Origin: Synechococcus sp. RSCCF101
GTDB taxonomy: Bacteria > Cyanobacteriota > Cyanobacteriia > PCC-6307 > Cyanobiaceae
DNA: 64,000 bases
NCBI RefSeq assembly: GCF_008807075.1
Contig: NZ_CP035632.1
Location: 1,860,001 to 1,924,000 of the forward strand
Reading direction: 5' to 3'
In this document: positions 1-64,000 of the stretch, one piece after another
Layout of the letters: each line of letters starts with the position of its first letter
How positions within the stretch are numbered: the first letter of the stretch is position 1
The notes under the pieces: generated by a model
Database searches by the model: none
Told to the model about the DNA's origin: nothing
What the model saw: only the letters and a program-made list of their open reading frames with translations
Program-made: the position numbers and the translations under genes

Positions 1-274
1 CGATCTCCGTGCCCGTCTGCTGCGCACCAGCCAGCCCCTCTGAAGCTCCTGCTGCAACGCATGGCCTGCGCGAACGACGCCCGCCCGGCCGTGCTTCCGG
101 CATCTGGTGCGCAACCTGTACTCCGATGAACTGCGGCCCGAGCCGATCCGTGGCCTGATTCATGAGCTGACGCCGGTCTGGAGTGCCGTGCAGGAGGATT
201 TCGCCGCGTTTGACACCTGGCTGCCCGCCATCGCCCAGACGCAAGGCTCCCCATCGCGCCCAGAGCAGACCTGA
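1..274 (+). pseudogene. C-terminal remnant of an unrecognised gene
   Basis: A reading frame ending in TGA at 272-274 can be followed back to about position 95 (FRHLVRNLYSDELRPEP and onward). Upstream of that, the sensible peptide (LLLQRMACANDARPAV, about 46-93) is in a different frame, so at least one frameshift is present. No family motif is visible. It is either the end of a host gene starting outside the window or a decayed transposase. Positions 275-360, between it and IS-A, show nothing recognisable. Confidence 0.3.
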
Positions 275-360
275 GACTCAGGTCAGACCGTCCAGATCTG
301 CTGCAGTTCGATCCGCAGCTCGGGAGACACAGGGGCAGCGTTGAGGTCGGTGGCGGGGGG

Positions 361-1802
361 GCGTCCCACCAAGTGGTGTAAATCCTGAGGAGCAGCACCG
401 GCGTAGCCGGTGCTGACGGTCTCGTCCTCAGATCCCCTGCGGGGGAATGGGTGGGCTGGTCTGTGACCCTGGTCGGAGCACTACCACCGTCCTGAGACCA
501 GACCATACCCATTTCTGATTCTGCCGCCAGCGAGCTGGCCCAGCTGCTTGGCAGCGGCAGCGCCGGTGACCTGATCCCTGAACTGGTGCGCCAGGGACTG
601 CAGGCCCTGATCGAGGCCGAGGCCGCTGCTGCCCTTGGCGCCGATCGCCATCAGCGCACAGCTGAGCGTCGGGGCCATCGCAATGGCAGCCGTGACCGGC
701 TTCTGGCAACGCCAGCCGGCGACATCCAGCTGCGCATCCCACGCTTTCGCACAGGCAGCTTCTTCCCCTCCCTGCTGGAACCCCGCCGCCGCGTGGATCG
801 GGCCCTCTGGGCCGTGGTGATGGAGGCCTACGTCTCGGGCGTCTCGACGCGCAAGGTCGATGAGCTGGTGGTGGCGCTGGGCTGTGAGAGCGGCGTCTCC
901 AAATCGGAGGTCAGCCGCATCTGCCAGGGCCTCGACACCCAGGTGCAGGCCTTCCTGCAGCGCCCTCTGGAGTTCAGCCGCTACCCGTACGTCTACCTCG
1001 ATGCCACCTACCTTCACGGCCGGGATCCGGCCCGCAGGCAGGTGATCTCCAGAGCCGTGATCGTGGCGGTCGGCATCACCGGCAACGGCCAGCGCGAGGT
1101 GCTGGGGATCGAGGTGGGCGACAGCGAGGATGAGACGTTCTGGACCGCCTTCCTGCGCCGCCTGCGCGAGCGCGGGCTCTCAGGCGTGCAACTGGTGATC
1201 AGCGACGCCCACGCCGGCCTCAAGAAGGCCATCGCCCGGTGCTGCCAGGGCTGCAGCTGGCAGCGCTGCCGCGTCCACTTTGCCCGCAACCTATTGGCCA
1301 AGGTGCCCAAGGGAAGCCAGGACATGGTGGCTGCCGCCCTGCGCTCGGTGTTCGTTCAGCCCGAGGCCCGGGCCGCAGGGCAGCAGTGGGAGCAGGTAAC
1401 GACGATGCTCACCGAGAAATTCCCCGCTGCTGCGGCGCTGATGGAGCAGGCCAAGGAAGACGTCCTCGCGTTCCGGGCCTTCCCGCCGGAGCACTGGCGC
1501 AAGATCTGGAGCACCAATCCGCTCGAGCGGCTGAACAAGGAGATCAAGCGCCGCACCCGCGTCGTCGGCATCTTCCCGAACGACGCCGCGATCATCCGAC
1601 TGGTGGGAGCACTGTTGCTGGAGCAGCAGGAGGAGTGGCAGCTCGATGGCCGTCGCGTGTTCTCTGAACAGTCGATGGCCAAGCTGGACAACACCAGCGA
1701 ACCGGTCCAAGATCGGGCAACAGCTGCACTCGCTGCAGCTGCCTGATCACTGATCTCCGATCAGATCACAGGCCTCGGGATTTACACCACTCCAAGGGAC
1801 GC
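361..1802 (+). mobile_element. IS256-family insertion sequence (IS-A)
   Basis: The element is bounded by about 30-bp imperfect terminal inverted repeats at 361-390 and 1773-1802. They share the core GTGGTGTAAATCC, and their outer ends read GCGTCCC. It encodes one transposase. No target duplication is obvious: the flanks are GCGGGGGG on the left and GACCATTC on the right. It is the only IS256-type element in the window. Confidence 0.85.
586..1746 (+). CDS. IS256-family (Mutator-type) transposase
   Basis: DDE transposase of IS-A, 386 aa from the GTG at 586. Catalytic residues fit the Mutator fold: Asp in YVYLDATYLHG, Asp in LVISDAHAGLKKAI, and Glu in STNPLERLNKEIKRR. The N-terminal block GADRHQRTAERRGHRNGSR is typical of the family. 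The frame stays open back to 496 and encodes ISDSAASELAQLLGSGSAGD, which resembles normal family N-termini. The native start may therefore lie near 505-511, where only ATA or ATT codons are found. If so, the start has mutated or is non-canonical. Otherwise the frame is intact to the TGA. Confidence 0.9.
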   Translation: MRQGLQALIEAEAAAALGADRHQRTAERRGHRNGSRDRLLATPAGDIQLRIPRFRTGSFFPSLLEPRRRVDRALWAVVMEAYVSGVSTRKVDELVVALGCESGVSKSEVSRICQGLDTQVQAFLQRPLEFSRYPYVYLDATYLHGRDPARRQVISRAVIVAVGITGNGQREVLGIEVGDSEDETFWTAFLRRLRERGLSGVQLVISDAHAGLKKAIARCCQGCSWQRCRVHFARNLLAKVPKGSQDMVAAALRSVFVQPEARAAGQQWEQVTTMLTEKFPAAAALMEQAKEDVLAFRAFPPEHWRKIWSTNPLERLNKEIKRRTRVVGIFPNDAAIIRLVGALLLEQQEEWQLDGRRVFSEQSMAKLDNTSEPVQDRATAALAAAA

Positions 1803-1847
1803 GACCATTCAAGGCGAGCTGGCCTGAGCCCAACGCGCAACAGACTC
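1803..1847. repeat. End remnant of an IS1182-type element (IS-J)
   Basis: The last bases, ACGCGCAACAGACTC followed by CTAG, match the terminal sequence of IS-J at 30029-30045 and at 46178-46194. Only the tip survives between IS-A and IS-B. IS-B is inserted exactly at the CTAG that follows. Confidence 0.55.
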
Positions 1848-2236
1848 CTAGGAGGCTGCTGAAAAACCCTGCCAGCCGCGGGAAAATGAGCCAACGGCAC
1901 CAGGCGAATGCGCGGACAGCAGGAGCGGACCGGCCCTCTGTTCTCCTATGTCTCCACCGAGGATCGGATTCCGGCGTCGCATCCCCTGCGGCAGGTCCGG
2001 CGGCTTGCGGATCACGCCCTTGACCGGCTGAATCCCACCTTCTGCAAGCTCTATCCCGAGGGTGGTCGTCCCTGCATCCCACCGGAACAGCTGCTACTGG
2101 CCCTGTTGTTGCAGGCGATCTATGGCATCCGCTCGGATCGGATGTTGATCGAGCAGCTAGACTGACGTGGAACCCGGAAATCGGTCCAGGGTGAATGAGA
2201 GTCCTCAACCGGCCAGATTGGGCCGGGGACTTCACC

Positions 2237-2515
2237 ATGAAACGAATCCGTCACACTCCAGAGCAGATCATCCGCAAGCTCAAAACGGCCGAGCAGCTGA
2301 TCGCCCAGGGCAAGACCGTCACCGAGGTCTGCCGCGTGATCGAGGTGACGCAGCCGACCTACCACCGCTGGCGTCAGCAGTTCGGCGGCATGCAGGCCGA
2401 GGAAGCCAAACGCCTGACCCAGCTGGAGAAGGAGAACGCCCGACTCAAGAAGCTCTTGGCGGAAGCGGAGCTGGAGAAGGCGATGCTGAAAGATCTTGCC
2501 GAGGGAAACTTCTGA
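2237..2515 (+). CDS. IS-C1 OrfA (IS3-family HTH protein)
   Basis: 92 aa starting MKRIRHTPEQIIRKLKTAEQ. It has an N-terminal helix-turn-helix (about 5-50; VIEVTQPTYHRWRQQFGG) followed by a leucine-zipper-like helix (about 58-88; LTQLEKENARLKKLLAEAEL). This start is preferred over the in-frame ATG at 2195 because the upstream part is the terminal-repeat region and OrfA proteins of this group begin at this motif. The stop at 2513-2515 overlaps the OrfB frame (CTGA). Confidence 0.85.
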   Translation: MKRIRHTPEQIIRKLKTAEQLIAQGKTVTEVCRVIEVTQPTYHRWRQQFGGMQAEEAKRLTQLEKENARLKKLLAEAELEKAMLKDLAEGNF

Positions 2516-3348
2516 GCCCGGAACGCAGGCGCAGGGCGGTCCTCGTCCTGCAGCAGCGTTACCGGGCATCTGAGCGGTTCGCCTGCCGGGTTGTGGGTCA
2601 GCACCGCAGCACCCAACGCCATGGCGGGACGGTCCCTGGGGCCGAGGAGGCCAAGCTCAGGCGCCGGCTGAGGGAGATCGCCGCTGAGCACATCCGCTGG
2701 GGCCGGCGGATGGCCCACCGCGTGCTGCGGCGCGAGGGCTGGAGCGTGAATCACAAGCGGGTGCAACGGATCTGGCGGGAGGAAGGTCTGCAGCGGCCCA
2801 CTCCCCGAAAGCAGAAACGGGCACGGCCCGCGGACGGGTCGGTGCGCCGCCATCAGGCCGAGTATCCCCATCAGGTGTGGGCGATGGACTTTCAGTTCGA
2901 TGCCACGGCCGATGGCCGGCGGCTCAAGTTCCTGAACGTGATCGATGAGCACAGCCGCCTCTGCCTGGCCATCCGGGTGGGCAGGCGCTGCAAGGCCAGG
3001 GACGTGGTGGCCGTGCTGGAGGAGCTCACCAGCCTCTACCCGGCGCCGGCGTTCATCCGGTGCGACAACGGCCCCGAATTCATCGCCCACGCGCTGCGGC
3101 GCTGGTGCCAGGGCAGCGGAACCACCACCTCGACCATCGAACCGGGATCTCCGTGGCAGAACGGCTTTGCCGAGTCGTTCAACGGACGGTTCAGGGATGA
3201 ATTCCTCAACACTGAGCTATTCACCACAGCCCCAGAGGCTCAGATCCTGGCCGATCGTTGGCGCTGGGAGTACAACTCACTCAGGCCGCATTCGGCTCTC
3301 CAGGGGCGTACGCCCCTGGAGGCAGTTCAACAGGGAGCTGCCGCATGA
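2512..3348 (+). CDS. IS-C1 OrfB (IS3-family DDE transposase)
   Basis: Catalytic subunit in the -1 frame relative to OrfA. DDE residues: Asp in VWAMDFQFDATADG, Asp in FIRCDNGPEFIAH, Glu in NGFAESFNGRFRDEFLN. No ATG is available at the junction, so translation probably comes from ribosomal frameshifting out of OrfA or from the CTG at 2512 that overlaps the OrfA stop. The frame is intact to GAAA-stop, so this copy may still make transposase. Confidence 0.85.
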   Translation: MSPERRRRAVLVLQQRYRASERFACRVVGQHRSTQRHGGTVPGAEEAKLRRRLREIAAEHIRWGRRMAHRVLRREGWSVNHKRVQRIWREEGLQRPTPRKQKRARPADGSVRRHQAEYPHQVWAMDFQFDATADGRRLKFLNVIDEHSRLCLAIRVGRRCKARDVVAVLEELTSLYPAPAFIRCDNGPEFIAHALRRWCQGSGTTTSTIEPGSPWQNGFAESFNGRFRDEFLNTELFTTAPEAQILADRWRWEYNSLRPHSALQGRTPLEAVQQGAAA

Positions 3349-4486
3349 CCATGACCACCCACTCTCATAAGGCTTGGACCGATAAAGGGGGTCACGTCAG
3401 GACTACAACCTGCTGTTCAGGTGGTTCGTCGGCCTCAATCCAGACGATCCCGTCTGGCATCCGACCACCTATGGCCTCCGGCCGACTTCGTCTACACCAA
3501 GAACCGGGATCGGTTGCTCAATGAGGACCTCATGGCCCGGTTCCTCGAACTCCTGCTGGCCTCACCCGAGGTCAAGCCGCTGCTGAGTTCCGAGCACTTC
3601 TCGGTCGATGGCACCCTGCTGCGGGCCTGGGCATCCCACAGCTCTCTCGAGCGTCTGGACGGAGTGGATGACGGTGACGGTCCACCACCGCCCAGTGGTG
3701 GCCATGGATTTGGTGGGGCTCCCGCGAAAGGCCGCAAACGGACCAGAGGTGATTTCAGGGGGCTGCTGCTCTCCAACCGGACCCATCGATCCGGCAGTGA
3801 CGCCGATGCGCGGCTGTTCCGCAAATCCAGCGGCACTGGAGCGTTTCTCAGCTATCTGGGTCATTGCCTGATGGAGAACCGCCATGGCCTGGTGGTCGCC
3901 AGTGAAGTGACCCGGGCGGATGGCCATGGGGAACGAACCGCTGCGCTGCGGATGGCACAGGCTCTGCCGGGTACTCACCAGAAGACTCTCGCCGCGGACA
4001 AGGGTTATGACACCAGGGATTTTGTGGCAGGTGTCCGTTTTGCCGGCGTCACACCGCATGTCGCCCAGAACAGCGGCCCGCGTCGCCGCTCCGCAATCGC
4101 GGGCGAACCGTCCGCCATACGGGCTACGGCCAATCGATCAACGCCAGGAAGCGGATCGAGCAGGTGTTTGGCTGGATCAAACAGGCTGCGGGGCTGCGGC
4201 AGCTCAAGGCCAGAGGCCGCTCCAGGGTCGGCGCAGTATTCCGGCTGCATGTGGCGGCCTACAACCTGATCCGTCTGGCCAACCTGCTCAGCCCGAGGGG
4301 GGCGCTGACATGAAACGGGTACAGCAAACCGAGAAGGGCAGATCAGGCGCCCGCACCACCGTGCAGAGGCCAGGAGACCCCGCCTGCTTTGCAGGACAAC
4401 ACTGCCGATTAGCGCAGCCGAAGGTCCGGTCAGAACAAACCGGAATGGCGAGGCTGGAATTGGAGGCTATTTCAGCAGCCTCCTAG

Positions 4487-4730
4487 GTAGCGAGCTCTGT
4501 TTCTTTGTGGCCAGCGGTCTCAATCACCATGATGAACTTGTCGCCAGCGCCCCAGCCTTCTCGCTCCCTTGCGGATTCGGGCACCACCTGTACCTGTAAA
4601 CGCCAGGCCTTCATCCAGTCGTAGAGGGTCACCACGTGGATGCACAGCTGCATACAGTTTCGCACCACGCTCTGCCGCGCGGGCGGGCTCATTCGCCTGC
4701 TCACATCTGGAGTGACTGGCTCGCTACAAA
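4487..4730 (-). pseudogene. IS-I' OrfA fragment (diverged IS-I relative), cut by IS-B and IS-D1
   Basis: The reverse strand encodes SEPVTPDVSRRMSPPARQSV and then IHVVTLYDWMKAWRLQ, clearly homologous to the OrfA of IS-I at 14636 (MRRYSEAVKADVKRRMSPP). The N-terminal end of the element resumes beyond IS-D1 at 10276-10335, where the complement contains the CCCCTCTCAATC and CAATGCGTC blocks of the IS-I left end. The 3' part was lost where IS-B is inserted at 4483. Confidence 0.75.
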
Positions 4731-6145
4731 GGGCTTCCGGAGAAAGACCAGACCCGCTGCGCTGCAACGAGTCCGAGGAGCTTGTCGCAGTAAAATGCTG
4801 GCAATTCGGCGCATTCCGGCCGAAAAGCTGCCCAGAGTTTTCCACATGTACCGACGTGAGCATCGTCATCAGCTCTCGTTTGAGGATTTCTTCCTGCCAT
4901 TCGGCGGCAAGAGCTCTCTGGAGATAATCGCTGGATCAAGCTCGCTGAGCTGATTCCCTGGGATGAGCTTGAGGACGACTATGCCGCCCAGTTCTGCAAG
5001 GGCTTTGGAGCACCCGCCAAGCCCTTCCGCATGGCGCTTGGAGCTCTGATCATCAAGGCGCGCATGGGACTCACCGATGAAGAGCTGGTCGAGCAAGTCA
5101 AGGAGAATCCTTATCTCCAGTTTTTCCTTGGTCTGGAGGCCTATCAGTACTCTGCTCCATTCGATCCATCGATGCTGGTCCATTTCCGCAAGCGATTACC
5201 GGAGTCGGTGGTGAACGACTGCAACGAGCGGATCGTGCGACATGGATTGAATGTCATCCAAGCTGCGGCTTCCAGTGATGACGAGGATCCTGGCCGCGGT
5301 GGTGGGTCTGTCAGCGGGGGCGAACGGCCGCCCCAGCCAGACACGCCATCACAGAACCAGGGCACGCTTCTGATTGACGCCACCTGCGTCCCGGCCGACA
5401 TCCGTTACCCAACCGATCTGTCTCTGCTCAATGAAGCCAGGGAAGTCACCGAGCGGCTGATTGATGCGATGCACCCGCAGGTCAGGTACTGCTTTGGCGG
5501 CAAGCCACGCACTCACCGCAAGAAAGCCAGACAGCAGTTCCTGGCGGTGGCCCGGAAGAAGCGACCCCGCATCAGCACAATCCGCAAGGCCATTGGGCAG
5601 CAACTGGGTCACCTGGAGCGCAATCTGGCCAGCATCGATGCCCTGATCGCCTGCGGCGGGTGCCTTCTGGCCGCAGGCCGCCACAGGTACCGCAAGCTGC
5701 TGGTGGCCAGTGAGCTGGTCCGGCAGCAGAAGATTCTCCATCACTCCGGCAGTCGCAGCATCCCCGATCGCATCGTCAGCCTGGTTCAATCTCACATCAG
5801 ACCAATCGTTCGAGGCAAAGCCAGGAGCAATGTGGAATTCGGAGCGAAGATCTCAATCTCGCTGACTGGCACTGGATTTGCGTTCCTGGATCGGCTCAGT
5901 TATTCCCCCTACAACGAAGGAGAAGATCTCAAGGGTCAAGCCAGAGCTTACCGGCGCCGATATGGTCATTATCCAGAAGTTATCTGTGCCGATCAGATCT
6001 ATCGAACCAGGGCGAATCGTGCCTTCTGCCGGCGTCATGACATTCGACTGAGTGGCCCCCGCCTTGAGGTGGTCTGGTTTTTCTGGACAGGTCCCATCGT
6101 TAACCTCTGAGGCGGGGCACCGCCCCTGAGAAGGGGCTCCCACCA

Positions 6146-6433
6146 ATGAGCAAGCGCCGAACCCACAGCCCTGAGTTCAAGGCAAAGGTCGCCATGGAGG
6201 CGATCAGCGGCCGCAAAACGATCCAGGAGATCGCCGCCGACCACGCGATTCACCCGATCCAGGTGAGCCAGTGGAAGAAGCAGCTCCTGGATGGAGCGAG
6301 CGACCTGTTTACCAGGGGCAAGAAGAGCAAGGACAAGGAGGACGGTCAGGCCAGGGAGGCGGAGCTGTTCCAGCAGATCGGCCGCCTTCAGATGGAGCTG
6401 GAGTGGCTCAAAAAAAAGTCTCAGCTCCTGTGA
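6146..6433 (+). CDS. IS-E OrfA (IS3-family HTH protein)
   Basis: 95 aa, MSKRRTHSPEFKAKVAMEAI onward. It has an HTH at about residues 5-50 (IQEIAADHAIHPIQVSQWKK) and a C-terminal zipper helix (about 68-92). The gene ends in a run of eight A residues (6410-6417) just before the TGA at 6431-6433. The run is a plausible slippage site, but OrfB downstream is in the same frame as OrfA, so the role of the run is unclear here. Confidence 0.85.
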   Translation: MSKRRTHSPEFKAKVAMEAISGRKTIQEIAADHAIHPIQVSQWKKQLLDGASDLFTRGKKSKDKEDGQAREAELFQQIGRLQMELEWLKKKSQLL

Positions 6434-6944
6434 GGCCATGAACTCCGCAGCCTGGTCGATCACGACCACAGCCAGCTCAGCATCAGCCGGCAGTGTGCCC
6501 TCCTGGGTCTCCCACGATCCACGCTCTACTACCGACCAACACCGGTGCGGCAGTCGACGCTACGGATCATGGCCAGGATTGATGCCCTCTACCTGGAGGA
6601 TCCCTGCAGCGGCAGCCGACGGATCGTGGCCTACCTGGCCAGGGAAGGGATCCCGATCAGCCGTGACCGCGTGCGAAACCTCATGCGCCGCATGGGTTTA
6701 CGGGCGATCTACCAGAGACCTCGTGTCAACCGACATGCGGAAAGTCCTCACTGCCGACACGAAAAAGTCCTCACTGGATGCGGCGGTCAGCGACCCTTCC
6801 GTGGGCTGATGGTCTGTTGTCTGCTTGGTGCTGATGGCTGCTGTGCAGCGGTCGTTCGTTGTGCTCATCGGTGTTGGTCGTTGGCTGGTGACTGGTGACT
6901 GGTCCTGAGAGTCGGTTGCCCCAGGTGGGGTGACGGTTCCGCCC

Positions 6945-7784
6945 TCAGGACTTCTCTTCTGGGGATGGGGAAGCACTGCTGTTGGCTCCGGAGCTGGGGG
7001 CGGTGGCCTGCGGTGAGCGGATCAGGCCCGATCGGCGCTTTTCCCTGAGCCGGTAGCTGTCGCCCCGGATCGTCAGCACATGGCTGTGGTGCAGCAAGCG
7101 ATCGAGGATCGCGGTGGCGACCACCTGATCACCGAACACCTCTCCCCACTCCGTGACCGCCCGATTGGAGCTGATCAGCACGCTGCCCTGCTCATAGCGG
7201 CGGGAGATCAGCTGGAAGAACAGGTAAGCGGCGTCGTGCTCCAGGGGCAGATAGCCCAGCTCGTCGATGATCAGCAGCCTCGGCTTGCCGTAGTACGTGA
7301 GCTGCCGCGCCAGTTCGCCCTGCTGCTGGGCCCGCGCCAGGCTGCCGATCAGCTCGGCGGCGGAACAGAACAGCACGCTGTGGCCCAGACGGATCGCCTC
7401 CCGTCCCAGCGCCACCTCCAGAGGGGTCTTCCCCACCCCGGGTGGGCCGAGCAGGACCAGGTTGTCGCCGTTGGCGATCCAGCGGCAGGTGGCCAGCTCC
7501 CGGATCTGGGCGGGATCGATCGAGGGCTGGGCCTCGAATTCGAATCCCCCCAGCGTCCGGACGCATGGGAAACGGGCCAGGCGCATGGCCATCTCGAACC
7601 GGCTCTGGTCCTTGCGGCTCACCTCGGCACCACACAGCCAGGCCAGGGCCTCCCGCAGGTTGTCGAGGCGGTCGCGGATGGCGGTGAGCCGCAGGCGGGT
7701 GAGCATCGCCTCCAGGTCAGCCACCAGGGCGGCCAGTTCCGCCGGTCTCTCCAGCGGTGCGGTGGTGGTGCGGCTGCGGTTCAT
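6945..7784 (-). CDS. istB: IS21-F1 IstB, transposition helper ATPase
   Basis: 279 aa AAA+ ATPase that assists IstA in target capture. Walker A is GPPGVGKTPLEVALG (about residues 115-130) and Walker B is LLIIDELGYLPL, followed by the sensor-like SSNRAVTEWGEVF. The start ATG at 7784 overlaps the IstA stop (ATGA), the usual coupling in IS21. The HTH-free N-terminal segment with ERPAELAALVADLEAMLTRL is also normal for IstB. The C-terminal tail is Ser/Ala/Pro-rich and dispensable-looking. Confidence 0.95.
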   Translation of the reverse strand: MNRSRTTTAPLERPAELAALVADLEAMLTRLRLTAIRDRLDNLREALAWLCGAEVSRKDQSRFEMAMRLARFPCVRTLGGFEFEAQPSIDPAQIRELATCRWIANGDNLVLLGPPGVGKTPLEVALGREAIRLGHSVLFCSAAELIGSLARAQQQGELARQLTYYGKPRLLIIDELGYLPLEHDAAYLFFQLISRRYEQGSVLISSNRAVTEWGEVFGDQVVATAILDRLLHHSHVLTIRGDSYRLREKRRSGLIRSPQATAPSSGANSSASPSPEEKS

Positions 7785-9082
7785 GCCTCCACCTCCGTCA
7801 GCACGGCGGCGTAGTCGCTCAGGGATCGGGCCAGGCTGGAGGTGCGCACCGCTCGTGTCGCCGGAGGACCAACAGCGGGTGTCGCCTGACACCTGTCGGG
7901 GATGGCTGGCTGCAGGGAAGCGCGTGCCTGCTGCAGCTGCTCGGCCGGCAGCAGGCCCTGCCAGTGGCTTCTGATCACCTGACGGCAGCGGTGGTTCGCG
8001 CTCTGGAGTGGGTGCTCCGCCACGATCCGGCCCCGGTGCAGCAATCGCACCGTCTGATGGCGGACCTGCGCCGTGATCCGCTGGCCGATCAGCTGCTGGG
8101 GAGCGGAATACCAGTTCCCCTCCAGCTGAATGCAGCAGTCCTTGGCCACCACTCGCTTCTGTTCCCGCTCAGCCAGGAACGAGGGCTTGCCGCACAGCGG
8201 CCTCAGGGCACTGGCCTCGTCCCGCTGGAACCGCTCCAGGGGCCGTTCTCCGGTGGTGCCGTGACGACGGACATCCGCCACCTCGCGCATCCACCAGGCC
8301 AGATGGGCCTCCATGGCACCCCAGCTGCGGAAGGTGTGTCCGGCCAGACCGCTGCCCTTGACGTAGCGCACCCCTCGCTCGTCCTTGCCCTTGGTGCGAG
8401 GCCGGTAGGGGCGGCAGGCACGGGGCGTGAACCCCCAGTGCTCGGCAAAGGCGAGGAAGGTGGGATGAAACACCAGCTCACCGCTGGCGGGATCGTGCCG
8501 GCGGACCAGGGCGCGGGCGTTGTCCACCAGCACCTGCTCGGGAATGCCGCCCCAGTGTCGGAAGGCCTCCTCCATCGCCTGCAGCCAGTTCGCCTGCCGC
8601 TCATGGCCGTACGGCCGCACCACCAGACGGCGCGAGTAGCCGAGCGTGAGCACGCACAGGTGCACCCGACGGCGCTCCCCACCAATGCTCACGGCGCACT
8701 GGCCAAAGTCGGCCTGGAGCTGCCGGCCGGGTGGCGTCTCGTAGCGCACGGTGGCCAGCTGACGGATCCGCAGCTCGCGGCGCCAGGCCGCCACGGCCCG
8801 TTCCACCGTGCGCTGGGACACATCAATGCCCTTCTGCCGCAGCAGTTCCTGGCGGAGCACCTCGGCATTGCCGCGATGCTGCTCAAACTGCTCGCGCAGC
8901 CAGGCGATCTGCTCATCGAGGCGCCGGCTGCGCCGGGGCTGGCCGTAGGGCTGCCAGCCGCCCTGGCGCAGATAGCGGCGAACGGTCCGCGGACAGCAGC
9001 CCAGTTCATGGGCGATCGTTCGCTGGCTGAGGCCGCGGGCATGGAGCTGCAGCATCCGCTCCACCTCCTGGGGTGTTTCCAT
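7781..9082 (-). CDS. istA: IS21-F1 IstA transposase
   Basis: 433 aa from ATG 9082 (METPQEVERMLQLHARGLSQ). The frame is open further upstream, but that stretch is the terminal-repeat region. An N-terminal HTH (LSQRTIAHELGCCPRTVRRY) is followed by the rve-type core: Asp in LQADFGQCAV, Asp in QVLVDNARALV, Glu in RTKGKDERGVRYVKG. A C-terminal beta-barrel region follows (GNWYSAPQQLIGQRITAQV). It ends in a 4-bp overlap with istB. Confidence 0.95.
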   Translation of the reverse strand: METPQEVERMLQLHARGLSQRTIAHELGCCPRTVRRYLRQGGWQPYGQPRRSRRLDEQIAWLREQFEQHRGNAEVLRQELLRQKGIDVSQRTVERAVAAWRRELRIRQLATVRYETPPGRQLQADFGQCAVSIGGERRRVHLCVLTLGYSRRLVVRPYGHERQANWLQAMEEAFRHWGGIPEQVLVDNARALVRRHDPASGELVFHPTFLAFAEHWGFTPRACRPYRPRTKGKDERGVRYVKGSGLAGHTFRSWGAMEAHLAWWMREVADVRRHGTTGERPLERFQRDEASALRPLCGKPSFLAEREQKRVVAKDCCIQLEGNWYSAPQQLIGQRITAQVRHQTVRLLHRGRIVAEHPLQSANHRCRQVIRSHWQGLLPAEQLQQARASLQPAIPDRCQATPAVGPPATRAVRTSSLARSLSDYAAVLTEVEA

Positions 9083-10275
9083 CGCGCCCTCGCCTCGGCG
9101 GTCTGCCCTGGCTGTAGTGCTCCTGGCAGCAGCAGTGATGGGGGCCGCCGAACCAGGCATCCGTTCGGCTGGCGTGAGCCTGGGGGCAGGGATGGATGGC
9201 GGAGTCACCGGTTCCGAGTGAGGACCTTTTCGTGTCGGATCTGGTGACTTTCCTCCTGTCGGCTGACACCTCGAACCACGATTCCAGGCGAGCCATCGGA
9301 GCGATTCCCCTGCCTGGTGGACATCGATGAGATCCACACCGTGGACCAGGTCTGGGCTACCGATATCACCTACATCCCACTGCAGAAGGGCTTTCTCTAT
9401 CTGGTGGCGATCATGGATCTCCACTCAAGGCATGTCCTCAGCTGGAGGCTCTCCAACAGCCTTGACACGGAGTTCTGCCTGGATGCCTTGGAGATGGCCC
9501 TCTCCGATGGGCGAAAGCCAGAGATCTTCCATTCCGATCAGGGCTGCCAGTTCACCTCTGCTGAGTTCGTCGCCAGGCTGCAGAAGGAGGGAATCAGGAT
9601 CAGCTGGTCCGGCAGGAAGCGCTGCTACGACAACATCCTGGTCGAGCGACTCTGGAGGACGCTCAAGCATGAGGAGGTCTACCTGCATGCTTACAGCGAT
9701 GGCTGGGAAGCAGAAGTCAGCCTGGCCCGCTTCCTGTGGAGGTACTGCAATGTGAGACCCCACAGTGCCATGGGAGGCAGAACTCCCAATCAGGTCTACA
9801 CTGAGACCGAACCCAGTTCCTCCCGTCCGGGGTTAACGATGTCAGGGGCTAAGGCTGTCCAATAAAAGGCACCCACCTCACCTTGGAAGGCCCAAGAATG
9901 ATCCTGATCTGGTGGCAGCCGAGAGACAGCAATTCGCCGTAGACCAGCGGCAGCGCAACGCCGTGGAGGGCAAATTCGGCCAGGGCAAACGCCGCTTTGG
10001 CCTCGCACTGATCCGGGAGAAGCTGGCAGCGACGCAGGGTTCAGCGATTGCGATCAATGTGCTGGTGATGAACCTGGAGAAGCTGCTGGAGCTTCTTTTT
10101 GCCCTTGTCATGCTTTGGCTACAGGTTCTCCTGGGGACAGAGGTCGTTGATGGAAGCAACTCTGCGGCCTCTGATTACAACGCGGTGCCGGCCTGATGAA
10201 CAGCCGTGCAGCAGAACTGGCGACCGTCCACTGCGCTCTTGCTTGGCGTGTGGGCTTTTCAGGAAGCCCTACAAA

Positions 10276-10335
10276 GACGCATTGGAAAGATATGACAAGT
10301 CCCCGGTGGTGTGATTGAGAGGGGCCAATAACATC
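10276..10335 (-). pseudogene. Left end of IS-I' beyond IS-D1
   Basis: The complement reads CCCCTCTCAATCAC then CCAATGCGTC, matching the left end and OrfA start of IS-I. It continues the fragment at 4487-4730 once IS-D1 and one TACAAA copy are removed. The outer boundary is blurred; host genes begin immediately after. Confidence 0.6.
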
Positions 10336-10359
10336 CCCGAGGGCGAGGCGGCGCCAAGC

Positions 10360-11223
10360 TTACAGCCGAGAACGCCAGGTCTCAACGAATGGAGCCAACT
10401 CGCTCTCTTGCAGTCCAAACTCCTCGAGACTGAGGGGAACAACTTGGGACCGGGCAAAGTCAATAATCTGACAATGATCTGACCCACAATGGGGAGTGTC
10501 ACGTGTCAGAAAGTCTAGACTCACTTGGATCGATGTAGTCAGTCCCGCCAGCTCAGGCTCGGCAGCCAGGAGATCGCCAACTTGCACGTTGGCTCCGAAT
10601 TCGTGGATGAGACATTTTGTGTCGAGATTCAATCCCACATTGGCTATGCCATCAGCCCTGAGGGCCTTCACGACATCCAAAATATCTGACAGGGTGTTAC
10701 AAAATTCAGCTCCCTGATCGCTTGTGTTGTGCTCTAGAGAAAGAGTATTCTCGGGGCCAAGGATGGTTGCCATCCAGCCGCAATTGGCAGTGAAACGTTG
10801 CTTTAGCTCGAGATCAGTAAGGGCTGAATTTAGCCGTTTCTTTTGCCCAGGACTACCGAGAATAAAAACTGAGCACCCTGTCGTCTTACCCAAGGCCCTG
10901 AGTCCTAGCATCCGCGTGAGGAGCGAAGGTTGATTGATTAGGTCATCTGCTAGGTTGATCTCTAATCCGTAGGTGAGAGACTGTACTGTTTCCACAGTAC
11001 TGCGCTGCATTAGGTGACTCAAGGAATGCTGTACTGCACCAGAGTGTAGCTCTATATGTTGATCCCAATCCCTGCCTAGAACCATAGTAGGAACGAGCTC
11101 AACCCGTGTGGTTCGAGCCTGTGCCATCACCCTATCAAATCCCGCCCATGTCCACTCAGGCATTAGCCTCACAAGGTTTATCATTGAGAAGCTATAAGGC
11201 AGCTCTGTAGTAGATGGGCTCAT
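10360..11223 (-). CDS. TIM-barrel sugar isomerase/epimerase-like protein
   Basis: 287 aa, third gene of a minus-strand cassette. It resembles the xylose isomerase-like TIM-barrel superfamily (sugar phosphate isomerases and AP endonuclease family 2): NLVRLMPEWTWAGFDRVMAQ at the first strand, LSLEHNTSDQGAEFC, NVGLNLDTKCLIHEFG and VVPLSLEEFG, with Glu/Asp/His placed as expected of metal ligands at strand ends. It probably acts on a sugar or sugar derivative made by the two upstream enzymes. ATG 11223 overlaps the upstream stop (ATGA), with AGAGG about 8 bases upstream. The gene is AT-richer than the 46-64 kb region. The exact substrate cannot be read from the sequence. Confidence 0.75.
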   Translation of the reverse strand: MSPSTTELPYSFSMINLVRLMPEWTWAGFDRVMAQARTTRVELVPTMVLGRDWDQHIELHSGAVQHSLSHLMQRSTVETVQSLTYGLEINLADDLINQPSLLTRMLGLRALGKTTGCSVFILGSPGQKKRLNSALTDLELKQRFTANCGWMATILGPENTLSLEHNTSDQGAEFCNTLSDILDVVKALRADGIANVGLNLDTKCLIHEFGANVQVGDLLAAEPELAGLTTSIQVSLDFLTRDTPHCGSDHCQIIDFARSQVVPLSLEEFGLQESELAPFVETWRSRL

Positions 11224-11993
11224 AGGTGTGACCTCTGCGCTTCGATGAAAGGCTTGAGATGAAGCTTCAGTGCATCATCAGCCGAGTACAGATATTGGCT
11301 TCCTTGAGGTCCGTGAATCGTCTTTACGTTGTAACCTGTCTTGGGCAATTGCCAATTCAGACGCTCATTGATGTCGGCAAACCACGTACTCAAGATGGTG
11401 GAGGTGGCCACGGGCTCGCTTACAACATTCAGAATCCGACCATGGCTCAGCAGCTTCGCTTGATCAAGGACTGCGGCAAGATGGTCCAAGTTAAACCACT
11501 GAAAAGCCGAGTTTGGATTGATTTGATCTAAGTTATTGTTGTTGAGTAGGTCGTAGATGATATTCTTCTTCAAGCCATGGCCAACTAATGCCGGCAAGCG
11601 GATAATGCGTGACTGGTTCCCAAATGTATCTATCACAGTTTGCTCCAACATGGATCTATGCCGACCGTAGGGGTGGCTATCTTTGGACGGTGGGCTGTTT
11701 TCATCCACCGCTGATGGCGGATCATAAACATCCACTGTACTGAACAGAACAAAGAAGCCAGTACAGGCAAGGTCCCTGCAGGCCTCGATCAGATTCTCCA
11801 CCTCCTGTCTGTCCTGCTCGGGGTTCTGATTGGCCCACCATTTTTTCGCTTGCGGCGCGGCACAATAGATGTCGTCGAAGCATTGGCCTGCGAGTGCCCC
11901 TATCTCCCGTCGGCCGACGCCAGTAGCTTGAGGCAACTGGCGAGCGAGATTACTGCCCACAAAGCCGCGGTGACCGATGATGAGAGATTTCAT
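11220..11993 (-). CDS. NAD(P)-dependent epimerase/dehydratase (extended SDR)
   Basis: 257 aa. The Rossmann motif GHRGFVGSNLARQL is at residues 8-21. The conserved central part includes FFVLFSTVDVYDP (usual Thr/Ser-rich strand) and then HPYGRHRSMLEQ, the active-site Tyr position. The usual YxxxK Lys is replaced by Arg (YGRHR). The protein is shorter than typical NDP-sugar epimerases (about 310-340 aa). Start ATG 11993 overlaps the FAD gene stop by 4 bp, with GAGGA 9 bases upstream. Probably modifies a nucleotide sugar or related intermediate of the surface glycan. Confidence 0.8.
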   Translation of the reverse strand: MKSLIIGHRGFVGSNLARQLPQATGVGRREIGALAGQCFDDIYCAAPQAKKWWANQNPEQDRQEVENLIEACRDLACTGFFVLFSTVDVYDPPSAVDENSPPSKDSHPYGRHRSMLEQTVIDTFGNQSRIIRLPALVGHGLKKNIIYDLLNNNNLDQINPNSAFQWFNLDHLAAVLDQAKLLSHGRILNVVSEPVATSTILSTWFADINERLNWQLPKTGYNVKTIHGPQGSQYLYSADDALKLHLKPFIEAQRSHL

Positions 11994-13015
11994 TCGGTTT
12001 CGTCCTCGATCAAAGCCATCACTTCGGCTGCAGCATAGAATATATTATCAACTTTGCCAGAGAGGCACTTGATCAGCCGACCATACCTTTTGACGTAACA
12101 GCTACGGTCATCATCATGACCAAAGGGCTTGGTCTTTACGCACAGTTGGGGATCGAGATATTCGTAATCGTCAAGAAAACCAGGATAGTATCTCATTATC
12201 TGTTTTTCCATCAAGAGCCGCTTGAGATTGATGTCGTGGCTACTGAGGGTGGCAATGGCATGCAAAGCCTCATCGCTGGTGCCATGCTGGGCAATGGGGG
12301 TGTAAGGAACGCTGCTTAGAGTGAAGATCCCCGGTTTCTCGGTGGGGTATAACGAGCAAAGAGGACCGTCAACGAATGTGTAAGCACGAGCCAGGCTGCC
12401 AGCCTCTTTTTTTCTGTAGTAAAGAAGTATCGTGCTCTCAAAGAAAAAATTCTTGTCTGGCATGAGGTGTCCCCACGTACAGTCGATGCAGTAATCAAAT
12501 GATTCACCGTTTACTCTCACGCGGTCATCGTCCATGCTCACAGTGGCCTCCACGCCGAGCTCAATGGTGTCGGGCAGATGTTGATAGAAATGCTGCCGAG
12601 CGCGATCGATCATCAGCACTCTCTCTGCGGTTACCACGGACCCGCAAGGATAGCTGATCTCGACTGGATGCTCCTTCTCCACGAAGTCTAAGCCTGAGGA
12701 CATCATAATAAGCTTGTACGTTGAGAAGTCTATCAGCGAATCACCCTTTGGAACAAGGTAATAGTTTTCGGGGATTGGCTCAGTGAGTTGTTGATATCGT
12801 TCCAGAAAACGAAAAAACCCATCTCTCGATTGCTGTCTAGTGCGGAAGTTGCGAGCGTAATGGAAGCCAAGGTGAAGTCGGAACTGATTGTTGCCTGAGG
12901 CAAATGTGAGTATGTCGTCAGACTTCTCAAATACCCTGATCTCCAGCCCAAGGGCTTTCAGGCGGGTAGCAATGTGCAGGCCGTAGAAGCCAGCTCCAAT
13001 GACTGCAAACCTCAT
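11990..13015 (-). CDS. FAD-dependent oxidoreductase (DAO-like)
   Basis: 341 aa, first gene of the cassette. The N-terminal dinucleotide-binding motif GAGFYGLHIATRLKALG (residues 8-24) is followed by the acidic strand end VFEK, typical of FAD-binding amino-acid-oxidase-like proteins. HLGFHYARN and FDYCIDCTWGHLM fit the flavoprotein fold. A C-terminal segment contains FYAAAEVMALIEDE. Substrate unknown. The tight ATGA coupling to an SDR and a sugar isomerase suggests oxidation of a sugar or amino-sugar intermediate. No strong Shine-Dalgarno sequence is seen before ATG 13015. Confidence 0.8.
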   Translation of the reverse strand: MRFAVIGAGFYGLHIATRLKALGLEIRVFEKSDDILTFASGNNQFRLHLGFHYARNFRTRQQSRDGFFRFLERYQQLTEPIPENYYLVPKGDSLIDFSTYKLIMMSSGLDFVEKEHPVEISYPCGSVVTAERVLMIDRARQHFYQHLPDTIELGVEATVSMDDDRVRVNGESFDYCIDCTWGHLMPDKNFFFESTILLYYRKKEAGSLARAYTFVDGPLCSLYPTEKPGIFTLSSVPYTPIAQHGTSDEALHAIATLSSHDINLKRLLMEKQIMRYYPGFLDDYEYLDPQLCVKTKPFGHDDDRSCYVKRYGRLIKCLSGKVDNIFYAAAEVMALIEDETE

Positions 13016-13341
13016 GAAGATAATCAGCTGGCTGACCAGCGCAGGGGGGCGAATTAGGGAAAATTGACTGTTTTGCTCAGGATGCTACCACTGAACTGCA
13101 GAGAGCGAAAATGGCTATGGTGGCTGCCAAGTCGAATTGGCCGTCGACCAGTAGCTTTGTGAATCGAGTGTTCTCCTTTTACAGCTGGGTCAGCCGCCAC
13201 TTCTTCGCGGATAGGAGGCTGCTGAAATTGCGGCCGAGATAGGAGCTAGTTGTTCTGTCTCAGCAGGTTGTTCAGTGGTCAATGAGGTGTGAGGCCGCTA
13301 CGGGTTGAGGTGCGACCCACCAACCCAGACCTCACGCCTCC
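13016..13341. other. Intergenic region with an IS-B end fragment
   Basis: 13016-13207 shows no gene or clear promoter. About 13211-13260 begins GAGGCTGCTGAAATTG, matching the left end of the IS-B family, and is also closely similar to 32546-32590. The stretch 13280-13341 is probably the upstream end of the IS481 element that follows. Confidence 0.5.
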
Positions 13342-13793
13342 ATGCATAGCCATCCGAATGCCCGCCTGACTCAGCGGGGTCGTCTGCGACTGATCTGCCA
13401 GCACCTCGACCAGGGCCGGTCACTGCCGGAACTCGCTCCTGACGCTGGGATCAGCCTCCGCTGCGCCTACAAGTGGCTGGCGCGCTTCCGCGCAGGCGGT
13501 CCAGCGGCACTTGCGGATCGGCGGAGTGTTCGGCGCCACCAGCGCCGGACGCTCGATCCGCAGCAACTGCAGAAGGCCGTGGCTCTCCGCCGCCAGCGGC
13601 TGCATCTGCGCCACATCGCCCGGCTGCTGGCGGCTCCCTTCTCCACCGTTGCCCGAACCCTCAGCCGGCTCGGCCTGGGGCGACTCCGCAACCTGGAGGC
13701 CAGGCCGCCGGTGCAGCGCTACGAGTGGGAGCGACCGGGTGACCTGATCCACGTCGATATCAAGTCCCTGGCCCGCTTTCCGGAAGGTGGGCC
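13342..13793 (+). pseudogene. IS481-family transposase, N-terminal part
   Basis: About 150 aa: MHSHPNARLTQRGRLRLICQ, the HTH segment LPELAPDAGISLRCAYKWLA, then YEWERPGDLIHVDIKSLARF, which holds the first catalytic Asp of the IS481 core. The remainder is replaced at 13794 by the end of IS21-H. A complementary C-terminal fragment of the same family lies on the other strand at 31976-32540. Confidence 0.85.
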
Positions 13794-14233
13794 TGTCCGG
13801 CGACGATTAGATAGGCGGGACCGCGCAACTACATCGGCGGGTCTCAGGACGCGACAACAGGGCTCCGCTGCTGGTCTGGAGCCCCGCGATGCCCGCCCCT
13901 CTGTCGTTGCGGATCAAGGAGCGGTACATGGCCAAACGGGCCGATGGGCTGAGCCAGCAGGTGGCGGCCGATGCGGTGGGCATCTCGCTGCGCAGTGCGC
14001 AGCGGATCGATCGGGGTGAGCTCCAGCCCGAGGGACAACGGCAGCGGCGGGCCAGGCACTGGCGTACCCGGGCCGATCCCCTGGCGGACGTGTGGGAGAC
14101 CGTGCTGGTGCCCATGCTCCAGAAGGCACCGCAGCTGGAACCCCACACACTGCTGCTGCATCTGGAGCCCCCGCTTTCAGGAAAGTTGTCACCCCTCTCA
14201 ATCGCACACCCGGGGGCTTGATGGAGCAGTTCA

Positions 14234-14623
14234 ATGCGTCGTTACAGCGAGGCCGTCAAGGCTGATGTCAAGAGACGAATGAGCCCGCCCGAGCGACAGA
14301 GCGTGGCTCGGATTTCCGAGGAGCTGGGCATCCACGTGGTGACCCTCTACAACTGGAGAAAGGCCTGGCGTCTGCAGGGAGAGGTGGTGCCCGCATCCGA
14401 GAGGGAGCCAGAAGGCTGGAGCGCTGCCGACAAGTTCACGGTGGTGCTGGAGACCGCTGGCCTCAACGACACCGAGCTCGGTGCCTACTGCCGTGAGCGG
14501 GGGCTGTTCCCTGAGCAGGTGAGCCGCTGGCGTCAGGCCGCCACCGATGCCAACGCCGCGCCAGTGCTGCCCCCGCTTTCAGGAAAGTTGTCACCCCTCT
14601 CAATCGCACACCCGGGGGCTTGA
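14234..14623 (+). pseudogene. IS-I1 OrfA, partial duplicate
   Basis: The first 112 residues match the complete OrfA at 14636 (MRRYSEAVKADVKRRMSPP onward). The frame then runs into the terminal repeat of the following copy (PPLSGKLSPLSIAHPGA) and stops. It retains the HTH but lacks the zipper helix and frameshift site, so it would give a short HTH-only protein if translated. Confidence 0.8.
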
Positions 14624-14635
14624 TGGAGCAGTTCA

Positions 14636-15142
14636 ATGCGTCGTTACAGCGAGGCCGTCAAGGCTGATGTCAAGAGACGAATGAGCCCGCCCGAGCGACA
14701 GAGCGTGGCTCGGATTTCCGAGGAGCTGGGCATCCACGTGGTGACCCTCTACAACTGGAGAAAGGCCTGGCGTCTGCAGGGAGAGGTGGTGCCCGCATCC
14801 GAGAGGGAGCCAGAAGGCTGGAGCGCTGCCGACAAGTTCACGGTGGTGCTGGAGACCGCTGGCCTCAACGACACCGAGCTCGGTGCCTACTGCCGTGAGC
14901 GGGGGCTGTTCCCTGAGCAGGTGAGCCGCTGGCGTCAGGCCGCCACCGATGCCAACGCCGCGCCAGTGCTGACGAGGGCCGAGCAGAAGGATCTGGAGAG
15001 GCTCCGCGCCCGGGACCAGCGAGAGATCAAGGCCCTCAAGAAGGAGCTGCAGCGCAAGGAGAAGGCCCTGGCGGAGGCAGCAGCACTGCTGGTGCTGCGA
15101 AAAAAGTGGGAGGCCTTCTGCTCGGAGGACGCGGAAGGCTGA
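14636..15142 (+). CDS. IS-I1 OrfA (IS3-like, long form)
   Basis: 168 aa. N-terminal HTH about 20-50 (ARISEELGIHVVTLYNWRKA), a second HTH-like region about 65-105 (LGAYCRERGLFPEQVSRW), and a long basic/acidic coiled coil about 118-155. ATG 14636 is preceded by GGAG seven bases upstream. The heptamer A AAA AAG at 15100-15106 permits a -1 shift into OrfB, giving an OrfAB fusion of roughly 530 aa. Without the shift the protein ends FCSEDAEG. Confidence 0.85.
   Translation: MRRYSEAVKADVKRRMSPPERQSVARISEELGIHVVTLYNWRKAWRLQGEVVPASEREPEGWSAADKFTVVLETAGLNDTELGAYCRERGLFPEQVSRWRQAATDANAAPVLTRAEQKDLERLRARDQREIKALKKELQRKEKALAEAAALLVLRKKWEAFCSEDAEG
15100..15106 (+). promoter_or_regulatory. Programmed -1 frameshift site A_AAA_AAG
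   Basis: In the OrfA frame the codons are CGA AAA AAG. Slipping one base back on AAAAAAG joins OrfA (LRKK) to VGGLLLGGRGRLTSA in the OrfB frame. The same heptamer is at 26590-26596 and 37945-37951. It is a canonical bacterial slippery sequence of IS3-type elements. Confidence 0.8.
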
Positions 15143-16227
15143 CGAGTGCCGCGCATCGGCAAAAGGCGATCGCGTTGATCGGTGAGGCCAAGGCCAGCGG
15201 AGCCACCCTCAGCGCTGCCTGCGGGGAGATCGGCATTTCCCTGCGCACCCTCAAGCGCTGGCGGAAGGCCTTTCTGGGTGATGGGGACGGAGAAGACCGC
15301 CGTAGAGGCAGCCCTCGCCATGTCGCCCACCGCCTGAGCGAGGAAGAACGCCAGCGGATCCTGCTCACCTGCAACCAACCGGAGTACGCCTCGCTGCCGC
15401 CGGGACAGATCGTGCCCGCACTGGCCGATCAGGACCTGTTCATCGGCTCCGAGTCCAGCTTGTACCGGGTGCTGCACGCGCATGGTCAGGCCCATCGCCG
15501 GGGCCGTGCACGACCACCACAGGAGCCACGGCCTGTGCCACGGCTGCGAGCGGATCGCCCCAATGCTGTGTGGTCGTGGGACATCACCTATCTGCCCACC
15601 ACGGTGCGGGGTGTGTGGCTGTACCTCTATCTGGTGATCGACGTCTGGAGCCGCAAGGTGGTGGCCTGGGATGTCGCCGAACGAGAAGACGCGCAGATCG
15701 CCGCTGACCTGGTGGGTCGGGCCTGCCTGCGGGAGCGGATCAGCAGAGGCTGCCGCCAACCGCTGGTTCTCCACGCCGACAACGGCAACGCCATGCGGGC
15801 CGCCACCCTCGAGGCCCGGTTGGAAGAGCTGGGGGTGCTGCGTTCGTTCTCCCGGCCCCGGGTGTCGAACGACAATCCCTACTCGGAATCCCTGTTCCGA
15901 ACCGTCAAATACCGTCCTGACTACCCGAAAAGGCCATTCACCAGCAAGGCAGAGGCCTGCGAGTGGGTGGCGTCGTTCGTGGATTGGTACAACCACCAGC
16001 ACCGCCACAGCGGCATCAAGTTCGTGACGCCGGACCAGCGCCACAGCGGGGATGCGGCCGAACTCTGCCGGCGTCGTGCCGATGTCTACGAGAAGGCCCG
16101 GCAGAAGCACCCGCGTCGATGGAGCCGATCCACCCGCTGCTGGCGTCAGCCAGCGGTGGTGTGGATCAACAAGCCACCAGAAGAGCCGCAGAGGGCACTG
16201 GCCATACCATTGGGTCAGGCCGCCTGA
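15106..16227 (+). CDS. IS-I1 OrfB (DDE transposase)
   Basis: About 373 aa downstream of the frameshift site. It has an N-terminal HTH (CGEIGISLRTLKRWRKAF) and then an rve core: Asp in AVWSWDITYLPTTVRG, Asp in LVLHADNGNAMRAA, Glu in NDNPYSESLFRTVKYRP, followed by HRHSGIKFVTPDQRH. Intact to TGA 16225-16227. Translation is expected as an OrfAB fusion; the GTG at 15106 is an alternative independent start without a clear Shine-Dalgarno sequence. Confidence 0.85.
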   Translation: MGGLLLGGRGRLTSAAHRQKAIALIGEAKASGATLSAACGEIGISLRTLKRWRKAFLGDGDGEDRRRGSPRHVAHRLSEEERQRILLTCNQPEYASLPPGQIVPALADQDLFIGSESSLYRVLHAHGQAHRRGRARPPQEPRPVPRLRADRPNAVWSWDITYLPTTVRGVWLYLYLVIDVWSRKVVAWDVAEREDAQIAADLVGRACLRERISRGCRQPLVLHADNGNAMRAATLEARLEELGVLRSFSRPRVSNDNPYSESLFRTVKYRPDYPKRPFTSKAEACEWVASFVDWYNHQHRHSGIKFVTPDQRHSGDAAELCRRRADVYEKARQKHPRRWSRSTRCWRQPAVVWINKPPEEPQRALAIPLGQAA

Positions 16228-17289
16228 AGAGCAGCCCAGGAGTGACAACTTTCCTGAAAGTCACCGGAGCGGACCTTCCCCGGCCAGGAGTGGTACCGGC
16301 GCAAGCGGACCCTGCAGCGGCGTGTGGAGCAGTGGCGGGCCCTGCACGGTCCGGCGCAGGAGGTGATGTTCCTGCAGGAGCACCGGGCCGGTGTGCTGGG
16401 AATCTCCGATTTCACCCTGCTCAAGGGGGAGCCGATCACCGTGGCCGGGGAGGTTCTGGAGCACCGTCTGTTCCACTTCCGCCTGCCGTTCTCCGGCTGG
16501 TGCCATGTGGAGGTGATCCACGGCGGCGAAAGCTTTGTCGCTCTGGCCGAGGCGCTGCAGAACGCCCTGGCTCTCTGCGGCGGGGTGCCAGCGGAGCACC
16601 GCACCGACAGCCTCAGCGCCTGCTTCCGCAACCGTGACGGCAGCTATGCGGGTGCCTACACCAGTCGCTACCGGGAGCTCTGCGCCCACCCGGGTGTGAT
16701 CGGCACCCGCAACAACCGTGGGGTCGCCCACGAAAACGGCGCGATCGAGGGCCCGCATCGGCACTGGAAACACCGACTGGAGCAGTAGTTGATCCAGCGC
16801 TGCAGCAGGGATTTCGCCACCGAGGCCGAGTATCGCCAGCTGGTGTTGCAGGTCAGCGCCGACCTCAACAACCGGCCGAGCGTGCTGCAGAAGCTGGAGA
16901 TCGAGCGGCTGCACCTGCGGCCCCTGCCGGTGGAGCGCTTTGCCGACTACGACCCTGTGGTGGCGCAGGTGCGGAGCACCAGCACGATCGAGGTCCGTTC
17001 GGTCACCTACAGCGTCCCCTCACGGCTGATCGGTCAGCAGCTGACGGTGCATCTGCGCCACGACCGGCTGGATCTGTTCCTGCGCAGCCAGTTCGTGGAG
17101 ACGCTGCCGCGGCTGCATCCCCACAAAGGGCAGAAGGCGCGGCGCCGGATCGACTTCCGCCATGTGATCGAGAGCCTGCGGCGTAAGCCCCGGGCGCTGC
17201 TACGCGTCCAGCTGCAGGCCGACATCCTGCCCTCAGAGTGACGTGACCCCCTTTATCGGTCCAGGCCTTATGAGAGTGGTTGGTCATGG

Positions 17290-18126
17290 TCATGCAGCAG
17301 CTCCTTGTTGAGCTGCCTCCAGGGGCGTACGCCCCTGGAGGGCCGAATGCGGCCTGAGGGAGTTGTACTCCCAGCGCCAGCGGTCGGCCAGGATCTGAGC
17401 TTCTGGGGCTGTGGTGAACAGCTCGGTGTTGAGGAACTCATCCCTGAATCTCCCGTTGAACGACTCGGCAAAGCCGTTCTGCCACGGGGAACCTGGCTCG
17501 ATCGTGGCCGTTGTCGTGCCGCTGGTCCTGCACCAACGCCGTAAGGCGTGGGCGATGAATTCAGGGCCGTTGTCGCACCGGATGAACGCCGGTGCCGGGT
17601 AGAGGCTGGTGAGTTCCTCCAGCACGGCCACCACGTCCCTGGCCTTGCAACGCCTGCCCACTCGGATGGCCAGGCAGAGGCGGCTGTGCTCATCGATCAC
17701 GTTCAGAAACTTGAGCCGCCGGCCATCGGCCGTGGCGTCGAACTGAAAGTCCATGGCCCACACCTGGTGGGGATGCTCGGCCCTGTGGCGCCGCACTGAG
17801 CCGTCCGCTGGCCGTGCCCGCTTCTGCTTTCGGGGGGTAGGCCGCTGGAGACCCTCCTCCCGCCAGATCCGTTGCACCCGTTTGTGATTCACGCTCCAGC
17901 CCTCGCGTCTGAGCACGCGGTGGGCCATTCGCCGGCCCCAGCGGATGTGGTCGGCAGCGATCTCCCTCAGCCGGCGCCGCAGCTTGGTCTCCTCGGCCCC
18001 AGGGACCGTGCCGTGATGGCGTTGGGTGCTGCGGTTCTGACCCACAACCCGGCAGGTGAACCGCTCCGATGCCCGGTAACGCTGCTGCAGGACGAGTACC
18101 GCCCTGCGCCTGCGTTCCGGGCTCAA
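17290..18126 (-). CDS. IS-C2 OrfB transposase
   Basis: Same architecture as IS-C1 OrfB with all three catalytic positions kept (AMDFQFDATADG, RCDNGPEFIAH, FAESFNGRF). Differs from copy 1 by scattered substitutions (e.g. RTSGTTTATIEPG) and encodes the same protein as copy 4. Expressed by frameshift or CTG start at the OrfA stop. Confidence 0.85.
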   Translation of the reverse strand: MSPERRRRAVLVLQQRYRASERFTCRVVGQNRSTQRHHGTVPGAEETKLRRRLREIAADHIRWGRRMAHRVLRREGWSVNHKRVQRIWREEGLQRPTPRKQKRARPADGSVRRHRAEHPHQVWAMDFQFDATADGRRLKFLNVIDEHSRLCLAIRVGRRCKARDVVAVLEELTSLYPAPAFIRCDNGPEFIAHALRRWCRTSGTTTATIEPGSPWQNGFAESFNGRFRDEFLNTELFTTAPEAQILADRWRWEYNSLRPHSALQGRTPLEAAQQGAAA

Positions 18127-18401
18127 AAGTTTCCCTCGGCGAGATCCTTGAGCATCGCCTTCTCCAGCTCGGCTTCCGCCAGCAGCTTCTTGAGTCGGGC
18201 GTTCTCCTTCTCCAACTGGGTCAGCCGTTTGGCCTCCTCGGCCTGCATCCCCCCGAACTGCTGCCGCCAGCGGTGGTAGGTCGGCTGCGTCACCTCGATC
18301 ACTCGGCAGACCTCGTTGACGGTCTTGCCCTGGGCGATCAGCTGCTCTGCAGTCTTGAGCTTGCGGATGATCTGCTCGGGCGTGTGTCGGATTCGTTTCA
18401 T
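18123..18401 (-). CDS. IS-C2 OrfA
   Basis: 92 aa HTH plus zipper protein starting MKRIRHTPEQIIRKLKTAEQ. Carries NEVCRVIEV where copy 1 has TEVCRVIEV. Intact. Confidence 0.85.
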   Translation of the reverse strand: MKRIRHTPEQIIRKLKTAEQLIAQGKTVNEVCRVIEVTQPTYHRWRQQFGGMQAEEAKRLTQLEKENARLKKLLAEAELEKAMLKDLAEGNF

Positions 18402-18607
18402 GGTGAAGTCCCCGGCCCAGTCTGGCCGGTTGAGGACTCTCATTCACCCTGGACCGGTTTCCGGGGTCCACGTCAAGAGACCTGGCGCCAGCTGTGGCGA
18501 CAGCTCCTGACGGCCCTGCCGCCGGATGAGGCGGCCAAGGTCATGGTCGATGCGCTCCATGTCGCTGCCCGTACAGACGACCTGATCGGTGTGGAGCGGC
18601 ACCAGGG

Positions 18608-19842
18608 CTGATTCAAAGTCTCATGGCATCGCTGCTCCCGGTGGCCTCCTGACCATCGCCAGCAGCGCGGTGATGTCGTGCATCACGGCCTGCAGACCCT
18701 CGCGGACGGAGTGAAATCCAGCCAGTCGCAGGAGGTTGAGTGCTGCGGTGCGCAGCGTGGCCATCACGCCTGCGCCATTGCCCCCGTAGCGGTGGTTGTC
18801 TTCTCTGAGCTGGGTATCGCGGATCCAGTGCCAGCTTTCCAGGCTCCAGCGATCACGGACCAGTTGCAGCAGGGCTTTTGGAGTGGTGCGCAGACTGGTG
18901 ATGAACCGGTGGGTGGCCTGAAACGGCTTGCCCTGGCGGGAGCCGCTGGCCTGCACTTCCACGATCCAGGCACTGCCGGGCCAGTCCGCCTTGATGTGAG
19001 CGGGTGCCTCTTTCGCCCGCAAATTCCAGGTGATGTCACGGCCGTGGCCAAGCTCGTGATCCGTTGCCGTGAAGGGGATCCGGCGCTTTCCCTGGAATTG
19101 ACTGCGGATCTGACGATCCAGCGTTCGCTGGTTGGCTTTGACCGTCAGGAGGAAGTCGGCTCCCTGCTCCTTGAGCTGCCGAAAAACGATTTCTGCGTGT
19201 GCAGCGCATCCGCTTGAACCAGCACACCACCGAGATCGAGCTCTCCAAGCAGCCTCCGCAGCACAGCCCGCTCGTGGTCCTCGCCTGTGGCGGCGCAGGT
19301 CTGCGCGATTGCCACGCCCAGGGCCGCGGAGTAGAGCGTCACCTGAGCAATGAAGGCCGAACCACCGCCAGCGGTGGGCTCGATCGAGCCCCGCAACGTC
19401 TTGCCGTCACAGACCAGCTGATCGAGATCGGCTGCACCATCAGGGATCTGAGCGATCGTCCAGTCGCGGATGGCCTCGCAGACGGCCGTGACATCCACCT
19501 GCAGGAAGAAGTATCGGAAGGCGGAATCCGACGGCGGGCGGCGGAGGTTGATCCCCAGCGACTCGGTGAGAACGCTGTGGTGACGCCGGGCAAAGCGCTC
19601 CAGATCCCGCAGGCTCTCGCACCGGCTCAGGATTCCCAGAACTGCCACCAGCAGCAGGTACCAGGCCGGGATGCGAACACCCCGACGCATCCGGGCATCA
19701 GGAATCGCCCGGAGGTAGCTGATCAGGTCGAGATCAGTTGCGGCAGAGGCGATCTGGGGCACGGAGACGAAGCGATCCCACTGACCTCAGCCCATGCTCG
19801 CAGCCATGGCAAGAGAACCTGTGCCGAACTTTGAATCAGTCC
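18608..19842 (-). mobile_element. ISAs1-family element (IS-K)
   Basis: The ends contain CTGATTCAAAGT (from about 18609) and ACTTTGAATCAG (to 19842). It encodes one frameshifted ISAs1-type transposase. Its left tip is fused to the broken IS21-H istA. Pieces of its transposase 3' end recur at 39107-39295 and, decayed, at 34409-34640. Confidence 0.75.
18621..19762 (-). pseudogene. ISAs1-family transposase, frameshifted
   Basis: The N-terminal half from GTG 19762 reads IPDARMRRGVRIPAWYLLL (ISAs1 N-terminal domain) and then LVCDGKTLRGS (catalytic Asp) and VLVQADALHTQKSF. Near 19185 a run of five T puts the frame out. The correct continuation RQLKEQGADFLLTVKANQ is in another frame, which then runs to MRAKEAPAHIKADWPGSAW and the catalytic region SLESWHWIRDTQLREDNHRY before stopping at 18621. 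Two extra T residues in TCGTTTTTCGG would explain the break. Sequencing error cannot be excluded. Confidence 0.85.
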
Positions 19843-20181
19843 TGGGAGGCAGGGGTCCCATTAATGTTTAGGTTTAGTCTGAACCGGATTGCTCTCCTCC
19901 AAGGTTACTGATGAGATGGGCCAAGGCTGTCCAGAAAAGATACCCACTACAAAGTGGACAGGTCAATGGATACCGACATCACAACGAGCGAGCACGGTGA
20001 GTTCTCATAAACAGTACCGCAACCAATGCGAGATCCCGACCACTCTATATGGGTGAGCTAGTATTTGATTGTTGCTCGCACCGGCTGCAGCGCTTTCGGC
20101 GTGTAGCCACCATCCTCCTTCTTCGGTGCGGCATAGCTGCGTGATCAACACCTCAACACGTTCGTTGCTCTTCTCTCCGCT
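19843..20181. other. Intergenic region with an IS-E end remnant
   Basis: About 19913-19945 reads GGCCAAGGCTGTCC then ACCCACTAC, similar to the IS-E right end (CTAAGGCTGTCC ... ACCCACC). Nothing else is recognisable. The promoter of the operon starting at 20182 presumably lies in the AT-richer stretch 19990-20180, but no convincing -10/-35 pair can be named. Confidence 0.45.
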
Positions 20182-21999
20182 ATGTCCTTTTCGCGGGAAT
20201 CCGATGCAGCCATCTCGAGTGCCATCTCCAAGAACAATCAAGAGGTTATAGTTCGCCCGTCTATCATGCTTTCATCGATCAATGATCTCGCTCGCTTCCC
20301 AGCCGAGGCCAATGCGGTGCTTTCTGCATTGGAAGAGCTACTGGATAGCTGCGCAATCTTTGCCAAGACCGCAACCAAGTACAGCAGAAGCAACCACGAG
20401 ATTTGCAGTCAGTTAATCAGGCGCATTACAAGTCGCATACTCTATGTAAAGCCCTACGTTGTGAAACCCCTCGTCGAGATAACTCCACTCTGCGATGTGG
20501 TTTCCTCTATTCTTGAACAAAGCGAACCTGCTGGAATCCAAGTTTTGGGCAAGAGCATTGCCACACTCATTCATTGCTGCGATCGGCAAAGCCAATGCGT
20601 CTTACTGGAAGTCGCAGGCCGAATTACACGCTCAACGAGTGCAAGACACGCTACTAGTTTACGCGAACACTTATTCGACTACCTGAATCTCCCTGAACCC
20701 TTGCTGGAGTTGACACACTGCAGCTTGCCTTCAGCAAAGCAGCCGACAGAACGCAAGTCAAATTCGACTACAGACAATGCGAAACGTGCGATTCGATGTA
20801 TCTTATCAGAGAGTTCCGCCAGAAAAGCCCGCCTCACGCTGGCTGACTTGAGAAGAGCGAGAAGAAGGCCATGCTCAGCCACGAGAGACTTAGTGAGCGA
20901 CTCTGTTACCGATAAGTATGAGGAATGCGTGCAATGCCTGTTGTCGCCTTCTTCTAAGAAGAGGGATGACCAGGCACTGGCTTTTGCAAAGATCTGCCTT
21001 TATGCGAAGTTTGTTGGCAGGCGCCAATCAATGTTAGCAACTTATCAGAAGCTTCGTCAGCATTTTGCAGCCATATCCAGCGAAGCTCATTTGGTTTTTT
21101 TAGCTTGCTCTGGACTTGACTATCTCCTGATTTCGGATCTCAGACTTAAGGAGGCTTCTGATCTCTTGCAATTCGCACTAGCAGGCGGCCAAGACGGTTT
21201 ATACAGATATTTCTCAATGCTGATGACCCGCAGGCTTGCATGCAAATCGATCAAGCAGACCCAAAAGGGAGACATCTCAGTTGTAATAGCTTCTACCGAC
21301 AGGGAGGGTGCAGAGCGATTCTTATTTCTCTCTTTGCTATCCGTCATGGCACAATCCAGCATGCCAGAAGAGGTCTTTGTTTTTATCGATCCCGTTTTTG
21401 GAAATCACACACACTCTATGTGGTTAAAGGATGAGATTTCGTCTAAACGCTTCTTGGATGCTTGGGATCTAGACCAGTTGGCTCCTTTAAGAGGCATACC
21501 AATTAGAGTCTTTGTCAACGATACCATTCGAGGACAATACTATGCAAGAAACACGGCGGCAGCCATGGCTTCGACCACATACATTGCGAATCAAGATGAC
21601 GACGACTTTTCCGACTTTACGAGACTTCATTCGCAGATTGAAAGTCTAGGTCAAGGTGGACTCATTTCCTACGGAGCACATGTAAGAATTTCCGAGGAAG
21701 GCTCTTTTCAGCACGACTCTAGAGACTTCTTCTTTAAAGGCGATGGCATTGCCTCACTTTGTACTTATGTGAATCTTGTAAGGCTAAATCCATTTCTTGA
21801 AGTCAGATCAAGAGGTGATGTCGAGTTTCGAGAGCGAATTATCCTCAAGTACGGATCAGAGTCCGTAAGACGGCTCAATAGAATTCTACTTCTTATGCGA
21901 GGAGCAAGCCAGTCAGTCTCGAGCAGGTTTGAGACTATGCATAGCAAAGCATTTGCCCACTTTTACGATGAAATCAGTAGCGGTCACGCCTTTTGCTAA
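20182..21999 (+). CDS. Glycosyltransferase (GT-A type) with long helical N-terminal region
   Basis: 605 aa. Residues about 1-360 are helical, Cys-containing and unrecognised. Residues about 365-600 form a GT2-like domain: GDISVVIASTDREGAERFLF at the nucleotide-binding strand, YYARNTAAAMASTTYIANQ, then a DDDD run (QDDDDFSDF) at the metal-binding DxD position. It probably transfers a sugar from a nucleotide donor during surface-glycan assembly. First gene of an operon; its TAA overlaps the next ATG (TAATG). AT-richer than the flanking IS and the 46-64 kb region, suggesting foreign origin. The ATG at 20182 has no clear Shine-Dalgarno sequence; an internal ATG at 20269 is an alternative. Confidence 0.7.
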   Translation: MSFSRESDAAISSAISKNNQEVIVRPSIMLSSINDLARFPAEANAVLSALEELLDSCAIFAKTATKYSRSNHEICSQLIRRITSRILYVKPYVVKPLVEITPLCDVVSSILEQSEPAGIQVLGKSIATLIHCCDRQSQCVLLEVAGRITRSTSARHATSLREHLFDYLNLPEPLLELTHCSLPSAKQPTERKSNSTTDNAKRAIRCILSESSARKARLTLADLRRARRRPCSATRDLVSDSVTDKYEECVQCLLSPSSKKRDDQALAFAKICLYAKFVGRRQSMLATYQKLRQHFAAISSEAHLVFLACSGLDYLLISDLRLKEASDLLQFALAGGQDGLYRYFSMLMTRRLACKSIKQTQKGDISVVIASTDREGAERFLFLSLLSVMAQSSMPEEVFVFIDPVFGNHTHSMWLKDEISSKRFLDAWDLDQLAPLRGIPIRVFVNDTIRGQYYARNTAAAMASTTYIANQDDDDFSDFTRLHSQIESLGQGGLISYGAHVRISEEGSFQHDSRDFFFKGDGIASLCTYVNLVRLNPFLEVRSRGDVEFRERIILKYGSESVRRLNRILLLMRGASQSVSSRFETMHSKAFAHFYDEISSGHAFC

Positions 22000-22808
22000 T
22001 GAGAGTTTTTATATCGCTGACCACGATCTCTTCACGAATATGCTCAGTTCATCATGTCATCAAAAGTCTTATGGCAAACAGTATTCCTGGTCAGTTGGAT
22101 TGTTCGGATATCACGATAACTTTGTATGTATCAGAGCGAGGGTATCTTTTAGATGACGGAATTGCCTCCCTCCCACAGTCGCTTCAGCATCTCTTGGAGA
22201 GCTCTTCCAGAGATTATCCGTTCACTTTTCAAGTCTCCTATGTTGACAACATTGGCCCCCATAGGAAATATATCTACAATGATCTCGGACCCGACGATAT
22301 TTTAATTACTGTTGATGACGATACGCTTTATCCACGGAACTTCATTTCAAGAATCATTGAAACTACTCTTGAGTTCGATTGCGTAGTCGCGATGAGAGGA
22401 CGAGCTATTTCTATTGATGATAAGATGATTCTCCCATACAGGAGATGGGACAAGTCAATAGATGCTAATGTGCCACGGCTAAGATATGTGGGGACTGGAA
22501 AAGATGGCATAGCGTACCGAAGATCCTATCTCCATGAGAATGTGTGGAATATTCCCGCAGCCGTACAAGCTGCACCACGCGCAGACGATTTATGGCTAAA
22601 GGTACATTCACTTCTCATGGGTGTACCTACAGCTATCGTTAACTCGTCACTTTCAGAAGAGTTTGTCGAGATCGGTTCTCCCAGTGAGAAGGTCTCGCTG
22701 TTTAACAACTTCAATAAGCGTGGGGGCAATGACTATGCCCTGCGTCAGATTGATAAGTATTTAGCTCAGACGTTTCAAACGACACTCTATCACTTGATTA
22801 CCCTTTAA
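21999..22808 (+). CDS. GT-A-fold glycosyltransferase-like protein
   Basis: 269 aa from ATG 21999 (MRVFISLTTISSRICSVHHV). A TTG six bases upstream is also in frame, but ATG overlaps the previous stop by one base and is preferred. LGPDDILITVDDDTLYP (about 100-116) places a DDD motif at the end of a hydrophobic strand, the usual nucleotide-sugar/Mn site. LRYVGTGKDGIAYRRSYL and APRADDLWLKVHSLLMGVPT resemble the acceptor region with a catalytic acidic pair. SLTTISSR at the N-terminus resembles families annotated as glycosyltransferases of unknown specificity. Middle gene of a three-gene operon. Confidence 0.65.
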   Translation: MRVFISLTTISSRICSVHHVIKSLMANSIPGQLDCSDITITLYVSERGYLLDDGIASLPQSLQHLLESSSRDYPFTFQVSYVDNIGPHRKYIYNDLGPDDILITVDDDTLYPRNFISRIIETTLEFDCVVAMRGRAISIDDKMILPYRRWDKSIDANVPRLRYVGTGKDGIAYRRSYLHENVWNIPAAVQAAPRADDLWLKVHSLLMGVPTAIVNSSLSEEFVEIGSPSEKVSLFNNFNKRGGNDYALRQIDKYLAQTFQTTLYHLITL

Positions 22809-22809
22809 G

Positions 22810-23835
22810 ATGCCATCTATCTTTCACGTTGGAACCCACAAAACAGCCACAACCTCGTTCCAAAGATACCTCTCAAGCTCGCGGGATCTTCTTAGAAGAA
22901 ACAATATAATCTATCCACGCTACGATGAGTTGATATCCACTGGTATCTCGCACTATGCTCATCTAGACTTAGCCAAATCAATTGATCCGCGCGTCAATGG
23001 CCGATTTAGCCCGGAAGAAGTTAAATGCATGTTTAAAGCAATTAATGAACATGCTGCTGAGGCTACCTCTGTATTTATCAGTTCCGAACCATTTTGGAGG
23101 ATTGGGTTCAGTCGCCATGGTCAGCCAAGATCCTGCTTTGAAGACAAGTACAATTGTCTTCGCAACTACTTCTCAATGATAGACAACCCCACGCTAGCGA
23201 TAACAGCCCGGCTTAGGCCTGACTTTATGCTTTCAATGTATTCAGAAAACATACTGCAGACAACGAATTGCCACTCTTTCGAAGACTTTATCTCGAAGTC
23301 ATGGTATCTCTTTGATTATGCTAGGAATGTTGACTTATGGGGTCGGTTCGGCAAAGTAGTTCTTTGCTCTTACGAGGCCATGCTTCAGCAGCAGAATATC
23401 GGTTACTACGCCTTGAGCTATTTCACGGGCATTGACAACGATGCTTTGCGATCAAAGAAGACTCCCCACGCTAACACAAGTAAACATATCGCTTTGTTGA
23501 TATACAAGCTTTATCTCAATCGCCAAGGCTACTCAAAAGAAGACGGTCTCGAGAGAATGGCGAAGGCAGAAAAGTTCCTTCGCGAAAGGAATCCGGGCTT
23601 TCTGACCAAGTTTAAATCACATCAGTGGATGGGAGGCGAGTGGTGGATGTCCACCCTGGATCTTAACGCTCATCTAGCCCTACTCAAGGATCATCCTTCA
23701 GTGTTTAACCAGCATTCCGGCGAGAGTCAAGTCTCATTTGCCAAGCAGGTCAAGAAAGGCCAGTCATTAACAGGGGTAACAGACGATGAATATTCTGAGA
23801 TCGTATCATATCTTGATAGATGTGTAATAAGTTAG
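22810..23835 (+). CDS. Sulfotransferase-like protein (PAPS-binding P-loop)
   Basis: 341 aa. The N-terminal FHVGTHKTATTSFQRYL is the 5'-phosphosulfate-binding loop typical of bacterial sulfotransferase-like proteins. LAITARLRPDFMLSMYSEN (about 132-150) occupies the position of the 3'-phosphate-binding strand and helix (Arg ... Ser). It probably moves sulfate from PAPS onto a glycan built by the two preceding glycosyltransferases. The start is one base after the previous stop, so translation is coupled. AT-richer than the 46-64 kb genes. Some P-loop proteins of this type have unknown acceptors, so polysaccharide sulfation is inference. Confidence 0.75.
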   Translation: MPSIFHVGTHKTATTSFQRYLSSSRDLLRRNNIIYPRYDELISTGISHYAHLDLAKSIDPRVNGRFSPEEVKCMFKAINEHAAEATSVFISSEPFWRIGFSRHGQPRSCFEDKYNCLRNYFSMIDNPTLAITARLRPDFMLSMYSENILQTTNCHSFEDFISKSWYLFDYARNVDLWGRFGKVVLCSYEAMLQQQNIGYYALSYFTGIDNDALRSKKTPHANTSKHIALLIYKLYLNRQGYSKEDGLERMAKAEKFLRERNPGFLTKFKSHQWMGGEWWMSTLDLNAHLALLKDHPSVFNQHSGESQVSFAKQVKKGQSLTGVTDDEYSEIVSYLDRCVIS

Positions 23836-23852
23836 CGCTGATACTCAGGGCC

Positions 23853-23965
23853 TCCTGAGATAGGCCAGTCTGAGATGAGTGTCTTTTGTTGGACACCCTA
23901 GTCCACTGACATGTTAACCCCGGACGGGAGGAACTTGGTTCGGTCTCAGTTTAGCCTCGGTTATG
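23853..23965 (-). pseudogene. IS-E right-end remnant
   Basis: The complement reads CTGAGACCGAACC, then TTCCTCCCGTCCGGGGTTAAC, then GGGTGTCCAACAAAAG, corresponding to the last codons and right end of IS-E (compare 9800-9880). Less than 100 bp is left. Confidence 0.7.
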
Positions 23966-24083
23966 GCCTCCTGAGTAAGATTAGGCGCGCTGCGCCGCAA
24001 CGAGTCTGAGGAGCCTGTAGCAGTAAAATGTTGGCCATTCGGCGCATTCCGGCCGAAAAGCTGCTCAGAGTTTTCCCCATGTA
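23966..24083 (+). pseudogene. Left end of a diverged IS-D
   Basis: About 118 bp similar to the left end of IS-D (CGCTGCGCCGCAACGAGTC, CAGTAAAATGTTGG, CATTCCGGCCGAAAAGCTG) but with substitutions. It stops where IS-D copy 2 starts, so one IS-D sits at the end of another. Confidence 0.7.
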
Positions 24084-24730
24084 GGGCTTCCTGAGAAAGA
24101 CCAGACCCGCTGCGCTGCAACGAGTCCGAGGAGCTTGTCGCAGTAAAATGCTGGCAATTCGGCGCATTCCGGCCGAAAAGCTGCCCAGAGTTTTCCACAT
24201 GTACCGACGTGAGCATCGTCATCAGCTCTCGTTTGAGGATTTCTTCCTGCCATTCGGCGGCAAGAGCTCTCTGGAGATAATCGCTGGATCAAGCTCGCTG
24301 AGCTGATTCCCTGGGATGAGCTTGAGGACGACTATGCCGCCCAGTTCTGCAAGGGCTTTGGAGCACCCGCCAAGCCCTTCCGCATGGCGCTTGGAGCTCT
24401 GATCATCAAGGCGCGCATGGGACTCACCGATGAAGAGCTGGTCGAGCAAGTCAAGGAGAATCCTTATCTCCAGTTTTTCCTTGGTCTGGAGGCCTATCAG
24501 TACTCTGCTCCATTCGATCCATCGATGCTGGTCCATTTCCGCAAGCGATTACCGGAGTCGGTGGTGAACGACTGCAACGAGCGGATCGTGCGACATGGAT
24601 TGAATGTCATCCAAGCTGCGGCTTCCAGTGATGACGAGGATCCTGGCCGCGGTGGTGGGTCTGTCAGCGGGGGCGAACGGCCGCCCCAGCCAGACACGCC
24701 ATCACAGAACCAGGGCACGCTTCTGATTGA
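24084..24730 (+). mobile_element. IS-D copy 2, truncated
   Basis: Left end GGGCTTCCTGAGAAAG. The sequence matches copy 1, including the same AG insertion that breaks the transposase near the start, through LLID. It is cut at 24731 by an IS21-F end fragment. The transposase remnant runs 24199-24730 (MYRREHRHQLSFEDFF, then out of frame until DELEDDYAAQF). Confidence 0.85.
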
Positions 24731-24912
24731 TGTCAGCCGACAGGAGGAAAGTCACCAGATCCGACACGAAAAGGTCCTCACTCGGAACCGGTGACTCCGC
24801 CATCCATCCCTGCCCCCAGGCTCACGCCAGCCGAACGGATGCCTGGTTCGGCGGCCCCCATCACTGCTGCTGCCAGGAGCACTACAGCCAGGGCAGACCG
24901 CCGAGGCGAGGG
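24731..24912 (-). mobile_element. IS21-F fragment (istA-side end)
   Basis: 182 bp identical in layout to the istA-proximal end of IS21-F (TGTCAGCCGACAGG onward), stopping just before the istA start codon. It is joined directly to the end of IS21-G. Confidence 0.85.
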
Positions 24913-25594
24913 TGTCAGGCGACAGCGATAACTGGTCCGGAGGCGACACGAAAACTGGCCCACCCCGTGGAGCGAGGCAGCCAGCGCGACAGAGGGCCGG
25001 GAATGGCGGCATCTCTGGAGCCGATGGCTGCGGAGATGGCGGTGCAGACCCCTCAGGACGTCGAGGCCATGCAGCGGCTGGCGGCAGCGGGCTGGGGGCG
25101 CCGGCGTATTGCCAGGCAGCTGGGCTGCTCACCGGAGACGGTGCGCAAATACCTGCGGCAGGGGGGCTGGCAGCCCTATGGAAAGCCCTGCCGCAGCTCG
25201 GTTCTCGATGACCATCGCAGCTGGCTCAAGCAGCGGTTTCTGGCTCACCGCGGCAATGCCGACGTGGTGCGGCAGGAGCTGGCCAGCGAGAAGGGGATCC
25301 GGGTCCACCTGAGAACGGTGGAGCGCGCCGTGGAGCCGTGGCGGCAGGAGCTGCGGAACGCGGCTCTGGCCACCGTCCGCTTTGAAACCCCACCGGGCCG
25401 GCAGCTCCAGGCCGATTTTGGCCAATGCATCGTGGGAATCAGCGGCATGCGGGTGCGGGTGCACCTGGCAGTGCTGACGCTCGGGTATTCGCGCCGGTTG
25501 GTGGTGCGTGCCTTCCGCAGCGAGAAGCAGGACCACTGGCTGGAGGCGATGGAGGAGGCCTTCCGTCACTGGGGCGGTGTGCCCCAGGAGGTGC
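24913..25594 (+). mobile_element. IS21-G, left part
   Basis: Starts TGTCAGGCGACAGCGATAAC, with repeats of GGCGACA/GGCGACACGAAAACTGG. Carries the 5' part of an istA and is cut by IS-C6 at 25595. A 30-bp piece of the same end is at 36375-36405. Confidence 0.8.
25003..25594 (+). pseudogene. istA: IS21-G IstA, N-terminal part
   Basis: About 197 aa related to IS21-F IstA: an HTH (GWGRRRIARQLGCSPETVRK), then the first catalytic Asp in LQADFGQCIVGI and the conserved LTLGYSRRLVVRAF and AMEEAFRHWGGVP. The reading frame is fused upstream to IS21-F end sequence and downstream to IS-C6. The rest of istA and istB are missing. Confidence 0.85.
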
Positions 25595-26059
25595 TGACGT
25601 GGACCCCGGAAACCGGTCCAGGGTGAATGAGAGTCCTCAACCGGCCAGACTGGGCCGGGGACTTCACCATGAAACGAATCCGCCACACACCCGAGCAGAT
25701 CATCCGCAAGCTCAAGACCGCAGAGCAGCTGATCGCCCAGGGCAAGACCGTCAACGAGGTCTGCCGCGTGATCGAGGTGACACAGCCGACGTACCACCGC
25801 TGGCGGCAGCAGTTTGGAGGGATGCAGGCCGAGGAGGCCAAGCGCCTGACCCAGCTGGAGAAGGAGAACGCCCGACTCAAGAAGCTGCTGGCCGAGGCCG
25901 AGCTGGAGAAGGCAATGCTGAAAGACCTTGCCGAGGGAAACTTCTGAGCCCGGAACGCAGGCGCAGGGCCGTGGTTGTCCTGCAGCAGCGTCACCGGGCA
26001 TCGGAGCGGTTCGCCTGCCGGGTGGTGGGCCAGCACCGCAGCACCCAACGCCATGGCGG
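25595..26059 (+). mobile_element. IS-C copy 6, left part
   Basis: Starts TGACGTGGACCCCGG and matches the other IS-C copies up to CATGGCGG, where IS-I2 begins at 26060. OrfA is complete; only about 38 codons of OrfB remain (25944-26059). Confidence 0.85.
25669..25947 (+). CDS. IS-C6 OrfA
   Basis: 92 aa, MKRIRHTPEQIIRKLKTAEQ onward, HTH plus zipper, intact. With no OrfB partner downstream it cannot mobilise this copy, but an isolated OrfA can act as a repressor in some IS3 elements. Confidence 0.8.
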   Translation: MKRIRHTPEQIIRKLKTAEQLIAQGKTVNEVCRVIEVTQPTYHRWRQQFGGMQAEEAKRLTQLEKENARLKKLLAEAELEKAMLKDLAEGNF

Positions 26060-26125
26060 CCCCCGCTTTCAGGAAAGTTGTCACCCCTCTCAATCGCACA
26101 CCCGGGGGCTTGATGGAGCAGTTCA

Positions 26126-26632
26126 ATGCGTCGTTACAGCGAGGCCGTCAAGGCTGATGTCAAGAGACGAATGAGCCCGCCCGAGCGACAGAGCGTGGCT
26201 CGGATTTCCGAGGAGCTGGGCATCCACGTGGTGACCCTCTACAACTGGAGAAAGGCCTGGCGTCTGCAGGGAGAGGTGGTGCCCGCATCCGAGAGGGAGC
26301 CAGAAGGCTGGAGCGCTGCCGACAAGTTCACGGTGGTGCTGGAGACCGCTGGCCTCAACGACACCGAGCTCGGTGCCTACTGCCGTGAGCGGGGGCTGTT
26401 CCCTGAGCAGGTGAGCCGCTGGCGTCAGGCCGCCACCGATGCCAACGCCGCGCCAGTGCTGACGAGGGCCGAGCAGAAGGATCTGGAGAGGCTCCGCGCC
26501 CGGGACCAGCGAGAGATCAAGGCCCTCAAGAAGGAGCTGCAGCGCAAGGAGAAGGCCCTGGCGGAGGCAGCAGCACTGCTGGTGCTGCGAAAAAAGTGGG
26601 AGGCCTTCTGCTCGGAGGACGCGGAAGGCTGA
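26126..26632 (+). CDS. IS-I2 OrfA
   Basis: 168 aa, same protein as at 14636, with GGAG upstream and the A_AAA_AAG heptamer at 26590-26596. Confidence 0.85.
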   Translation: MRRYSEAVKADVKRRMSPPERQSVARISEELGIHVVTLYNWRKAWRLQGEVVPASEREPEGWSAADKFTVVLETAGLNDTELGAYCRERGLFPEQVSRWRQAATDANAAPVLTRAEQKDLERLRARDQREIKALKKELQRKEKALAEAAALLVLRKKWEAFCSEDAEG

Positions 26633-27345
26633 CGAGTGCCGCGCATCGGCAAAAGGCGATCGCGTTGATCGGTGAGGCCAAGGCCAGCGGAGCCACCCTC
26701 AGCGCTGCCTGCGGGGAGATCGGCATTTCCCTGCGCACCCTCAAGCGCTGGCGGAAGGCCTTTCTGGGTGATGGGGACGGAGAAGACCGCCGTAGAGGCA
26801 GCCCTCGCCATGTCGCCCACCGCCTGAGCGAGGAAGAACGCCAGCGGATCCTGCTCACCTGCAACCAACCGGAGTACGCCTCGCTGCCGCCGGGACAGAT
26901 CGTGCCCGCACTGGCCGATCAGGACCTGTTCATCGGCTCCGAGTCCAGCTTGTACCGGGTGCTGCACGCGCATGGTCAGGCCCATCGCCGGGGCCGTGCA
27001 CGACCACCACAGGAGCCACGGCCTGTGCCACGGCTGCGAGCGGATCGCCCCAATGCTGTGTGGTCGTGGGACATCACCTATCTGCCCACCACGGTGCGGG
27101 GTGTGTGGCTGTACCTCTATCTGGTGATCGACGTCTGGAGCCGCAAGGTGGTGGCCTGGGATGTCGCCGAACGAGAAGACGCGCAGATCGCCGCTGACCT
27201 GGTGGGTCGGGCCTGCCTGCGGGAGCGGATCAGCAGAGGCTGCCGCCAACCGCTGGTTCTCCACGCCGACAACGGCAACGCCATGCGGGCCGCCACCCTC
27301 GAGGCCCGGTTGGAAGAGCTGGGGGTGCTGCGTTCGTTCTCCCGG
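26596..27345 (+). pseudogene. IS-I2 OrfB, truncated
   Basis: About 250 residues, including the first two catalytic Asp (WSWDITYLP, LHADNGNAM), ending at LRSFSR. The catalytic Glu region (NDNPYSESLF) is lost to IS-C3, so the enzyme is inactive. Confidence 0.85.
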
Positions 27346-27396
27346 TGACGTGACCCCCTTTATCGGTCCAGGCCTTATGAGAGTGGTTGGTCATGG

Positions 27397-28233
27397 TCAT
27401 GCAGCAGCTCCTTGTTGAGCTGCCTCCAGGGGCGTACGCCCCTGGAGGGCCGAATGCGGCCTGAGTGAGTTGTACTCCCAGCGCCAGCGGTCGGCCAGGA
27501 TCTGAGCCTCAGGAGCCGTGGTGAACAGCTCGGTGTTGAGGAACTCATCCCTGAATCTCCCGTTGAACGACTCGGCAAAGCCGTTCTGCCACGGGGAACC
27601 TGGCTCGATCGTGGCCGTTGTCGTGCCGCTGGTCCTGCACCAACGCCGTAAGGCGTGGGCGATGAATTCAGGGCCGTTGTCGCACCGGATGAACGCCGGT
27701 GCCGGGTAGAGGCTGGTGAGTTCCTCCAGCACGGCCACCACGTCCCTGGCCTTGCAGCGCCTGCCCACCCGGATGGCCAGGCAGAGGCGGCTGTGCTCAT
27801 CGATCACGTTCAGAAACTTGAGCCGCCGGCCATCGGCCGTGGCATCGAACTGGAAGTCCATGGCCCACACCTGGTGGGGATGCTCGGCCTGATGGCGACG
27901 CACTGAGCCGTCCGCTGGCCGTGCCCGCTTCTGCTTTCTGGGGGTGGGCCGCTGCAGACCCTCCTCCCGCCAGATCCGTTGCACCCGTTTGTGATTCACG
28001 CTCCAGCCCTCGCGCCGCAGCACGCGGTGGGCCATCCGCCGGCCCCAGCGGATGTGCTCAGCGGCGATCTCCCTCAGCCGGTGCCGCAGCTTGGTCTCCT
28101 CGACCCCAGGGGCCCTGCCGCCATGGCGTTGGGTGCTGCGGTTCTGACCCACAACCCGGCAGGTGAACCGCTCCGATGCCCGGTAACGCTGCTGCAGGAC
28201 GACCACCGCCCTGCGCCGGCGTTCCGGGCTCAG
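27397..28233 (-). CDS. IS-C3 OrfB transposase
   Basis: Complete; DDE motifs as in IS-C1 OrfB. Shares with copy 5 the variant block KLRHRLREIAAEH and GRAPGVEET. Confidence 0.85.
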   Translation of the reverse strand: MSPERRRRAVVVLQQRYRASERFTCRVVGQNRSTQRHGGRAPGVEETKLRHRLREIAAEHIRWGRRMAHRVLRREGWSVNHKRVQRIWREEGLQRPTPRKQKRARPADGSVRRHQAEHPHQVWAMDFQFDATADGRRLKFLNVIDEHSRLCLAIRVGRRCKARDVVAVLEELTSLYPAPAFIRCDNGPEFIAHALRRWCRTSGTTTATIEPGSPWQNGFAESFNGRFRDEFLNTELFTTAPEAQILADRWRWEYNSLRPHSALQGRTPLEAAQQGAAA

Positions 28234-28508
28234 AAGCTTCCCTCGGCAAGATCTTTGAGCATCGCCTTCTCCAGCTCGGCTTCCGCCAGCAGCTTCTTGA
28301 GTCGGGCGTTCTCCTTCTCCAACTGGGTCAGCCGTTTGGCCTCCTCGGCCTGCATCCCCCCGAACTGCTGCCGCCAGCGGTGGTAGGTCGGCTGCGTCAC
28401 CTCGATCACTCGGCAGACCTCGTTGACGGTCTTGCCCTGGGCGATCAGCTGCTCTGCAGTCTTGAGCTTGCGGATGATCTGCTCTGGAGTGTGACGGATT
28501 CGTTTCAT
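28230..28508 (-). CDS. IS-C3 OrfA
   Basis: 92 aa, ending LAEGSF instead of the LAEGNF found in most copies; copy 5 has the same variant. Intact HTH and zipper. Confidence 0.85.
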   Translation of the reverse strand: MKRIRHTPEQIIRKLKTAEQLIAQGKTVNEVCRVIEVTQPTYHRWRQQFGGMQAEEAKRLTQLEKENARLKKLLAEAELEKAMLKDLAEGSF

Positions 28509-28582
28509 GGTGAAGTCCCCGGCCCAGTCTGGCCGGTTGAGGACTCTCATTCACCCTGGACCGATGTCTGGGGTCCATGTCA

Positions 28583-28964
28583 CCGGGACCTGGGGATCGA
28601 CCAGTCGTTCTCGCGCCCAAGGGTGAGCAACGACAACCCCTTCTCGGAAGCCCTGTTCCGCACACTCAAGGTGCATCCCAGCTACCCAGTGCGCTGGTTC
28701 CGGAGCCTGGAGGCCGTCATCGCGTGGGTGAGGCAATTCGTTGCCTGGTACAACAACGAACACCGCCACAGCGGGATCAAGTACGTGACGCCCAGTCAGC
28801 GGCATCATGGCCTTGCTGATGCGATCTGTGAGGTGCGACGTCGGACTTATGAGAAGGCCTACAGGCTGCATCCAGCACGATGGAGTCGCCACCAGCGCTG
28901 CTGGAAGCAACCTGACATCGTGTGGATCAATCATCCACGCCCTGCCGAACATCGTGTCGCCTGA
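28583..28964 (+). pseudogene. IS-L: C-terminal fragment of an IS-I-like OrfB
   Basis: Encodes DLGIDQSFSRPRVSNDNPFS, with the catalytic Glu in SEALFRTLKVHPSYP, then NNEHRHSGIKYVTPSQRHH and a TGA at 28962-28964. Related to IS-I OrfB (NDNPYSESLFRTVKYRP) but clearly divergent. An inverted copy is at 41705-42086. The tract 28965-29142 between it and IS-J has a short hairpin (CCGCTCT/AGAGCGG at 29001-29017) and no gene. Confidence 0.8.
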
Positions 28965-29142
28965 TCGAGGCAGAAAACAGGCCCCCGCGGTCGTCCGACT
29001 CCGCTCTCATAGAGCGGAATCGGCAACGGGCGCGATCAGGGGCCGTCGCGGCAACCATCAACCAGGATCGACCAATGCTGTGAACAAAATGAAAGCCGCA
29101 GCAGCCATGAGGCCATCGCATCAGTAGGCTGCTTGCGGGTGC

Positions 29143-29937
29143 TCAGCTCAAGCACTCCGAGCGGACAACAACGCTGATAGGCACCGCCTCCGCGTCTGCC
29201 ATGTCCTGCTCGGCAACCTCGGCCTGCTCCTCTCGTTGGCGGGCTTTGGCAGCTGCAGCCTCGGCTTCCAGCTCCGCCTTGGCCTTGCGGATCCACTCCA
29301 ACCGATTGGCGCGGCGCTGCAGTTCTTCCGGCAGTTCATCGCCACGTTTGCCCTTGCCGTGCTGACCGTCCTCCTGCGCGTCAAGGAGCTCGGCCTTGCG
29401 CAGCAGCGCCCGCATCTCGCCCTCCAGCTGCTTCTCGCTTTTGAGCATCCGCTCGTGGCTCATCGCCTTGTGCCTGCTGGCATTGGCCCGGACCTTGGTG
29501 CCATCGAGGGCCACATGACCCAGGCTCACCAGCCCCGCCTTCTGGCAGAGCCGCAGCACCTGAACAAACAGCCCGGCCAGGGCGCCGAGGTGACGGCGGC
29601 GGAACTCGCTGATCCGGCTGTGATCGGGCTGCTGGTTGCCGGTGAGCACCCGGAAGGCAGCGTCCTCCCAGCAGGCCTTCTCAATCCTGCGCGAGCTGGG
29701 CAGACCGACGCAGTAGGCGTACAGGAGCAGCACCACCATCATCCTGGGGTCGTACGCCTTCTCCCCCCGTAGATCCTTCTGGCGGTAAACGGCGTGAATT
29801 GCCTCGAGATCCAGTTCAGCGGCCAGATCCAGCAGGAAGAACACCAGATGGTTCTCCGGCAACCACTCCACCGGAGACGGCGGCAGCAGCAGGGTCTGCT
29901 CGGGGTTCCAGGGACGGAAGGACTTGGGCTTGACCAT
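29143..29937 (-). pseudogene. IS1182-family transposase, N-terminal 264 aa
   Basis: MVKPKSFRPWNPEQTLLLPP and EWLPENHLVFFLLDLAAELD are hallmark N-terminal blocks. YDPRMMVVLLLYAYCVGLPS and RISEFRRRHLGAL belong to the DUF772 region. VALDGTKVRANASRHKAMS holds the first catalytic Asp. It is followed by the charged helical insertion (QEDGQHGKGKRGDELPEELQ) and stops at SECLS without the rest of the DDE domain. Confidence 0.85.
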
Positions 29938-30045
29938 GACCCATTCTCGCCCGCAGAACCATTGCAGTCATTGGGGTCTGGGCAGATTCGCCGGCGCCTG
30001 TGGAGAGAGTGTCCGCTGATCTACGCGCGACAGACTCCTAGACCA
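29143..30045 (-). mobile_element. IS-J copy 1 (IS1182 family), 3' truncated
   Basis: The outer end GAGTCTGTCGCGCGTAGATC (complement, to 30045) is followed by CTAG at 30042-30049. It carries only the N-terminal part of the transposase; the distal half is replaced by IS-L sequence. The inverted copy at 40663-41540 lacks the outermost 39 bp because IS-C4 joins there. Confidence 0.75.
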
Positions 30046-30272
30046 ACTGCACTGCACGGGAACGACAACCAGAAAGACTGGCACTTCTTGTCTCTGCAGA
30101 GAGCACAGAGGTCTGGATGCTTGCTTGATCTGCATGAATATCGGCTTGCGTGTCATGAGCCGGAGAGGCCAAGACTTTTGCATCATCCTCTCAGCGGCGG
30201 ATGATGGAGCCCTCTTCCCGGAAGTCGCGCCTATATGTGCAACAAAGACAGAGCGCACACAAGTAATGGCCT

Positions 30273-31817
30273 CTATAAGTGGTGCATCACTCGAAAACGG
30301 CTAAGAAGATCCAGCCAAAAAAGACTATAGTCTTGTCTTCCTGACGTGGACGAGTCGCCTTCTGTGCAGGCAGCACCTAGTACCCACTCGTCGTCAGCAG
30401 CGCTCTCTCTGTAGAAGCTTGACTGATATATATTGATATCGTCCTTGGCTTCAACAAGCTCTTTTGAGGCATGAACGATCAGCCTTTTGTTGCATATCCA
30501 CTTTGATTTCGCCAAGCCGGCGCCCCATGGGCTTATGCCTGTAAAGACATGCGAGATGGAAGCAACGCTTGTAAGAAGATCGCAGCCTATCGAATTGATA
30601 ATACGGCTGGAGCCAAAGACAGATTCCAATGAGGATGCATACTCAATCTCGTCATTGAGCGATATGGCCGCGTGAGACGACAGCTGTTCGCTTCCAAAAG
30701 CTGGCGAGTTCGAGCCGTCAATCAGAAACCTTGCGTCCGGCATAAGGCTAATGATCATTTCAATAAGTCGTTTAAGACCTTGCCTCTGCTCAATCCACTC
30801 CCGATTGCCAAAACGCAGAGAAATGAGAATTAACCGTCCTTCTTGAGCCGCTCTAGCAGACTTCTGGTAAATTGGTGAATGGATATCAGAACAGTGGGTC
30901 AAGGCATTGTCGAGTATTGTGGTGGCGACAGATTCGCTTATCCGTGACGCCCGAGGAGCCAGATAAATTCCAGTTTCGAACTCAAGTTCAGAGACTGACT
31001 CTGATCTTTGCTCGCTTTGTCCCTTGATAAGACTTTGAAGATTGCCATATGCCGTTCCACGTATTGAGACGTGCGCATTAGCCTGGTCTCGCAAATACAG
31101 ATCCCCCCAAATCGATAGATTATTCCAGAGATAATGACCTATGTGAGGAAAGACCTCATTTGTCACAAACAACTTCTTCTTTGGCTGACATGAGAGATAA
31201 TGAGCGTTGAGATTTAGGCTCCTATAGACATGCGACAAGCCAGCCAGCACATGCTCTCGCCCAATCCTGTCGGGCTTGCGCAGCGCATCGTATACAAATA
31301 TCTCATCGGAGTCTAACTCATGTAATTGGATCGAGCCATGCACATAGCCCTTGGGGCCAAAGTATGACAGGATCATGTGCCTGTCATTCTCGCCCTTCAG
31401 AAGCAACGAATGTAATGTTATATTTCTAGTAGCGTAGAAGATGCCCCCAGTCTTCGGATGCCTGGCAAGAATCTGCTTGCTTTTAATGAACGCTTTAATT
31501 AGGCTATTCGGACAAATTACATTGGGCGAATCACCGTCCGAAGTGCACAGCTCGACATGGTCGGGGGTGAGGAATAGTAACGGGTCGCTCATATAGTGTA
31601 GATCGGCGTTTTCGCTGAGGAGCTCCTTGTATACAAGTGCGTTTACCAACGGATAGTCAGTTACGGTTCTCCTGATCAGCCGGCGATAAAAGCTCTCATC
31701 GGTCATGGCTGCAATGCGCCTAAGTCTTGATCGCAGCTGCCCGTACCTTCTGCTCGTGGCCAGCAATCCAGCCAATGCTGACGCATCGCCAGACCGGCAG
31801 AGTTCATCAATCTCCAC
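30273..31817 (-). CDS. Unrecognised 514-aa protein, possibly glycan-related
   Basis: No family is recognised with confidence. It starts at GTG 31817. The middle part has KKLFVTNEVFPHIGHYLWNN (about 217-236). The C-terminal half has alternating strand/helix blocks (LILISLRFGNREWIEQRQGL, PDARFLIDGSNSPAF, RIINSIGCDLLTSVASISHV, FTGISPWGAGLAKSKW) that could form a Rossmann/GT-B-like half, with ISPWGAGLAKSKW as a possible donor-site loop. No signal peptide or membrane segment. AT-richer than the flanking IS, and bounded by IS on both sides. Its position between glycosyltransferase genes suggests a role in the same glycan, but this is inference. Confidence 0.5.
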   Translation of the reverse strand: MEIDELCRSGDASALAGLLATSRRYGQLRSRLRRIAAMTDESFYRRLIRRTVTDYPLVNALVYKELLSENADLHYMSDPLLFLTPDHVELCTSDGDSPNVICPNSLIKAFIKSKQILARHPKTGGIFYATRNITLHSLLLKGENDRHMILSYFGPKGYVHGSIQLHELDSDEIFVYDALRKPDRIGREHVLAGLSHVYRSLNLNAHYLSCQPKKKLFVTNEVFPHIGHYLWNNLSIWGDLYLRDQANAHVSIRGTAYGNLQSLIKGQSEQRSESVSELEFETGIYLAPRASRISESVATTILDNALTHCSDIHSPIYQKSARAAQEGRLILISLRFGNREWIEQRQGLKRLIEMIISLMPDARFLIDGSNSPAFGSEQLSSHAAISLNDEIEYASSLESVFGSSRIINSIGCDLLTSVASISHVFTGISPWGAGLAKSKWICNKRLIVHASKELVEAKDDINIYQSSFYRESAADDEWVLGAACTEGDSSTSGRQDYSLFWLDLLSRFRVMHHL

Positions 31818-31975
31818 GCAGAATCCAATATTACTATTCTTGATATTGTAACCCTTTGGCGGTTGGGTCGCCTGTGAAGTGGCTACCTTGAGCCGAGAGG
31901 GCTGGTATGGAGACCCGACAGTGCAAAGCCCAAGCTCTGAAAACCGATCATCCCTGGCAGCAGGAAAGGGTCTAC

Positions 31976-32540
31976 GTGTTGTGTCTCACCACGTTGTTCA
32001 GCAGAGCAGCTCCCTGTGCCGCTGCTGAGGTAAACGCCAGCCGAGGGCCGAGTGCTTCCTGAGTCGGTGATAGATCGACAGGTAGCGAGAGAGCCAGCGG
32101 TTCCGCTCCTCCGAGTTCTGGAACGCCATGGCGTAGGCCCATTCCCGGCAGAGCGCGTGGATGAATCACTCTGCCTTGCCGTTGGTTCTGGGGGTGTACG
32201 GCCTGGTCCGGATGTGCCTGAGCCCTATGGCCAGGCAAGCCACGGCGAACTGCCTGGAGACAGTCGCCGGCCCGTTGTCCGAAATGACCCGCTGGCGCTC
32301 GATCTCTTGCCTGTTGAACCAGGCGACGGCTTTGGCCTGAAAGCCGAGCACGGTGGGCTTCTGCTCGTTGTCCACTGCGATGTGAACCTTGTTGTAGCCG
32401 ACCCCATAGGACCCGCCTTTCTGACGATCACCGGTGATCCGGTGCCCCACCTTCCGGAACCGGGCCAGGGACTTGATGTCGACGTGAATCAGGTCGCCCG
32501 GTCGCTCCCACTCGTAGCGCTGAACTGGTGACCTGGGCTC
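31976..32540 (-). pseudogene. IS481-family transposase, C-terminal part
   Basis: The complement encodes QRYEWERPGDLIHVDIKSLA, then NKVHIAVDNEQKPTVLG and RVISDNGPATVSRQFAVACL (second catalytic Asp region), then RTRPYTPRTNGKAE. A TGA follows where the family has Arg, then FIHALCREWAYAMAFQNSEE in the same frame, and more damage near the end. It complements the N-terminal fragment at 13342-13793. Confidence 0.8.
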
Positions 32541-32545
32541 TAAGA

Positions 32546-32595
32546 GGCTGCTGAAATTGCAGTCGAGACAGGAGCTGGTCCTGCTGTTTCCCTCC
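32546..32595 (+). pseudogene. IS-B family end fragment
   Basis: CTAA then GAGGCTGCTGAAATTGCAG, matching the IS-B terminal repeat and the fragment at 13211. IS-C7 follows directly. Confidence 0.6.
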
Positions 32596-32669
32596 TGACG
32601 TGGACCCCGGAAACCGGTCCAGGGTGAATGAGAGTCCTCAACCGGCCAGACTGGGCCGGGGACTTCACC

Positions 32670-32948
32670 ATGAAACGAATCCGTCACACTCCAGAGCAGA
32701 TCATCCGCAAGCTCAAAACCGCCGAGCAGCTGATCGCCCAGGGCAAGACCGTCACCGATGTCTGCCGCGTGATCGAGGTGACGCAGCCGACCTATCACCG
32801 CTGGCGTCAGCAGTACGGCGGCATGCAGGCCGAGGAGGCCAAGCGGCTGACTCAGCTGGAGAAGGAGAACGCTCGGCTCAAAAAGCTGCTGGCAGAGGCG
32901 GAACTGGAAAAGGCGATGCTCAAAGATCTTGCCGAGGGAAACTTCTGA
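32670..32948 (+). CDS. IS-C7 OrfA
   Basis: 92 aa HTH/zipper protein with the variants TDVCRVIEV and RQQYGGMQAEE. Intact. Carries CTCAAAAAGCTG in the zipper, where other copies have CTCAAGAAGCT. Confidence 0.85.
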   Translation: MKRIRHTPEQIIRKLKTAEQLIAQGKTVTDVCRVIEVTQPTYHRWRQQYGGMQAEEAKRLTQLEKENARLKKLLAEAELEKAMLKDLAEGNF

Positions 32949-33781
32949 GCCCGGAACGCCGGCGCAGGGCGGTGGTCGTCCTGCAGCAGCGTTACCGGGC
33001 ATCGGAGCGGTTCACCTGCCGGGTTGTGGGTCAGAACCGCAGCACCCAACGCCATGGCGGCAGGGCCCCTGGGGTCGAGGAGACCAAGCTGCGGCACCGG
33101 CTGAGGGAGATCGCCGCTGAGCACATCCGCTGGGGCCGGCGGATGGCCCACCGCGTGCTGCGGCGCGAGGGCTGGAGCGTGAATCACAAGCGGGTGCAAC
33201 GGATCTGGCGGGAGGAGGGTCTGCAGCGGCCCACCCCCAGAAAGCAGAAGCGGGCACGGCCAGCGGACGGCTCAGTGCGTCGCCATCAGGCCGAGCATCC
33301 CCACCAGGTGTGGGCCATGGACTTCCAGTTCGATGCCACGGCCGATGGCCGGCGGCTCAAGTTCCTGAACGTGATCGATGAGCACAGCCGCCTCTGCCTG
33401 GCCATCCGGGTGGGCAGGCGTTGCAAGGCCAGGGACGTGGTGGCCGTGCTGGAGGAACTCACCAGCCTCTACCCGGCACCGGCGTTCATCCGGTGCGACA
33501 ACGGCCCTGAATTCATCGCCCACGCCTTACGGCGTTGGTGCAGGACCAGCGGCACGACAACGGCCACGATCGAGCCAGGTTCCCCGTGGCAGAACGGCTT
33601 TGCCGAGTCGTTCAACGGGAGATTCAGGGATGAGTTCCTCAACACCGAGCTGTTCACCACAGCCCCAGAAGCTCAGATCCTGGCCGACCGCTGGCGCTGG
33701 GAGTACAACTCCCTCAGGCCGCATTCGGCCCTCCAGGGGCGTACGCCCCTGGAGGCAGCTCAACAAGGAGCTGCTGCATGA
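32945..33781 (+). CDS. IS-C7 OrfB transposase
   Basis: Complete frame with all three catalytic motifs (AMDFQFDATADG, RCDNGPEFIAH, FAESFNGRF). The 5' half shares the GRAPGVEETKLRHRL variant of copies 3 and 5. Confidence 0.85.
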   Translation: MSPERRRRAVVVLQQRYRASERFTCRVVGQNRSTQRHGGRAPGVEETKLRHRLREIAAEHIRWGRRMAHRVLRREGWSVNHKRVQRIWREEGLQRPTPRKQKRARPADGSVRRHQAEHPHQVWAMDFQFDATADGRRLKFLNVIDEHSRLCLAIRVGRRCKARDVVAVLEELTSLYPAPAFIRCDNGPEFIAHALRRWCRTSGTTTATIEPGSPWQNGFAESFNGRFRDEFLNTELFTTAPEAQILADRWRWEYNSLRPHSALQGRTPLEAAQQGAAA

Positions 33782-33833
33782 CCATGACCAACCACTCTCA
33801 TAAGGCCTGGACCGATAAAGGGGGTCACGTCAA

Positions 33834-34035
33834 TAGAGCTTGCAGAAGATGGGATTCAGCCGGTCAAGGGCGTGATCCGCAAGCCGCCGGACCTGCCGCA
33901 GGGGATGCGACGCCGGAATCCGATCCTCGGTGGAGACATAGGAGAACAGAGGGCCGGTCCGCTCCTGCTGTCCGCGCATTCGCCTGGTGCCGTTGGCTCA
34001 TTTTCCCGCGGCTGGCAGGGTTTTTCAGCAGCCTC
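33834..34035 (-). pseudogene. IS-B fragment (left 200 bp, inverted)
   Basis: Reverse complement of about 1852-2053 of IS-B: ends in TTTTTCAGCAGCCTC with TTAG outside, and contains the start of the transposase (MRGQQERTGPLFSYVSTEDR). Confidence 0.85.
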
Positions 34036-34059
34036 TTAGGCAGCCCTGAATCAAGCGCT

Positions 34060-34137
34060 ACACTGAGCCAAGGCATGTCCCCCATGTCCGGGTAATGAAG
34101 TCAGCGGCCAAAGCTATCCAAGCAAAGGCACCCACCT
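34060..34137 (+). pseudogene. IS-E right-end remnant
   Basis: ATGTCCGGGTAATGAAGTCAG, GGCCAAAGCTATCC and AAAGGCACCCACCTC parallel the IS-E end at 9830-9880 with substitutions. Confidence 0.6.
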
Positions 34138-34408
34138 CGCAGCGGCACGTCAAGGGCCACCATCGAGCTGTACTCCCCGTGGCAGAACGGCTATGCCGAG
34201 TCGTTCAACGGACCGTTCCGCGATGAATTCCTCAACGCTGAGCTGTTCACCACAGGAACTGAGGCTCAGATCGCTGCCGCTGGGAGTACAAATCCCTCAA
34301 GCCGCACTCGGCCCTCGAGGCGGACGCGCCTCTGGATGCAGCTCCCTATTGAGCTGCTGCATGACCACCACTCCCAAAAGGCCTGAGACCAATAAATGGG
34401 GTCACGTC
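34138..34408 (+). pseudogene. Decayed IS-C relative, OrfB 3' end
   Basis: CCGTGGCAGAACGGCTATGC and GAGTCGTTCAACGGACCG correspond to the catalytic-Glu region of IS-C OrfB, and the end reads AATGGGGTCACGTCA. A deletion near 34268 (AGATCGCTGCCGCTGGGAG) removes the frame. More divergent than the seven IS-C copies. Confidence 0.8.
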
Positions 34409-34640
34409 AGCCAGCTCCAGGAAGACAACCATCGCTACGGCGGGTCCGGCGCCGAGTGATGGCCAAGCTGAGCACCCCAGCACTCAACCGCCTTCACTTA
34501 GCCGGATTCAGCCCCGTCCGCAAGGGGCTGAAGCCCATGATGCAGGCATGACATGACATGACAGACAGGGCTGATGGCGATCGCAAGGAGGCAAATAGGA
34601 GGAAGGAGACATGAGACTTTGAATCTGTCCTGACTCTCAG
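34409..34640 (+). pseudogene. Decayed ISAs1-K relative, transposase 3' end
   Basis: GAAGACAACCATCGCTACGG (EDNHRYGG) through TTCAGCCCCGTCCGCAAGG parallels the 3' end of the IS-K transposase, now with several stops. It ends ATGAGACTTTGAATC like IS-K. A short ACATG repeat (GCATGACATGACATGACAG) lies inside. 34641-34821 shows no gene. Confidence 0.7.
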
Positions 34641-34821
34641 CTGGAGTTCGCCTCAGTGGCGTCTCGGCGGGGTGCTAATCAACCTAGTGAGAGACGACAG
34701 TCAGCCCCCCATCATCAAACCATCCCCTTTGGAGTTGATATGTATCGCGAGCATCGCGCCAATCCTGACGGTTGACTATTGGCTCTGACAATCAACCGAA
34801 AGAAAGTTGCCAAGCGGGCTT

Positions 34822-36024
34822 ATGGGAAAGATGTCATTGTTCTTAGAAGTTTGCTTTGTGCGCGAGGGCCAGATTGCTGGATGGGCATTTAACGCCGATG
34901 ACCTGCAGTGCAGGTTGACGCTTGAGGTCTGGATCAACGGCGAGCTTGATGGCTTTTGTGATTGTAGTCTTGCCAGCGACGTTGTCGCTTCCTGGGGATT
35001 GGGCGATCACTCTGGCAGATATGCATTCTTGTATTCTTCTCAGAAATTGTCAGCAGGTCGCTTGCTTCGTTTTGTAGTTCATGATGCATGTCTGTTTGGT
35101 GAGTGGAGCCTGCTGTTGCCGAGGCAGACGGGAGCTGTGACCACATATGGCTCTCCCGGCTCAATGGCTTCACGGCTTGGGTCTTTTGAGCGCTACAAGT
35201 CATTCAGGAGCCTTTCGAATGATGTCAGAATGAAGATTGCTCTCCAGCGTTATTACCTTTCAAGCAAGGCCGTTAGGTCGACTTCCATTGATATTATCCT
35301 CCCGACATATAATCGGGCCGGAGTGCTGCGGGCTGCGATTGAGTCTGTGCTTCGGCAGGTTCACCAGTGCTGGCATCTCTACATCTGCGACGATGGCAGT
35401 AGTGACAATACTGCTGATCTATGTTCCTGCTATGTGCGTGATTCAAGGATTCACTATCTTCCTATGCCCCATCGAGGCGTTAGTGCCGCCCGCAATGCCG
35501 GCTTGAGCCGCTCTAGGTCAGGTTATGTCGCCTTTCTGGATAGCGACAATACATGGTCTCCTGAATATCTGAGCCTGATGCTCTCGTTCCTCTCTAAGCA
35601 GAGCCTAGACTGTGGCTTTTGCGCGGCCCTGCTGACTGGAGACTGTGATGGCGACAAGGTCTGGCTTGGCAATTTCTTCAGCTGGAGGTCATGTCTTGAA
35701 GTAAACTATATAGATCTCAATTGCTTCGTGTTCAGACGCGCCTCTGTGGGCTTAAAACGAGCATCCTTTGATGAATCGCTGAGGCGATTTGTTGATTGGG
35801 ACTTTATCCTGGCCATTACAAAGGAGTCGCGCACCGCCTTCCTGTGCTGTGCTTTAGTTAATTATTATAATGGTGATCAGCTTGACAGGATTACGTCATT
35901 AGAATACCGGGGCGCGAGGGGGAGTGATGTGATGGACGCTATTCGTGCCAAGCACTATCAACTGGCCGGCATGTGCGATAATGTTGATGCTCAAATTGCC
36001 TGCGCAAGCATTGACAGCGGATAA
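34822..36024 (+). CDS. Family 2 glycosyltransferase with N-terminal beta domain
   Basis: About 400 aa. Residues about 5-100 (GQIAGWAFNADDLQCRLTLE to VVHDACLFGEW) resemble a small beta-rich module often fused to bacterial surface-glycan enzymes. Residues about 150-380 are GT2: IDIILPTYNRAGVLRAAIES, LYICDDGSSDNTADL, GVSAARNAGLSRSRSGYVAF, and LDSDNTW with the DxD metal site; FVDWDFILAITKES is near the catalytic base position. ATG 34822 is used; TTG 34807 and ATG 34831 are alternatives. Isolated between IS, AT-richer. 36025-36211 downstream shows nothing. Confidence 0.85.
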   Translation: MGKMSLFLEVCFVREGQIAGWAFNADDLQCRLTLEVWINGELDGFCDCSLASDVVASWGLGDHSGRYAFLYSSQKLSAGRLLRFVVHDACLFGEWSLLLPRQTGAVTTYGSPGSMASRLGSFERYKSFRSLSNDVRMKIALQRYYLSSKAVRSTSIDIILPTYNRAGVLRAAIESVLRQVHQCWHLYICDDGSSDNTADLCSCYVRDSRIHYLPMPHRGVSAARNAGLSRSRSGYVAFLDSDNTWSPEYLSLMLSFLSKQSLDCGFCAALLTGDCDGDKVWLGNFFSWRSCLEVNYIDLNCFVFRRASVGLKRASFDESLRRFVDWDFILAITKESRTAFLCCALVNYYNGDQLDRITSLEYRGARGSDVMDAIRAKHYQLAGMCDNVDAQIACASIDSG

Positions 36025-36211
36025 TCATTGCTTGTCCGCCAGCCAGTCTTCTGTGCGCCGAGATAACCGCCGCGTGTTCTTCGCTTAAGCTTTACGGATC
36101 TGACGTGAGAACATGGGTCGCATGAAGCCTGCCGGCTCGGCCCCGATCTCTGTATTGGAACTGCGATTGAGGATTCGTTCGGCTGAAGCTTTTGGTGCGC
36201 GTGACGTGACC

Positions 36212-36374
36212 TGTGGTGGTCTGGTTTTTCTGGACAGGTCCCATCGTTAACCTCTGAGGCGGGGCACCGCCCTTGAGAAGGGTCTCCCACCAATGAGCAA
36301 GCGCCGAAACCCACAGCCCTGAGTTCAAGGCCAAGGTCGCCATGGAGGCGATCAGCTGCCGCAAGACGATCCAG
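36212..36374 (+). pseudogene. IS-E left-end fragment
   Basis: GGTGGTCTGGTTTTTCTGG through the OrfA start (ATGAGCAAGCGCCG), then an extra A that shifts the frame (CGAAACCCACAG against CGAACCCACAG at 6158), to GACGATCCAG. Joined to an IS21-G tip (36375-36405, TGTCAGGCGACAGCGAAAAC). Confidence 0.85.
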
Positions 36375-36420
36375 TGTCAGGCGACAGCGAAAACTGTCCG
36401 GCGCTTTGAATCATTAAGTG

Positions 36421-37012
36421 GGGCTTCCTGAGAAAGACCAGATCCGCTGCGCTGCAACGAGTCCGAGGAGCTTGTCGCAGTAAAATGTTGGCAATTCGGC
36501 GCATTCCGGCCGAAAAGCTGCCCAGAGTTTTCCACATGTACCGACGTGAGCATCGTCATCAGCTCTCGTTTGAGGATTTCTTCCTGCCATTCGGCGGCAA
36601 GCTCTCTGGAGATAATCGCTGGATCAAGCTCGCTGAGCTGATTCCCTGGGATGAGCTTGAGGACGACTATGCCGCCCAGTTCTGCAAGGGCTTTGGAGCA
36701 CCCGCCAAGCCCTTCCGCATGGCGCTTGGAGCTCTGATCATCAAGGCGCGCATGGGACTCACCGATGAAGAGCTGGTCGAGCAAGTCAAGGAGAATCCTT
36801 ATCTCCAGTTTTTCCTTGGTCTGGAGGCCTATCAGTACTCTGCTCCATTCGATCCATCGATGCTGGTCCATTTCCGCAAGCGATTACCGAAGTCGGTGGT
36901 GAACGACTGCAACGAGCGGATCGTGCGACATGGATTGAATGTCATCCAAGCTGCGGCTTCCAGTGATGACGAGGATCCTGGCCGCGGTGGTGGGTCTGTC
37001 AGCGGGGGCGAA
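36421..37012 (+). mobile_element. IS-D copy 3, truncated
   Basis: Left end GGGCTTCCTGAGAAAG. Its transposase remnant (36536-37012) reads through without the AG insertion of copies 1 and 2 (FGGKLSGDNRWIKLAELIPW), so it represents the ancestral frame. It is cut at 37013 by IS-I3, just before the first catalytic Asp. Confidence 0.85.
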
Positions 37013-37078
37013 CCCCCGCTTTCAGGAAAGTTGTCACCCCTCTCAATCGCACACCCGGGGGCTTGATGGAGCAGTTCA

Positions 37079-37468
37079 ATGCGTCGTTACAGCGAGGCCG
37101 TCAAGGCTGATGTCAAGAGACGAATGAGCCCGCCCGAGCGACAGAGCGTGGCTCGGATTTCCGAGGAGCTGGGCATCCACGTGGTGACCCTCTACAACTG
37201 GAGAAAGGCCTGGCGTCTGCAGGGAGAGGTGGTGCCCGCATCCGAGAGGGAGCCAGAAGGCTGGAGCGCTGCCGACAAGTTCACGGTGGTGCTGGAGACC
37301 GCTGGCCTCAACGACACCGAGCTCGGTGCCTACTGCCGTGAGCGGGGGCTGTTCCCTGAGCAGGTGAGCCGCTGGCGTCAGGCCGCCACCGATGCCAACG
37401 CCGCGCCAGTGCTGCCCCCGCTTTCAGGAAAGTTGTCACCCCTCTCAATCGCACACCCGGGGGCTTGA
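37079..37468 (+). pseudogene. IS-I3 OrfA, partial duplicate
   Basis: Same as the fragment at 14234: 112 OrfA residues, then the terminal repeat read as PPLSGKLSPLSIAHPGA. Confidence 0.8.
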
Positions 37469-37480
37469 TGGAGCAGTTCA

Positions 37481-37987
37481 ATGCGTCGTTACAGCGAGGC
37501 CGTCAAGGCTGATGTCAAGAGACGAATGAGCCCGCCCGAGCGACAGAGCGTGGCTCGGATTTCCGAGGAGCTGGGCATCCACGTGGTGACCCTCTACAAC
37601 TGGAGAAAGGCCTGGCGTCTGCAGGGAGAGGTGGTGCCCGCATCCGAGAGGGAGCCAGAAGGCTGGAGCGCTGCCGACAAGTTCACGGTGGTGCTGGAGA
37701 CCGCTGGCCTCAACGACACCGAGCTCGGTGCCTACTGCCGTGAGCGGGGGCTGTTCCCTGAGCAGGTGAGCCGCTGGCGTCAGGCCGCCACCGATGCCAA
37801 CGCCGCGCCAGTGCTGACGAGGGCCGAGCAGAAGGATCTGGAGAGGCTCCGCGCCCGGGACCAGCGAGAGATCAAGGCCCTCAAGAAGGAGCTGCAGCGC
37901 AAGGAGAAGGCCCTGGCGGAGGCAGCAGCACTGCTGGTGCTGCGAAAAAAGTGGGAGGCCTTCTGCTCGGAGGACGCGGAAGGCTGA
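37481..37987 (+). CDS. IS-I3 OrfA
   Basis: 168 aa, same protein as at 14636; slippery heptamer at 37945-37951. Confidence 0.85.
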   Translation: MRRYSEAVKADVKRRMSPPERQSVARISEELGIHVVTLYNWRKAWRLQGEVVPASEREPEGWSAADKFTVVLETAGLNDTELGAYCRERGLFPEQVSRWRQAATDANAAPVLTRAEQKDLERLRARDQREIKALKKELQRKEKALAEAAALLVLRKKWEAFCSEDAEG

Positions 37988-39072
37988 CGAGTGCCGCGCA
38001 TCGGCAAAAGGCGATCGCGTTGATCGGTGAGGCCAAGGCCAGCGGAGCCACCCTCAGCGCTGCCTGCGGGGAGATCGGCATTTCCCTGCGCACCCTCAAG
38101 CGCTGGCGGAAGGCCTTTCTGGGTGATGGGGACGGAGAAGACCGCCGTAGAGGCAGCCCTCGCCATGTCGCCCACCGCCTGAGCGAGGAAGAACGCCAGC
38201 GGATCCTGCTCACCTGCAACCAACCGGAGTACGCCTCGCTGCCGCCGGGACAGATCGTGCCCGCACTGGCCGATCAGGACCTGTTCATCGGCTCCGAGTC
38301 CAGCTTGTACCGGGTGCTGCACGCGCATGGTCAGGCCCATCGCCGGGGCCGTGCACGACCACCACAGGAGCCACGGCCTGTGCCACGGCTGCGAGCGGAT
38401 CGCCCCAATGCTGTGTGGTCGTGGGACATCACCTATCTGCCCACCACGGTGCGGGGTGTGTGGCTGTACCTCTATCTGGTGATCGACGTCTGGAGCCGCA
38501 AGGTGGTGGCCTGGGATGTCGCCGAACGAGAAGACGCGCAGATCGCCGCTGACCTGGTGGGTCGGGCCTGCCTGCGGGAGCGGATCAGCAGAGGCTGCCG
38601 CCAACCGCTGGTTCTCCACGCCGACAACGGCAACGCCATGCGGGCCGCCACCCTCGAGGCCCGGTTGGAAGAGCTGGGGGTGCTGCGTTCGTTCTCCCGG
38701 CCCCGGGTGTCGAACGACAATCCCTACTCGGAATCCCTGTTCCGAACCGTCAAATACCGTCCTGACTACCCGAAAAGGCCATTCACCAGCAAGGCAGAGG
38801 CCTGCGAGTGGGTGGCGTCGTTCGTGGATTGGTACAACCACCAGCACCGCCACAGCGGCATCAAGTTCGTGACGCCGGACCAGCGCCACAGCGGGGATGC
38901 GGCCGAACTCTGCCGGCGTCGTGCCGATGTCTACGAGAAGGCCCGGCAGAAGCACCCGCGTCGATGGAGCCGATCCACCCGCTGCTGGCGTCAGCCAGCG
39001 GTGGTGTGGATCAACAAGCCACCAGAAGAGCCGCAGAGGGCACTGGCCATACCATTGGGTCAGGCCGCCTGA
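37951..39072 (+). CDS. IS-I3 OrfB transposase
   Basis: 373 aa, same protein as at 15106 with all catalytic residues. Reached by -1 frameshift from OrfA. Confidence 0.85.
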   Translation: MGGLLLGGRGRLTSAAHRQKAIALIGEAKASGATLSAACGEIGISLRTLKRWRKAFLGDGDGEDRRRGSPRHVAHRLSEEERQRILLTCNQPEYASLPPGQIVPALADQDLFIGSESSLYRVLHAHGQAHRRGRARPPQEPRPVPRLRADRPNAVWSWDITYLPTTVRGVWLYLYLVIDVWSRKVVAWDVAEREDAQIAADLVGRACLRERISRGCRQPLVLHADNGNAMRAATLEARLEELGVLRSFSRPRVSNDNPYSESLFRTVKYRPDYPKRPFTSKAEACEWVASFVDWYNHQHRHSGIKFVTPDQRHSGDAAELCRRRADVYEKARQKHPRRWSRSTRCWRQPAVVWINKPPEEPQRALAIPLGQAA

Positions 39073-39106
39073 AGAGCAGCCCAGGAGTGACAACTTTCCT
39101 GAAAGT

Positions 39107-39295
39107 CACCGCTACGGGGGCAATGGCGCAGGCGTGATGGCCACGCTGCGCACCGCAGCACTCAACCTCCTGCGACTGGCTGGATTTCACTCCGTCCGCG
39201 AGGGTCTGCAGGCCGTGATGCACGACATCACCGCGCTGCTGGCGATGGTCAGGAGGCCACCGGGAGCAGCGATGCCATGAGACTTTGAATCAGCC
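39107..39295 (+). pseudogene. ISAs1-K transposase 3' fragment (inverted copy)
   Basis: Encodes HRYGGNGAGVMATLRTAALN to RRPPGAAMP and stops, identical in translation to the end of IS-K at 18621. Part of the inverted duplicate described at 39108-40662. Confidence 0.9.
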
Positions 39296-39425
39296 CTGGT
39301 GCCGCTCCACACCGATCAGGTCGTCTGTACGGGCAGCGACATGGAGCGCATCGACCATGACCTTGGCCGCCTCATCCGGCGGCAGGGCCGTCAGGAGCTG
39401 TCGCCACAGCTGGCGCCAGGTCTCT
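39296..39425 (-). pseudogene. istA: IS21-H IstA C-terminal fragment (inverted copy)
   Basis: The complement encodes TWRQLWRQLLTALPPDEAAK to GVERHQG, same as 18480-18611. Here it is trapped between the IS-K fragment and IS-C4. Confidence 0.8.
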
Positions 39426-39499
39426 TGACGTGGACCCCGGAAACCGGTCCAGGGTGAATGAGAGTCCTCAACCGGCCAGACTGGGCCGGGGACTTCACC

Positions 39500-39778
39500 A
39501 TGAAACGAATCCGACACACGCCCGAGCAGATCATCCGCAAGCTCAAGACTGCAGAGCAGCTGATCGCCCAGGGCAAGACCGTCAACGAGGTCTGCCGAGT
39601 GATCGAGGTGACGCAGCCGACCTACCACCGCTGGCGGCAGCAGTTCGGGGGGATGCAGGCCGAGGAGGCCAAACGGCTGACCCAGTTGGAGAAGGAGAAC
39701 GCCCGACTCAAGAAGCTGCTGGCGGAAGCCGAGCTGGAGAAGGCGATGCTCAAGGATCTCGCCGAGGGAAACTTTTGA
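39500..39778 (+). CDS. IS-C4 OrfA
   Basis: 92 aa, same protein as IS-C2 OrfA, intact. Confidence 0.85.
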   Translation: MKRIRHTPEQIIRKLKTAEQLIAQGKTVNEVCRVIEVTQPTYHRWRQQFGGMQAEEAKRLTQLEKENARLKKLLAEAELEKAMLKDLAEGNF

Positions 39779-40611
39779 GCCCGGAACGCCGGCGCAGGGC
39801 GGTACTCGTCCTGCAGCAGCGTTACCGGGCATCGGAGCGGTTCACCTGCCGGGTTGTGGGTCAGAACCGCAGCACCCAACGCCATCACGGCACGGTCCCT
39901 GGGGCCGAGGAGACCAAGCTGCGGCGCCGGCTGAGGGAGATCGCTGCCGACCACATCCGCTGGGGCCGGCGAATGGCCCACCGCGTGCTCAGACGCGAGG
40001 GCTGGAGCGTGAATCACAAACGGGTGCAACGGATCTGGCGGGAGGAGGGTCTCCAGCGGCCTACCCCCCGAAAGCAGAAGCGGGCACGGCCAGCGGACGG
40101 CTCAGTGCGGCGCCACAGGGCCGAGCATCCCCACCAGGTGTGGGCCATGGACTTTCAGTTCGACGCCACGGCCGATGGCCGGCGGCTCAAGTTTCTGAAC
40201 GTGATCGATGAGCACAGCCGCCTCTGCCTGGCCATCCGAGTGGGCAGGCGTTGCAAGGCCAGGGACGTGGTGGCCGTGCTGGAGGAACTCACCAGCCTCT
40301 ACCCGGCACCGGCGTTCATCCGGTGCGACAACGGCCCTGAATTCATCGCCCACGCCTTACGGCGTTGGTGCAGGACCAGCGGCACGACAACGGCCACGAT
40401 CGAGCCAGGTTCCCCGTGGCAGAACGGCTTTGCCGAGTCGTTCAACGGGAGATTCAGGGATGAGTTCCTCAACACCGAGCTGTTCACCACAGCCCCAGAA
40501 GCTCAGATCCTGGCCGACCGCTGGCGCTGGGAGTACAACTCCCTCAGGCCGCATTCGGCCCTCCAGGGGCGTACGCCCCTGGAGGCAGCTCAACAAGGAG
40601 CTGCTGCATGA
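39775..40611 (+). CDS. IS-C4 OrfB transposase
   Basis: Same protein as IS-C2 OrfB; catalytic motifs intact. At least one silent base difference from copy 2 (CGCCGGCGC against CGCAGGCGC near the 5' end). Confidence 0.85.
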   Translation: MSPERRRRAVLVLQQRYRASERFTCRVVGQNRSTQRHHGTVPGAEETKLRRRLREIAADHIRWGRRMAHRVLRREGWSVNHKRVQRIWREEGLQRPTPRKQKRARPADGSVRRHRAEHPHQVWAMDFQFDATADGRRLKFLNVIDEHSRLCLAIRVGRRCKARDVVAVLEELTSLYPAPAFIRCDNGPEFIAHALRRWCRTSGTTTATIEPGSPWQNGFAESFNGRFRDEFLNTELFTTAPEAQILADRWRWEYNSLRPHSALQGRTPLEAAQQGAAA

Positions 40612-40662
40612 CCATGACCAACCACTCTCATAAGGCCTGGACCGATAAAGGGGGTCACGTCA

Positions 40663-41540
40663 TCTCCACAGGCGCCGGCGAATCTGCCCAGACCCCAATG
40701 ACTGCAATGGTTCTGCGGGCGAGAATGGGTCATGGTCAAGCCCAAGTCCTTCCGTCCCTGGAACCCCGAGCAGACCCTGCTGCTGCCGCCGTCTCCGGTG
40801 GAGTGGTTGCCGGAGAACCATCTGGTGTTCTTCCTGCTGGATCTGGCCGCTGAACTGGATCTCGAGGCAATTCACGCCGTTTACCGCCAGAAGGATCTAC
40901 GGGGGGAGAAGGCGTACGACCCCAGGATGATGGTGGTGCTGCTCCTGTACGCCTACTGCGTCGGTCTGCCCAGCTCGCGCAGGATTGAGAAGGCCTGCTG
41001 GGAGGACGCTGCCTTCCGGGTGCTCACCGGCAACCAGCAGCCCGATCACAGCCGGATCAGCGAGTTCCGCCGCCGTCACCTCGGCGCCCTGGCCGGGCTG
41101 TTTGTTCAGGTGCTGCGGCTCTGCCAGAAGGCGGGGCTGGTGAGCCTGGGTCATGTGGCCCTCGATGGCACCAAGGTCCGGGCCAATGCCAGCAGGCACA
41201 AGGCGATGAGCCACGAGCGGATGCTCAAAAGCGAGAAGCAGCTGGAGGGCGAGATGCGGGCGCTGCTGCGCAAGGCCGAGCTCCTTGACGCGCAGGAGGA
41301 CGGTCAGCACGGCAAGGGCAAACGTGGCGATGAACTGCCGGAAGAACTGCAGCGCCGCGCCAATCGGTTGGAGTGGATCCGCAAGGCCAAGGCGGAGCTG
41401 GAAGCCGAGGCTGCAGCTGCCAAAGCCCGCCAACGAGAGGAGCAGGCCGAGGTTGCCGAGCAGGACATGGCAGACGCGGAGGCGGTGCCTATCAGCGTTG
41501 TTGTCCGCTCGGAGTGCTTGAGCTGAGCACCCGCAAGCAG
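40663..41540 (+). mobile_element. IS-J copy 2 (IS1182), truncated both ends
   Basis: Inverted copy of 29143-30006. The outer 39 bp are missing at the IS-C4 junction and the distal half is missing as in copy 1. The tract 41541-41704 beyond it equals the complement of 28965-29128. Confidence 0.85.
40732..41526 (+). pseudogene. IS1182 transposase, N-terminal 264 aa
   Basis: Same peptide as 29143-29937, including VALDGTKVRANASRHKAMS and the stop after SECLS. Catalytically incomplete. Confidence 0.85.
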
Positions 41541-41704
41541 CCTACTGATGCGATGGCCTCATGGCTGCTGCGGCTTTCATTTTGTTCACAGCATTGGTCG
41601 ATCCTGGTTGATGGTTGCCGCGACGGCCCCTGATCGCGCCCGTTGCCGATTCCGCTCTATGAGAGCGGAGTCGGACGACCGCGGGGGCCTGTTTTCTGCC
41701 TCGA

Positions 41705-42086
41705 TCAGGCGACACGATGTTCGGCAGGGCGTGGATGATTGATCCACACGATGTCAGGTTGCTTCCAGCAGCGCTGGTGGCGACTCCATCGTGCTGGATG
41801 CAGCCTGTAGGCCTTCTCATAAGTCCGACGTCGCACCTCACAGATCGCATCAGCAAGGCCATGATGCCGCTGACTGGGCGTCACGTACTTGATCCCGCTG
41901 TGGCGGTGTTCGTTGTTGTACCAGGCAACGAATTGCCTCACCCACGCGATGACGGCCTCCAGGCTCCGGAACCAGCGCACTGGGTAGCTGGGATGCACCT
42001 TGAGTGTGCGGAACAGGGCTTCCGAGAAGGGGTTGTCGTTGCTCACCCTTGGGCGCGAGAACGACTGGTCGATCCCCAGGTCCCGG
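41705..42086 (-). pseudogene. IS-L fragment (inverted copy)
   Basis: Same OrfB C-terminal peptide as 28583-28964 (SFSRPRVSNDNPFSEALFRT), reading away from IS-C5. Confidence 0.8.
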
Positions 42087-42160
42087 TGACATGGACCCCA
42101 GACATCGGTCCAGGGTGAATGAGAGTCCTCAACCGGCCAGACTGGGCCGGGGACTTCACC

Positions 42161-42439
42161 ATGAAACGAATCCGTCACACTCCAGAGCAGATCATCCGCA
42201 AGCTCAAGACTGCAGAGCAGCTGATCGCCCAGGGCAAGACCGTCAACGAGGTCTGCCGAGTGATCGAGGTGACGCAGCCGACCTACCACCGCTGGCGGCA
42301 GCAGTTCGGGGGGATGCAGGCCGAGGAGGCCAAACGGCTGACCCAGTTGGAGAAGGAGAACGCCCGACTCAAGAAGCTGCTGGCGGAAGCCGAGCTGGAG
42401 AAGGCGATGCTCAAAGATCTTGCCGAGGGAAGCTTCTGA
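42161..42439 (+). CDS. IS-C5 OrfA
   Basis: 92 aa, intact, same LAEGSF ending as copy 3. Confidence 0.85.
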   Translation: MKRIRHTPEQIIRKLKTAEQLIAQGKTVNEVCRVIEVTQPTYHRWRQQFGGMQAEEAKRLTQLEKENARLKKLLAEAELEKAMLKDLAEGSF

Positions 42440-43479
42440 GCCCGGAACGCCGGCGCAGGGCGGTGGTCGTCCTGCAGCAGCGTTACCGGGCATCGGAGCG
42501 GTTCACCTGCCGGGTTGTGGGTCAGAACCGCAGCACCCAACGCCATGGCGGCAGGGCCCCTGGGGTCGAGGAGACCAAGCTGCGGCACCGGCTGAGGGAG
42601 ATCGCCGCTGAGCACATCCGCTGGGGCCGGCGGATGGCCCACCGCGTGCTGCGGCGCGAGGGCTGGAGCGTGAATCACAAACGGGTGCAACGGATCTGGC
42701 GGGAGGAGGGTCTGCAGCGGCCCACCCCCAGAAAGCAGAAGCGGGCACGGCCAGCGGACGGCTCAGTGCGTCGCCATCAGGCCGAGCATCCCCACCAGGT
42801 GTGGGCCATGGACTTCCAGTTCGATGCCACGGCCGATGGCCGGCGGCTCAAGTTTCTGAACGTGATCGATGAGCACAGCCGCCTCTGCCTGGCCATCCGG
42901 GTGGGCAGGCGCTGCAAGGCCAGGGACGTGGTGGCCGTGCTGGAGGAACTCACCAGCCTCTACCCGGCACCGGCGTTCATCCGGTGCGACAACGGCCCTG
43001 AATTCATCGCCCACGCCTTACGGCGTTGGTGCAGGACCAGCGGCACGACAACGGCCACGATCGAGCCAGGTTCCCCGTGGCAGAACGGCTTTGCCGAGTC
43101 GTTCAACGGGAGATTCAGGGATGAGTTCCTCAACACCGAGCTGTTCACCACGGCTCCTGAGGCTCAGATCCTGGCCGACCGCTGGCGCTGGGAGTACAAC
43201 TCACTCAGGCCGCATTCGGCCCTCCAGGGGCGTACGCCCCTGGAGGCAGCTCAACAGGTGTCAACCGACATGCGGAAAGTCCTCACTGCCGACACGAAAA
43301 AGTCCTCACTGGATGCGGCGGTCAGCGACCCTTCCGTGGGCTGATGGTCTGTTGTCTGCTTGGTGCTGATGGCTGCTGTGCAGCGGTCGTTCGTTGTGCT
43401 CATCGGTGTTGGTCGTTGGCTGGTGACTGGTGACTGGTCCTGAGAGTCGGTTGCCCCAGGTGGGGTGACGGTTCCGCCC

Positions 43480-44319
43480 TCAGGACTTCTCTTCTGGGGA
43501 TGGGGAAGCACTGCTGTTGGCTCCGGAGCTGGGGGCGGTGGCCTGCGGTGAGCGGATCAGGCCCGATCGGCGCTTTTCCCTGAGCCGGTAGCTGTCGCCC
43601 CGGATCGTCAGCACATGGCTGTGGTGCAGCAAGCGATCGAGGATCGCGGTGGCGACCACCTGATCACCGAACACCTCTCCCCACTCCGTGACCGCCCGAT
43701 TGGAGCTGATCAGCACGCTGCCCTGCTCATAGCGGCGGGAGATCAGCTGGAAGAACAGGTAAGCGGCGTCGTGCTCCAGGGGCAGATAGCCCAGCTCGTC
43801 GATGATCAGCAGCCTCGGCTTGCCGTAGTACGTGAGCTGCCGCGCCAGTTCGCCCTGCTGCTGGGCCCGCGCCAGGCTGCCGATCAGCTCGGCGGCGGAA
43901 CAGAACAGCACGCTGTGGCCCAGACGGATCGCCTCCCGTCCCAGCGCCACCTCCAGAGGGGTCTTCCCCACCCCGGGTGGGCCGAGCAGGACCAGGTTGT
44001 CGCCGTTGGCGATCCAGCGGCAGGTGGCCAGCTCCCGGATCTGGGCGGGATCGATCGAGGGCTGGGCCTCGAATTCGAATCCCCCCAGCGTCCGGACGCA
44101 TGGGAAACGGGCCAGGCGCATGGCCATCTCGAACCGGCTCTGGTCCTTGCGGCTCACCTCGGCACCACACAGCCAGGCCAGGGCCTCCCGCAGGTTGTCG
44201 AGGCGGTCGCGGATGGCGGTGAGCCGCAGGCGGGTGAGCATCGCCTCCAGGTCAGCCACCAGGGCGGCCAGTTCCGCCGGTCTCTCCAGCGGTGCGGTGG
44301 TGGTGCGGCTGCGGTTCAT
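43480..44319 (-). CDS. istB: IS21-F2 IstB ATPase
   Basis: Same 279-aa protein as at 6945-7784, with Walker A GPPGVGKTPLEVALG and Walker B LLIIDELGYLPL; ATGA overlap with istA. Confidence 0.95.
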   Translation of the reverse strand: MNRSRTTTAPLERPAELAALVADLEAMLTRLRLTAIRDRLDNLREALAWLCGAEVSRKDQSRFEMAMRLARFPCVRTLGGFEFEAQPSIDPAQIRELATCRWIANGDNLVLLGPPGVGKTPLEVALGREAIRLGHSVLFCSAAELIGSLARAQQQGELARQLTYYGKPRLLIIDELGYLPLEHDAAYLFFQLISRRYEQGSVLISSNRAVTEWGEVFGDQVVATAILDRLLHHSHVLTIRGDSYRLREKRRSGLIRSPQATAPSSGANSSASPSPEEKS

Positions 44320-45617
44320 GCCTCCACCTCCGTCAGCACGGCGGCGTAGTCGCTCAGGGATCGGGCCAGGCTGGAGGTGCGCACCGCTCGTGTCGCCGGA
44401 GGACCAACAGCGGGTGTCGCCTGACACCTGTCGGGGATGGCTGGCTGCAGGGAAGCGCGTGCCTGCTGCAGCTGCTCGGCCGGCAGCAGGCCCTGCCAGT
44501 GGCTTCTGATCACCTGACGGCAGCGGTGGTTCGCGCTCTGGAGTGGGTGCTCCGCCACGATCCGGCCCCGGTGCAGCAATCGCACCGTCTGATGGCGGAC
44601 CTGCGCCGTGATCCGCTGGCCGATCAGCTGCTGGGGAGCGGAATACCAGTTCCCCTCCAGCTGAATGCAGCAGTCCTTGGCCACCACTCGCTTCTGTTCC
44701 CGCTCAGCCAGGAACGAGGGCTTGCCGCACAGCGGCCTCAGGGCACTGGCCTCGTCCCGCTGGAACCGCTCCAGGGGCCGTTCTCCGGTGGTGCCGTGAC
44801 GACGGACATCCGCCACCTCGCGCATCCACCAGGCCAGATGGGCCTCCATGGCACCCCAGCTGCGGAAGGTGTGTCCGGCCAGACCGCTGCCCTTGACGTA
44901 GCGCACCCCTCGCTCGTCCTTGCCCTTGGTGCGAGGCCGGTAGGGGCGGCAGGCACGGGGCGTGAACCCCCAGTGCTCGGCAAAGGCGAGGAAGGTGGGA
45001 TGAAACACCAGCTCACCGCTGGCGGGATCGTGCCGGCGGACCAGGGCGCGGGCGTTGTCCACCAGCACCTGCTCGGGAATGCCGCCCCAGTGTCGGAAGG
45101 CCTCCTCCATCGCCTGCAGCCAGTTCGCCTGCCGCTCATGGCCGTACGGCCGCACCACCAGACGGCGCGAGTAGCCGAGCGTGAGCACGCACAGGTGCAC
45201 CCGACGGCGCTCCCCACCAATGCTCACGGCGCACTGGCCAAAGTCGGCCTGGAGCTGCCGGCCGGGTGGCGTCTCGTAGCGCACGGTGGCCAGCTGACGG
45301 ATCCGCAGCTCGCGGCGCCAGGCCGCCACGGCCCGTTCCACCGTGCGCTGGGACACATCAATGCCCTTCTGCCGCAGCAGTTCCTGGCGGAGCACCTCGG
45401 CATTGCCGCGATGCTGCTCAAACTGCTCGCGCAGCCAGGCGATCTGCTCATCGAGGCGCCGGCTGCGCCGGGGCTGGCCGTAGGGCTGCCAGCCGCCCTG
45501 GCGCAGATAGCGGCGAACGGTCCGCGGACAGCAGCCCAGTTCATGGGCGATCGTTCGCTGGCTGAGGCCGCGGGCATGGAGCTGCAGCATCCGCTCCACC
45601 TCCTGGGGTGTTTCCAT
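44316..45617 (-). CDS. istA: IS21-F2 IstA transposase
   Basis: Same 433-aa protein as at 7781-9082; HTH and DDE residues intact. The start is placed at METPQEVERM as in copy 1. Confidence 0.95.
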   Translation of the reverse strand: METPQEVERMLQLHARGLSQRTIAHELGCCPRTVRRYLRQGGWQPYGQPRRSRRLDEQIAWLREQFEQHRGNAEVLRQELLRQKGIDVSQRTVERAVAAWRRELRIRQLATVRYETPPGRQLQADFGQCAVSIGGERRRVHLCVLTLGYSRRLVVRPYGHERQANWLQAMEEAFRHWGGIPEQVLVDNARALVRRHDPASGELVFHPTFLAFAEHWGFTPRACRPYRPRTKGKDERGVRYVKGSGLAGHTFRSWGAMEAHLAWWMREVADVRRHGTTGERPLERFQRDEASALRPLCGKPSFLAEREQKRVVAKDCCIQLEGNWYSAPQQLIGQRITAQVRHQTVRLLHRGRIVAEHPLQSANHRCRQVIRSHWQGLLPAEQLQQARASLQPAIPDRCQATPAVGPPATRAVRTSSLARSLSDYAAVLTEVEA

Positions 45618-45873
45618 CGCGCCCTCGCCTCGGCGGTCTGCCCTGGCTGTAGTGCTCCTGGCAGCAGCAGTGATGGGGGCCGCCGAACCAGGCATCCGTT
45701 CGGCTGGCGTGAGCCTGGGGGCAGGGATGGATGGCGGAGTCACCGGTTCCGAGTGAGGACCTTTTCGTGTCGGATCTGGTGACTTTCCTCCTGTCGGCTG
45801 ACAACAGGGAGCTGCCGCATGACCATGACCACCCACTCTCATAAGGCCTGGACCAATAAAGGGGGTCACGTCA

Positions 45874-46140
45874 CAGCGGCCCCGCTTCCACGTCCACTAC
45901 ACGCCCACCTACGCCTCCTGGCTGAACCAGGTGGAGCGGTGGTTCGGCATCATCACCCAGCGGGCCATCAGGCGCGGCAGTTTCTCCAGCGTCAAGGAGC
46001 TGGTCGCCAAGATCAAGCAGTTCGTGGCGGCCTACAACAAGACCAAGGCCCCGTTCAACTGGACCGCCGCGGCCGATTCAATCCTGGAGAAGCTCCAGAG
46101 ACTTTGCTCGCAAATCTCCGGGACGGCCACTGGAATCTGG
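45874..46140 (+). pseudogene. IS630-family transposase, C-terminal fragment
   Basis: QRPRFHVHYTPTYASWLNQV then ERWFGIITQRAIRRGSFSSV, the IS630 block holding the catalytic Glu, followed by LVAKIKQFVAAYNKTKAPFN and ADSILEKLQRLCSQISGT. The N-terminal two thirds are missing at the IS-C5 junction. The frame runs on into flanking sequence. Confidence 0.85.
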
Positions 46141-46145
46141 GAGGA

Positions 46146-46194
46146 TTCGCCTGAGCCTGTGGTGAGACTGTCCGCTGGTCTACGCGCAACAGAC
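46146..46194. repeat. IS-J-type terminal remnant
   Basis: GATTCGCCTGAGCCTGTGG ... GTCCGCTGGTCTACGCGC ... CAACAGACTC, then CTAG, parallels the IS-J end at 29991-30045. It probably represents the opposite terminal repeat of that family. Confidence 0.6.
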
Positions 46195-46259
46195 TCCTAG
46201 CGTGAGATCACAGGACAATTATCACCTGGATCGCCCTGGTTTCCCAAGAGTCTCCCTAA

Positions 46260-46434
46260 GAGGCTGCTGAACAACTGCACGGCCTCTCGGATTCATGGCC
46301 GGAAAGCCGATGTTGATGGGGTCAAGAGAAGCAGGGAGGTCCCTGGCTCGTCTGGCTAATCCCAAAAGAACTGGTTTTCTGGTTGTCGGACCTGAGCACC
46401 GGACTGTCGGGCATCTGGGCTTTTCAGCAGCCTC
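46260..46434. mobile_element. 175-bp MITE related to IS-B
   Basis: Terminal inverted repeats GAGGCTGCTGAA (left) and TTTTCAGCAGCCTC (right) match IS-B, with a perfect 4-bp duplication CTAA at 46256-46259 and 46435-46438. There is no coding capacity. It has the form of a miniature element mobilised in trans by an IS-B-type transposase. Confidence 0.8.
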
Positions 46435-46498
46435 CTAACTGAAGAATGTGGACTTAATCTCGCATGAACCTGCTTGGAAAATGAGGAGACTTCTGACA

Positions 46499-48109
46499 CT
46501 AATCATTGTCTCTGATCCAGCCATATCCGAATCGAGGCACCGCCTGAGCACTGCCCGGCAGGGCCTCTAACCGGAAACCCTGCCATAGAACCACAAAGCT
46601 GATCCATCTCTCAATAGCGTGAGCAAGAGTACCATCCACCTGCCCGGTTTCTGTCTCAAAATCTTGCAAATGCAACCCAAGGTCCAGCAGTGGCCTTAGA
46701 GCTTGCACCCGTCCGGCGAACATGCTACCAGCGATAAACCGCTGCTGGAGCAACCATTGCCCTGAAAACTCGCTGCGCTGGCGCATGGTCAGCAGGTGCG
46801 GCCAGTTGGAATGCAACTCAACGCTAGTAGGTAGCAGCGTGCCGGGAGGGGCCAGCAGACCCAGATCCGGTTCCACCTCAAGCCTTGCTTGGAGGGTATC
46901 GATCACGTCGACGGCGAGCAGTGCGTTCGTCAGGTGCCGCCCCCAGTCCTCCCCGTGATCCAGATGAGGGGAATGCTTTGTGTGCAGCTTCACGAAAGCG
47001 GTGTGCCCTCGCTCCAGTGCAGCCGGTAGCAGCTGCAACAAGAAGGGGGCGATGTCGCGCCCGCGGTTGGCCACACCATAGAGCCGCACGCGCGGCAAAC
47101 CTAGGTCCTGCAGCAGCTCCTCGACTTCATCCAGCTGATCCAATGGTGTGCTCAGGTACAGATCCAGCTCAGACAACCCCTCCTGATTCCCTGCGGCGGG
47201 CAGGCCAGCCAGCAGGGCCTCCAACCGGTCCAGATAGAAGCCGTGCACCAGCACAGCCAGGTGTTCGGCTCTGCACTCACCCCAGCCTCGAAACTCGGGG
47301 TCCTCACGAGTGAGCGAGGGCGACACAGCAGCTGGATCTGGTGGGCCGACAGGGCTCCAGCGTTGATGGCCGCTCCAGCTCTCGATCCACACCGGTGCGT
47401 CCGGGCTGCCATCGTGCCGGAGCAGGCTCCAGGCGCTGGCCTGGGCCAGCCACTCCCGGTAGGCCTCGGCAGAAGCGCCCTTGAAGCAGGGCTCCATTGG
47501 CGTAGTCACAGCCTGGACCGCCGGAAGCCAAACCCCACCGCCGGTATCCATTCGGTGGTGGGCCGCCTTCAGATGCTGCAAATAGGGGAAGGGCCTCTCA
47601 GGCCCCGGCTGGGAGAGCCATTGCACCTGGCCATCAAAACCATGCTCCAGGGCGTCGGCAGCACCCCCCGGTTCTCCTCGCAGCACAAGCAGATTCGCTG
47701 CCGCGTGGCGCAACCGTTGCAGCCCGAAGACGGCATGACTGAGCCGATCGCAGCCCTGCAGCACCAGCAGGGGCCGGCCGAACAGGTGCAGGGCCCGCCG
47801 ATGGCGCCACCAGCCCCGCAGTTGAGTCACCAGCTCTCGTTCAGCCATTGGCGTCAGGGGAGCCTGCAACTGCAGCAGAGGCGCCGAAGGCAGAGGGCCC
47901 TCTCCAGGAGAGGCCGGTCCGATGAGCGCGCCGGTGCCGTTCACCCCGACCGGCACGATCCAGCCAACCAGGCCTGCAGCTGCGGCAGCAGCATCCAGAG
48001 CACCGGTGCGCCAGACAGCAAGCTCGTCCGGGGTCAGCCGACAGAGCCAGCGCGCACGGACGGTCGGGTGTGGCCTCACCAATGGATGCAGCCGAAGCGG
48101 CACTGTCAC
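46499..48109 (-). CDS. RgpF-like (rhamnan synthesis F) glycosyltransferase-type protein
   Basis: 536 aa from GTG 48109; the frame is open further upstream to 48250, so the start is uncertain. The C-terminal half (about 290-525) matches the rhamnan synthesis F domain: LAVLVHGFYLDRLEALLAGL, VRLYGVANRGRDIAPFLLQL, then FVKLHTKHSPHLDHGEDWGR and WPHLLTMRQRSEFSGQWLLQ. The N-terminal half has FKGASAEAYREWLAQASAWS, resembling WbsX-like partners often fused to RgpF. Likely builds or extends a rhamnose-containing or related surface polysaccharide. The start region almost abuts the divergent gene at 48111. High GC. Confidence 0.8.
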   Translation of the reverse strand: MTVPLRLHPLVRPHPTVRARWLCRLTPDELAVWRTGALDAAAAAAGLVGWIVPVGVNGTGALIGPASPGEGPLPSAPLLQLQAPLTPMAERELVTQLRGWWRHRRALHLFGRPLLVLQGCDRLSHAVFGLQRLRHAAANLLVLRGEPGGAADALEHGFDGQVQWLSQPGPERPFPYLQHLKAAHHRMDTGGGVWLPAVQAVTTPMEPCFKGASAEAYREWLAQASAWSLLRHDGSPDAPVWIESWSGHQRWSPVGPPDPAAVSPSLTREDPEFRGWGECRAEHLAVLVHGFYLDRLEALLAGLPAAGNQEGLSELDLYLSTPLDQLDEVEELLQDLGLPRVRLYGVANRGRDIAPFLLQLLPAALERGHTAFVKLHTKHSPHLDHGEDWGRHLTNALLAVDVIDTLQARLEVEPDLGLLAPPGTLLPTSVELHSNWPHLLTMRQRSEFSGQWLLQQRFIAGSMFAGRVQALRPLLDLGLHLQDFETETGQVDGTLAHAIERWISFVVLWQGFRLEALPGSAQAVPRFGYGWIRDND

Positions 48110-48110
48110 A

Positions 48111-48821
48111 ATGACGCCAACGGTCGCACTCTCAATGCCAATCAGCCTGGAGAGCCTGTCCATCCTGGATCTCGCTCTGATCGGCGCCGTGGCTCTGCTC
48201 AGCCTCATCAGCGGCGGGCTGGCGTTGCAGCTGCAACGCCTTAGCGGCACGGCGCCCGATCCTGAGGCAGGTGATCCTGGCGCGACGCAGGCCGATCAGG
48301 ACGAACACGCAGCCGTTGAGCTTGAGCGCAATGAGCTCAGAGCCCAGCTCACATCCTTACAAACCGTGGCGCAAGCAGCGCAGACCGAAGCCAAAGAGGC
48401 CCGCGAAGAAGCCGAACTCACGCTGCTTCAGCTCCACCAGGTCCAGGAAGAACTGGAGCAGGTGTTTCTGGCGAATCAGGGCAAGCAGAAGCAGGTGGAC
48501 GATCTCACAGCACAACTTGAGGCATCGAAAGCTGATGCAACCAAAGCCGCTGCCTCCATCAAGGATCAGGCCAGTTGGAACAACGAGCGTCAGTTACTGC
48601 AGCAGCAGCTGCAGGCCGCAGAGACGGCAACCAGGGATGCCCGCGAGGAAGCCGAGCTCACATTGCTTCAGCTGCACCAGGTCCAGGAGGAGCTGGAGCA
48701 TTACTTCTTGCTGGGCAGAGAACAAACAGCTCTGTTGTCAGCCCATGAACACCAGCAACGACGGGTCCGCCAGTTAATTAAAGCCGCACTGAAAGAGCGC
48801 GAAGCCTCAGCCGTTCATTGA
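48111..48821 (+). CDS. Membrane-anchored coiled-coil protein
   Basis: 236 aa from ATG 48111 (ATG 48135 also plausible; longer upstream starts lie inside the divergent gene). One membrane segment, LDLALIGAVALLSLISGGLA, near the N-terminus, then about 190 residues of coiled coil. A block is duplicated: EEAELTLLQLHQVQEELEQ about residue 115 and EEAELTLLQLHQVQEELEH about residue 195, followed by VFLAN and YFLLG. The QLHQVQEELE motif recurs in coiled-coil proteins of glycan loci as far as I recall; the function is unknown. It could be a scaffold for membrane-associated glycosyltransferases. The stop overlaps the next (minus-strand) gene by 7 bp. Confidence 0.7.
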   Translation: MTPTVALSMPISLESLSILDLALIGAVALLSLISGGLALQLQRLSGTAPDPEAGDPGATQADQDEHAAVELERNELRAQLTSLQTVAQAAQTEAKEAREEAELTLLQLHQVQEELEQVFLANQGKQKQVDDLTAQLEASKADATKAAASIKDQASWNNERQLLQQQLQAAETATRDAREEAELTLLQLHQVQEELEHYFLLGREQTALLSAHEHQQRRVRQLIKAALKEREASAVH

Positions 48822-50461
48822 GATTCGGCGGCTGAGGCCGCCAGACGCCTCCTCTCCAGAGCGTTCAGGTAGGCATCAAATCCAGCCAGGGCCATCCGGT
48901 GGGGCCGGAGCTCCGGGAAATCATTTCCCGGCTCAACCGGTTCATTCCGATTGGACGTCTTGGACGTCGCCAACTCCTGCAGGCGTGTCACAAAGACTTC
49001 GCAGCCGGGATGCTCCACCAGCGCATCGGTGAGCAGCTGCGCGGCACGATCGAACCCGTCTTCGGAGCTGCTCGCATCGCTCAGAGCCTGCTCCACATCG
49101 GCCAACACGGCCTGAACCCGGCCACGCTCGCCATACAGCTCCAGCATCGCGGCGGCGGCATCGCGCAGTGGGGCCTGTTCAGATGCCAGCAGGGGTTCCC
49201 ACAGGGCCACAGCGTCACTGAAACGTTCCAGGTCAACCAGCGCGCGGGCGCGGTTGTCGTCGATCCAGCCGCTCTGCAGACCGCCCGCCACGGCTGCCTC
49301 CAGCAGCCGCAGGGACAAGGCCGTGTCTCCCCGTTCGCGCAGGCCGATCGCTTCCTTGAGCAGCGGCAATTCAACGTCCGCGAGAGATTCTGGAGCAGGA
49401 TCCACAAGGTGCTGTGCCGGCTGCCCTTCGCTCTCCAGCACCTGATTCAGATCGCGCCAGAGCGACTCCAGCAACGCAGCCCGTTGACGCACGGCCATCT
49501 CGCTGGCCATGGCCCGCAGCACCTCATCGTCCCCATCGGCGGCGAGGCCCTCCCAGATCGCCAGCGCCTCCGCCTGCCGTTCCAGGATCACCAGTGCCCG
49601 AGCACGGTTGTCGTCCAGCCAGGGGCTCTGCATCCCCGCCGTCTGCGCTGCCTCCAGCAATTGCAGCGACAACTCCACCGCACCATCGCTGCGCAGCTGG
49701 ATCGCTTCTTCCAGCACCGCTCGCTCGAGATCCGCGAAACGGGAAGCCTCCGCAGCGTCAACACGCTCCAGCCGCTTCCCTGCCGCCGCGGCCAGTTGCT
49801 GCAGCTGCTCCCGCAGCACCTGCACGCGATCACGCTCCAGCAGGTCCAGCATGGACCGGGCGGCCTCCGCTGCCGCTCCATCACTCGAGGCACCCAACCT
49901 CTCCCAGATCGCGGCAGCCTCCTCACCGCGTCCCAGGGCAAGCAGGGCCCGCGCACGGTTGTCGTCCAGCCAGGGGCTGCGCTGCCCCTGCTCCAGGCAG
50001 CCCTCCAGCATCGCCAGCGACGCCTCCGCTTGACCGCTTTCGCGCAGGGCGATGGCGGCATCCAGAGCAGCTTTCAGCTCCCCGGTGAGCTCGCTGCTGT
50101 CCTGGTCTGCTGTGTCCTGGCGATGCTGCGCGGCCATCTGGGTGGCCATCGCCCGCAGACCCTCGTCGTCCCCATCGGCGGCGAGGGTCTCCCAGATCGC
50201 CAGCGCCTCCGCCCGCCGCTCCAGCATCAGCAGCGCCCGGGCACGGTTGTCGGCAATCCAGCCGCTCTGCATGCCCGCTTCCTCGGCGGCGTCCAGCAGC
50301 TCAAGTGAGGCCTCGGTCTGCTGCTCGTCCCGCAGACGGATCGCTTCCTTGAGCAGCGCCGTGAGGAGATCCTCCCGGGCCTCATCTCCGGCGAGATGCA
50401 CCGGTTCCATCCCAAGCCCCCGGCAGGTGTTCAGCAGGTAGGCCCTCAGGGTCTCCGACAT
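48815..50461 (-). CDS. TPR-like repeat protein with four long repeats
   Basis: 548 aa. Four related units, each with a WxxDNRARAL core at about residues 68, 164, 281 and 399 (GWIADNRARALL, PWLDDNRARALL, PWLDDNRARALV, GWIDDNRARALV) and a following EALAIWExLAADGDDE helix. Units 3 and 4 are about 117 residues apart. The pattern is TPR-like helical hairpins for protein-protein contact; no enzymatic motif is seen. Related repeats occur in the proteins at 62222-64000. Probably cytoplasmic, possibly organising the glycosyltransferases of the region. Divergent from the 1256-aa gene with a 98-bp gap that must hold both promoters. Confidence 0.7.
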   Translation of the reverse strand: MSETLRAYLLNTCRGLGMEPVHLAGDEAREDLLTALLKEAIRLRDEQQTEASLELLDAAEEAGMQSGWIADNRARALLMLERRAEALAIWETLAADGDDEGLRAMATQMAAQHRQDTADQDSSELTGELKAALDAAIALRESGQAEASLAMLEGCLEQGQRSPWLDDNRARALLALGRGEEAAAIWERLGASSDGAAAEAARSMLDLLERDRVQVLREQLQQLAAAAGKRLERVDAAEASRFADLERAVLEEAIQLRSDGAVELSLQLLEAAQTAGMQSPWLDDNRARALVILERQAEALAIWEGLAADGDDEVLRAMASEMAVRQRAALLESLWRDLNQVLESEGQPAQHLVDPAPESLADVELPLLKEAIGLRERGDTALSLRLLEAAVAGGLQSGWIDDNRARALVDLERFSDAVALWEPLLASEQAPLRDAAAAMLELYGERGRVQAVLADVEQALSDASSSEDGFDRAAQLLTDALVEHPGCEVFVTRLQELATSKTSNRNEPVEPGNDFPELRPHRMALAGFDAYLNALERRRLAASAAESQ

Positions 50462-50559
50462 GGCTGTGAACTGGATCCGCCTGAGGCTACGAGGCGTGCC
50501 AGGCCCTGCCGCACCAGGCAGGAGCTGGTGAGAAGATCGCTCCGTGCCGATGGCGATCG

Positions 50560-53500
50560 ATGGCGACCCAAGCGGGAACGGCAGATCAATGGCGGCAGCA
50601 ACTGGACCAGCAGCCCGGAGCAGCGGAGCCGCTGCAGCAGCTCGCGTCGGAGCTCGAACGACGCGAAGCCTGGGAGGAGCTCCAGCTGCTCATCCAGCGC
50701 CAGCGCCCCTTCTGCGACGGAGCGGAAGGCCTGGGAACCATGCTCGATTACTGGAGCGGTCGGGCCTGCCTTGAGCTGAAGCAGCCCGACCAGGCCGAGC
50801 CTCTGCTGCGCCGGGCGGCCCGCCAGGCGCCGGACTTTCCCTTCGCCCATCACCTCCTCGGCCGCGCCCTGGCATCGCGGGAAGCATGGGCTCCTGCAGC
50901 GGCGGCCCAGGAGCGCTGCACCCAGCTGCAGCCAGAGTTCGCCTACGGCTGGCTGGAGCTGGCCCGGGCCCGCGAGCAGCTCGGCGATGCCGCCGGCGCG
51001 ATCGACGCCTACACCGAAGCCGCCACGCGGCTTCCCGGCAACCGTTGGCTGCGGCGCCACCTCGATGCCCTCCAGGTGAGCTCCCAGGCCCGCAGCGGCC
51101 ACCACCAGGCGGCGGCGGAGGCCATCGTGCGGCTGCAGGCCTCCGGTGATGTGGGAGAAGCCACCCTCACGGGTTGGCTGGAGCTGGCCGTGACCCTGGC
51201 CTGCTGCGGTGACTGGGGCAATGTGCTTCGTCTGGCCGGAGCGATCCGGCAGGGTGCGGAACAGGCCGCCCGGCCCAGTCCGCTGAGCACCCGCGTGCCC
51301 CTGACCCTGTTGGGGCTGGCGGTGCTGCTGGCCCCGGGGGAAGCCCGGATGATCAACCCTGCCGGGCTGGCCGGGGCCCTTTCGGAAAGCCTATGGCTGC
51401 CCTTTTCCGGCGCGGAGCAGGGGCTCTGGGCCGGCGGCATCGACGCCCTCACCATGGCGGCCGTGCATCATCTGCCGGGCAATGGCTCAGCACCGACCGG
51501 CGAGACAGAGCCCGTGGAACCCGCCCGCTGGCCCCTGCTGCTGGCGCTGGCCGATGTGCTGGCCAATGTGTTTTCCAGGCCCGACCGCGCCTACGCCCTG
51601 CTCCAGATGGGCCGTGCCTCCCTGGTTCTGGACACGCCTCAGGACCAGGTGCTGCAGGAACGCCTCGGCCTGCTGGCCCTGGCCGAGGGACGGGATCTGG
51701 TGGCGCGCCATCACCTGGACACCATCCCCGAGCCCAATCGCTCCGATCGCGTGCGGGCGGCTCTGGCCCGCTGCGACCTCGGCCGAGCCGGGCTGCATCT
51801 GCCCCACGATCTGGCCTCGGCCCGGGGCGCCGCAAACCACTTGCTGCGACTGTTCAGACTCAGGCCACGCAGCAGTCGGGCCCGAGAGCAGCTCGACCAG
51901 TTGCTCTGGAAACTCAACACGCGCGTGCTCGACGACACCGGCCGCCTGGCCCAGCGCTCCGGCCCCATCAGCGCCGCCCAGAGCCTGCGCCGCGACGGCC
52001 TGGCCCTGCTGGCGGAACTGACGCGCTCCAGCCTCAATCCCCCGGGCCTGGCCCCGCTCCCGCCGCGCCGCCGCGCCAGCCGGCGCTGGCTGCTTCTGGC
52101 GAGCTCCTCCCTGCCCCAGTGCTTCCTCTATCGGGTGCAGCAAAAGCGCGAACAGCTGGAAGCCATGGACCGTGAGGTGCTGATCCTCGATGTGAGCGCT
52201 TGCGACACCTGGGGCGTGGCCTCAGCCCTGCTCTGGGCCGATCGCCTCGTGGTGTGCCGCCAGCCCGGCACCTACCCCGTGCTGCGGGCGATGGAGATGG
52301 CCCGCCGGCTGGGTATTGAGGTGCTGGTCGACATCGACGATCTGATCTTTGACGCGGAACATTTTCCGCCCCCCCTCGCCAGCTACGGGGGCACCATCTC
52401 CGCGGAGCTGCACCGGGGCCTGGCCATGGATGCGCCCCTGTTCTCCGCTCCGATGGAGCTGGCCGATGGCCTGATCGTGTCCACGCTCACCCTGGCCGAA
52501 CGCTGGCGACAACTGCATCCCGATGGGCGTCAGCCCATTCATGTGCTGCCCAACCTGGCGCCGCCGGTGCTGCGGCGAGACGCGTCGGAAATGGCACCGC
52601 GCATCACTCAGCGCCAGGCCGCCGTTCCCCTGCGCCTGCTCGTCTCCAGCGGGACGCTGGCCCACAAGCAGGTGTGGGTGGAGGAGCTGGCTCCAGCCCT
52701 GGAGGAGCTGCTGCAACGCCATGGCGACGTGCAGCTGGATCTGGTGGGCAGCGTGGAATGGCCCGAGCATCTGCACGGCGTGGACGCCTCCCGGATCCGC
52801 AGCGTTCCCTTCAGCGACTACCCCACCTATCTCCGCCACCTCAGCCGCGCCCACATCGGCCTGGCCCCACTGGAGCCGGGGATCGTGACCGATGCCAAGA
52901 GTGCGATCAAGTGGATGGAATACAGCCTCATGGGCCTGGCCTCCGTGGTGAGCCCCACGGCCACCTATCGAGGCGATCTGCGCGAGGGTGAGCATGTGCG
53001 TTTCGCGACGGGGCGGCAGGAGTGGGTGGCGGCGATCGAGAGCCTGATCGCCGATCCCCAGGCCCGCATCGATCTGGCACAGCGGGCCCATGCGCACGCC
53101 CTCACCCTGTTCGGACCGGAGGTGGGCCAGCGCTTCTGGCGCGAGCTGGATGGCCCCACCGGCTCTGAGCCCCCCCCGGCCCGGCGAAAGCTGCTGCTGA
53201 TCAACTGCTTCTTCGCACCTCAGTCCGTTGGCGGGGCTACGCGAGTGGCTCAGGACCGGGTGCGGCAGCTGCTGGCTCAGGGGGATCAGGCACCGGAGGT
53301 GACGGTGCTCTGTGTGGACCTCGACCCCTGGCAGGGCTCACCGGGGCCGCAGGGCATGCCCCTGGATGTGCACCACTGGCACGGGGCCCGGGTGGTGCGG
53401 CTCGGGGTGCCTGGCAAACCCTGGAACTGGCACCACGACGGCGAGGTGGAGCGCTTCTGCCGCGACTGGTTCGACCGGGAGGGTTTCGATGCCATCGAGG

Positions 53501-54330
53501 CCCACTCCATTCAGATCCTCACTGCGGCTCCCCTGCGTGTGGCTCTCGAGCAGGGCATTCCCTACACCGTGGTGCTGCACGACGGCTGGTGGCTGAGCGA
53601 ACGCCAGTTCCTCACCACTCCCGATGGACGCTCGGTGGATCCCGCCGATCCCCTCAGCGGCCTCAACCCCGACGCCAGTGAGGAGGAACGCCAGGCGGCC
53701 CTGCAGCGTCGCCGTGATCTCTTCGATCTGCTGGCCGGTGCCCAGGAGCGCCTGGCCGTGTCGGAACGGTTCGCCGAGCTGCACCGCCGCGCCGGTGTGG
53801 CCCATGTGGGGGTACGGGTGAACACCGTGCCGGAACCGGTTGCGGCCCGTGCGAACAAACGGCAACCAGCCGACCGATCCGGCCCCGTTCGCCTGTGCAT
53901 GATCGGAGGCATGTCGGTGCACAAGGGCTACCCCGTGTTCCGCGCCGCCGTGCAGCGCGCCGCCCTGGGGCAGGCCGCCGCCATCACCGTGGTGGACCAC
54001 CGCCTTGAGGAGGATGACCCGGGCTATGGCCTCAGCTGGGGGGGAACACCCGTGCGCTTCATCCCGCCTGTGGCCATGAATCGGATGGACGCCTTCTACG
54101 CGGGCCAGGATGTGCTGGTGGCTCCATCGATCTGGCCTGAGAGCTTCGGGCTGGTGACCCGTGAAGCCCTGGCCGCCGGCCTCTGGGTGATCGCCAGCGA
54201 TATCGGCGCCTTGGCCGAGCCGATTGAACACGGCACAAACGGGGATCGACTTCGACCCGGCAGCGTGGAGGAGCTCACATCAATACTAAAACGCCTGACA
54301 GTGAGTGCAACCACAAGCCCACCGTTATGA
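50560..54330 (+). CDS. Giant TPR plus tandem GT-B glycosyltransferase (1256 aa)
   Basis: Residues about 20-180 are TPR-like (DQAEPLLRRAARQAPDFPFA, YGWLELARAREQLGDAAGAI). A GT-B module of GT4 type spans about 505-870 (RRWLLLASSSLPQCFLYRVQ, RLLVSSGTLAHKQVWVEELA, IKWMEYSLMGLASVVSP). A second, more typical GT4 module spans about 876-1250 (RKLLLINCFFAPQSVGGATR, LCMIGGMSVHKGYPVFRAAV, then the EX7E motif ESFGLVTREA near 1193). Likely adds two successive sugars, or a sugar repeat, to a surface glycan. The first module lacks a clear EX7E and may be weakly active or non-catalytic. Very GC-rich, like the rest of 46-64 kb. Confidence 0.85.
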   Translation: MATQAGTADQWRQQLDQQPGAAEPLQQLASELERREAWEELQLLIQRQRPFCDGAEGLGTMLDYWSGRACLELKQPDQAEPLLRRAARQAPDFPFAHHLLGRALASREAWAPAAAAQERCTQLQPEFAYGWLELARAREQLGDAAGAIDAYTEAATRLPGNRWLRRHLDALQVSSQARSGHHQAAAEAIVRLQASGDVGEATLTGWLELAVTLACCGDWGNVLRLAGAIRQGAEQAARPSPLSTRVPLTLLGLAVLLAPGEARMINPAGLAGALSESLWLPFSGAEQGLWAGGIDALTMAAVHHLPGNGSAPTGETEPVEPARWPLLLALADVLANVFSRPDRAYALLQMGRASLVLDTPQDQVLQERLGLLALAEGRDLVARHHLDTIPEPNRSDRVRAALARCDLGRAGLHLPHDLASARGAANHLLRLFRLRPRSSRAREQLDQLLWKLNTRVLDDTGRLAQRSGPISAAQSLRRDGLALLAELTRSSLNPPGLAPLPPRRRASRRWLLLASSSLPQCFLYRVQQKREQLEAMDREVLILDVSACDTWGVASALLWADRLVVCRQPGTYPVLRAMEMARRLGIEVLVDIDDLIFDAEHFPPPLASYGGTISAELHRGLAMDAPLFSAPMELADGLIVSTLTLAERWRQLHPDGRQPIHVLPNLAPPVLRRDASEMAPRITQRQAAVPLRLLVSSGTLAHKQVWVEELAPALEELLQRHGDVQLDLVGSVEWPEHLHGVDASRIRSVPFSDYPTYLRHLSRAHIGLAPLEPGIVTDAKSAIKWMEYSLMGLASVVSPTATYRGDLREGEHVRFATGRQEWVAAIESLIADPQARIDLAQRAHAHALTLFGPEVGQRFWRELDGPTGSEPPPARRKLLLINCFFAPQSVGGATRVAQDRVRQLLAQGDQAPEVTVLCVDLDPWQGSPGPQGMPLDVHHWHGARVVRLGVPGKPWNWHHDGEVERFCRDWFDREGFDAIEAHSIQILTAAPLRVALEQGIPYTVVLHDGWWLSERQFLTTPDGRSVDPADPLSGLNPDASEEERQAALQRRRDLFDLLAGAQERLAVSERFAELHRRAGVAHVGVRVNTVPEPVAARANKRQPADRSGPVRLCMIGGMSVHKGYPVFRAAVQRAALGQAAAITVVDHRLEEDDPGYGLSWGGTPVRFIPPVAMNRMDAFYAGQDVLVAPSIWPESFGLVTREALAAGLWVIASDIGALAEPIEHGTNGDRLRPGSVEELTSILKRLTVSATTSPPL

Positions 54331-54548
54331 GCAATCGCCAGAGGAGCAGAAGAGCACGATGTCACTAGCTAACATCTTGAGCCCGCGCGCCTGACATCCC
54401 ATCGATGCACTAGCCGATGCAACTCAGTTGCATCAACCGCCAAATCACAAAGACGTTCAACATGGATCAGAAGCGTGGTAACGTTAGAATTAAATCACCG
54501 TGAGACATAACGCTGTGTGCTGCTGGTTGCAAGTCGCCTCAGGCAACT
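54331..54548. other. Intergenic region with a perfect palindrome
   Basis: A 218-bp gap before the sulfotransferase gene. It contains GATGCAACTCAGTTGCATC at 54416-54434 (9-bp arms, 1-bp centre), suited to binding a dimeric regulator. An AT-rich stretch follows (TTAGAATTAAATC, about 54485). No gene is seen. Confidence 0.5.
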
Positions 54549-55484
54549 GTGGTTGAGAACACTTGGGGTCCTGCACCAGCTGCACCTCCCTCCTCTCCCA
54601 ACTTCCTGATCGGAGTCGGCTCCCAGCGGGCAGGGTCAACCCTTCTCTACAAGATCCTCCATCGCGCTGCGCAGGGGCTGTTCATGCACCCTGTCAAGGA
54701 ACTGCACTATTTCGACTCGCTCTACCGAATTCGCTCACCCGAGGCCCTCACCACCTTCTCCAGAGCTCAGCTCCGCCGGCTGAACGAGCAGCATGGATGT
54801 TTGGACGTGGAGACAACGGAGACCCTCAGCAAACGGGATCAATGCGAGATCCGCACCAATCAACTCCTCTCCGCCCATGAGGTGGAGGCGATTCCCTACA
54901 CCGATCTCTATCGGCCCTGCGTGATGCATTTCCCCTGGCTGGGAGAGATCACACCGGAGTACATGCTGCTGGATGCAGAGCAGCTCCGCCGCGCTCAGGA
55001 GATCATGGGCTCCAGGGCCTGCTTCGTGCTCGTGGCACGGCACCCCTTGAAACGCTTCATCTCGGCCTTCCGCCTGCGCTATTCCTACCTCCGCCCCCCG
55101 GGCTCCCCCAAGCCCGATAACGCGACCTTGGTCCGGGATCTCAAGGGCACCCTGAAGCAGCGGGATGCGTGGCTGCAATCGCAGTTGCGCTTCAGCGACT
55201 ATGCCGCTGCCATCGCCACCTTTCGGCAGGTCTGTGACAGCAACTTCCTGGTGTTCTCTCTCGACGATCTGGTGCGCCGCACAGACACGGTGATGCAGCA
55301 GCTGTCTGAGCTGACGGGGCTATCGATTGACCATGAACTGGCAACCTCGATGGTGCAGTCCAAAGTGAATGAGACCGGCGTGGAGATTGAGCTCGACGAC
55401 GAATGCCGCGACCTCTGTGATGCGGTGTTCTCTCCCCTGATCGAGCAGAGCGCGGATCTCTTCGACCACCCGCTCGCCCTCTGA
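54549..55484 (+). CDS. Sulfotransferase
   Basis: 311 aa from GTG 54549 (AGG five bases upstream). NFLIGVGSQRAGSTLLYKIL (about 18-37) is the 5'-phosphosulfate loop and CFVLVARHPLKRFISAFRLR (about 158-177) is the 3'-phosphate-binding Arg...Ser block, the two signatures of PAPS-dependent sulfotransferases. LGEITPEYML between them is also typical of the bacterial family. Probable acceptor: a sugar of the surface polysaccharide made by neighbouring glycosyltransferases. A palindrome 115 bp upstream may be an operator. It ends 19 bp before the convergent gene. Confidence 0.85.
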   Translation: MVENTWGPAPAAPPSSPNFLIGVGSQRAGSTLLYKILHRAAQGLFMHPVKELHYFDSLYRIRSPEALTTFSRAQLRRLNEQHGCLDVETTETLSKRDQCEIRTNQLLSAHEVEAIPYTDLYRPCVMHFPWLGEITPEYMLLDAEQLRRAQEIMGSRACFVLVARHPLKRFISAFRLRYSYLRPPGSPKPDNATLVRDLKGTLKQRDAWLQSQLRFSDYAAAIATFRQVCDSNFLVFSLDDLVRRTDTVMQQLSELTGLSIDHELATSMVQSKVNETGVEIELDDECRDLCDAVFSPLIEQSADLFDHPLAL

Positions 55485-55503
55485 TCCCTGCGCCGCAGGC
55501 CGT

Positions 55504-56646
55504 TCAGCAGAGGGCATCGATCAGTTCGGTGAGGACGCGGGTGTTGTGTGCCGTGTGCAGAGCCGCCGCAGCACGATTCTGGCGTCGAGCCGAGAGGAAG
55601 TGATGGTGCAGACGGTCGCGCTGCGACAGCGAGTCCGCGAGGATCGCCTCGGTGGCGAAACGCTTGCCACCGTCACCAAAGTGGTAGCCGATCCGGTACA
55701 GGTCGCTTTCCTGAAATGACATGGCAATTGGAACGCCATGGGAGATGGCGGTGGACACGCTGGAGCTGATGCTTTTCGACATGTAACGCGACTGGGCACG
55801 AAACAGCGGCAGGATGACATCGGAGTTGGCAATGGCTTGCGCGTACTGGCCGTAATCCACGCGGGCCTCCGCGGCCTGCGCTGGAAGACCCTGAAGGCCG
55901 AGACACAGCTCGGTGCTCAGGCCGGCTGAGTCCATCAGCTGTTTGAGTCGCTCAAGCTCGGGCCGCTTACCGCCACCCGGAATCACCAGACGCACCCCTG
56001 CCGCAATCTCCGGCGTCAGCAGACGGACCAGAGAGCCGTAATCACGATTGTTGAAATTCACGCCTCCCGGAACACAGAGGTCAATTGTTGACGAGTGGGT
56101 CTGGTCGCCAACAGGCTTTGCGCAGCGGGAGATCAGGGGAGGTGTTGTGGGGAACAGACAACCCACTGCAGCACGCACATCGCTGGGCCACTCGAGATTG
56201 CGCTGCCAGTGGCGTTGCACAAACGGCCAGAGCACCATCGGCTTGAGCGGATGGCGAGTCGCGCCCGGGGAAGGCTTGCGCCAGTCCCGCGAAAAGTCGT
56301 CAAGATCGGACCGCTCCAACTCAGGGTAGTGATGCACAACCCCAAGGATGGGTGCGAAGAGCTGCTTGTAAAACGACGGCCCAACGCCCTGAAAGCTGTT
56401 CGCAAGGATCAGGTCATAGCCTGCGTCGTTGATTCGCTCGGCGATCTGATGTCTCTCGCCGGGGTGCCAGAGATAGGTCTCTCCAGTCAGGAGGTTGTTA
56501 TAGAGATCCAGTGGAGATCCCTTCACACGAACCATCTTGCGATTCAGCAGGAGATCCGGCGCGATTCCAAGGCAGTTCAGCGAATGAATCCAGGCCGGCA
56601 GGCATTCCTCATGCACAGGCCAGAACTCGCTCACCAGAACCCGCAT
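55504..56646 (-). CDS. Probable GT-B-type glycosyltransferase
   Basis: 380 aa from ATG 56646, chosen because AGGAAGG lies just upstream and MRVLVSEFWPVHEECLPAWI is a normal Rossmann start; the frame is open upstream to 56826. The N-terminal half ends with ILGVVHHYPELERSDLDDFS. The C-terminal half starts IDLCVPGGVNFNNRDYGSLV and has GVRLVIPGGGKRPELERLKQ and SDVILPLFRAQSRYMSKSIS then VSTAISHGVPIAMS, the usual donor-binding layout of GT-B enzymes. No exact family is recognised. Convergent with the sulfotransferase at 54549. Confidence 0.6.
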   Translation of the reverse strand: MRVLVSEFWPVHEECLPAWIHSLNCLGIAPDLLLNRKMVRVKGSPLDLYNNLLTGETYLWHPGERHQIAERINDAGYDLILANSFQGVGPSFYKQLFAPILGVVHHYPELERSDLDDFSRDWRKPSPGATRHPLKPMVLWPFVQRHWQRNLEWPSDVRAAVGCLFPTTPPLISRCAKPVGDQTHSSTIDLCVPGGVNFNNRDYGSLVRLLTPEIAAGVRLVIPGGGKRPELERLKQLMDSAGLSTELCLGLQGLPAQAAEARVDYGQYAQAIANSDVILPLFRAQSRYMSKSISSSVSTAISHGVPIAMSFQESDLYRIGYHFGDGGKRFATEAILADSLSQRDRLHHHFLSARRQNRAAAALHTAHNTRVLTELIDALC

Positions 56647-56872
56647 GGCCTTCCTGTACCACGACGAACAGGATGAATCGTACAGGTCAATCTGGAGATG
56701 GCTGAAACAACGATCCCGCGCCCACACATTCAAGCGAGCCCAACTCCATCCAGGGCTTTCGTCAGGAGCCGTCATCGGGCCGGAGGCGTGGAGCCATGAG
56801 CCAGACCAGAGAAGAGGCTCCGCCATCAGCCGGTAGGATGCAATTCGAGCAGAACCAGTGAGCTAACTGCGT

Positions 56873-57640
56873 ATGGCGATTTTTCACGAGCTCAAGCTGA
56901 TCCATGCGCACAATCCCCGCTGTGGCGGCACGTCCATCAACAAGGCGTTCGCGAGCTGCCTGAACATCCCACCTGCAGCCTTAACGCCAAAGAAGTACTC
57001 ATACCATTATCTGTACGGCCTGCACAAAACAAGAGGCAATTACTACGAGCTCGATCACCTGACCTTCGCCATGATCCTCGATGCCATACCGCAGTGGGTG
57101 GCAAATGAGTACCAGGCTTTTGTTGTCGTCCGTCACCCCTGGGATCGCTTTGTCTCTGAATACACGCGCAAGATCACAGCGGGCTGCAAGCGCTTCATCA
57201 ATCCACTCTCCATCAGCTTTGAGACCTACTGCCTGCGCTTCCTCGAGAAGATGGCGCGCGTCTTCGACAGCTCCCATCCGCATGAGCTCCGCGGCATCAA
57301 TCATTTTGACGCCTGTCACTTTCTACATCAGTATCTCTACGCCGGACTCGACCTCCCCGAGTCGGGCTCGACACCGAGGCCGAGACTCATTCGCATTCAG
57401 GACGTGAACCGCGAGCTTCCCGGTCTGTGCGGCGAGCATGCGGGCGCCGTGTCAGCGATCCTGAATCGCCCCCTGAACAGCCACAGACAAACGATTCCGG
57501 AGGAAAGAGCCGCACAGATTGCCAACCTGGATCGCTCCATCCAAAGCGAGATCGAAACCTTCTACGCCAAGGACTACGAGCTGTTCGGGTATGAGCCCGC
57601 AGCCAGCAAGCAGACCCTCGGCTCAGCTGCAGCGGACTGA
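56873..57640 (+). CDS. Sulfotransferase family 2 protein
   Basis: 255 aa. HAHNPRCGGTSINKAFASCL (about 11-30) is the PAPS 5' loop in the form typical of the carbohydrate sulfotransferase family (Sulfotransfer_2). FVVVRHPWDRFVSEYTRKI (about 83-101) is the 3'-phosphate-binding block. The C-terminal DRSIQSEIETFYAKDYELFG is a characteristic family ending. Its family relatives sulfate glycans, which supports a sulfated polysaccharide here. The last 67 bp overlap the convergent gene at 57574. Confidence 0.85.
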   Translation: MAIFHELKLIHAHNPRCGGTSINKAFASCLNIPPAALTPKKYSYHYLYGLHKTRGNYYELDHLTFAMILDAIPQWVANEYQAFVVVRHPWDRFVSEYTRKITAGCKRFINPLSISFETYCLRFLEKMARVFDSSHPHELRGINHFDACHFLHQYLYAGLDLPESGSTPRPRLIRIQDVNRELPGLCGEHAGAVSAILNRPLNSHRQTIPEERAAQIANLDRSIQSEIETFYAKDYELFGYEPAASKQTLGSAAAD

Positions 57641-59895
57641 ACTGCAGCCATCACGCTTCCCTGCGCCCAGCGACCGGCGAAGCAGCGGCGGTTCCAGCGC
57701 ACATGGCGATAGCGCCCGGGCGCCTGGCCTTCCGCGTGCACCACGCTCACGTCGGCCGCCAGCCAGCAGTGCTTGCGCGGCGGCCGCTCCAGCAGACGCA
57801 GGCAGAGATCGATGTCTTCCTGGCCGTTCACGTAGGTGGCATCGAAGCCCCGCACAGTCGCGAAATCCCGGGCCCGCACCGCCATGCAGGCCCCGCTCAC
57901 GGCGGGAACGGCCCCGGGGCGGCAGGCCTCAGCCGACTGGGGGTCCCAGCCGGAACCCAGCGGATGGCCGATCGGGTGGCCCGCAGCAAAGCCCACGCCG
58001 AGGCACTGGACCCTGCCGTCGCGGCCGATCAGCCGCGGCTGCACCGCCGCCACGGCGGCCTGCGCCAGCGGCGCCAGCAGGCGGGCCAGCCAGCCCGGCT
58101 CCACCCGGCAGTCGTTGTTGAGAAACACCAGCTGCGCACCCCGGCTCGCTGCAAAGCCCAGGTTGCACCCGAGGGCGAAGTGGAGGTTCTCCTCCGGCCA
58201 CACCAGCCGGATCCGCTGGTCGGCCCGGCGGTACCGCTCCGCCACATGCCGGCTTTCGGGGCTGCGGTCGTTCAGCACCGCGATCGCCTCCCACCGGGCG
58301 CCGGCGGGCACCCCCCGCAGGCAGCTCAGGCATCCCTCCAGTTCGGCGGGATCGCCGTAGGCCGGGATCACCACGCTCACCAGCTCCGCCTCGCGTGGCT
58401 CCTGCAGCAGGCTGCGCCAGGGCAGCCCGCGCGCCAGCTGCAGCAACCGGCGGCTGAGGAAGGGAGCCGCAAGTCTTGGCGCCAGGCTCTCCAGCAGCGC
58501 CAGCACAGCCGTGCCGGGGTCCTGAGGGGCCGCCAGCGCCCCCTCCACAGCGCGGCCCAGCTCCGGCCGCACCACCGGATGGCTGATCAGGGCCTCGAAG
58601 CCGGCCCGGGCACGCTCGCCCTGCCGGGCCCGAGCGGCGGGGTCGGCCAGCAGGCGCTCCAGCTGCCCGGCCAGATCGCTGCACTCCGCCAGCTGCACAG
58701 CACCCCGCTCCAGGAACGGAGCCAGCGGCGGAGTGGCCGACACCAGCACAGGTAGCGCAGCCCCGAGGGCATCCCCGAGCTTGGCCGGCGTCTGGAAGGC
58801 TGCGATCGGCCCCTCCCCCAGCAGCAGCACCACATCGGCCAGCGCCAGCAGATCCGGCCCGCGCTGCAGGGGCTGGTCGCCGAGGCAGCGGAGGCGGTCC
58901 GGTGGCAGGGCGGCCTCCAGCTCCTCCAGCAGCGTCGGGTCCTCGAAGCGGCCCACCACCAGGAACAGCGGCTCCAGCCGATCCGGCAGAGCCGCCACGG
59001 CGCGGGCAGTCTCCAGCAGGCCCTTGTGCCGCCGCGGCGTGCCGAAGAACAGCACCACGCGGGCACGCGGCGGCAGCCCCCAGCGCCGCCGTGCCTCAGC
59101 CCGCCCGGCCGCCGACACCGGCGCGAAGCGGCGGCCATCGCGGCCGTGCCGAACGATCCGGCCGCCGTAGCGCGCCTGCAGAGCCTCGCCGGACACCGTG
59201 ACCCCGTCGAAGCGGCCCGCCAGGCCCACCGCCAGCCGCGTCCAGCGCCGGCCCATCAGCCCATCCGGCTCCGGCAACCGGCCCTGCTCGCGCTTCTGCT
59301 CGTCCACGCTCAGGGGCGCGTCCGCCGCCACGAAGGCCAGCTCCTCGTCGTCCACATCCACCAGCACGCTGGCGCCCCAGAGCAGCTGGCAGATCAGCCC
59401 GAACACAATCCCCGGCAGCCGCGGCTTGCTGATGTGCAGCAGGTCCACGGGGTGCTCCAGGGCCAGCCGCCAGGCCTGTTTGAAGAACAGCTCCTCCTGC
59501 TCCACCAGGACGCTGGCCAACGGCAGATTCCAGCCCCGCATCGGCGGCCACAGCTCCCGCCCCCAGGCCGGGAACAGGCTGCCCAGCACCTCCACCCGAT
59601 GGCCATTGGCCCGGTGCAGCTCCGCCAGCGTGATCACCCGCCCGGCGGCGTTGTGGGCCAGCTCCGATCCCCACACCACCACCGAGCACGCCTCGGGGCC
59701 GCGCTGCCGCCGCTCCTCGTCGCGGCAGGCGCGGTGGGCCCGCCGCGCCCGCTCCAGGTTGCCGCTGAGCACCCGCGCCAGGGCGGGATCCTCCAGCAGG
59801 GCACGGCCATAGGCACGGATCGCCTCGGTCCACTGCCCCTGGCGGGCGGCGCGGTTGCCGGTCAGGAGCCAGGCGCCGGGAGCGTGGGCGGGCAC
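57574..59895 (-). CDS. Bifunctional GT4-GT2 glycosyltransferase (773 aa)
   Basis: GTG start at 59895. Residues about 8-50 are a TPR-like hairpin (NRAARQGQWTEAIRAYGRAL). Residues about 70-440 are GT-B/GT4-like: SELAHNAAGRVITLAELHRA, then VLFFGTPRRHKGLLETARAV and FLVVGRFEDPTLLEELEAAL. Residues about 505-750 are GT2: ELVSVVIPAYGDPAELEGCL, WEAIAVLNDRSPESRHVAER, QLVFLNNDCRVEPGWLARLL (NND as the metal site), SGACMAVRARDFATVRGFDA and YVNGQEDIDLCLRLLERPP with the catalytic ED. Two domains suggest addition of two different sugars. Divergent from the gene at 59952. Confidence 0.85.
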   Translation of the reverse strand: MPAHAPGAWLLTGNRAARQGQWTEAIRAYGRALLEDPALARVLSGNLERARRAHRACRDEERRQRGPEACSVVVWGSELAHNAAGRVITLAELHRANGHRVEVLGSLFPAWGRELWPPMRGWNLPLASVLVEQEELFFKQAWRLALEHPVDLLHISKPRLPGIVFGLICQLLWGASVLVDVDDEELAFVAADAPLSVDEQKREQGRLPEPDGLMGRRWTRLAVGLAGRFDGVTVSGEALQARYGGRIVRHGRDGRRFAPVSAAGRAEARRRWGLPPRARVVLFFGTPRRHKGLLETARAVAALPDRLEPLFLVVGRFEDPTLLEELEAALPPDRLRCLGDQPLQRGPDLLALADVVLLLGEGPIAAFQTPAKLGDALGAALPVLVSATPPLAPFLERGAVQLAECSDLAGQLERLLADPAARARQGERARAGFEALISHPVVRPELGRAVEGALAAPQDPGTAVLALLESLAPRLAAPFLSRRLLQLARGLPWRSLLQEPREAELVSVVIPAYGDPAELEGCLSCLRGVPAGARWEAIAVLNDRSPESRHVAERYRRADQRIRLVWPEENLHFALGCNLGFAASRGAQLVFLNNDCRVEPGWLARLLAPLAQAAVAAVQPRLIGRDGRVQCLGVGFAAGHPIGHPLGSGWDPQSAEACRPGAVPAVSGACMAVRARDFATVRGFDATYVNGQEDIDLCLRLLERPPRKHCWLAADVSVVHAEGQAPGRYRHVRWNRRCFAGRWAQGSVMAAVQSAAAEPRVCLLAAGSYPNSS

Positions 59896-59951
59896 GGTGA
59901 GGCCGCATCGGGGGCCTCCATCTTCCGCGCGGGCTGAAGCAGGCTGGCCCG

Positions 59952-61481
59952 ATGGAGGCAGGGGCGATCACCACAGCAGCGGGGGCGCTGCCCTGGCAGA
60001 GCCCCAACCGCACCGAGGGGCATGCCGCCGACCGGCTCCTCCCGGAGGTCGGGGGGCCGACCGGGGGCTACTGCGCCTTCCCCTGGGCCAGCTGGATCGA
60101 TGCCCAGCAGCTGCAGCAGCCCTGCGGCAGCACGCCGCGGGCCGGTGCCTTGCCAAGCGGCCCGATCGCCACCGTGGCCCAGCACATCTGGATCGAGCGC
60201 CATGCAGAGCGGCTCCGTCAGGCGGGCATCACCGACTGCTTCTGGAGCCACGCCCGCCGCGGCCGCACCCACTGGGGCGGCCTGCGCTGGCACCCCTTTC
60301 CCCTGTATCCGGTGCGCTGCGGCGATCACCCACCGCCGCCGCAGCTGCCGGATCCATCCGAGCGGACCTGGCTCTACAGCTTTCAGGGGGCCTACGACCC
60401 CGAGCACTACCTCACACCGGTGCGTCGCTGGATCCAGGCCCTGCCGCCCCGCCCCGATGCCCGGGTGCAGCAGCGCCGGGGCTGGCACTTCCAGGAGGCG
60501 GTGTACCAGGAGCAGCTGCGAGGAGAGCGCATCGATCCGGGCCGCCGGCAGGCGCGACAGCGCGAGGCCGAGGCTTACGCCACCACCCTGCTGCAGAGCT
60601 GCTTCGCCCTCTGCCCCTCCGGCTCGGGGCCCAATTCCATCCGCCTCTGGGAGGCCCTGGGCTACGGCGCGATCCCCGTGATCCTCTCCGACACGCTGGA
60701 GCTCCCCGGCGATCCCCGCCTCTGGCAGGCCGCCAGCCTGCGGCTACCCGAAACGCCGGCGGCCGTGCAGGCCCTGCCCGATCAACTGGCCGCCCTGCGC
60801 GGGCAGCCGGAACGGCTCAGGGCGATGCAGCGCAGCGGTCGCCAGCTCTGGCGGCGCTATGGACCCCAGGCCTTCGTGAGCGACGTGCAGGCCTTCCTGC
60901 AGGACCCGGACGGCGCACTGATGGCGGGGGCGCTGCGGCGGCTCGGAACGGACGCCGGCCGGGCCCGGGTGCTGGAGGTGCGCAGCCCCGCCGCGCTGCT
61001 GGAGGCACTGGACGGGCTGGACGCGGAGGGGGCTGACGCCCCGCCCCTGCTGATCCGGGTGCGCGACGGCCGGCCGCCGGAGCTGCAGCGCCTGCGCTGG
61101 CTACGGCCGATGCAGCTGGTGCACCGGCGCCTGCGGCGCCATCAGCCGGCCCGGCCCTGGGCCGTAGGGTGCAGCAGCCCTGCGGTGGAGGCCATCGCTG
61201 AAGCCCCGCCCACCCTCGAGCAGGCCGGCGACCCGGAGGCACTGCTCAGCCAGCTGTTCGACGCCCAGGATGAACTGCAGCGCCAGTACCTCAGCGCCCG
61301 CCGGGGCCAGCAGGCCCTCGATGCGGTGGCCAGCGAGCTGAGGGATCAGCGCGAGCGGCTGCAGCAGGCTCTGAGCCGGCTGCAGCAGGAGCGCACGGCC
61401 ATGGCCGAGCTGATCGAGCGCCAGGCCCGGGCCCTTCGCCGCGCCCGCCGGCTGCTCAACCACCACAGCGGCCCCCGCTGA
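59952..61481 (+). CDS. Exostosin-like glycosyltransferase with C-terminal coiled coil
   Basis: 509 aa. TWLYSFQGAYDPEHYLTPVR (about 138-157) and LLQSCFALCPSGSGPNSIRL then WEALGYGAIPVILSDTLELP (about 215-255) are the core of the exostosin/GT47 family, GT-B enzymes that transfer glucuronic acid, arabinose or related sugars in other organisms. Residues about 425-500 are Gln/Leu/Arg-rich coiled coil (LFDAQDELQRQYLSARRGQQ), which may bring the enzyme to partners. The next gene starts 10 bp downstream, so the two are probably co-transcribed. Confidence 0.8.
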   Translation: MEAGAITTAAGALPWQSPNRTEGHAADRLLPEVGGPTGGYCAFPWASWIDAQQLQQPCGSTPRAGALPSGPIATVAQHIWIERHAERLRQAGITDCFWSHARRGRTHWGGLRWHPFPLYPVRCGDHPPPPQLPDPSERTWLYSFQGAYDPEHYLTPVRRWIQALPPRPDARVQQRRGWHFQEAVYQEQLRGERIDPGRRQARQREAEAYATTLLQSCFALCPSGSGPNSIRLWEALGYGAIPVILSDTLELPGDPRLWQAASLRLPETPAAVQALPDQLAALRGQPERLRAMQRSGRQLWRRYGPQAFVSDVQAFLQDPDGALMAGALRRLGTDAGRARVLEVRSPAALLEALDGLDAEGADAPPLLIRVRDGRPPELQRLRWLRPMQLVHRRLRRHQPARPWAVGCSSPAVEAIAEAPPTLEQAGDPEALLSQLFDAQDELQRQYLSARRGQQALDAVASELRDQRERLQQALSRLQQERTAMAELIERQARALRRARRLLNHHSGPR

Positions 61482-61491
61482 CCCCGCAGCC

Positions 61492-62280
61492 ATGGCGCTT
61501 CTGCTGCTGGTGCCCTACTTCACCCCGGCCGATCCGCGGCGGCGGCGGGAGGTGGAAGAGACCCTGCAGGCCAACCTGCAGCTGCCGGAGCCGCGCCAGC
61601 TGCTGCTGCTGGTGGACGACGGCCAGCCGCCACCGATCAGCCCGACGGGACGGCCGGCGGAGGTGATCCCGCTGACGCGGAGGCCCACCCTGGCCGATGC
61701 CCTCCACCAGGCCCGCCGCCGCAGCCAGCCGGGGGATCTGGTGCTGATCGCCAACAGCGACATCGCCTTCTCCGAGTCCATCGCCGGCGACCTGGAGCGG
61801 GAGCTGCCGGAGGACGCGCCGGCGCTGCTCTGCATCACCCGCCACAACCGTCTGCCCAGCGGGGCGCTGGCGCTGCAGCGCCCGCCCCAGTGCTCACAGG
61901 ATGCCTGGGCGCTGCGGGCCGATCAGCTGGCCCAGCTCAGCCCCGAGCATCTGGGCGACTGCGCCGTGCCGTTCGGCGTGTTCCGCTGCGACAACGTGAT
62001 CCCCTTCCGCTTCCACTGCCGCGGCTGGCAGTTACTCAATCCGGCCCTGCGCATCCAGGCGATCCACAACCACCTCTCCGGCGTGCGCCAGTACACGAGC
62101 CACTGCACCCGCCTGCTCGGCGGCGGCTGTTATGTGCACTGCAACCCGCAGCCCCGCCAGCCCAGCGATCTGGAGATGGTGGTGAGCAGCCTCTCCCCTC
62201 AGCCGGTGGAGCGGATCGGGATCAACCGCCACCTGGAGCTGGTGCAGGAGCCAGGCCCATCGCCCGCTCCAGATCACTGA
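61492..62280 (+). CDS. GT-A-like protein of unknown specificity
   Basis: 262 aa. MALLLLVPYFTPADPRRRRE begins with a Rossmann-like strand. QPGDLVLIANSDIAFSESIA (about 79-98) places NSD at the DxD position. CAVPFGVFRCDNVIPFRFHC and IQAIHNHLSGVRQYTSHCTR follow. Related proteins are usually annotated hypothetical in glycan clusters. Likely a glycosyltransferase acting with the exostosin-like enzyme upstream. The last 59 bp overlap the convergent TPR gene. Confidence 0.6.
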   Translation: MALLLLVPYFTPADPRRRREVEETLQANLQLPEPRQLLLLVDDGQPPPISPTGRPAEVIPLTRRPTLADALHQARRRSQPGDLVLIANSDIAFSESIAGDLERELPEDAPALLCITRHNRLPSGALALQRPPQCSQDAWALRADQLAQLSPEHLGDCAVPFGVFRCDNVIPFRFHCRGWQLLNPALRIQAIHNHLSGVRQYTSHCTRLLGGGCYVHCNPQPRQPSDLEMVVSSLSPQPVERIGINRHLELVQEPGPSPAPDH

Positions 62281-63091
62281 TCAGCAGCTCACTGGCCACC
62301 AGCTCCCGCAGCACGCCATCCAGATCGATCTCCGGGGCATCGCTCATCGTCCAGAGGCTGCCGCGCTGCCGGGCCCGCCGCTCCTGCAGCAGATCCCAGG
62401 TGCGGCGCACCCTTTGGTTCAGCCCCGCATCGCTGGGATGCGCGGCGAGCAGCGCGTCGGCCAGCAGCGCCTCCGCCGCCGCGAGATGGCCGGCATCGAG
62501 GGCCTGATCCAGCGACAGCCAGCGCACCGCCTCCTGAAGGCGTTCCACGAGCTGGGTCACATCGCGATTGTCCGGAGCGCGGCGGTGGGCATCCTCCGCC
62601 TCCAGCAGAGCCTGCAGCGGCTGCTGGAAATGGTCCTCCAGCAGCCGGGCCGCCTCGATCCGCGCCCAGGGGAACCCGGGCAGAAGCGAACTGGCGCGGC
62701 GCAGGGCGGCGAGGGCCTCCTCGGCCCGGTCCAGCTGCAACAGCGCCTGGCCGAGGCCGTAGTGCACCCAGCCGGAGTCGGGGTCCTCCTCCAGGGCCCG
62801 CTGCAGATGCTCCAGACCCCGGGCCGGCTCACCCAGCCGCAGCAGAGCCAGACCCATCACCTGATCGGACACCGGCGGCCAGAGGCCGTGCACCGTGCGG
62901 GCCGTGTCGAGCAGGGCCACCAGCTCCGGCCAGCGCTGCAGCTGCTCCAGGCAGGAGCGGTAGAGCTCCAGCAAGCCTGGCTGTGCGGGCGTGGCCGCGA
63001 AGCGCTGCCGCAGCTCCGGCAGCAGGGCCTCGGCCTCGCCGGCCTCGAACCGCTGGCGCAGCTCCGCCACATCGGCCTGCGGATCGCTCAC
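62222..63091 (-). CDS. TPR repeat protein
   Basis: 289 aa from GTG 63091, which overlaps the upstream stop (GTGA). TPR-like hairpins through most of the length: LGEPARGLEHLQRALEEDPD then SGWVHYGLGQALLQLDRAEE and ALAALRRASSLLPGFPWARI. The C-terminal part (about 200-280) is less regular. No catalytic motif. Coupled to the gene at 63088, so the two may work together as an adaptor. Confidence 0.7.
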   Translation of the reverse strand: MSDPQADVAELRQRFEAGEAEALLPELRQRFAATPAQPGLLELYRSCLEQLQRWPELVALLDTARTVHGLWPPVSDQVMGLALLRLGEPARGLEHLQRALEEDPDSGWVHYGLGQALLQLDRAEEALAALRRASSLLPGFPWARIEAARLLEDHFQQPLQALLEAEDAHRRAPDNRDVTQLVERLQEAVRWLSLDQALDAGHLAAAEALLADALLAAHPSDAGLNQRVRRTWDLLQERRARQRGSLWTMSDAPEIDLDGVLRELVASELLISDLERAMGLAPAPAPGGG

Positions 63092-64000
63092 GGCAGGCCG
63101 ATCTGCAGCATTTCCCGGTAGGCCTGGGCCGCTCCCTGGTAGTCGCCCCGCTGCTCGTGCGCACTGGCCAGCAGGGTGAGCAGATCGCGGCAGGGGCCGT
63201 GCTCATCGGCCAGATGGCTGAGCAACTGGGCCGCCTCCTCGTTGTGGCCCCGCTCCACCCCTTTGCGGGCGAATTCCAGCCAGCTCTCGCGCGGCAGGAC
63301 CTGGGGATCGTGCTGCAGCAGCTGATGACGCAGCTTGAGGGCGGTGCGGGGATCACCGGCCCGCACCTCCGCGGTGGCGAGGTTGCGCAGCAGGGCGCTG
63401 CGCAGGCGTTCATCAGCCGTCTCGTACTGAGCGGCGTAGGCCCGCCGCAGGCGCTGCAGTGCCGCGCCCGGGCGCTTGAGGCTGAGCTCGGCGGCGCCGG
63501 CGTTCACGGCGGCCTCCAGCAGCTCGGGATCGAGCGCCAGTGCCCCCTCCAGGAGCTCGAGGGCCGGCACGAGGCGTCCCAGCATCAGCTGGGCCTTGCC
63601 CTCCAGGGCCAGGGCCTCGGCCGGCCAGGGCTGATCGGCCTCCAGCTGGCCGCGCAGCTCCTCGACAACGCTCAGCACCGTCTCGGCGTTCTCCGGCGTG
63701 AGGCGCTCGCGCAGCTCCTGCACCTCCTCCAGCAGCTCGTCCGCGCTGAGGCGGCCCGCTTCCGATGCGGTCTCCGCAGGATCTGTGTCCTCGTTGAAAG
63801 CCTCCCCGGGCTCAGAGTCGGCACCGCTGTCGGCGCCACCCGGACCCTGGCGTTCCGGCTCGCTGAGCCGCTCGGCCTCCAGGGCCGCTTCCAGCAGACC
63901 CTGCAGGTCGCCGCTGGAGCCGAGGGCGCTGGCTTCGGTCGGGGCGGCGCCGCCCAGCTGGGCCTTGAGCTGGTCGCGTTCCGCCAGCAGCAGGGTGAGG
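63088..64000 (-). CDS. TPR repeat protein, 5' end outside window
   Basis: The frame is open to the window edge; an internal GTG at 63723 is not needed as a start because the upstream codons form a sensible acidic/Gln-rich linker (AALEAERLSEPERQGPGGAD). The C-terminal 200 residues are TPR-like: LVPALELLEGALALDPELLE, AAVNAGAAELSLKRPGAALQ, then LLTLLASAHEQRGDYQGAAQ. Ends LQIGLP with a 4-bp overlap to the next gene. Role unknown; resembles the repeat protein at 48815. Confidence 0.7.
   Translation of the reverse strand, partial: LTLLLAERDQLKAQLGGAAPTEASALGSSGDLQGLLEAALEAERLSEPERQGPGGADSGADSEPGEAFNEDTDPAETASEAGRLSADELLEEVQELRERLTPENAETVLSVVEELRGQLEADQPWPAEALALEGKAQLMLGRLVPALELLEGALALDPELLEAAVNAGAAELSLKRPGAALQRLRRAYAAQYETADERLRSALLRNLATAEVRAGDPRTALKLRHQLLQHDPQVLPRESWLEFARKGVERGHNEEAAQLLSHLADEHGPCRDLLTLLASAHEQRGDYQGAAQAYREMLQIGLP

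Follow-up and report, generated by a model that had tools for sequence, protein, structure and literature searches.

Which product is made by a FAD-dependent oxidoreductase, an SDR and a TIM-barrel-type protein that are encoded side by side? The question was raised by three overlapping genes in the window, the whole 64,000-nucleotide stretch of Synechococcus sp. RSCCF101 DNA analyzed here. The trio was read as one pathway that supplies a surface glycan with a rare sugar, by a 4-deoxy-type route as proposed below for Escherichia coli O162, with a probability of about 0.55. The features of the locus are as follows.

9317–9865, plus strand: transposase (integrase core) adjoining the trio (Pfam rve, rve_3)
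10360–11223, minus strand: divergent ketose-3-epimerase-like TIM-barrel-type protein, 287 aa (family profile, E 2e-12)
10513–10575, minus strand: altered metal-site segment, with D217 and L219 for HxH and D237 for Glu (alignment)
11220–11223, minus strand: stop codon of SDR and start codon of TIM, overlapping as ATGA (sequence)
11220–11993, minus strand: SDR with YxxxR, 257 aa (Pfam Epimerase, 89-row alignment)
11655–11669, minus strand: Y109-G-R-H-R113, with Arg at the place of the catalytic Lys (89-row alignment)
11990–11993, minus strand: stop codon of FAD and start codon of SDR, overlapping as ATGA (sequence)
11990–13015, minus strand: first trio gene, for a 341-aa FAD-dependent oxidoreductase with a DAO fold (Pfam, model, tree)
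12851–12889, minus strand: FAD family motif N-Q-x-R-x-H-x-G-x-H-Y-x-R, residues 43–55 (alignment)
13342–14019, plus strand: part of an IS481-type transposase adjoining the trio (Pfam LZ_Tnp_IS481)
30273–31817, minus strand: partner-family relative, probable GT-B-type glycosyltransferase, 514 aa (partner profile, E 5e-44)

Genes and active-site residues of the trio

Both junctions of the trio read ATGA, and the FAD, SDR and TIM genes overlap by 4 bp each, as the preliminary description had stated. Its claim of a fixed stoichiometry was dropped, since a 4-bp overlap cannot show it. The G+C content of the trio was 49–51%, versus 65–66% in the 2-kb blocks 8001–10000 and 14001–16000. A repeat search around the trio found no terminal repeats of note. 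The host genome is one 2.98-Mb contig, and two PSII-family genes in it indicated a photosynthetic organism.

The FAD protein matched the Pfam families DAO and NAD_binding_8, and the DAO score was 29.7 bits against a cut-off of 27.9. Its model (41 rows) had a pLDDT of 90.8. Its best fold matches were regarded as ties: glycerol-3-phosphate dehydrogenase (Z 27.2, 321 residues), 3dme (26.7) and glycine oxidase (26.6). The profile score above the cut-off and the whole-chain fold match placed the window flavoprotein in the DAO superfamily. In the family motif, N43, Q44, R46, H48, G50, H52 and Y53 were kept in 82 of 84 rows and R55 in 81 of 84. UDP-galactopyranose mutase was raised as an idea from the motif and set aside; the fold matches listed were of the DAO type, and absence of the mutase from that list does not amount to exclusion.

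In the SDR, Tyr109 and Arg113 were found in 89 of 89 rows, and the YxxxK pair was thus absent throughout. The glycines of the N-terminal motif (G7, G10 and G13) were equally invariant. The Arg noticed earlier at the place of the Lys of YxxxK was therefore confirmed (Y109-G-R-H-R113), but it is a family trait, not an oddity of the window copy. The SDR is also short, as had been remarked; this shortness is not peculiar to the window copy, as the matched length was 225–275 aa in 82 of 89 relatives (315–321 aa in six). A single-sequence search with the window SDR gave no relevant solved structure.

The window TIM protein had no Pfam match, and a single-sequence search with it gave no relevant solved structure. 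A family profile built without the TIM proteins of the window and of locus L011 recognized both, with E values of 2e-12 and 5e-15, respectively. PF01261 (AP_endonuc_2) was matched in four TIM relatives scanned, including L007, L008 and L010. The best matches of the family profile (26 rows) were ketose 3-epimerases. Lower in the list were 3-keto-D-glucoside 4-epimerase and AsbF, a dehydratase-type protein, and the list also included the YcjR structure 6wn6. The Glu, Asp, His and Glu of the profile aligned with the three epimerases shown. This set was incomplete in the window protein, which had no HxH and carried D237; E164 and D201, upstream of the altered segment, were retained. H, H and E were kept in 80 of 82 TIM rows, the exceptions being the window and L011 alone. 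A metal ligand may come from another part of the window chain.

L011 was the closest trio among the loci compared (84, about 75 and 67% identity), and its overlaps were identical. Between the window and L011, dN was 0.10 for FAD, 0.16 for SDR and 0.21 for TIM, and dS was 0.96–1.87 where computable (of the methods applied to FAD, one reached saturation and another gave no value). These values indicated that purifying selection has acted on all three genes after the divergence of the two lineages. The L011 record is titled Verrucomicrobiales. A recent phylum-to-phylum transfer between window and L011 was considered doubtful, as matches of the DUF1800 gene of L011 leaned to the window's family. 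This gene had a match in 8 of 60 genomes. Three of the eight, among them that of the window organism, belong to the window's family and showed 54–63% identity; the other five showed at most 38%. The pattern suggested that L011 may be a misbinned contig.

A conserved module in two genomic contexts

Species genomes were scanned with the SDR alignment. At least 323 relatives were confirmed, and the best 80 by similarity to the window SDR were kept. All three genes were present in 72 of these best 80 of at least 323 loci, which is no unbiased rate because the loci were chosen by that similarity; 69 of the 72 complete loci had the trio on one strand. Among the eight incomplete loci, L024 lacked TIM; L039, L042, L056 and L069 lacked FAD and TIM; and L079, L081 and L087 lacked FAD. 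Several of the eight were short contigs or ended beside the SDR, but L087, with SDR and TIM, had no FAD gene on its 13.3 kb. The distances of the FAD, SDR and TIM proteins correlated over 78 loci (r 0.43–0.73; 0 of 999 permutations as high). The preliminary description had proposed a single pathway and named co-occurrence elsewhere as the check. By the 72 complete loci the trio passed that check, and it proved to be one conserved unit beyond a chance grouping, lying in glycan loci elsewhere too.

The border between types A and B was set at a FAD identity of 38% with the window copy; type B is the context found in E. coli and on plasmids. Of 84 rows, 32 (the window copy among them) had an identity of at least 46%, one had 37% and 51 had at most 26%; rows L002 and L003 came from the FAD search, not from the SDR scan. 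The row at 37%, L036, was counted as type B but was grouped with type A by the tree, and no GT2, flippase or partner profile matched its locus. In the FAD tree, the type A clade of 33 rows had a support of 100/100, with a warning of long branches from the tool.

Context profiles were built from neighbor clusters, and the neighbor counts take in loci cut by contig ends. GT2m was found in 46 of 52 type B versus 3 of 32 type A loci, GT2s in 46 of 52 versus 0 of 32, and SMR or GtrA in 26 of 52 versus 0 of 32. Half of the type B loci were thus without SMR/GtrA by the profiles used. The clustered GT2m ORFs (n = 46) had two hydrophobic stretches after residue 200 in 34 cases and three in 5. An unnamed partner protein of about 640 aa was found in 23 of 32 type A versus 0 of 52 type B loci, by a profile trained on 18 of those 23 loci and with L021 and L080, which have two partner-family genes each, counted once. 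L011 was among the 9 of 32 type A loci in which the partner was missing.

The order FAD-SDR-TIM in the window was that of 29 of the 30 type A loci counted. With first-start ORFs, 4-bp overlaps were found at both junctions in 7 of these 30 loci, at the first junction in 11 and at the second in 13. The GT2s, GT2m, SMR and GtrA profiles matched none of the window ORFs of at least 80 aa. The product of 30273–31817 was the sole match of the partner family in the host genome, and its gene lay 17 kb from the trio, past insertion sequences. Its model had a mean pLDDT of 63.4 and was confident in the C-terminal part only, which resembled heptosyltransferase WaaC (Z 15.1, 3.1 Å, 201 residues). No PDB sequence matched this product at E 0.1. 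It is a probable GT-B-type glycosyltransferase, by fold alone. The FAD clade (100/100), the contiguous order and the partner relative at 17 kb placed the window trio in type A. The window holds a type A copy whose locus was broken up by insertion sequences and whose isomerase is altered.

The trio is rare among the relatives of the window organism. At E 0.001, the window FAD protein had matches in 5 of 99 related genomes. One of the five was its own genome, and no match in the remaining four was stronger than E 1.6e-13. The FAD profile at E 1e-20 matched 4 of 386 genomes of the phylum, own included, and the window TIM protein matched its own genome alone among 292. Five cyanobacterial stretches around FAD matches were examined. 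SDR and TIM were present besides FAD in G209 and G139; the contig edge was reached next to FAD and a GT2 in G204; FAD and GT2 genes were found in G031, with SDR and TIM absent in 14 kb; and the FAD match of G048 lay inside a longer protein. Overall, the trio was spread over 11 phylum-level groups, as given by record titles.

Plasmid records were matched by the window FAD protein in 5 cases and by the window SDR in 12; the window TIM protein had no match in plasmids. The trio was complete by profile in 8 of 8 plasmid loci opened, out of the 12 records with an SDR match. In plasmid locus L009 the TIM gene lay on the opposite strand, past a transposase gene. A phage or virus origin was rejected, as the FAD protein had no match in viral contigs or phages and the window SDR had none in phages. 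A type B SDR matched one unannotated 4-kb phage record.

The E. coli cassette and its candidate product

Type B sequences were found in 7 of 5426 E. coli genomes, six chromosomal and one on a plasmid. The six chromosomal cassettes lay directly downstream of gnd. One nearly identical version was shared by five of the 5426 genomes. Two of these five, opened widely, carried wzm and wzt of the O89/O101/O162 family; for the other three, 1 kb of flank was covered. The order was FAD, GT2, SDR, TIM, EmrE-like, GT2 and multi-spanning protein. IS4 adjoined a shortened FAD gene in 3 of the 5 genomes (annotated at 1074 versus 1116 bases), and in two of those 3 it was itself split by an IS3-family element.

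Besides E. coli O162, Citrobacter braakii (PCM 1531) and Franconibacter pulveris (G3872) have been reported to contain 4-deoxy-D-arabino-hexose in their O-antigens. In a 2026 paper, O162 is described as O101 plus a 4-deoxy-D-arabino-hexose branch, and genes directly downstream of gnd are hypothesized, second-hand from a review, to modify O162, with a transposon preventing this in O101 (PMC13168486). A point against the link between these genes and the product is that O89 has genes between gnd and ugd too (PMC6128206). The IS4 beside the shortened FAD gene fits the published account of transposon silencing in O101 but not O162 (PMC13168486). Since the site downstream of gnd and the IS4/FAD pattern fit this account, the E. 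coli cassette is the best candidate for the 4-deoxy-D-arabino-hexose branch, through a serotype correlation and a hypothesized link between genes and product.

The E. coli O101/O162 genes and the window have the FAD, SDR (YxxxR) and TIM families in common, in E. coli directly beside glycosyltransferases. The E. coli genes differ in being of type B, with GT2, an SMR flippase and a multi-spanning protein, and their FAD protein was 24% identical to that of the window.

Proposed pathway and alternative readings

By sugar nomenclature, 4-deoxy-D-arabino-hexose is 4-deoxy-D-altrose. Compared with glucose or galactose, it is deoxygenated at C4 and inverted at C2 and C3. In the proposed pathway, the FAD enzyme would oxidize a secondary hydroxyl, with C2 as the proposed position. 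The TIM-barrel enzyme would take the C3 hydrogen, the C4 hydroxyl would leave, and the SDR would reduce the resulting carbonyl(s), i.e., a 2,3-dicarbonyl. The outcome would be a 4-deoxyhexose with C2 and C3 reset, namely 4-deoxy-D-arabino-hexose in the E. coli O162 type. C2 oxidation, C4 elimination and 2,3-dicarbonyl reduction would thus give all three changes in one sequence. Ketose 3-epimerases act at C3, adjacent to a ketone at C2; inosose dehydratase, a member of the TIM protein's superfamily, eliminates water beside a ketone. A point against the proposed route is that one SDR would have to perform two reductions. In type B, the sugar would reach the periplasm by way of the membrane GT2, the SMR/GtrA flippase and the multi-spanning transferase; a soluble GT-B-like enzyme would use it in type A, to which the window trio belongs. 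As type A has no lipid-carrier genes, the trio probably makes a soluble donor, unless another carrier is used. The order, positions, carrier and role of the partner are those we infer.

The proposed elimination may not take place in the window, whose TIM protein is without the HxH and carries Asp at the position of the Glu. As this protein is altered at its metal site yet has been under purifying selection, the window product may differ; it is probably related to the 4-deoxy sugar yet need not be it. A bolder version is offered tentatively and is rather unlikely: the trio would be a widespread route to deoxysugars free of a nucleotide-sugar 4,6-dehydratase (C2 flavin oxidation, TIM elimination at C4, reduction by the SDR with its invariant YxxxR), and the window TIM protein, working in the absence of the customary metal site, would lead to a further sugar.

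It is possible, with a low probability, that oxidation, epimerization and reduction take place without deoxygenation. A keto sugar made by the FAD enzyme would then be inverted beside its ketone by the TIM protein, where active, and reduced by the SDR to a rare hexose epimer, and the window lineage, with its altered TIM protein, would perform a two-enzyme FAD/SDR epimerization like that of DprE1/DprE2. This is consistent with the TIM relatives of solved structure, mostly 3-epimerases, with the loss of metal-site residues in the window TIM protein, and with the precedents of DprE1/DprE2 (PMC11127046) and YcjQ/R/S (PMC11543891). However, the 4-deoxy sugar that distinguishes O162 would be left unexplained (PMC13168486).

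It was judged improbable that the trio of the window is decaying, as a remnant of an IS-broken locus, and makes nothing. Transposases flank the trio on both sides, the TIM site is degenerate and the partner relative is 17 kb off, but the three frames are open, the overlaps are intact, and all three genes are under purifying selection relative to L011, which leaves a very recent inactivation possible. An identity of the FAD protein as an amine or amino-acid oxidase, with an amino-acid-derived side group in place of a sugar as the product of the trio, is very improbable. Glycine and sarcosine oxidases were among its best fold matches, but glycerol-3-phosphate dehydrogenase matched at least as well (Z 27.2), and the genes found with it encode a keto-sugar-epimerase-like protein and a glycosyltransferase.

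With the trio read as one rare-sugar pathway, known systems resembled it in part. DprE1 belongs to a flavoprotein superfamily other than that of the trio FAD protein, and no TIM barrel is known from the DprE1/DprE2 system. DprE1/DprE2 with Rv3789, which serve mycobacterial arabinose, are alike in being an oxidase/reductase pair with an SMR-family exporter (PMC11127046). YcjQ/YcjR/YcjS of E. coli are alike in oxidation, a TIM-barrel step beside the ketone and reduction; they differ in forming an operon for carbohydrate import and metabolism with two dehydrogenases, and no FAD enzyme is named in the available part of the text (PMC11543891). The pentofuranose three-component systems of C. youngae O1/O2 are alike in having a polyprenyl-phosphate sugar, a flippase, a GT-C and an SDR that sets the sugar, and differ in starting from PRPP and in an SDR with YxxxK; the terms FAD and isomerase are absent from that paper's text (PMC11127046). 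The type B cassette resembles periplasmic O-antigen side-chain systems, with membrane glycosyltransferases and often an SMR/GtrA flippase.

Open-licence PMC papers were searched for the trio pathway, and neither a description nor a characterized pathway of proven product was found; the earlier remark had been that the combination matches no sugar pathway its author could name. Nor did these searches bring up a published account of the trio as a three-enzyme set, of the YxxxR family, of the two contexts, of the partner protein or of the TIM variant. The trio is an uncharacterized, widespread rare-sugar module, known in part as the putative O162 genes. The earlier suggestion of an unusual sugar for a glycan held as to a plausible sugar product and to glycan loci elsewhere; the product itself is a candidate from E. 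coli O162 only.

The results provide a testable pathway for a rare 4-deoxyhexose of O-antigens and an SDR family defined by a conserved Arg in its catalytic motif. They also make like sugar chemistry recognizable across the 11 phylum-level groups named by record titles. The split between a membrane-linked and a soluble context suggested that the donor comes from the trio, whereas the transferase can be exchanged.

Glycan islands and the surface-glycan region of the window

Numerous transposase genes of several families were spread over window positions 1-46000. The glycan region was split by these genes into the following islands:
10360-13015 (minus strand), the trio of overlapping FAD oxidoreductase, SDR and TIM-barrel-type genes
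20182-23835, a row of three genes with low G+C
30273-31817, a relative of the ~640-aa type A partner, probably a GT-B-type glycosyltransferase
34807-36024, a further glycan island

One product of the low-G+C row was a 605-aa protein with a partial GT2 domain; the other two proteins had no Pfam match over the cut-off. Further genes of the window constitute a larger surface-glycan region:
46499-48250, RgpF-like protein
50560-54330, 1256-aa GT4/TPR protein
54549-55484, sulfotransferase
57574-59895, GT1/GT2 protein

Type B cassettes on plasmids and a possible variant

Type B cassettes combine the trio with membrane glycosyltransferases (GT2). The cassette of E. coli plasmid pCUPF09A (L109, 11981-18840) was flanked by insertion sequences, with aminoglycoside resistance genes nearby. 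The cargo of the 10.8-kb Psychrobacter plasmid pA22P4 (L010) was mainly a type B sugar cassette, accompanied by replication and mobilisation genes.

In the cyanobacterial locus L105 (genome G031), the FAD gene occurred together with GT2 genes (4827-8233), and the profile search found neither an SDR nor a TIM gene within 14 kb. L105 is possibly a cassette variant lacking both genes.

Records of the closest trio and of a phage

The contig carrying the closest trio (L011) was titled Verrucomicrobiales; its DUF1800 gene (1942-4189) was similar to genes from the window's family. This contig may be misbinned. A 4-kb unannotated record titled 'Bacteriophage sp.' (MT839812.1) coded for an SDR relative at 679-1581; this protein was 31% identical to the SDR of a type B cassette.
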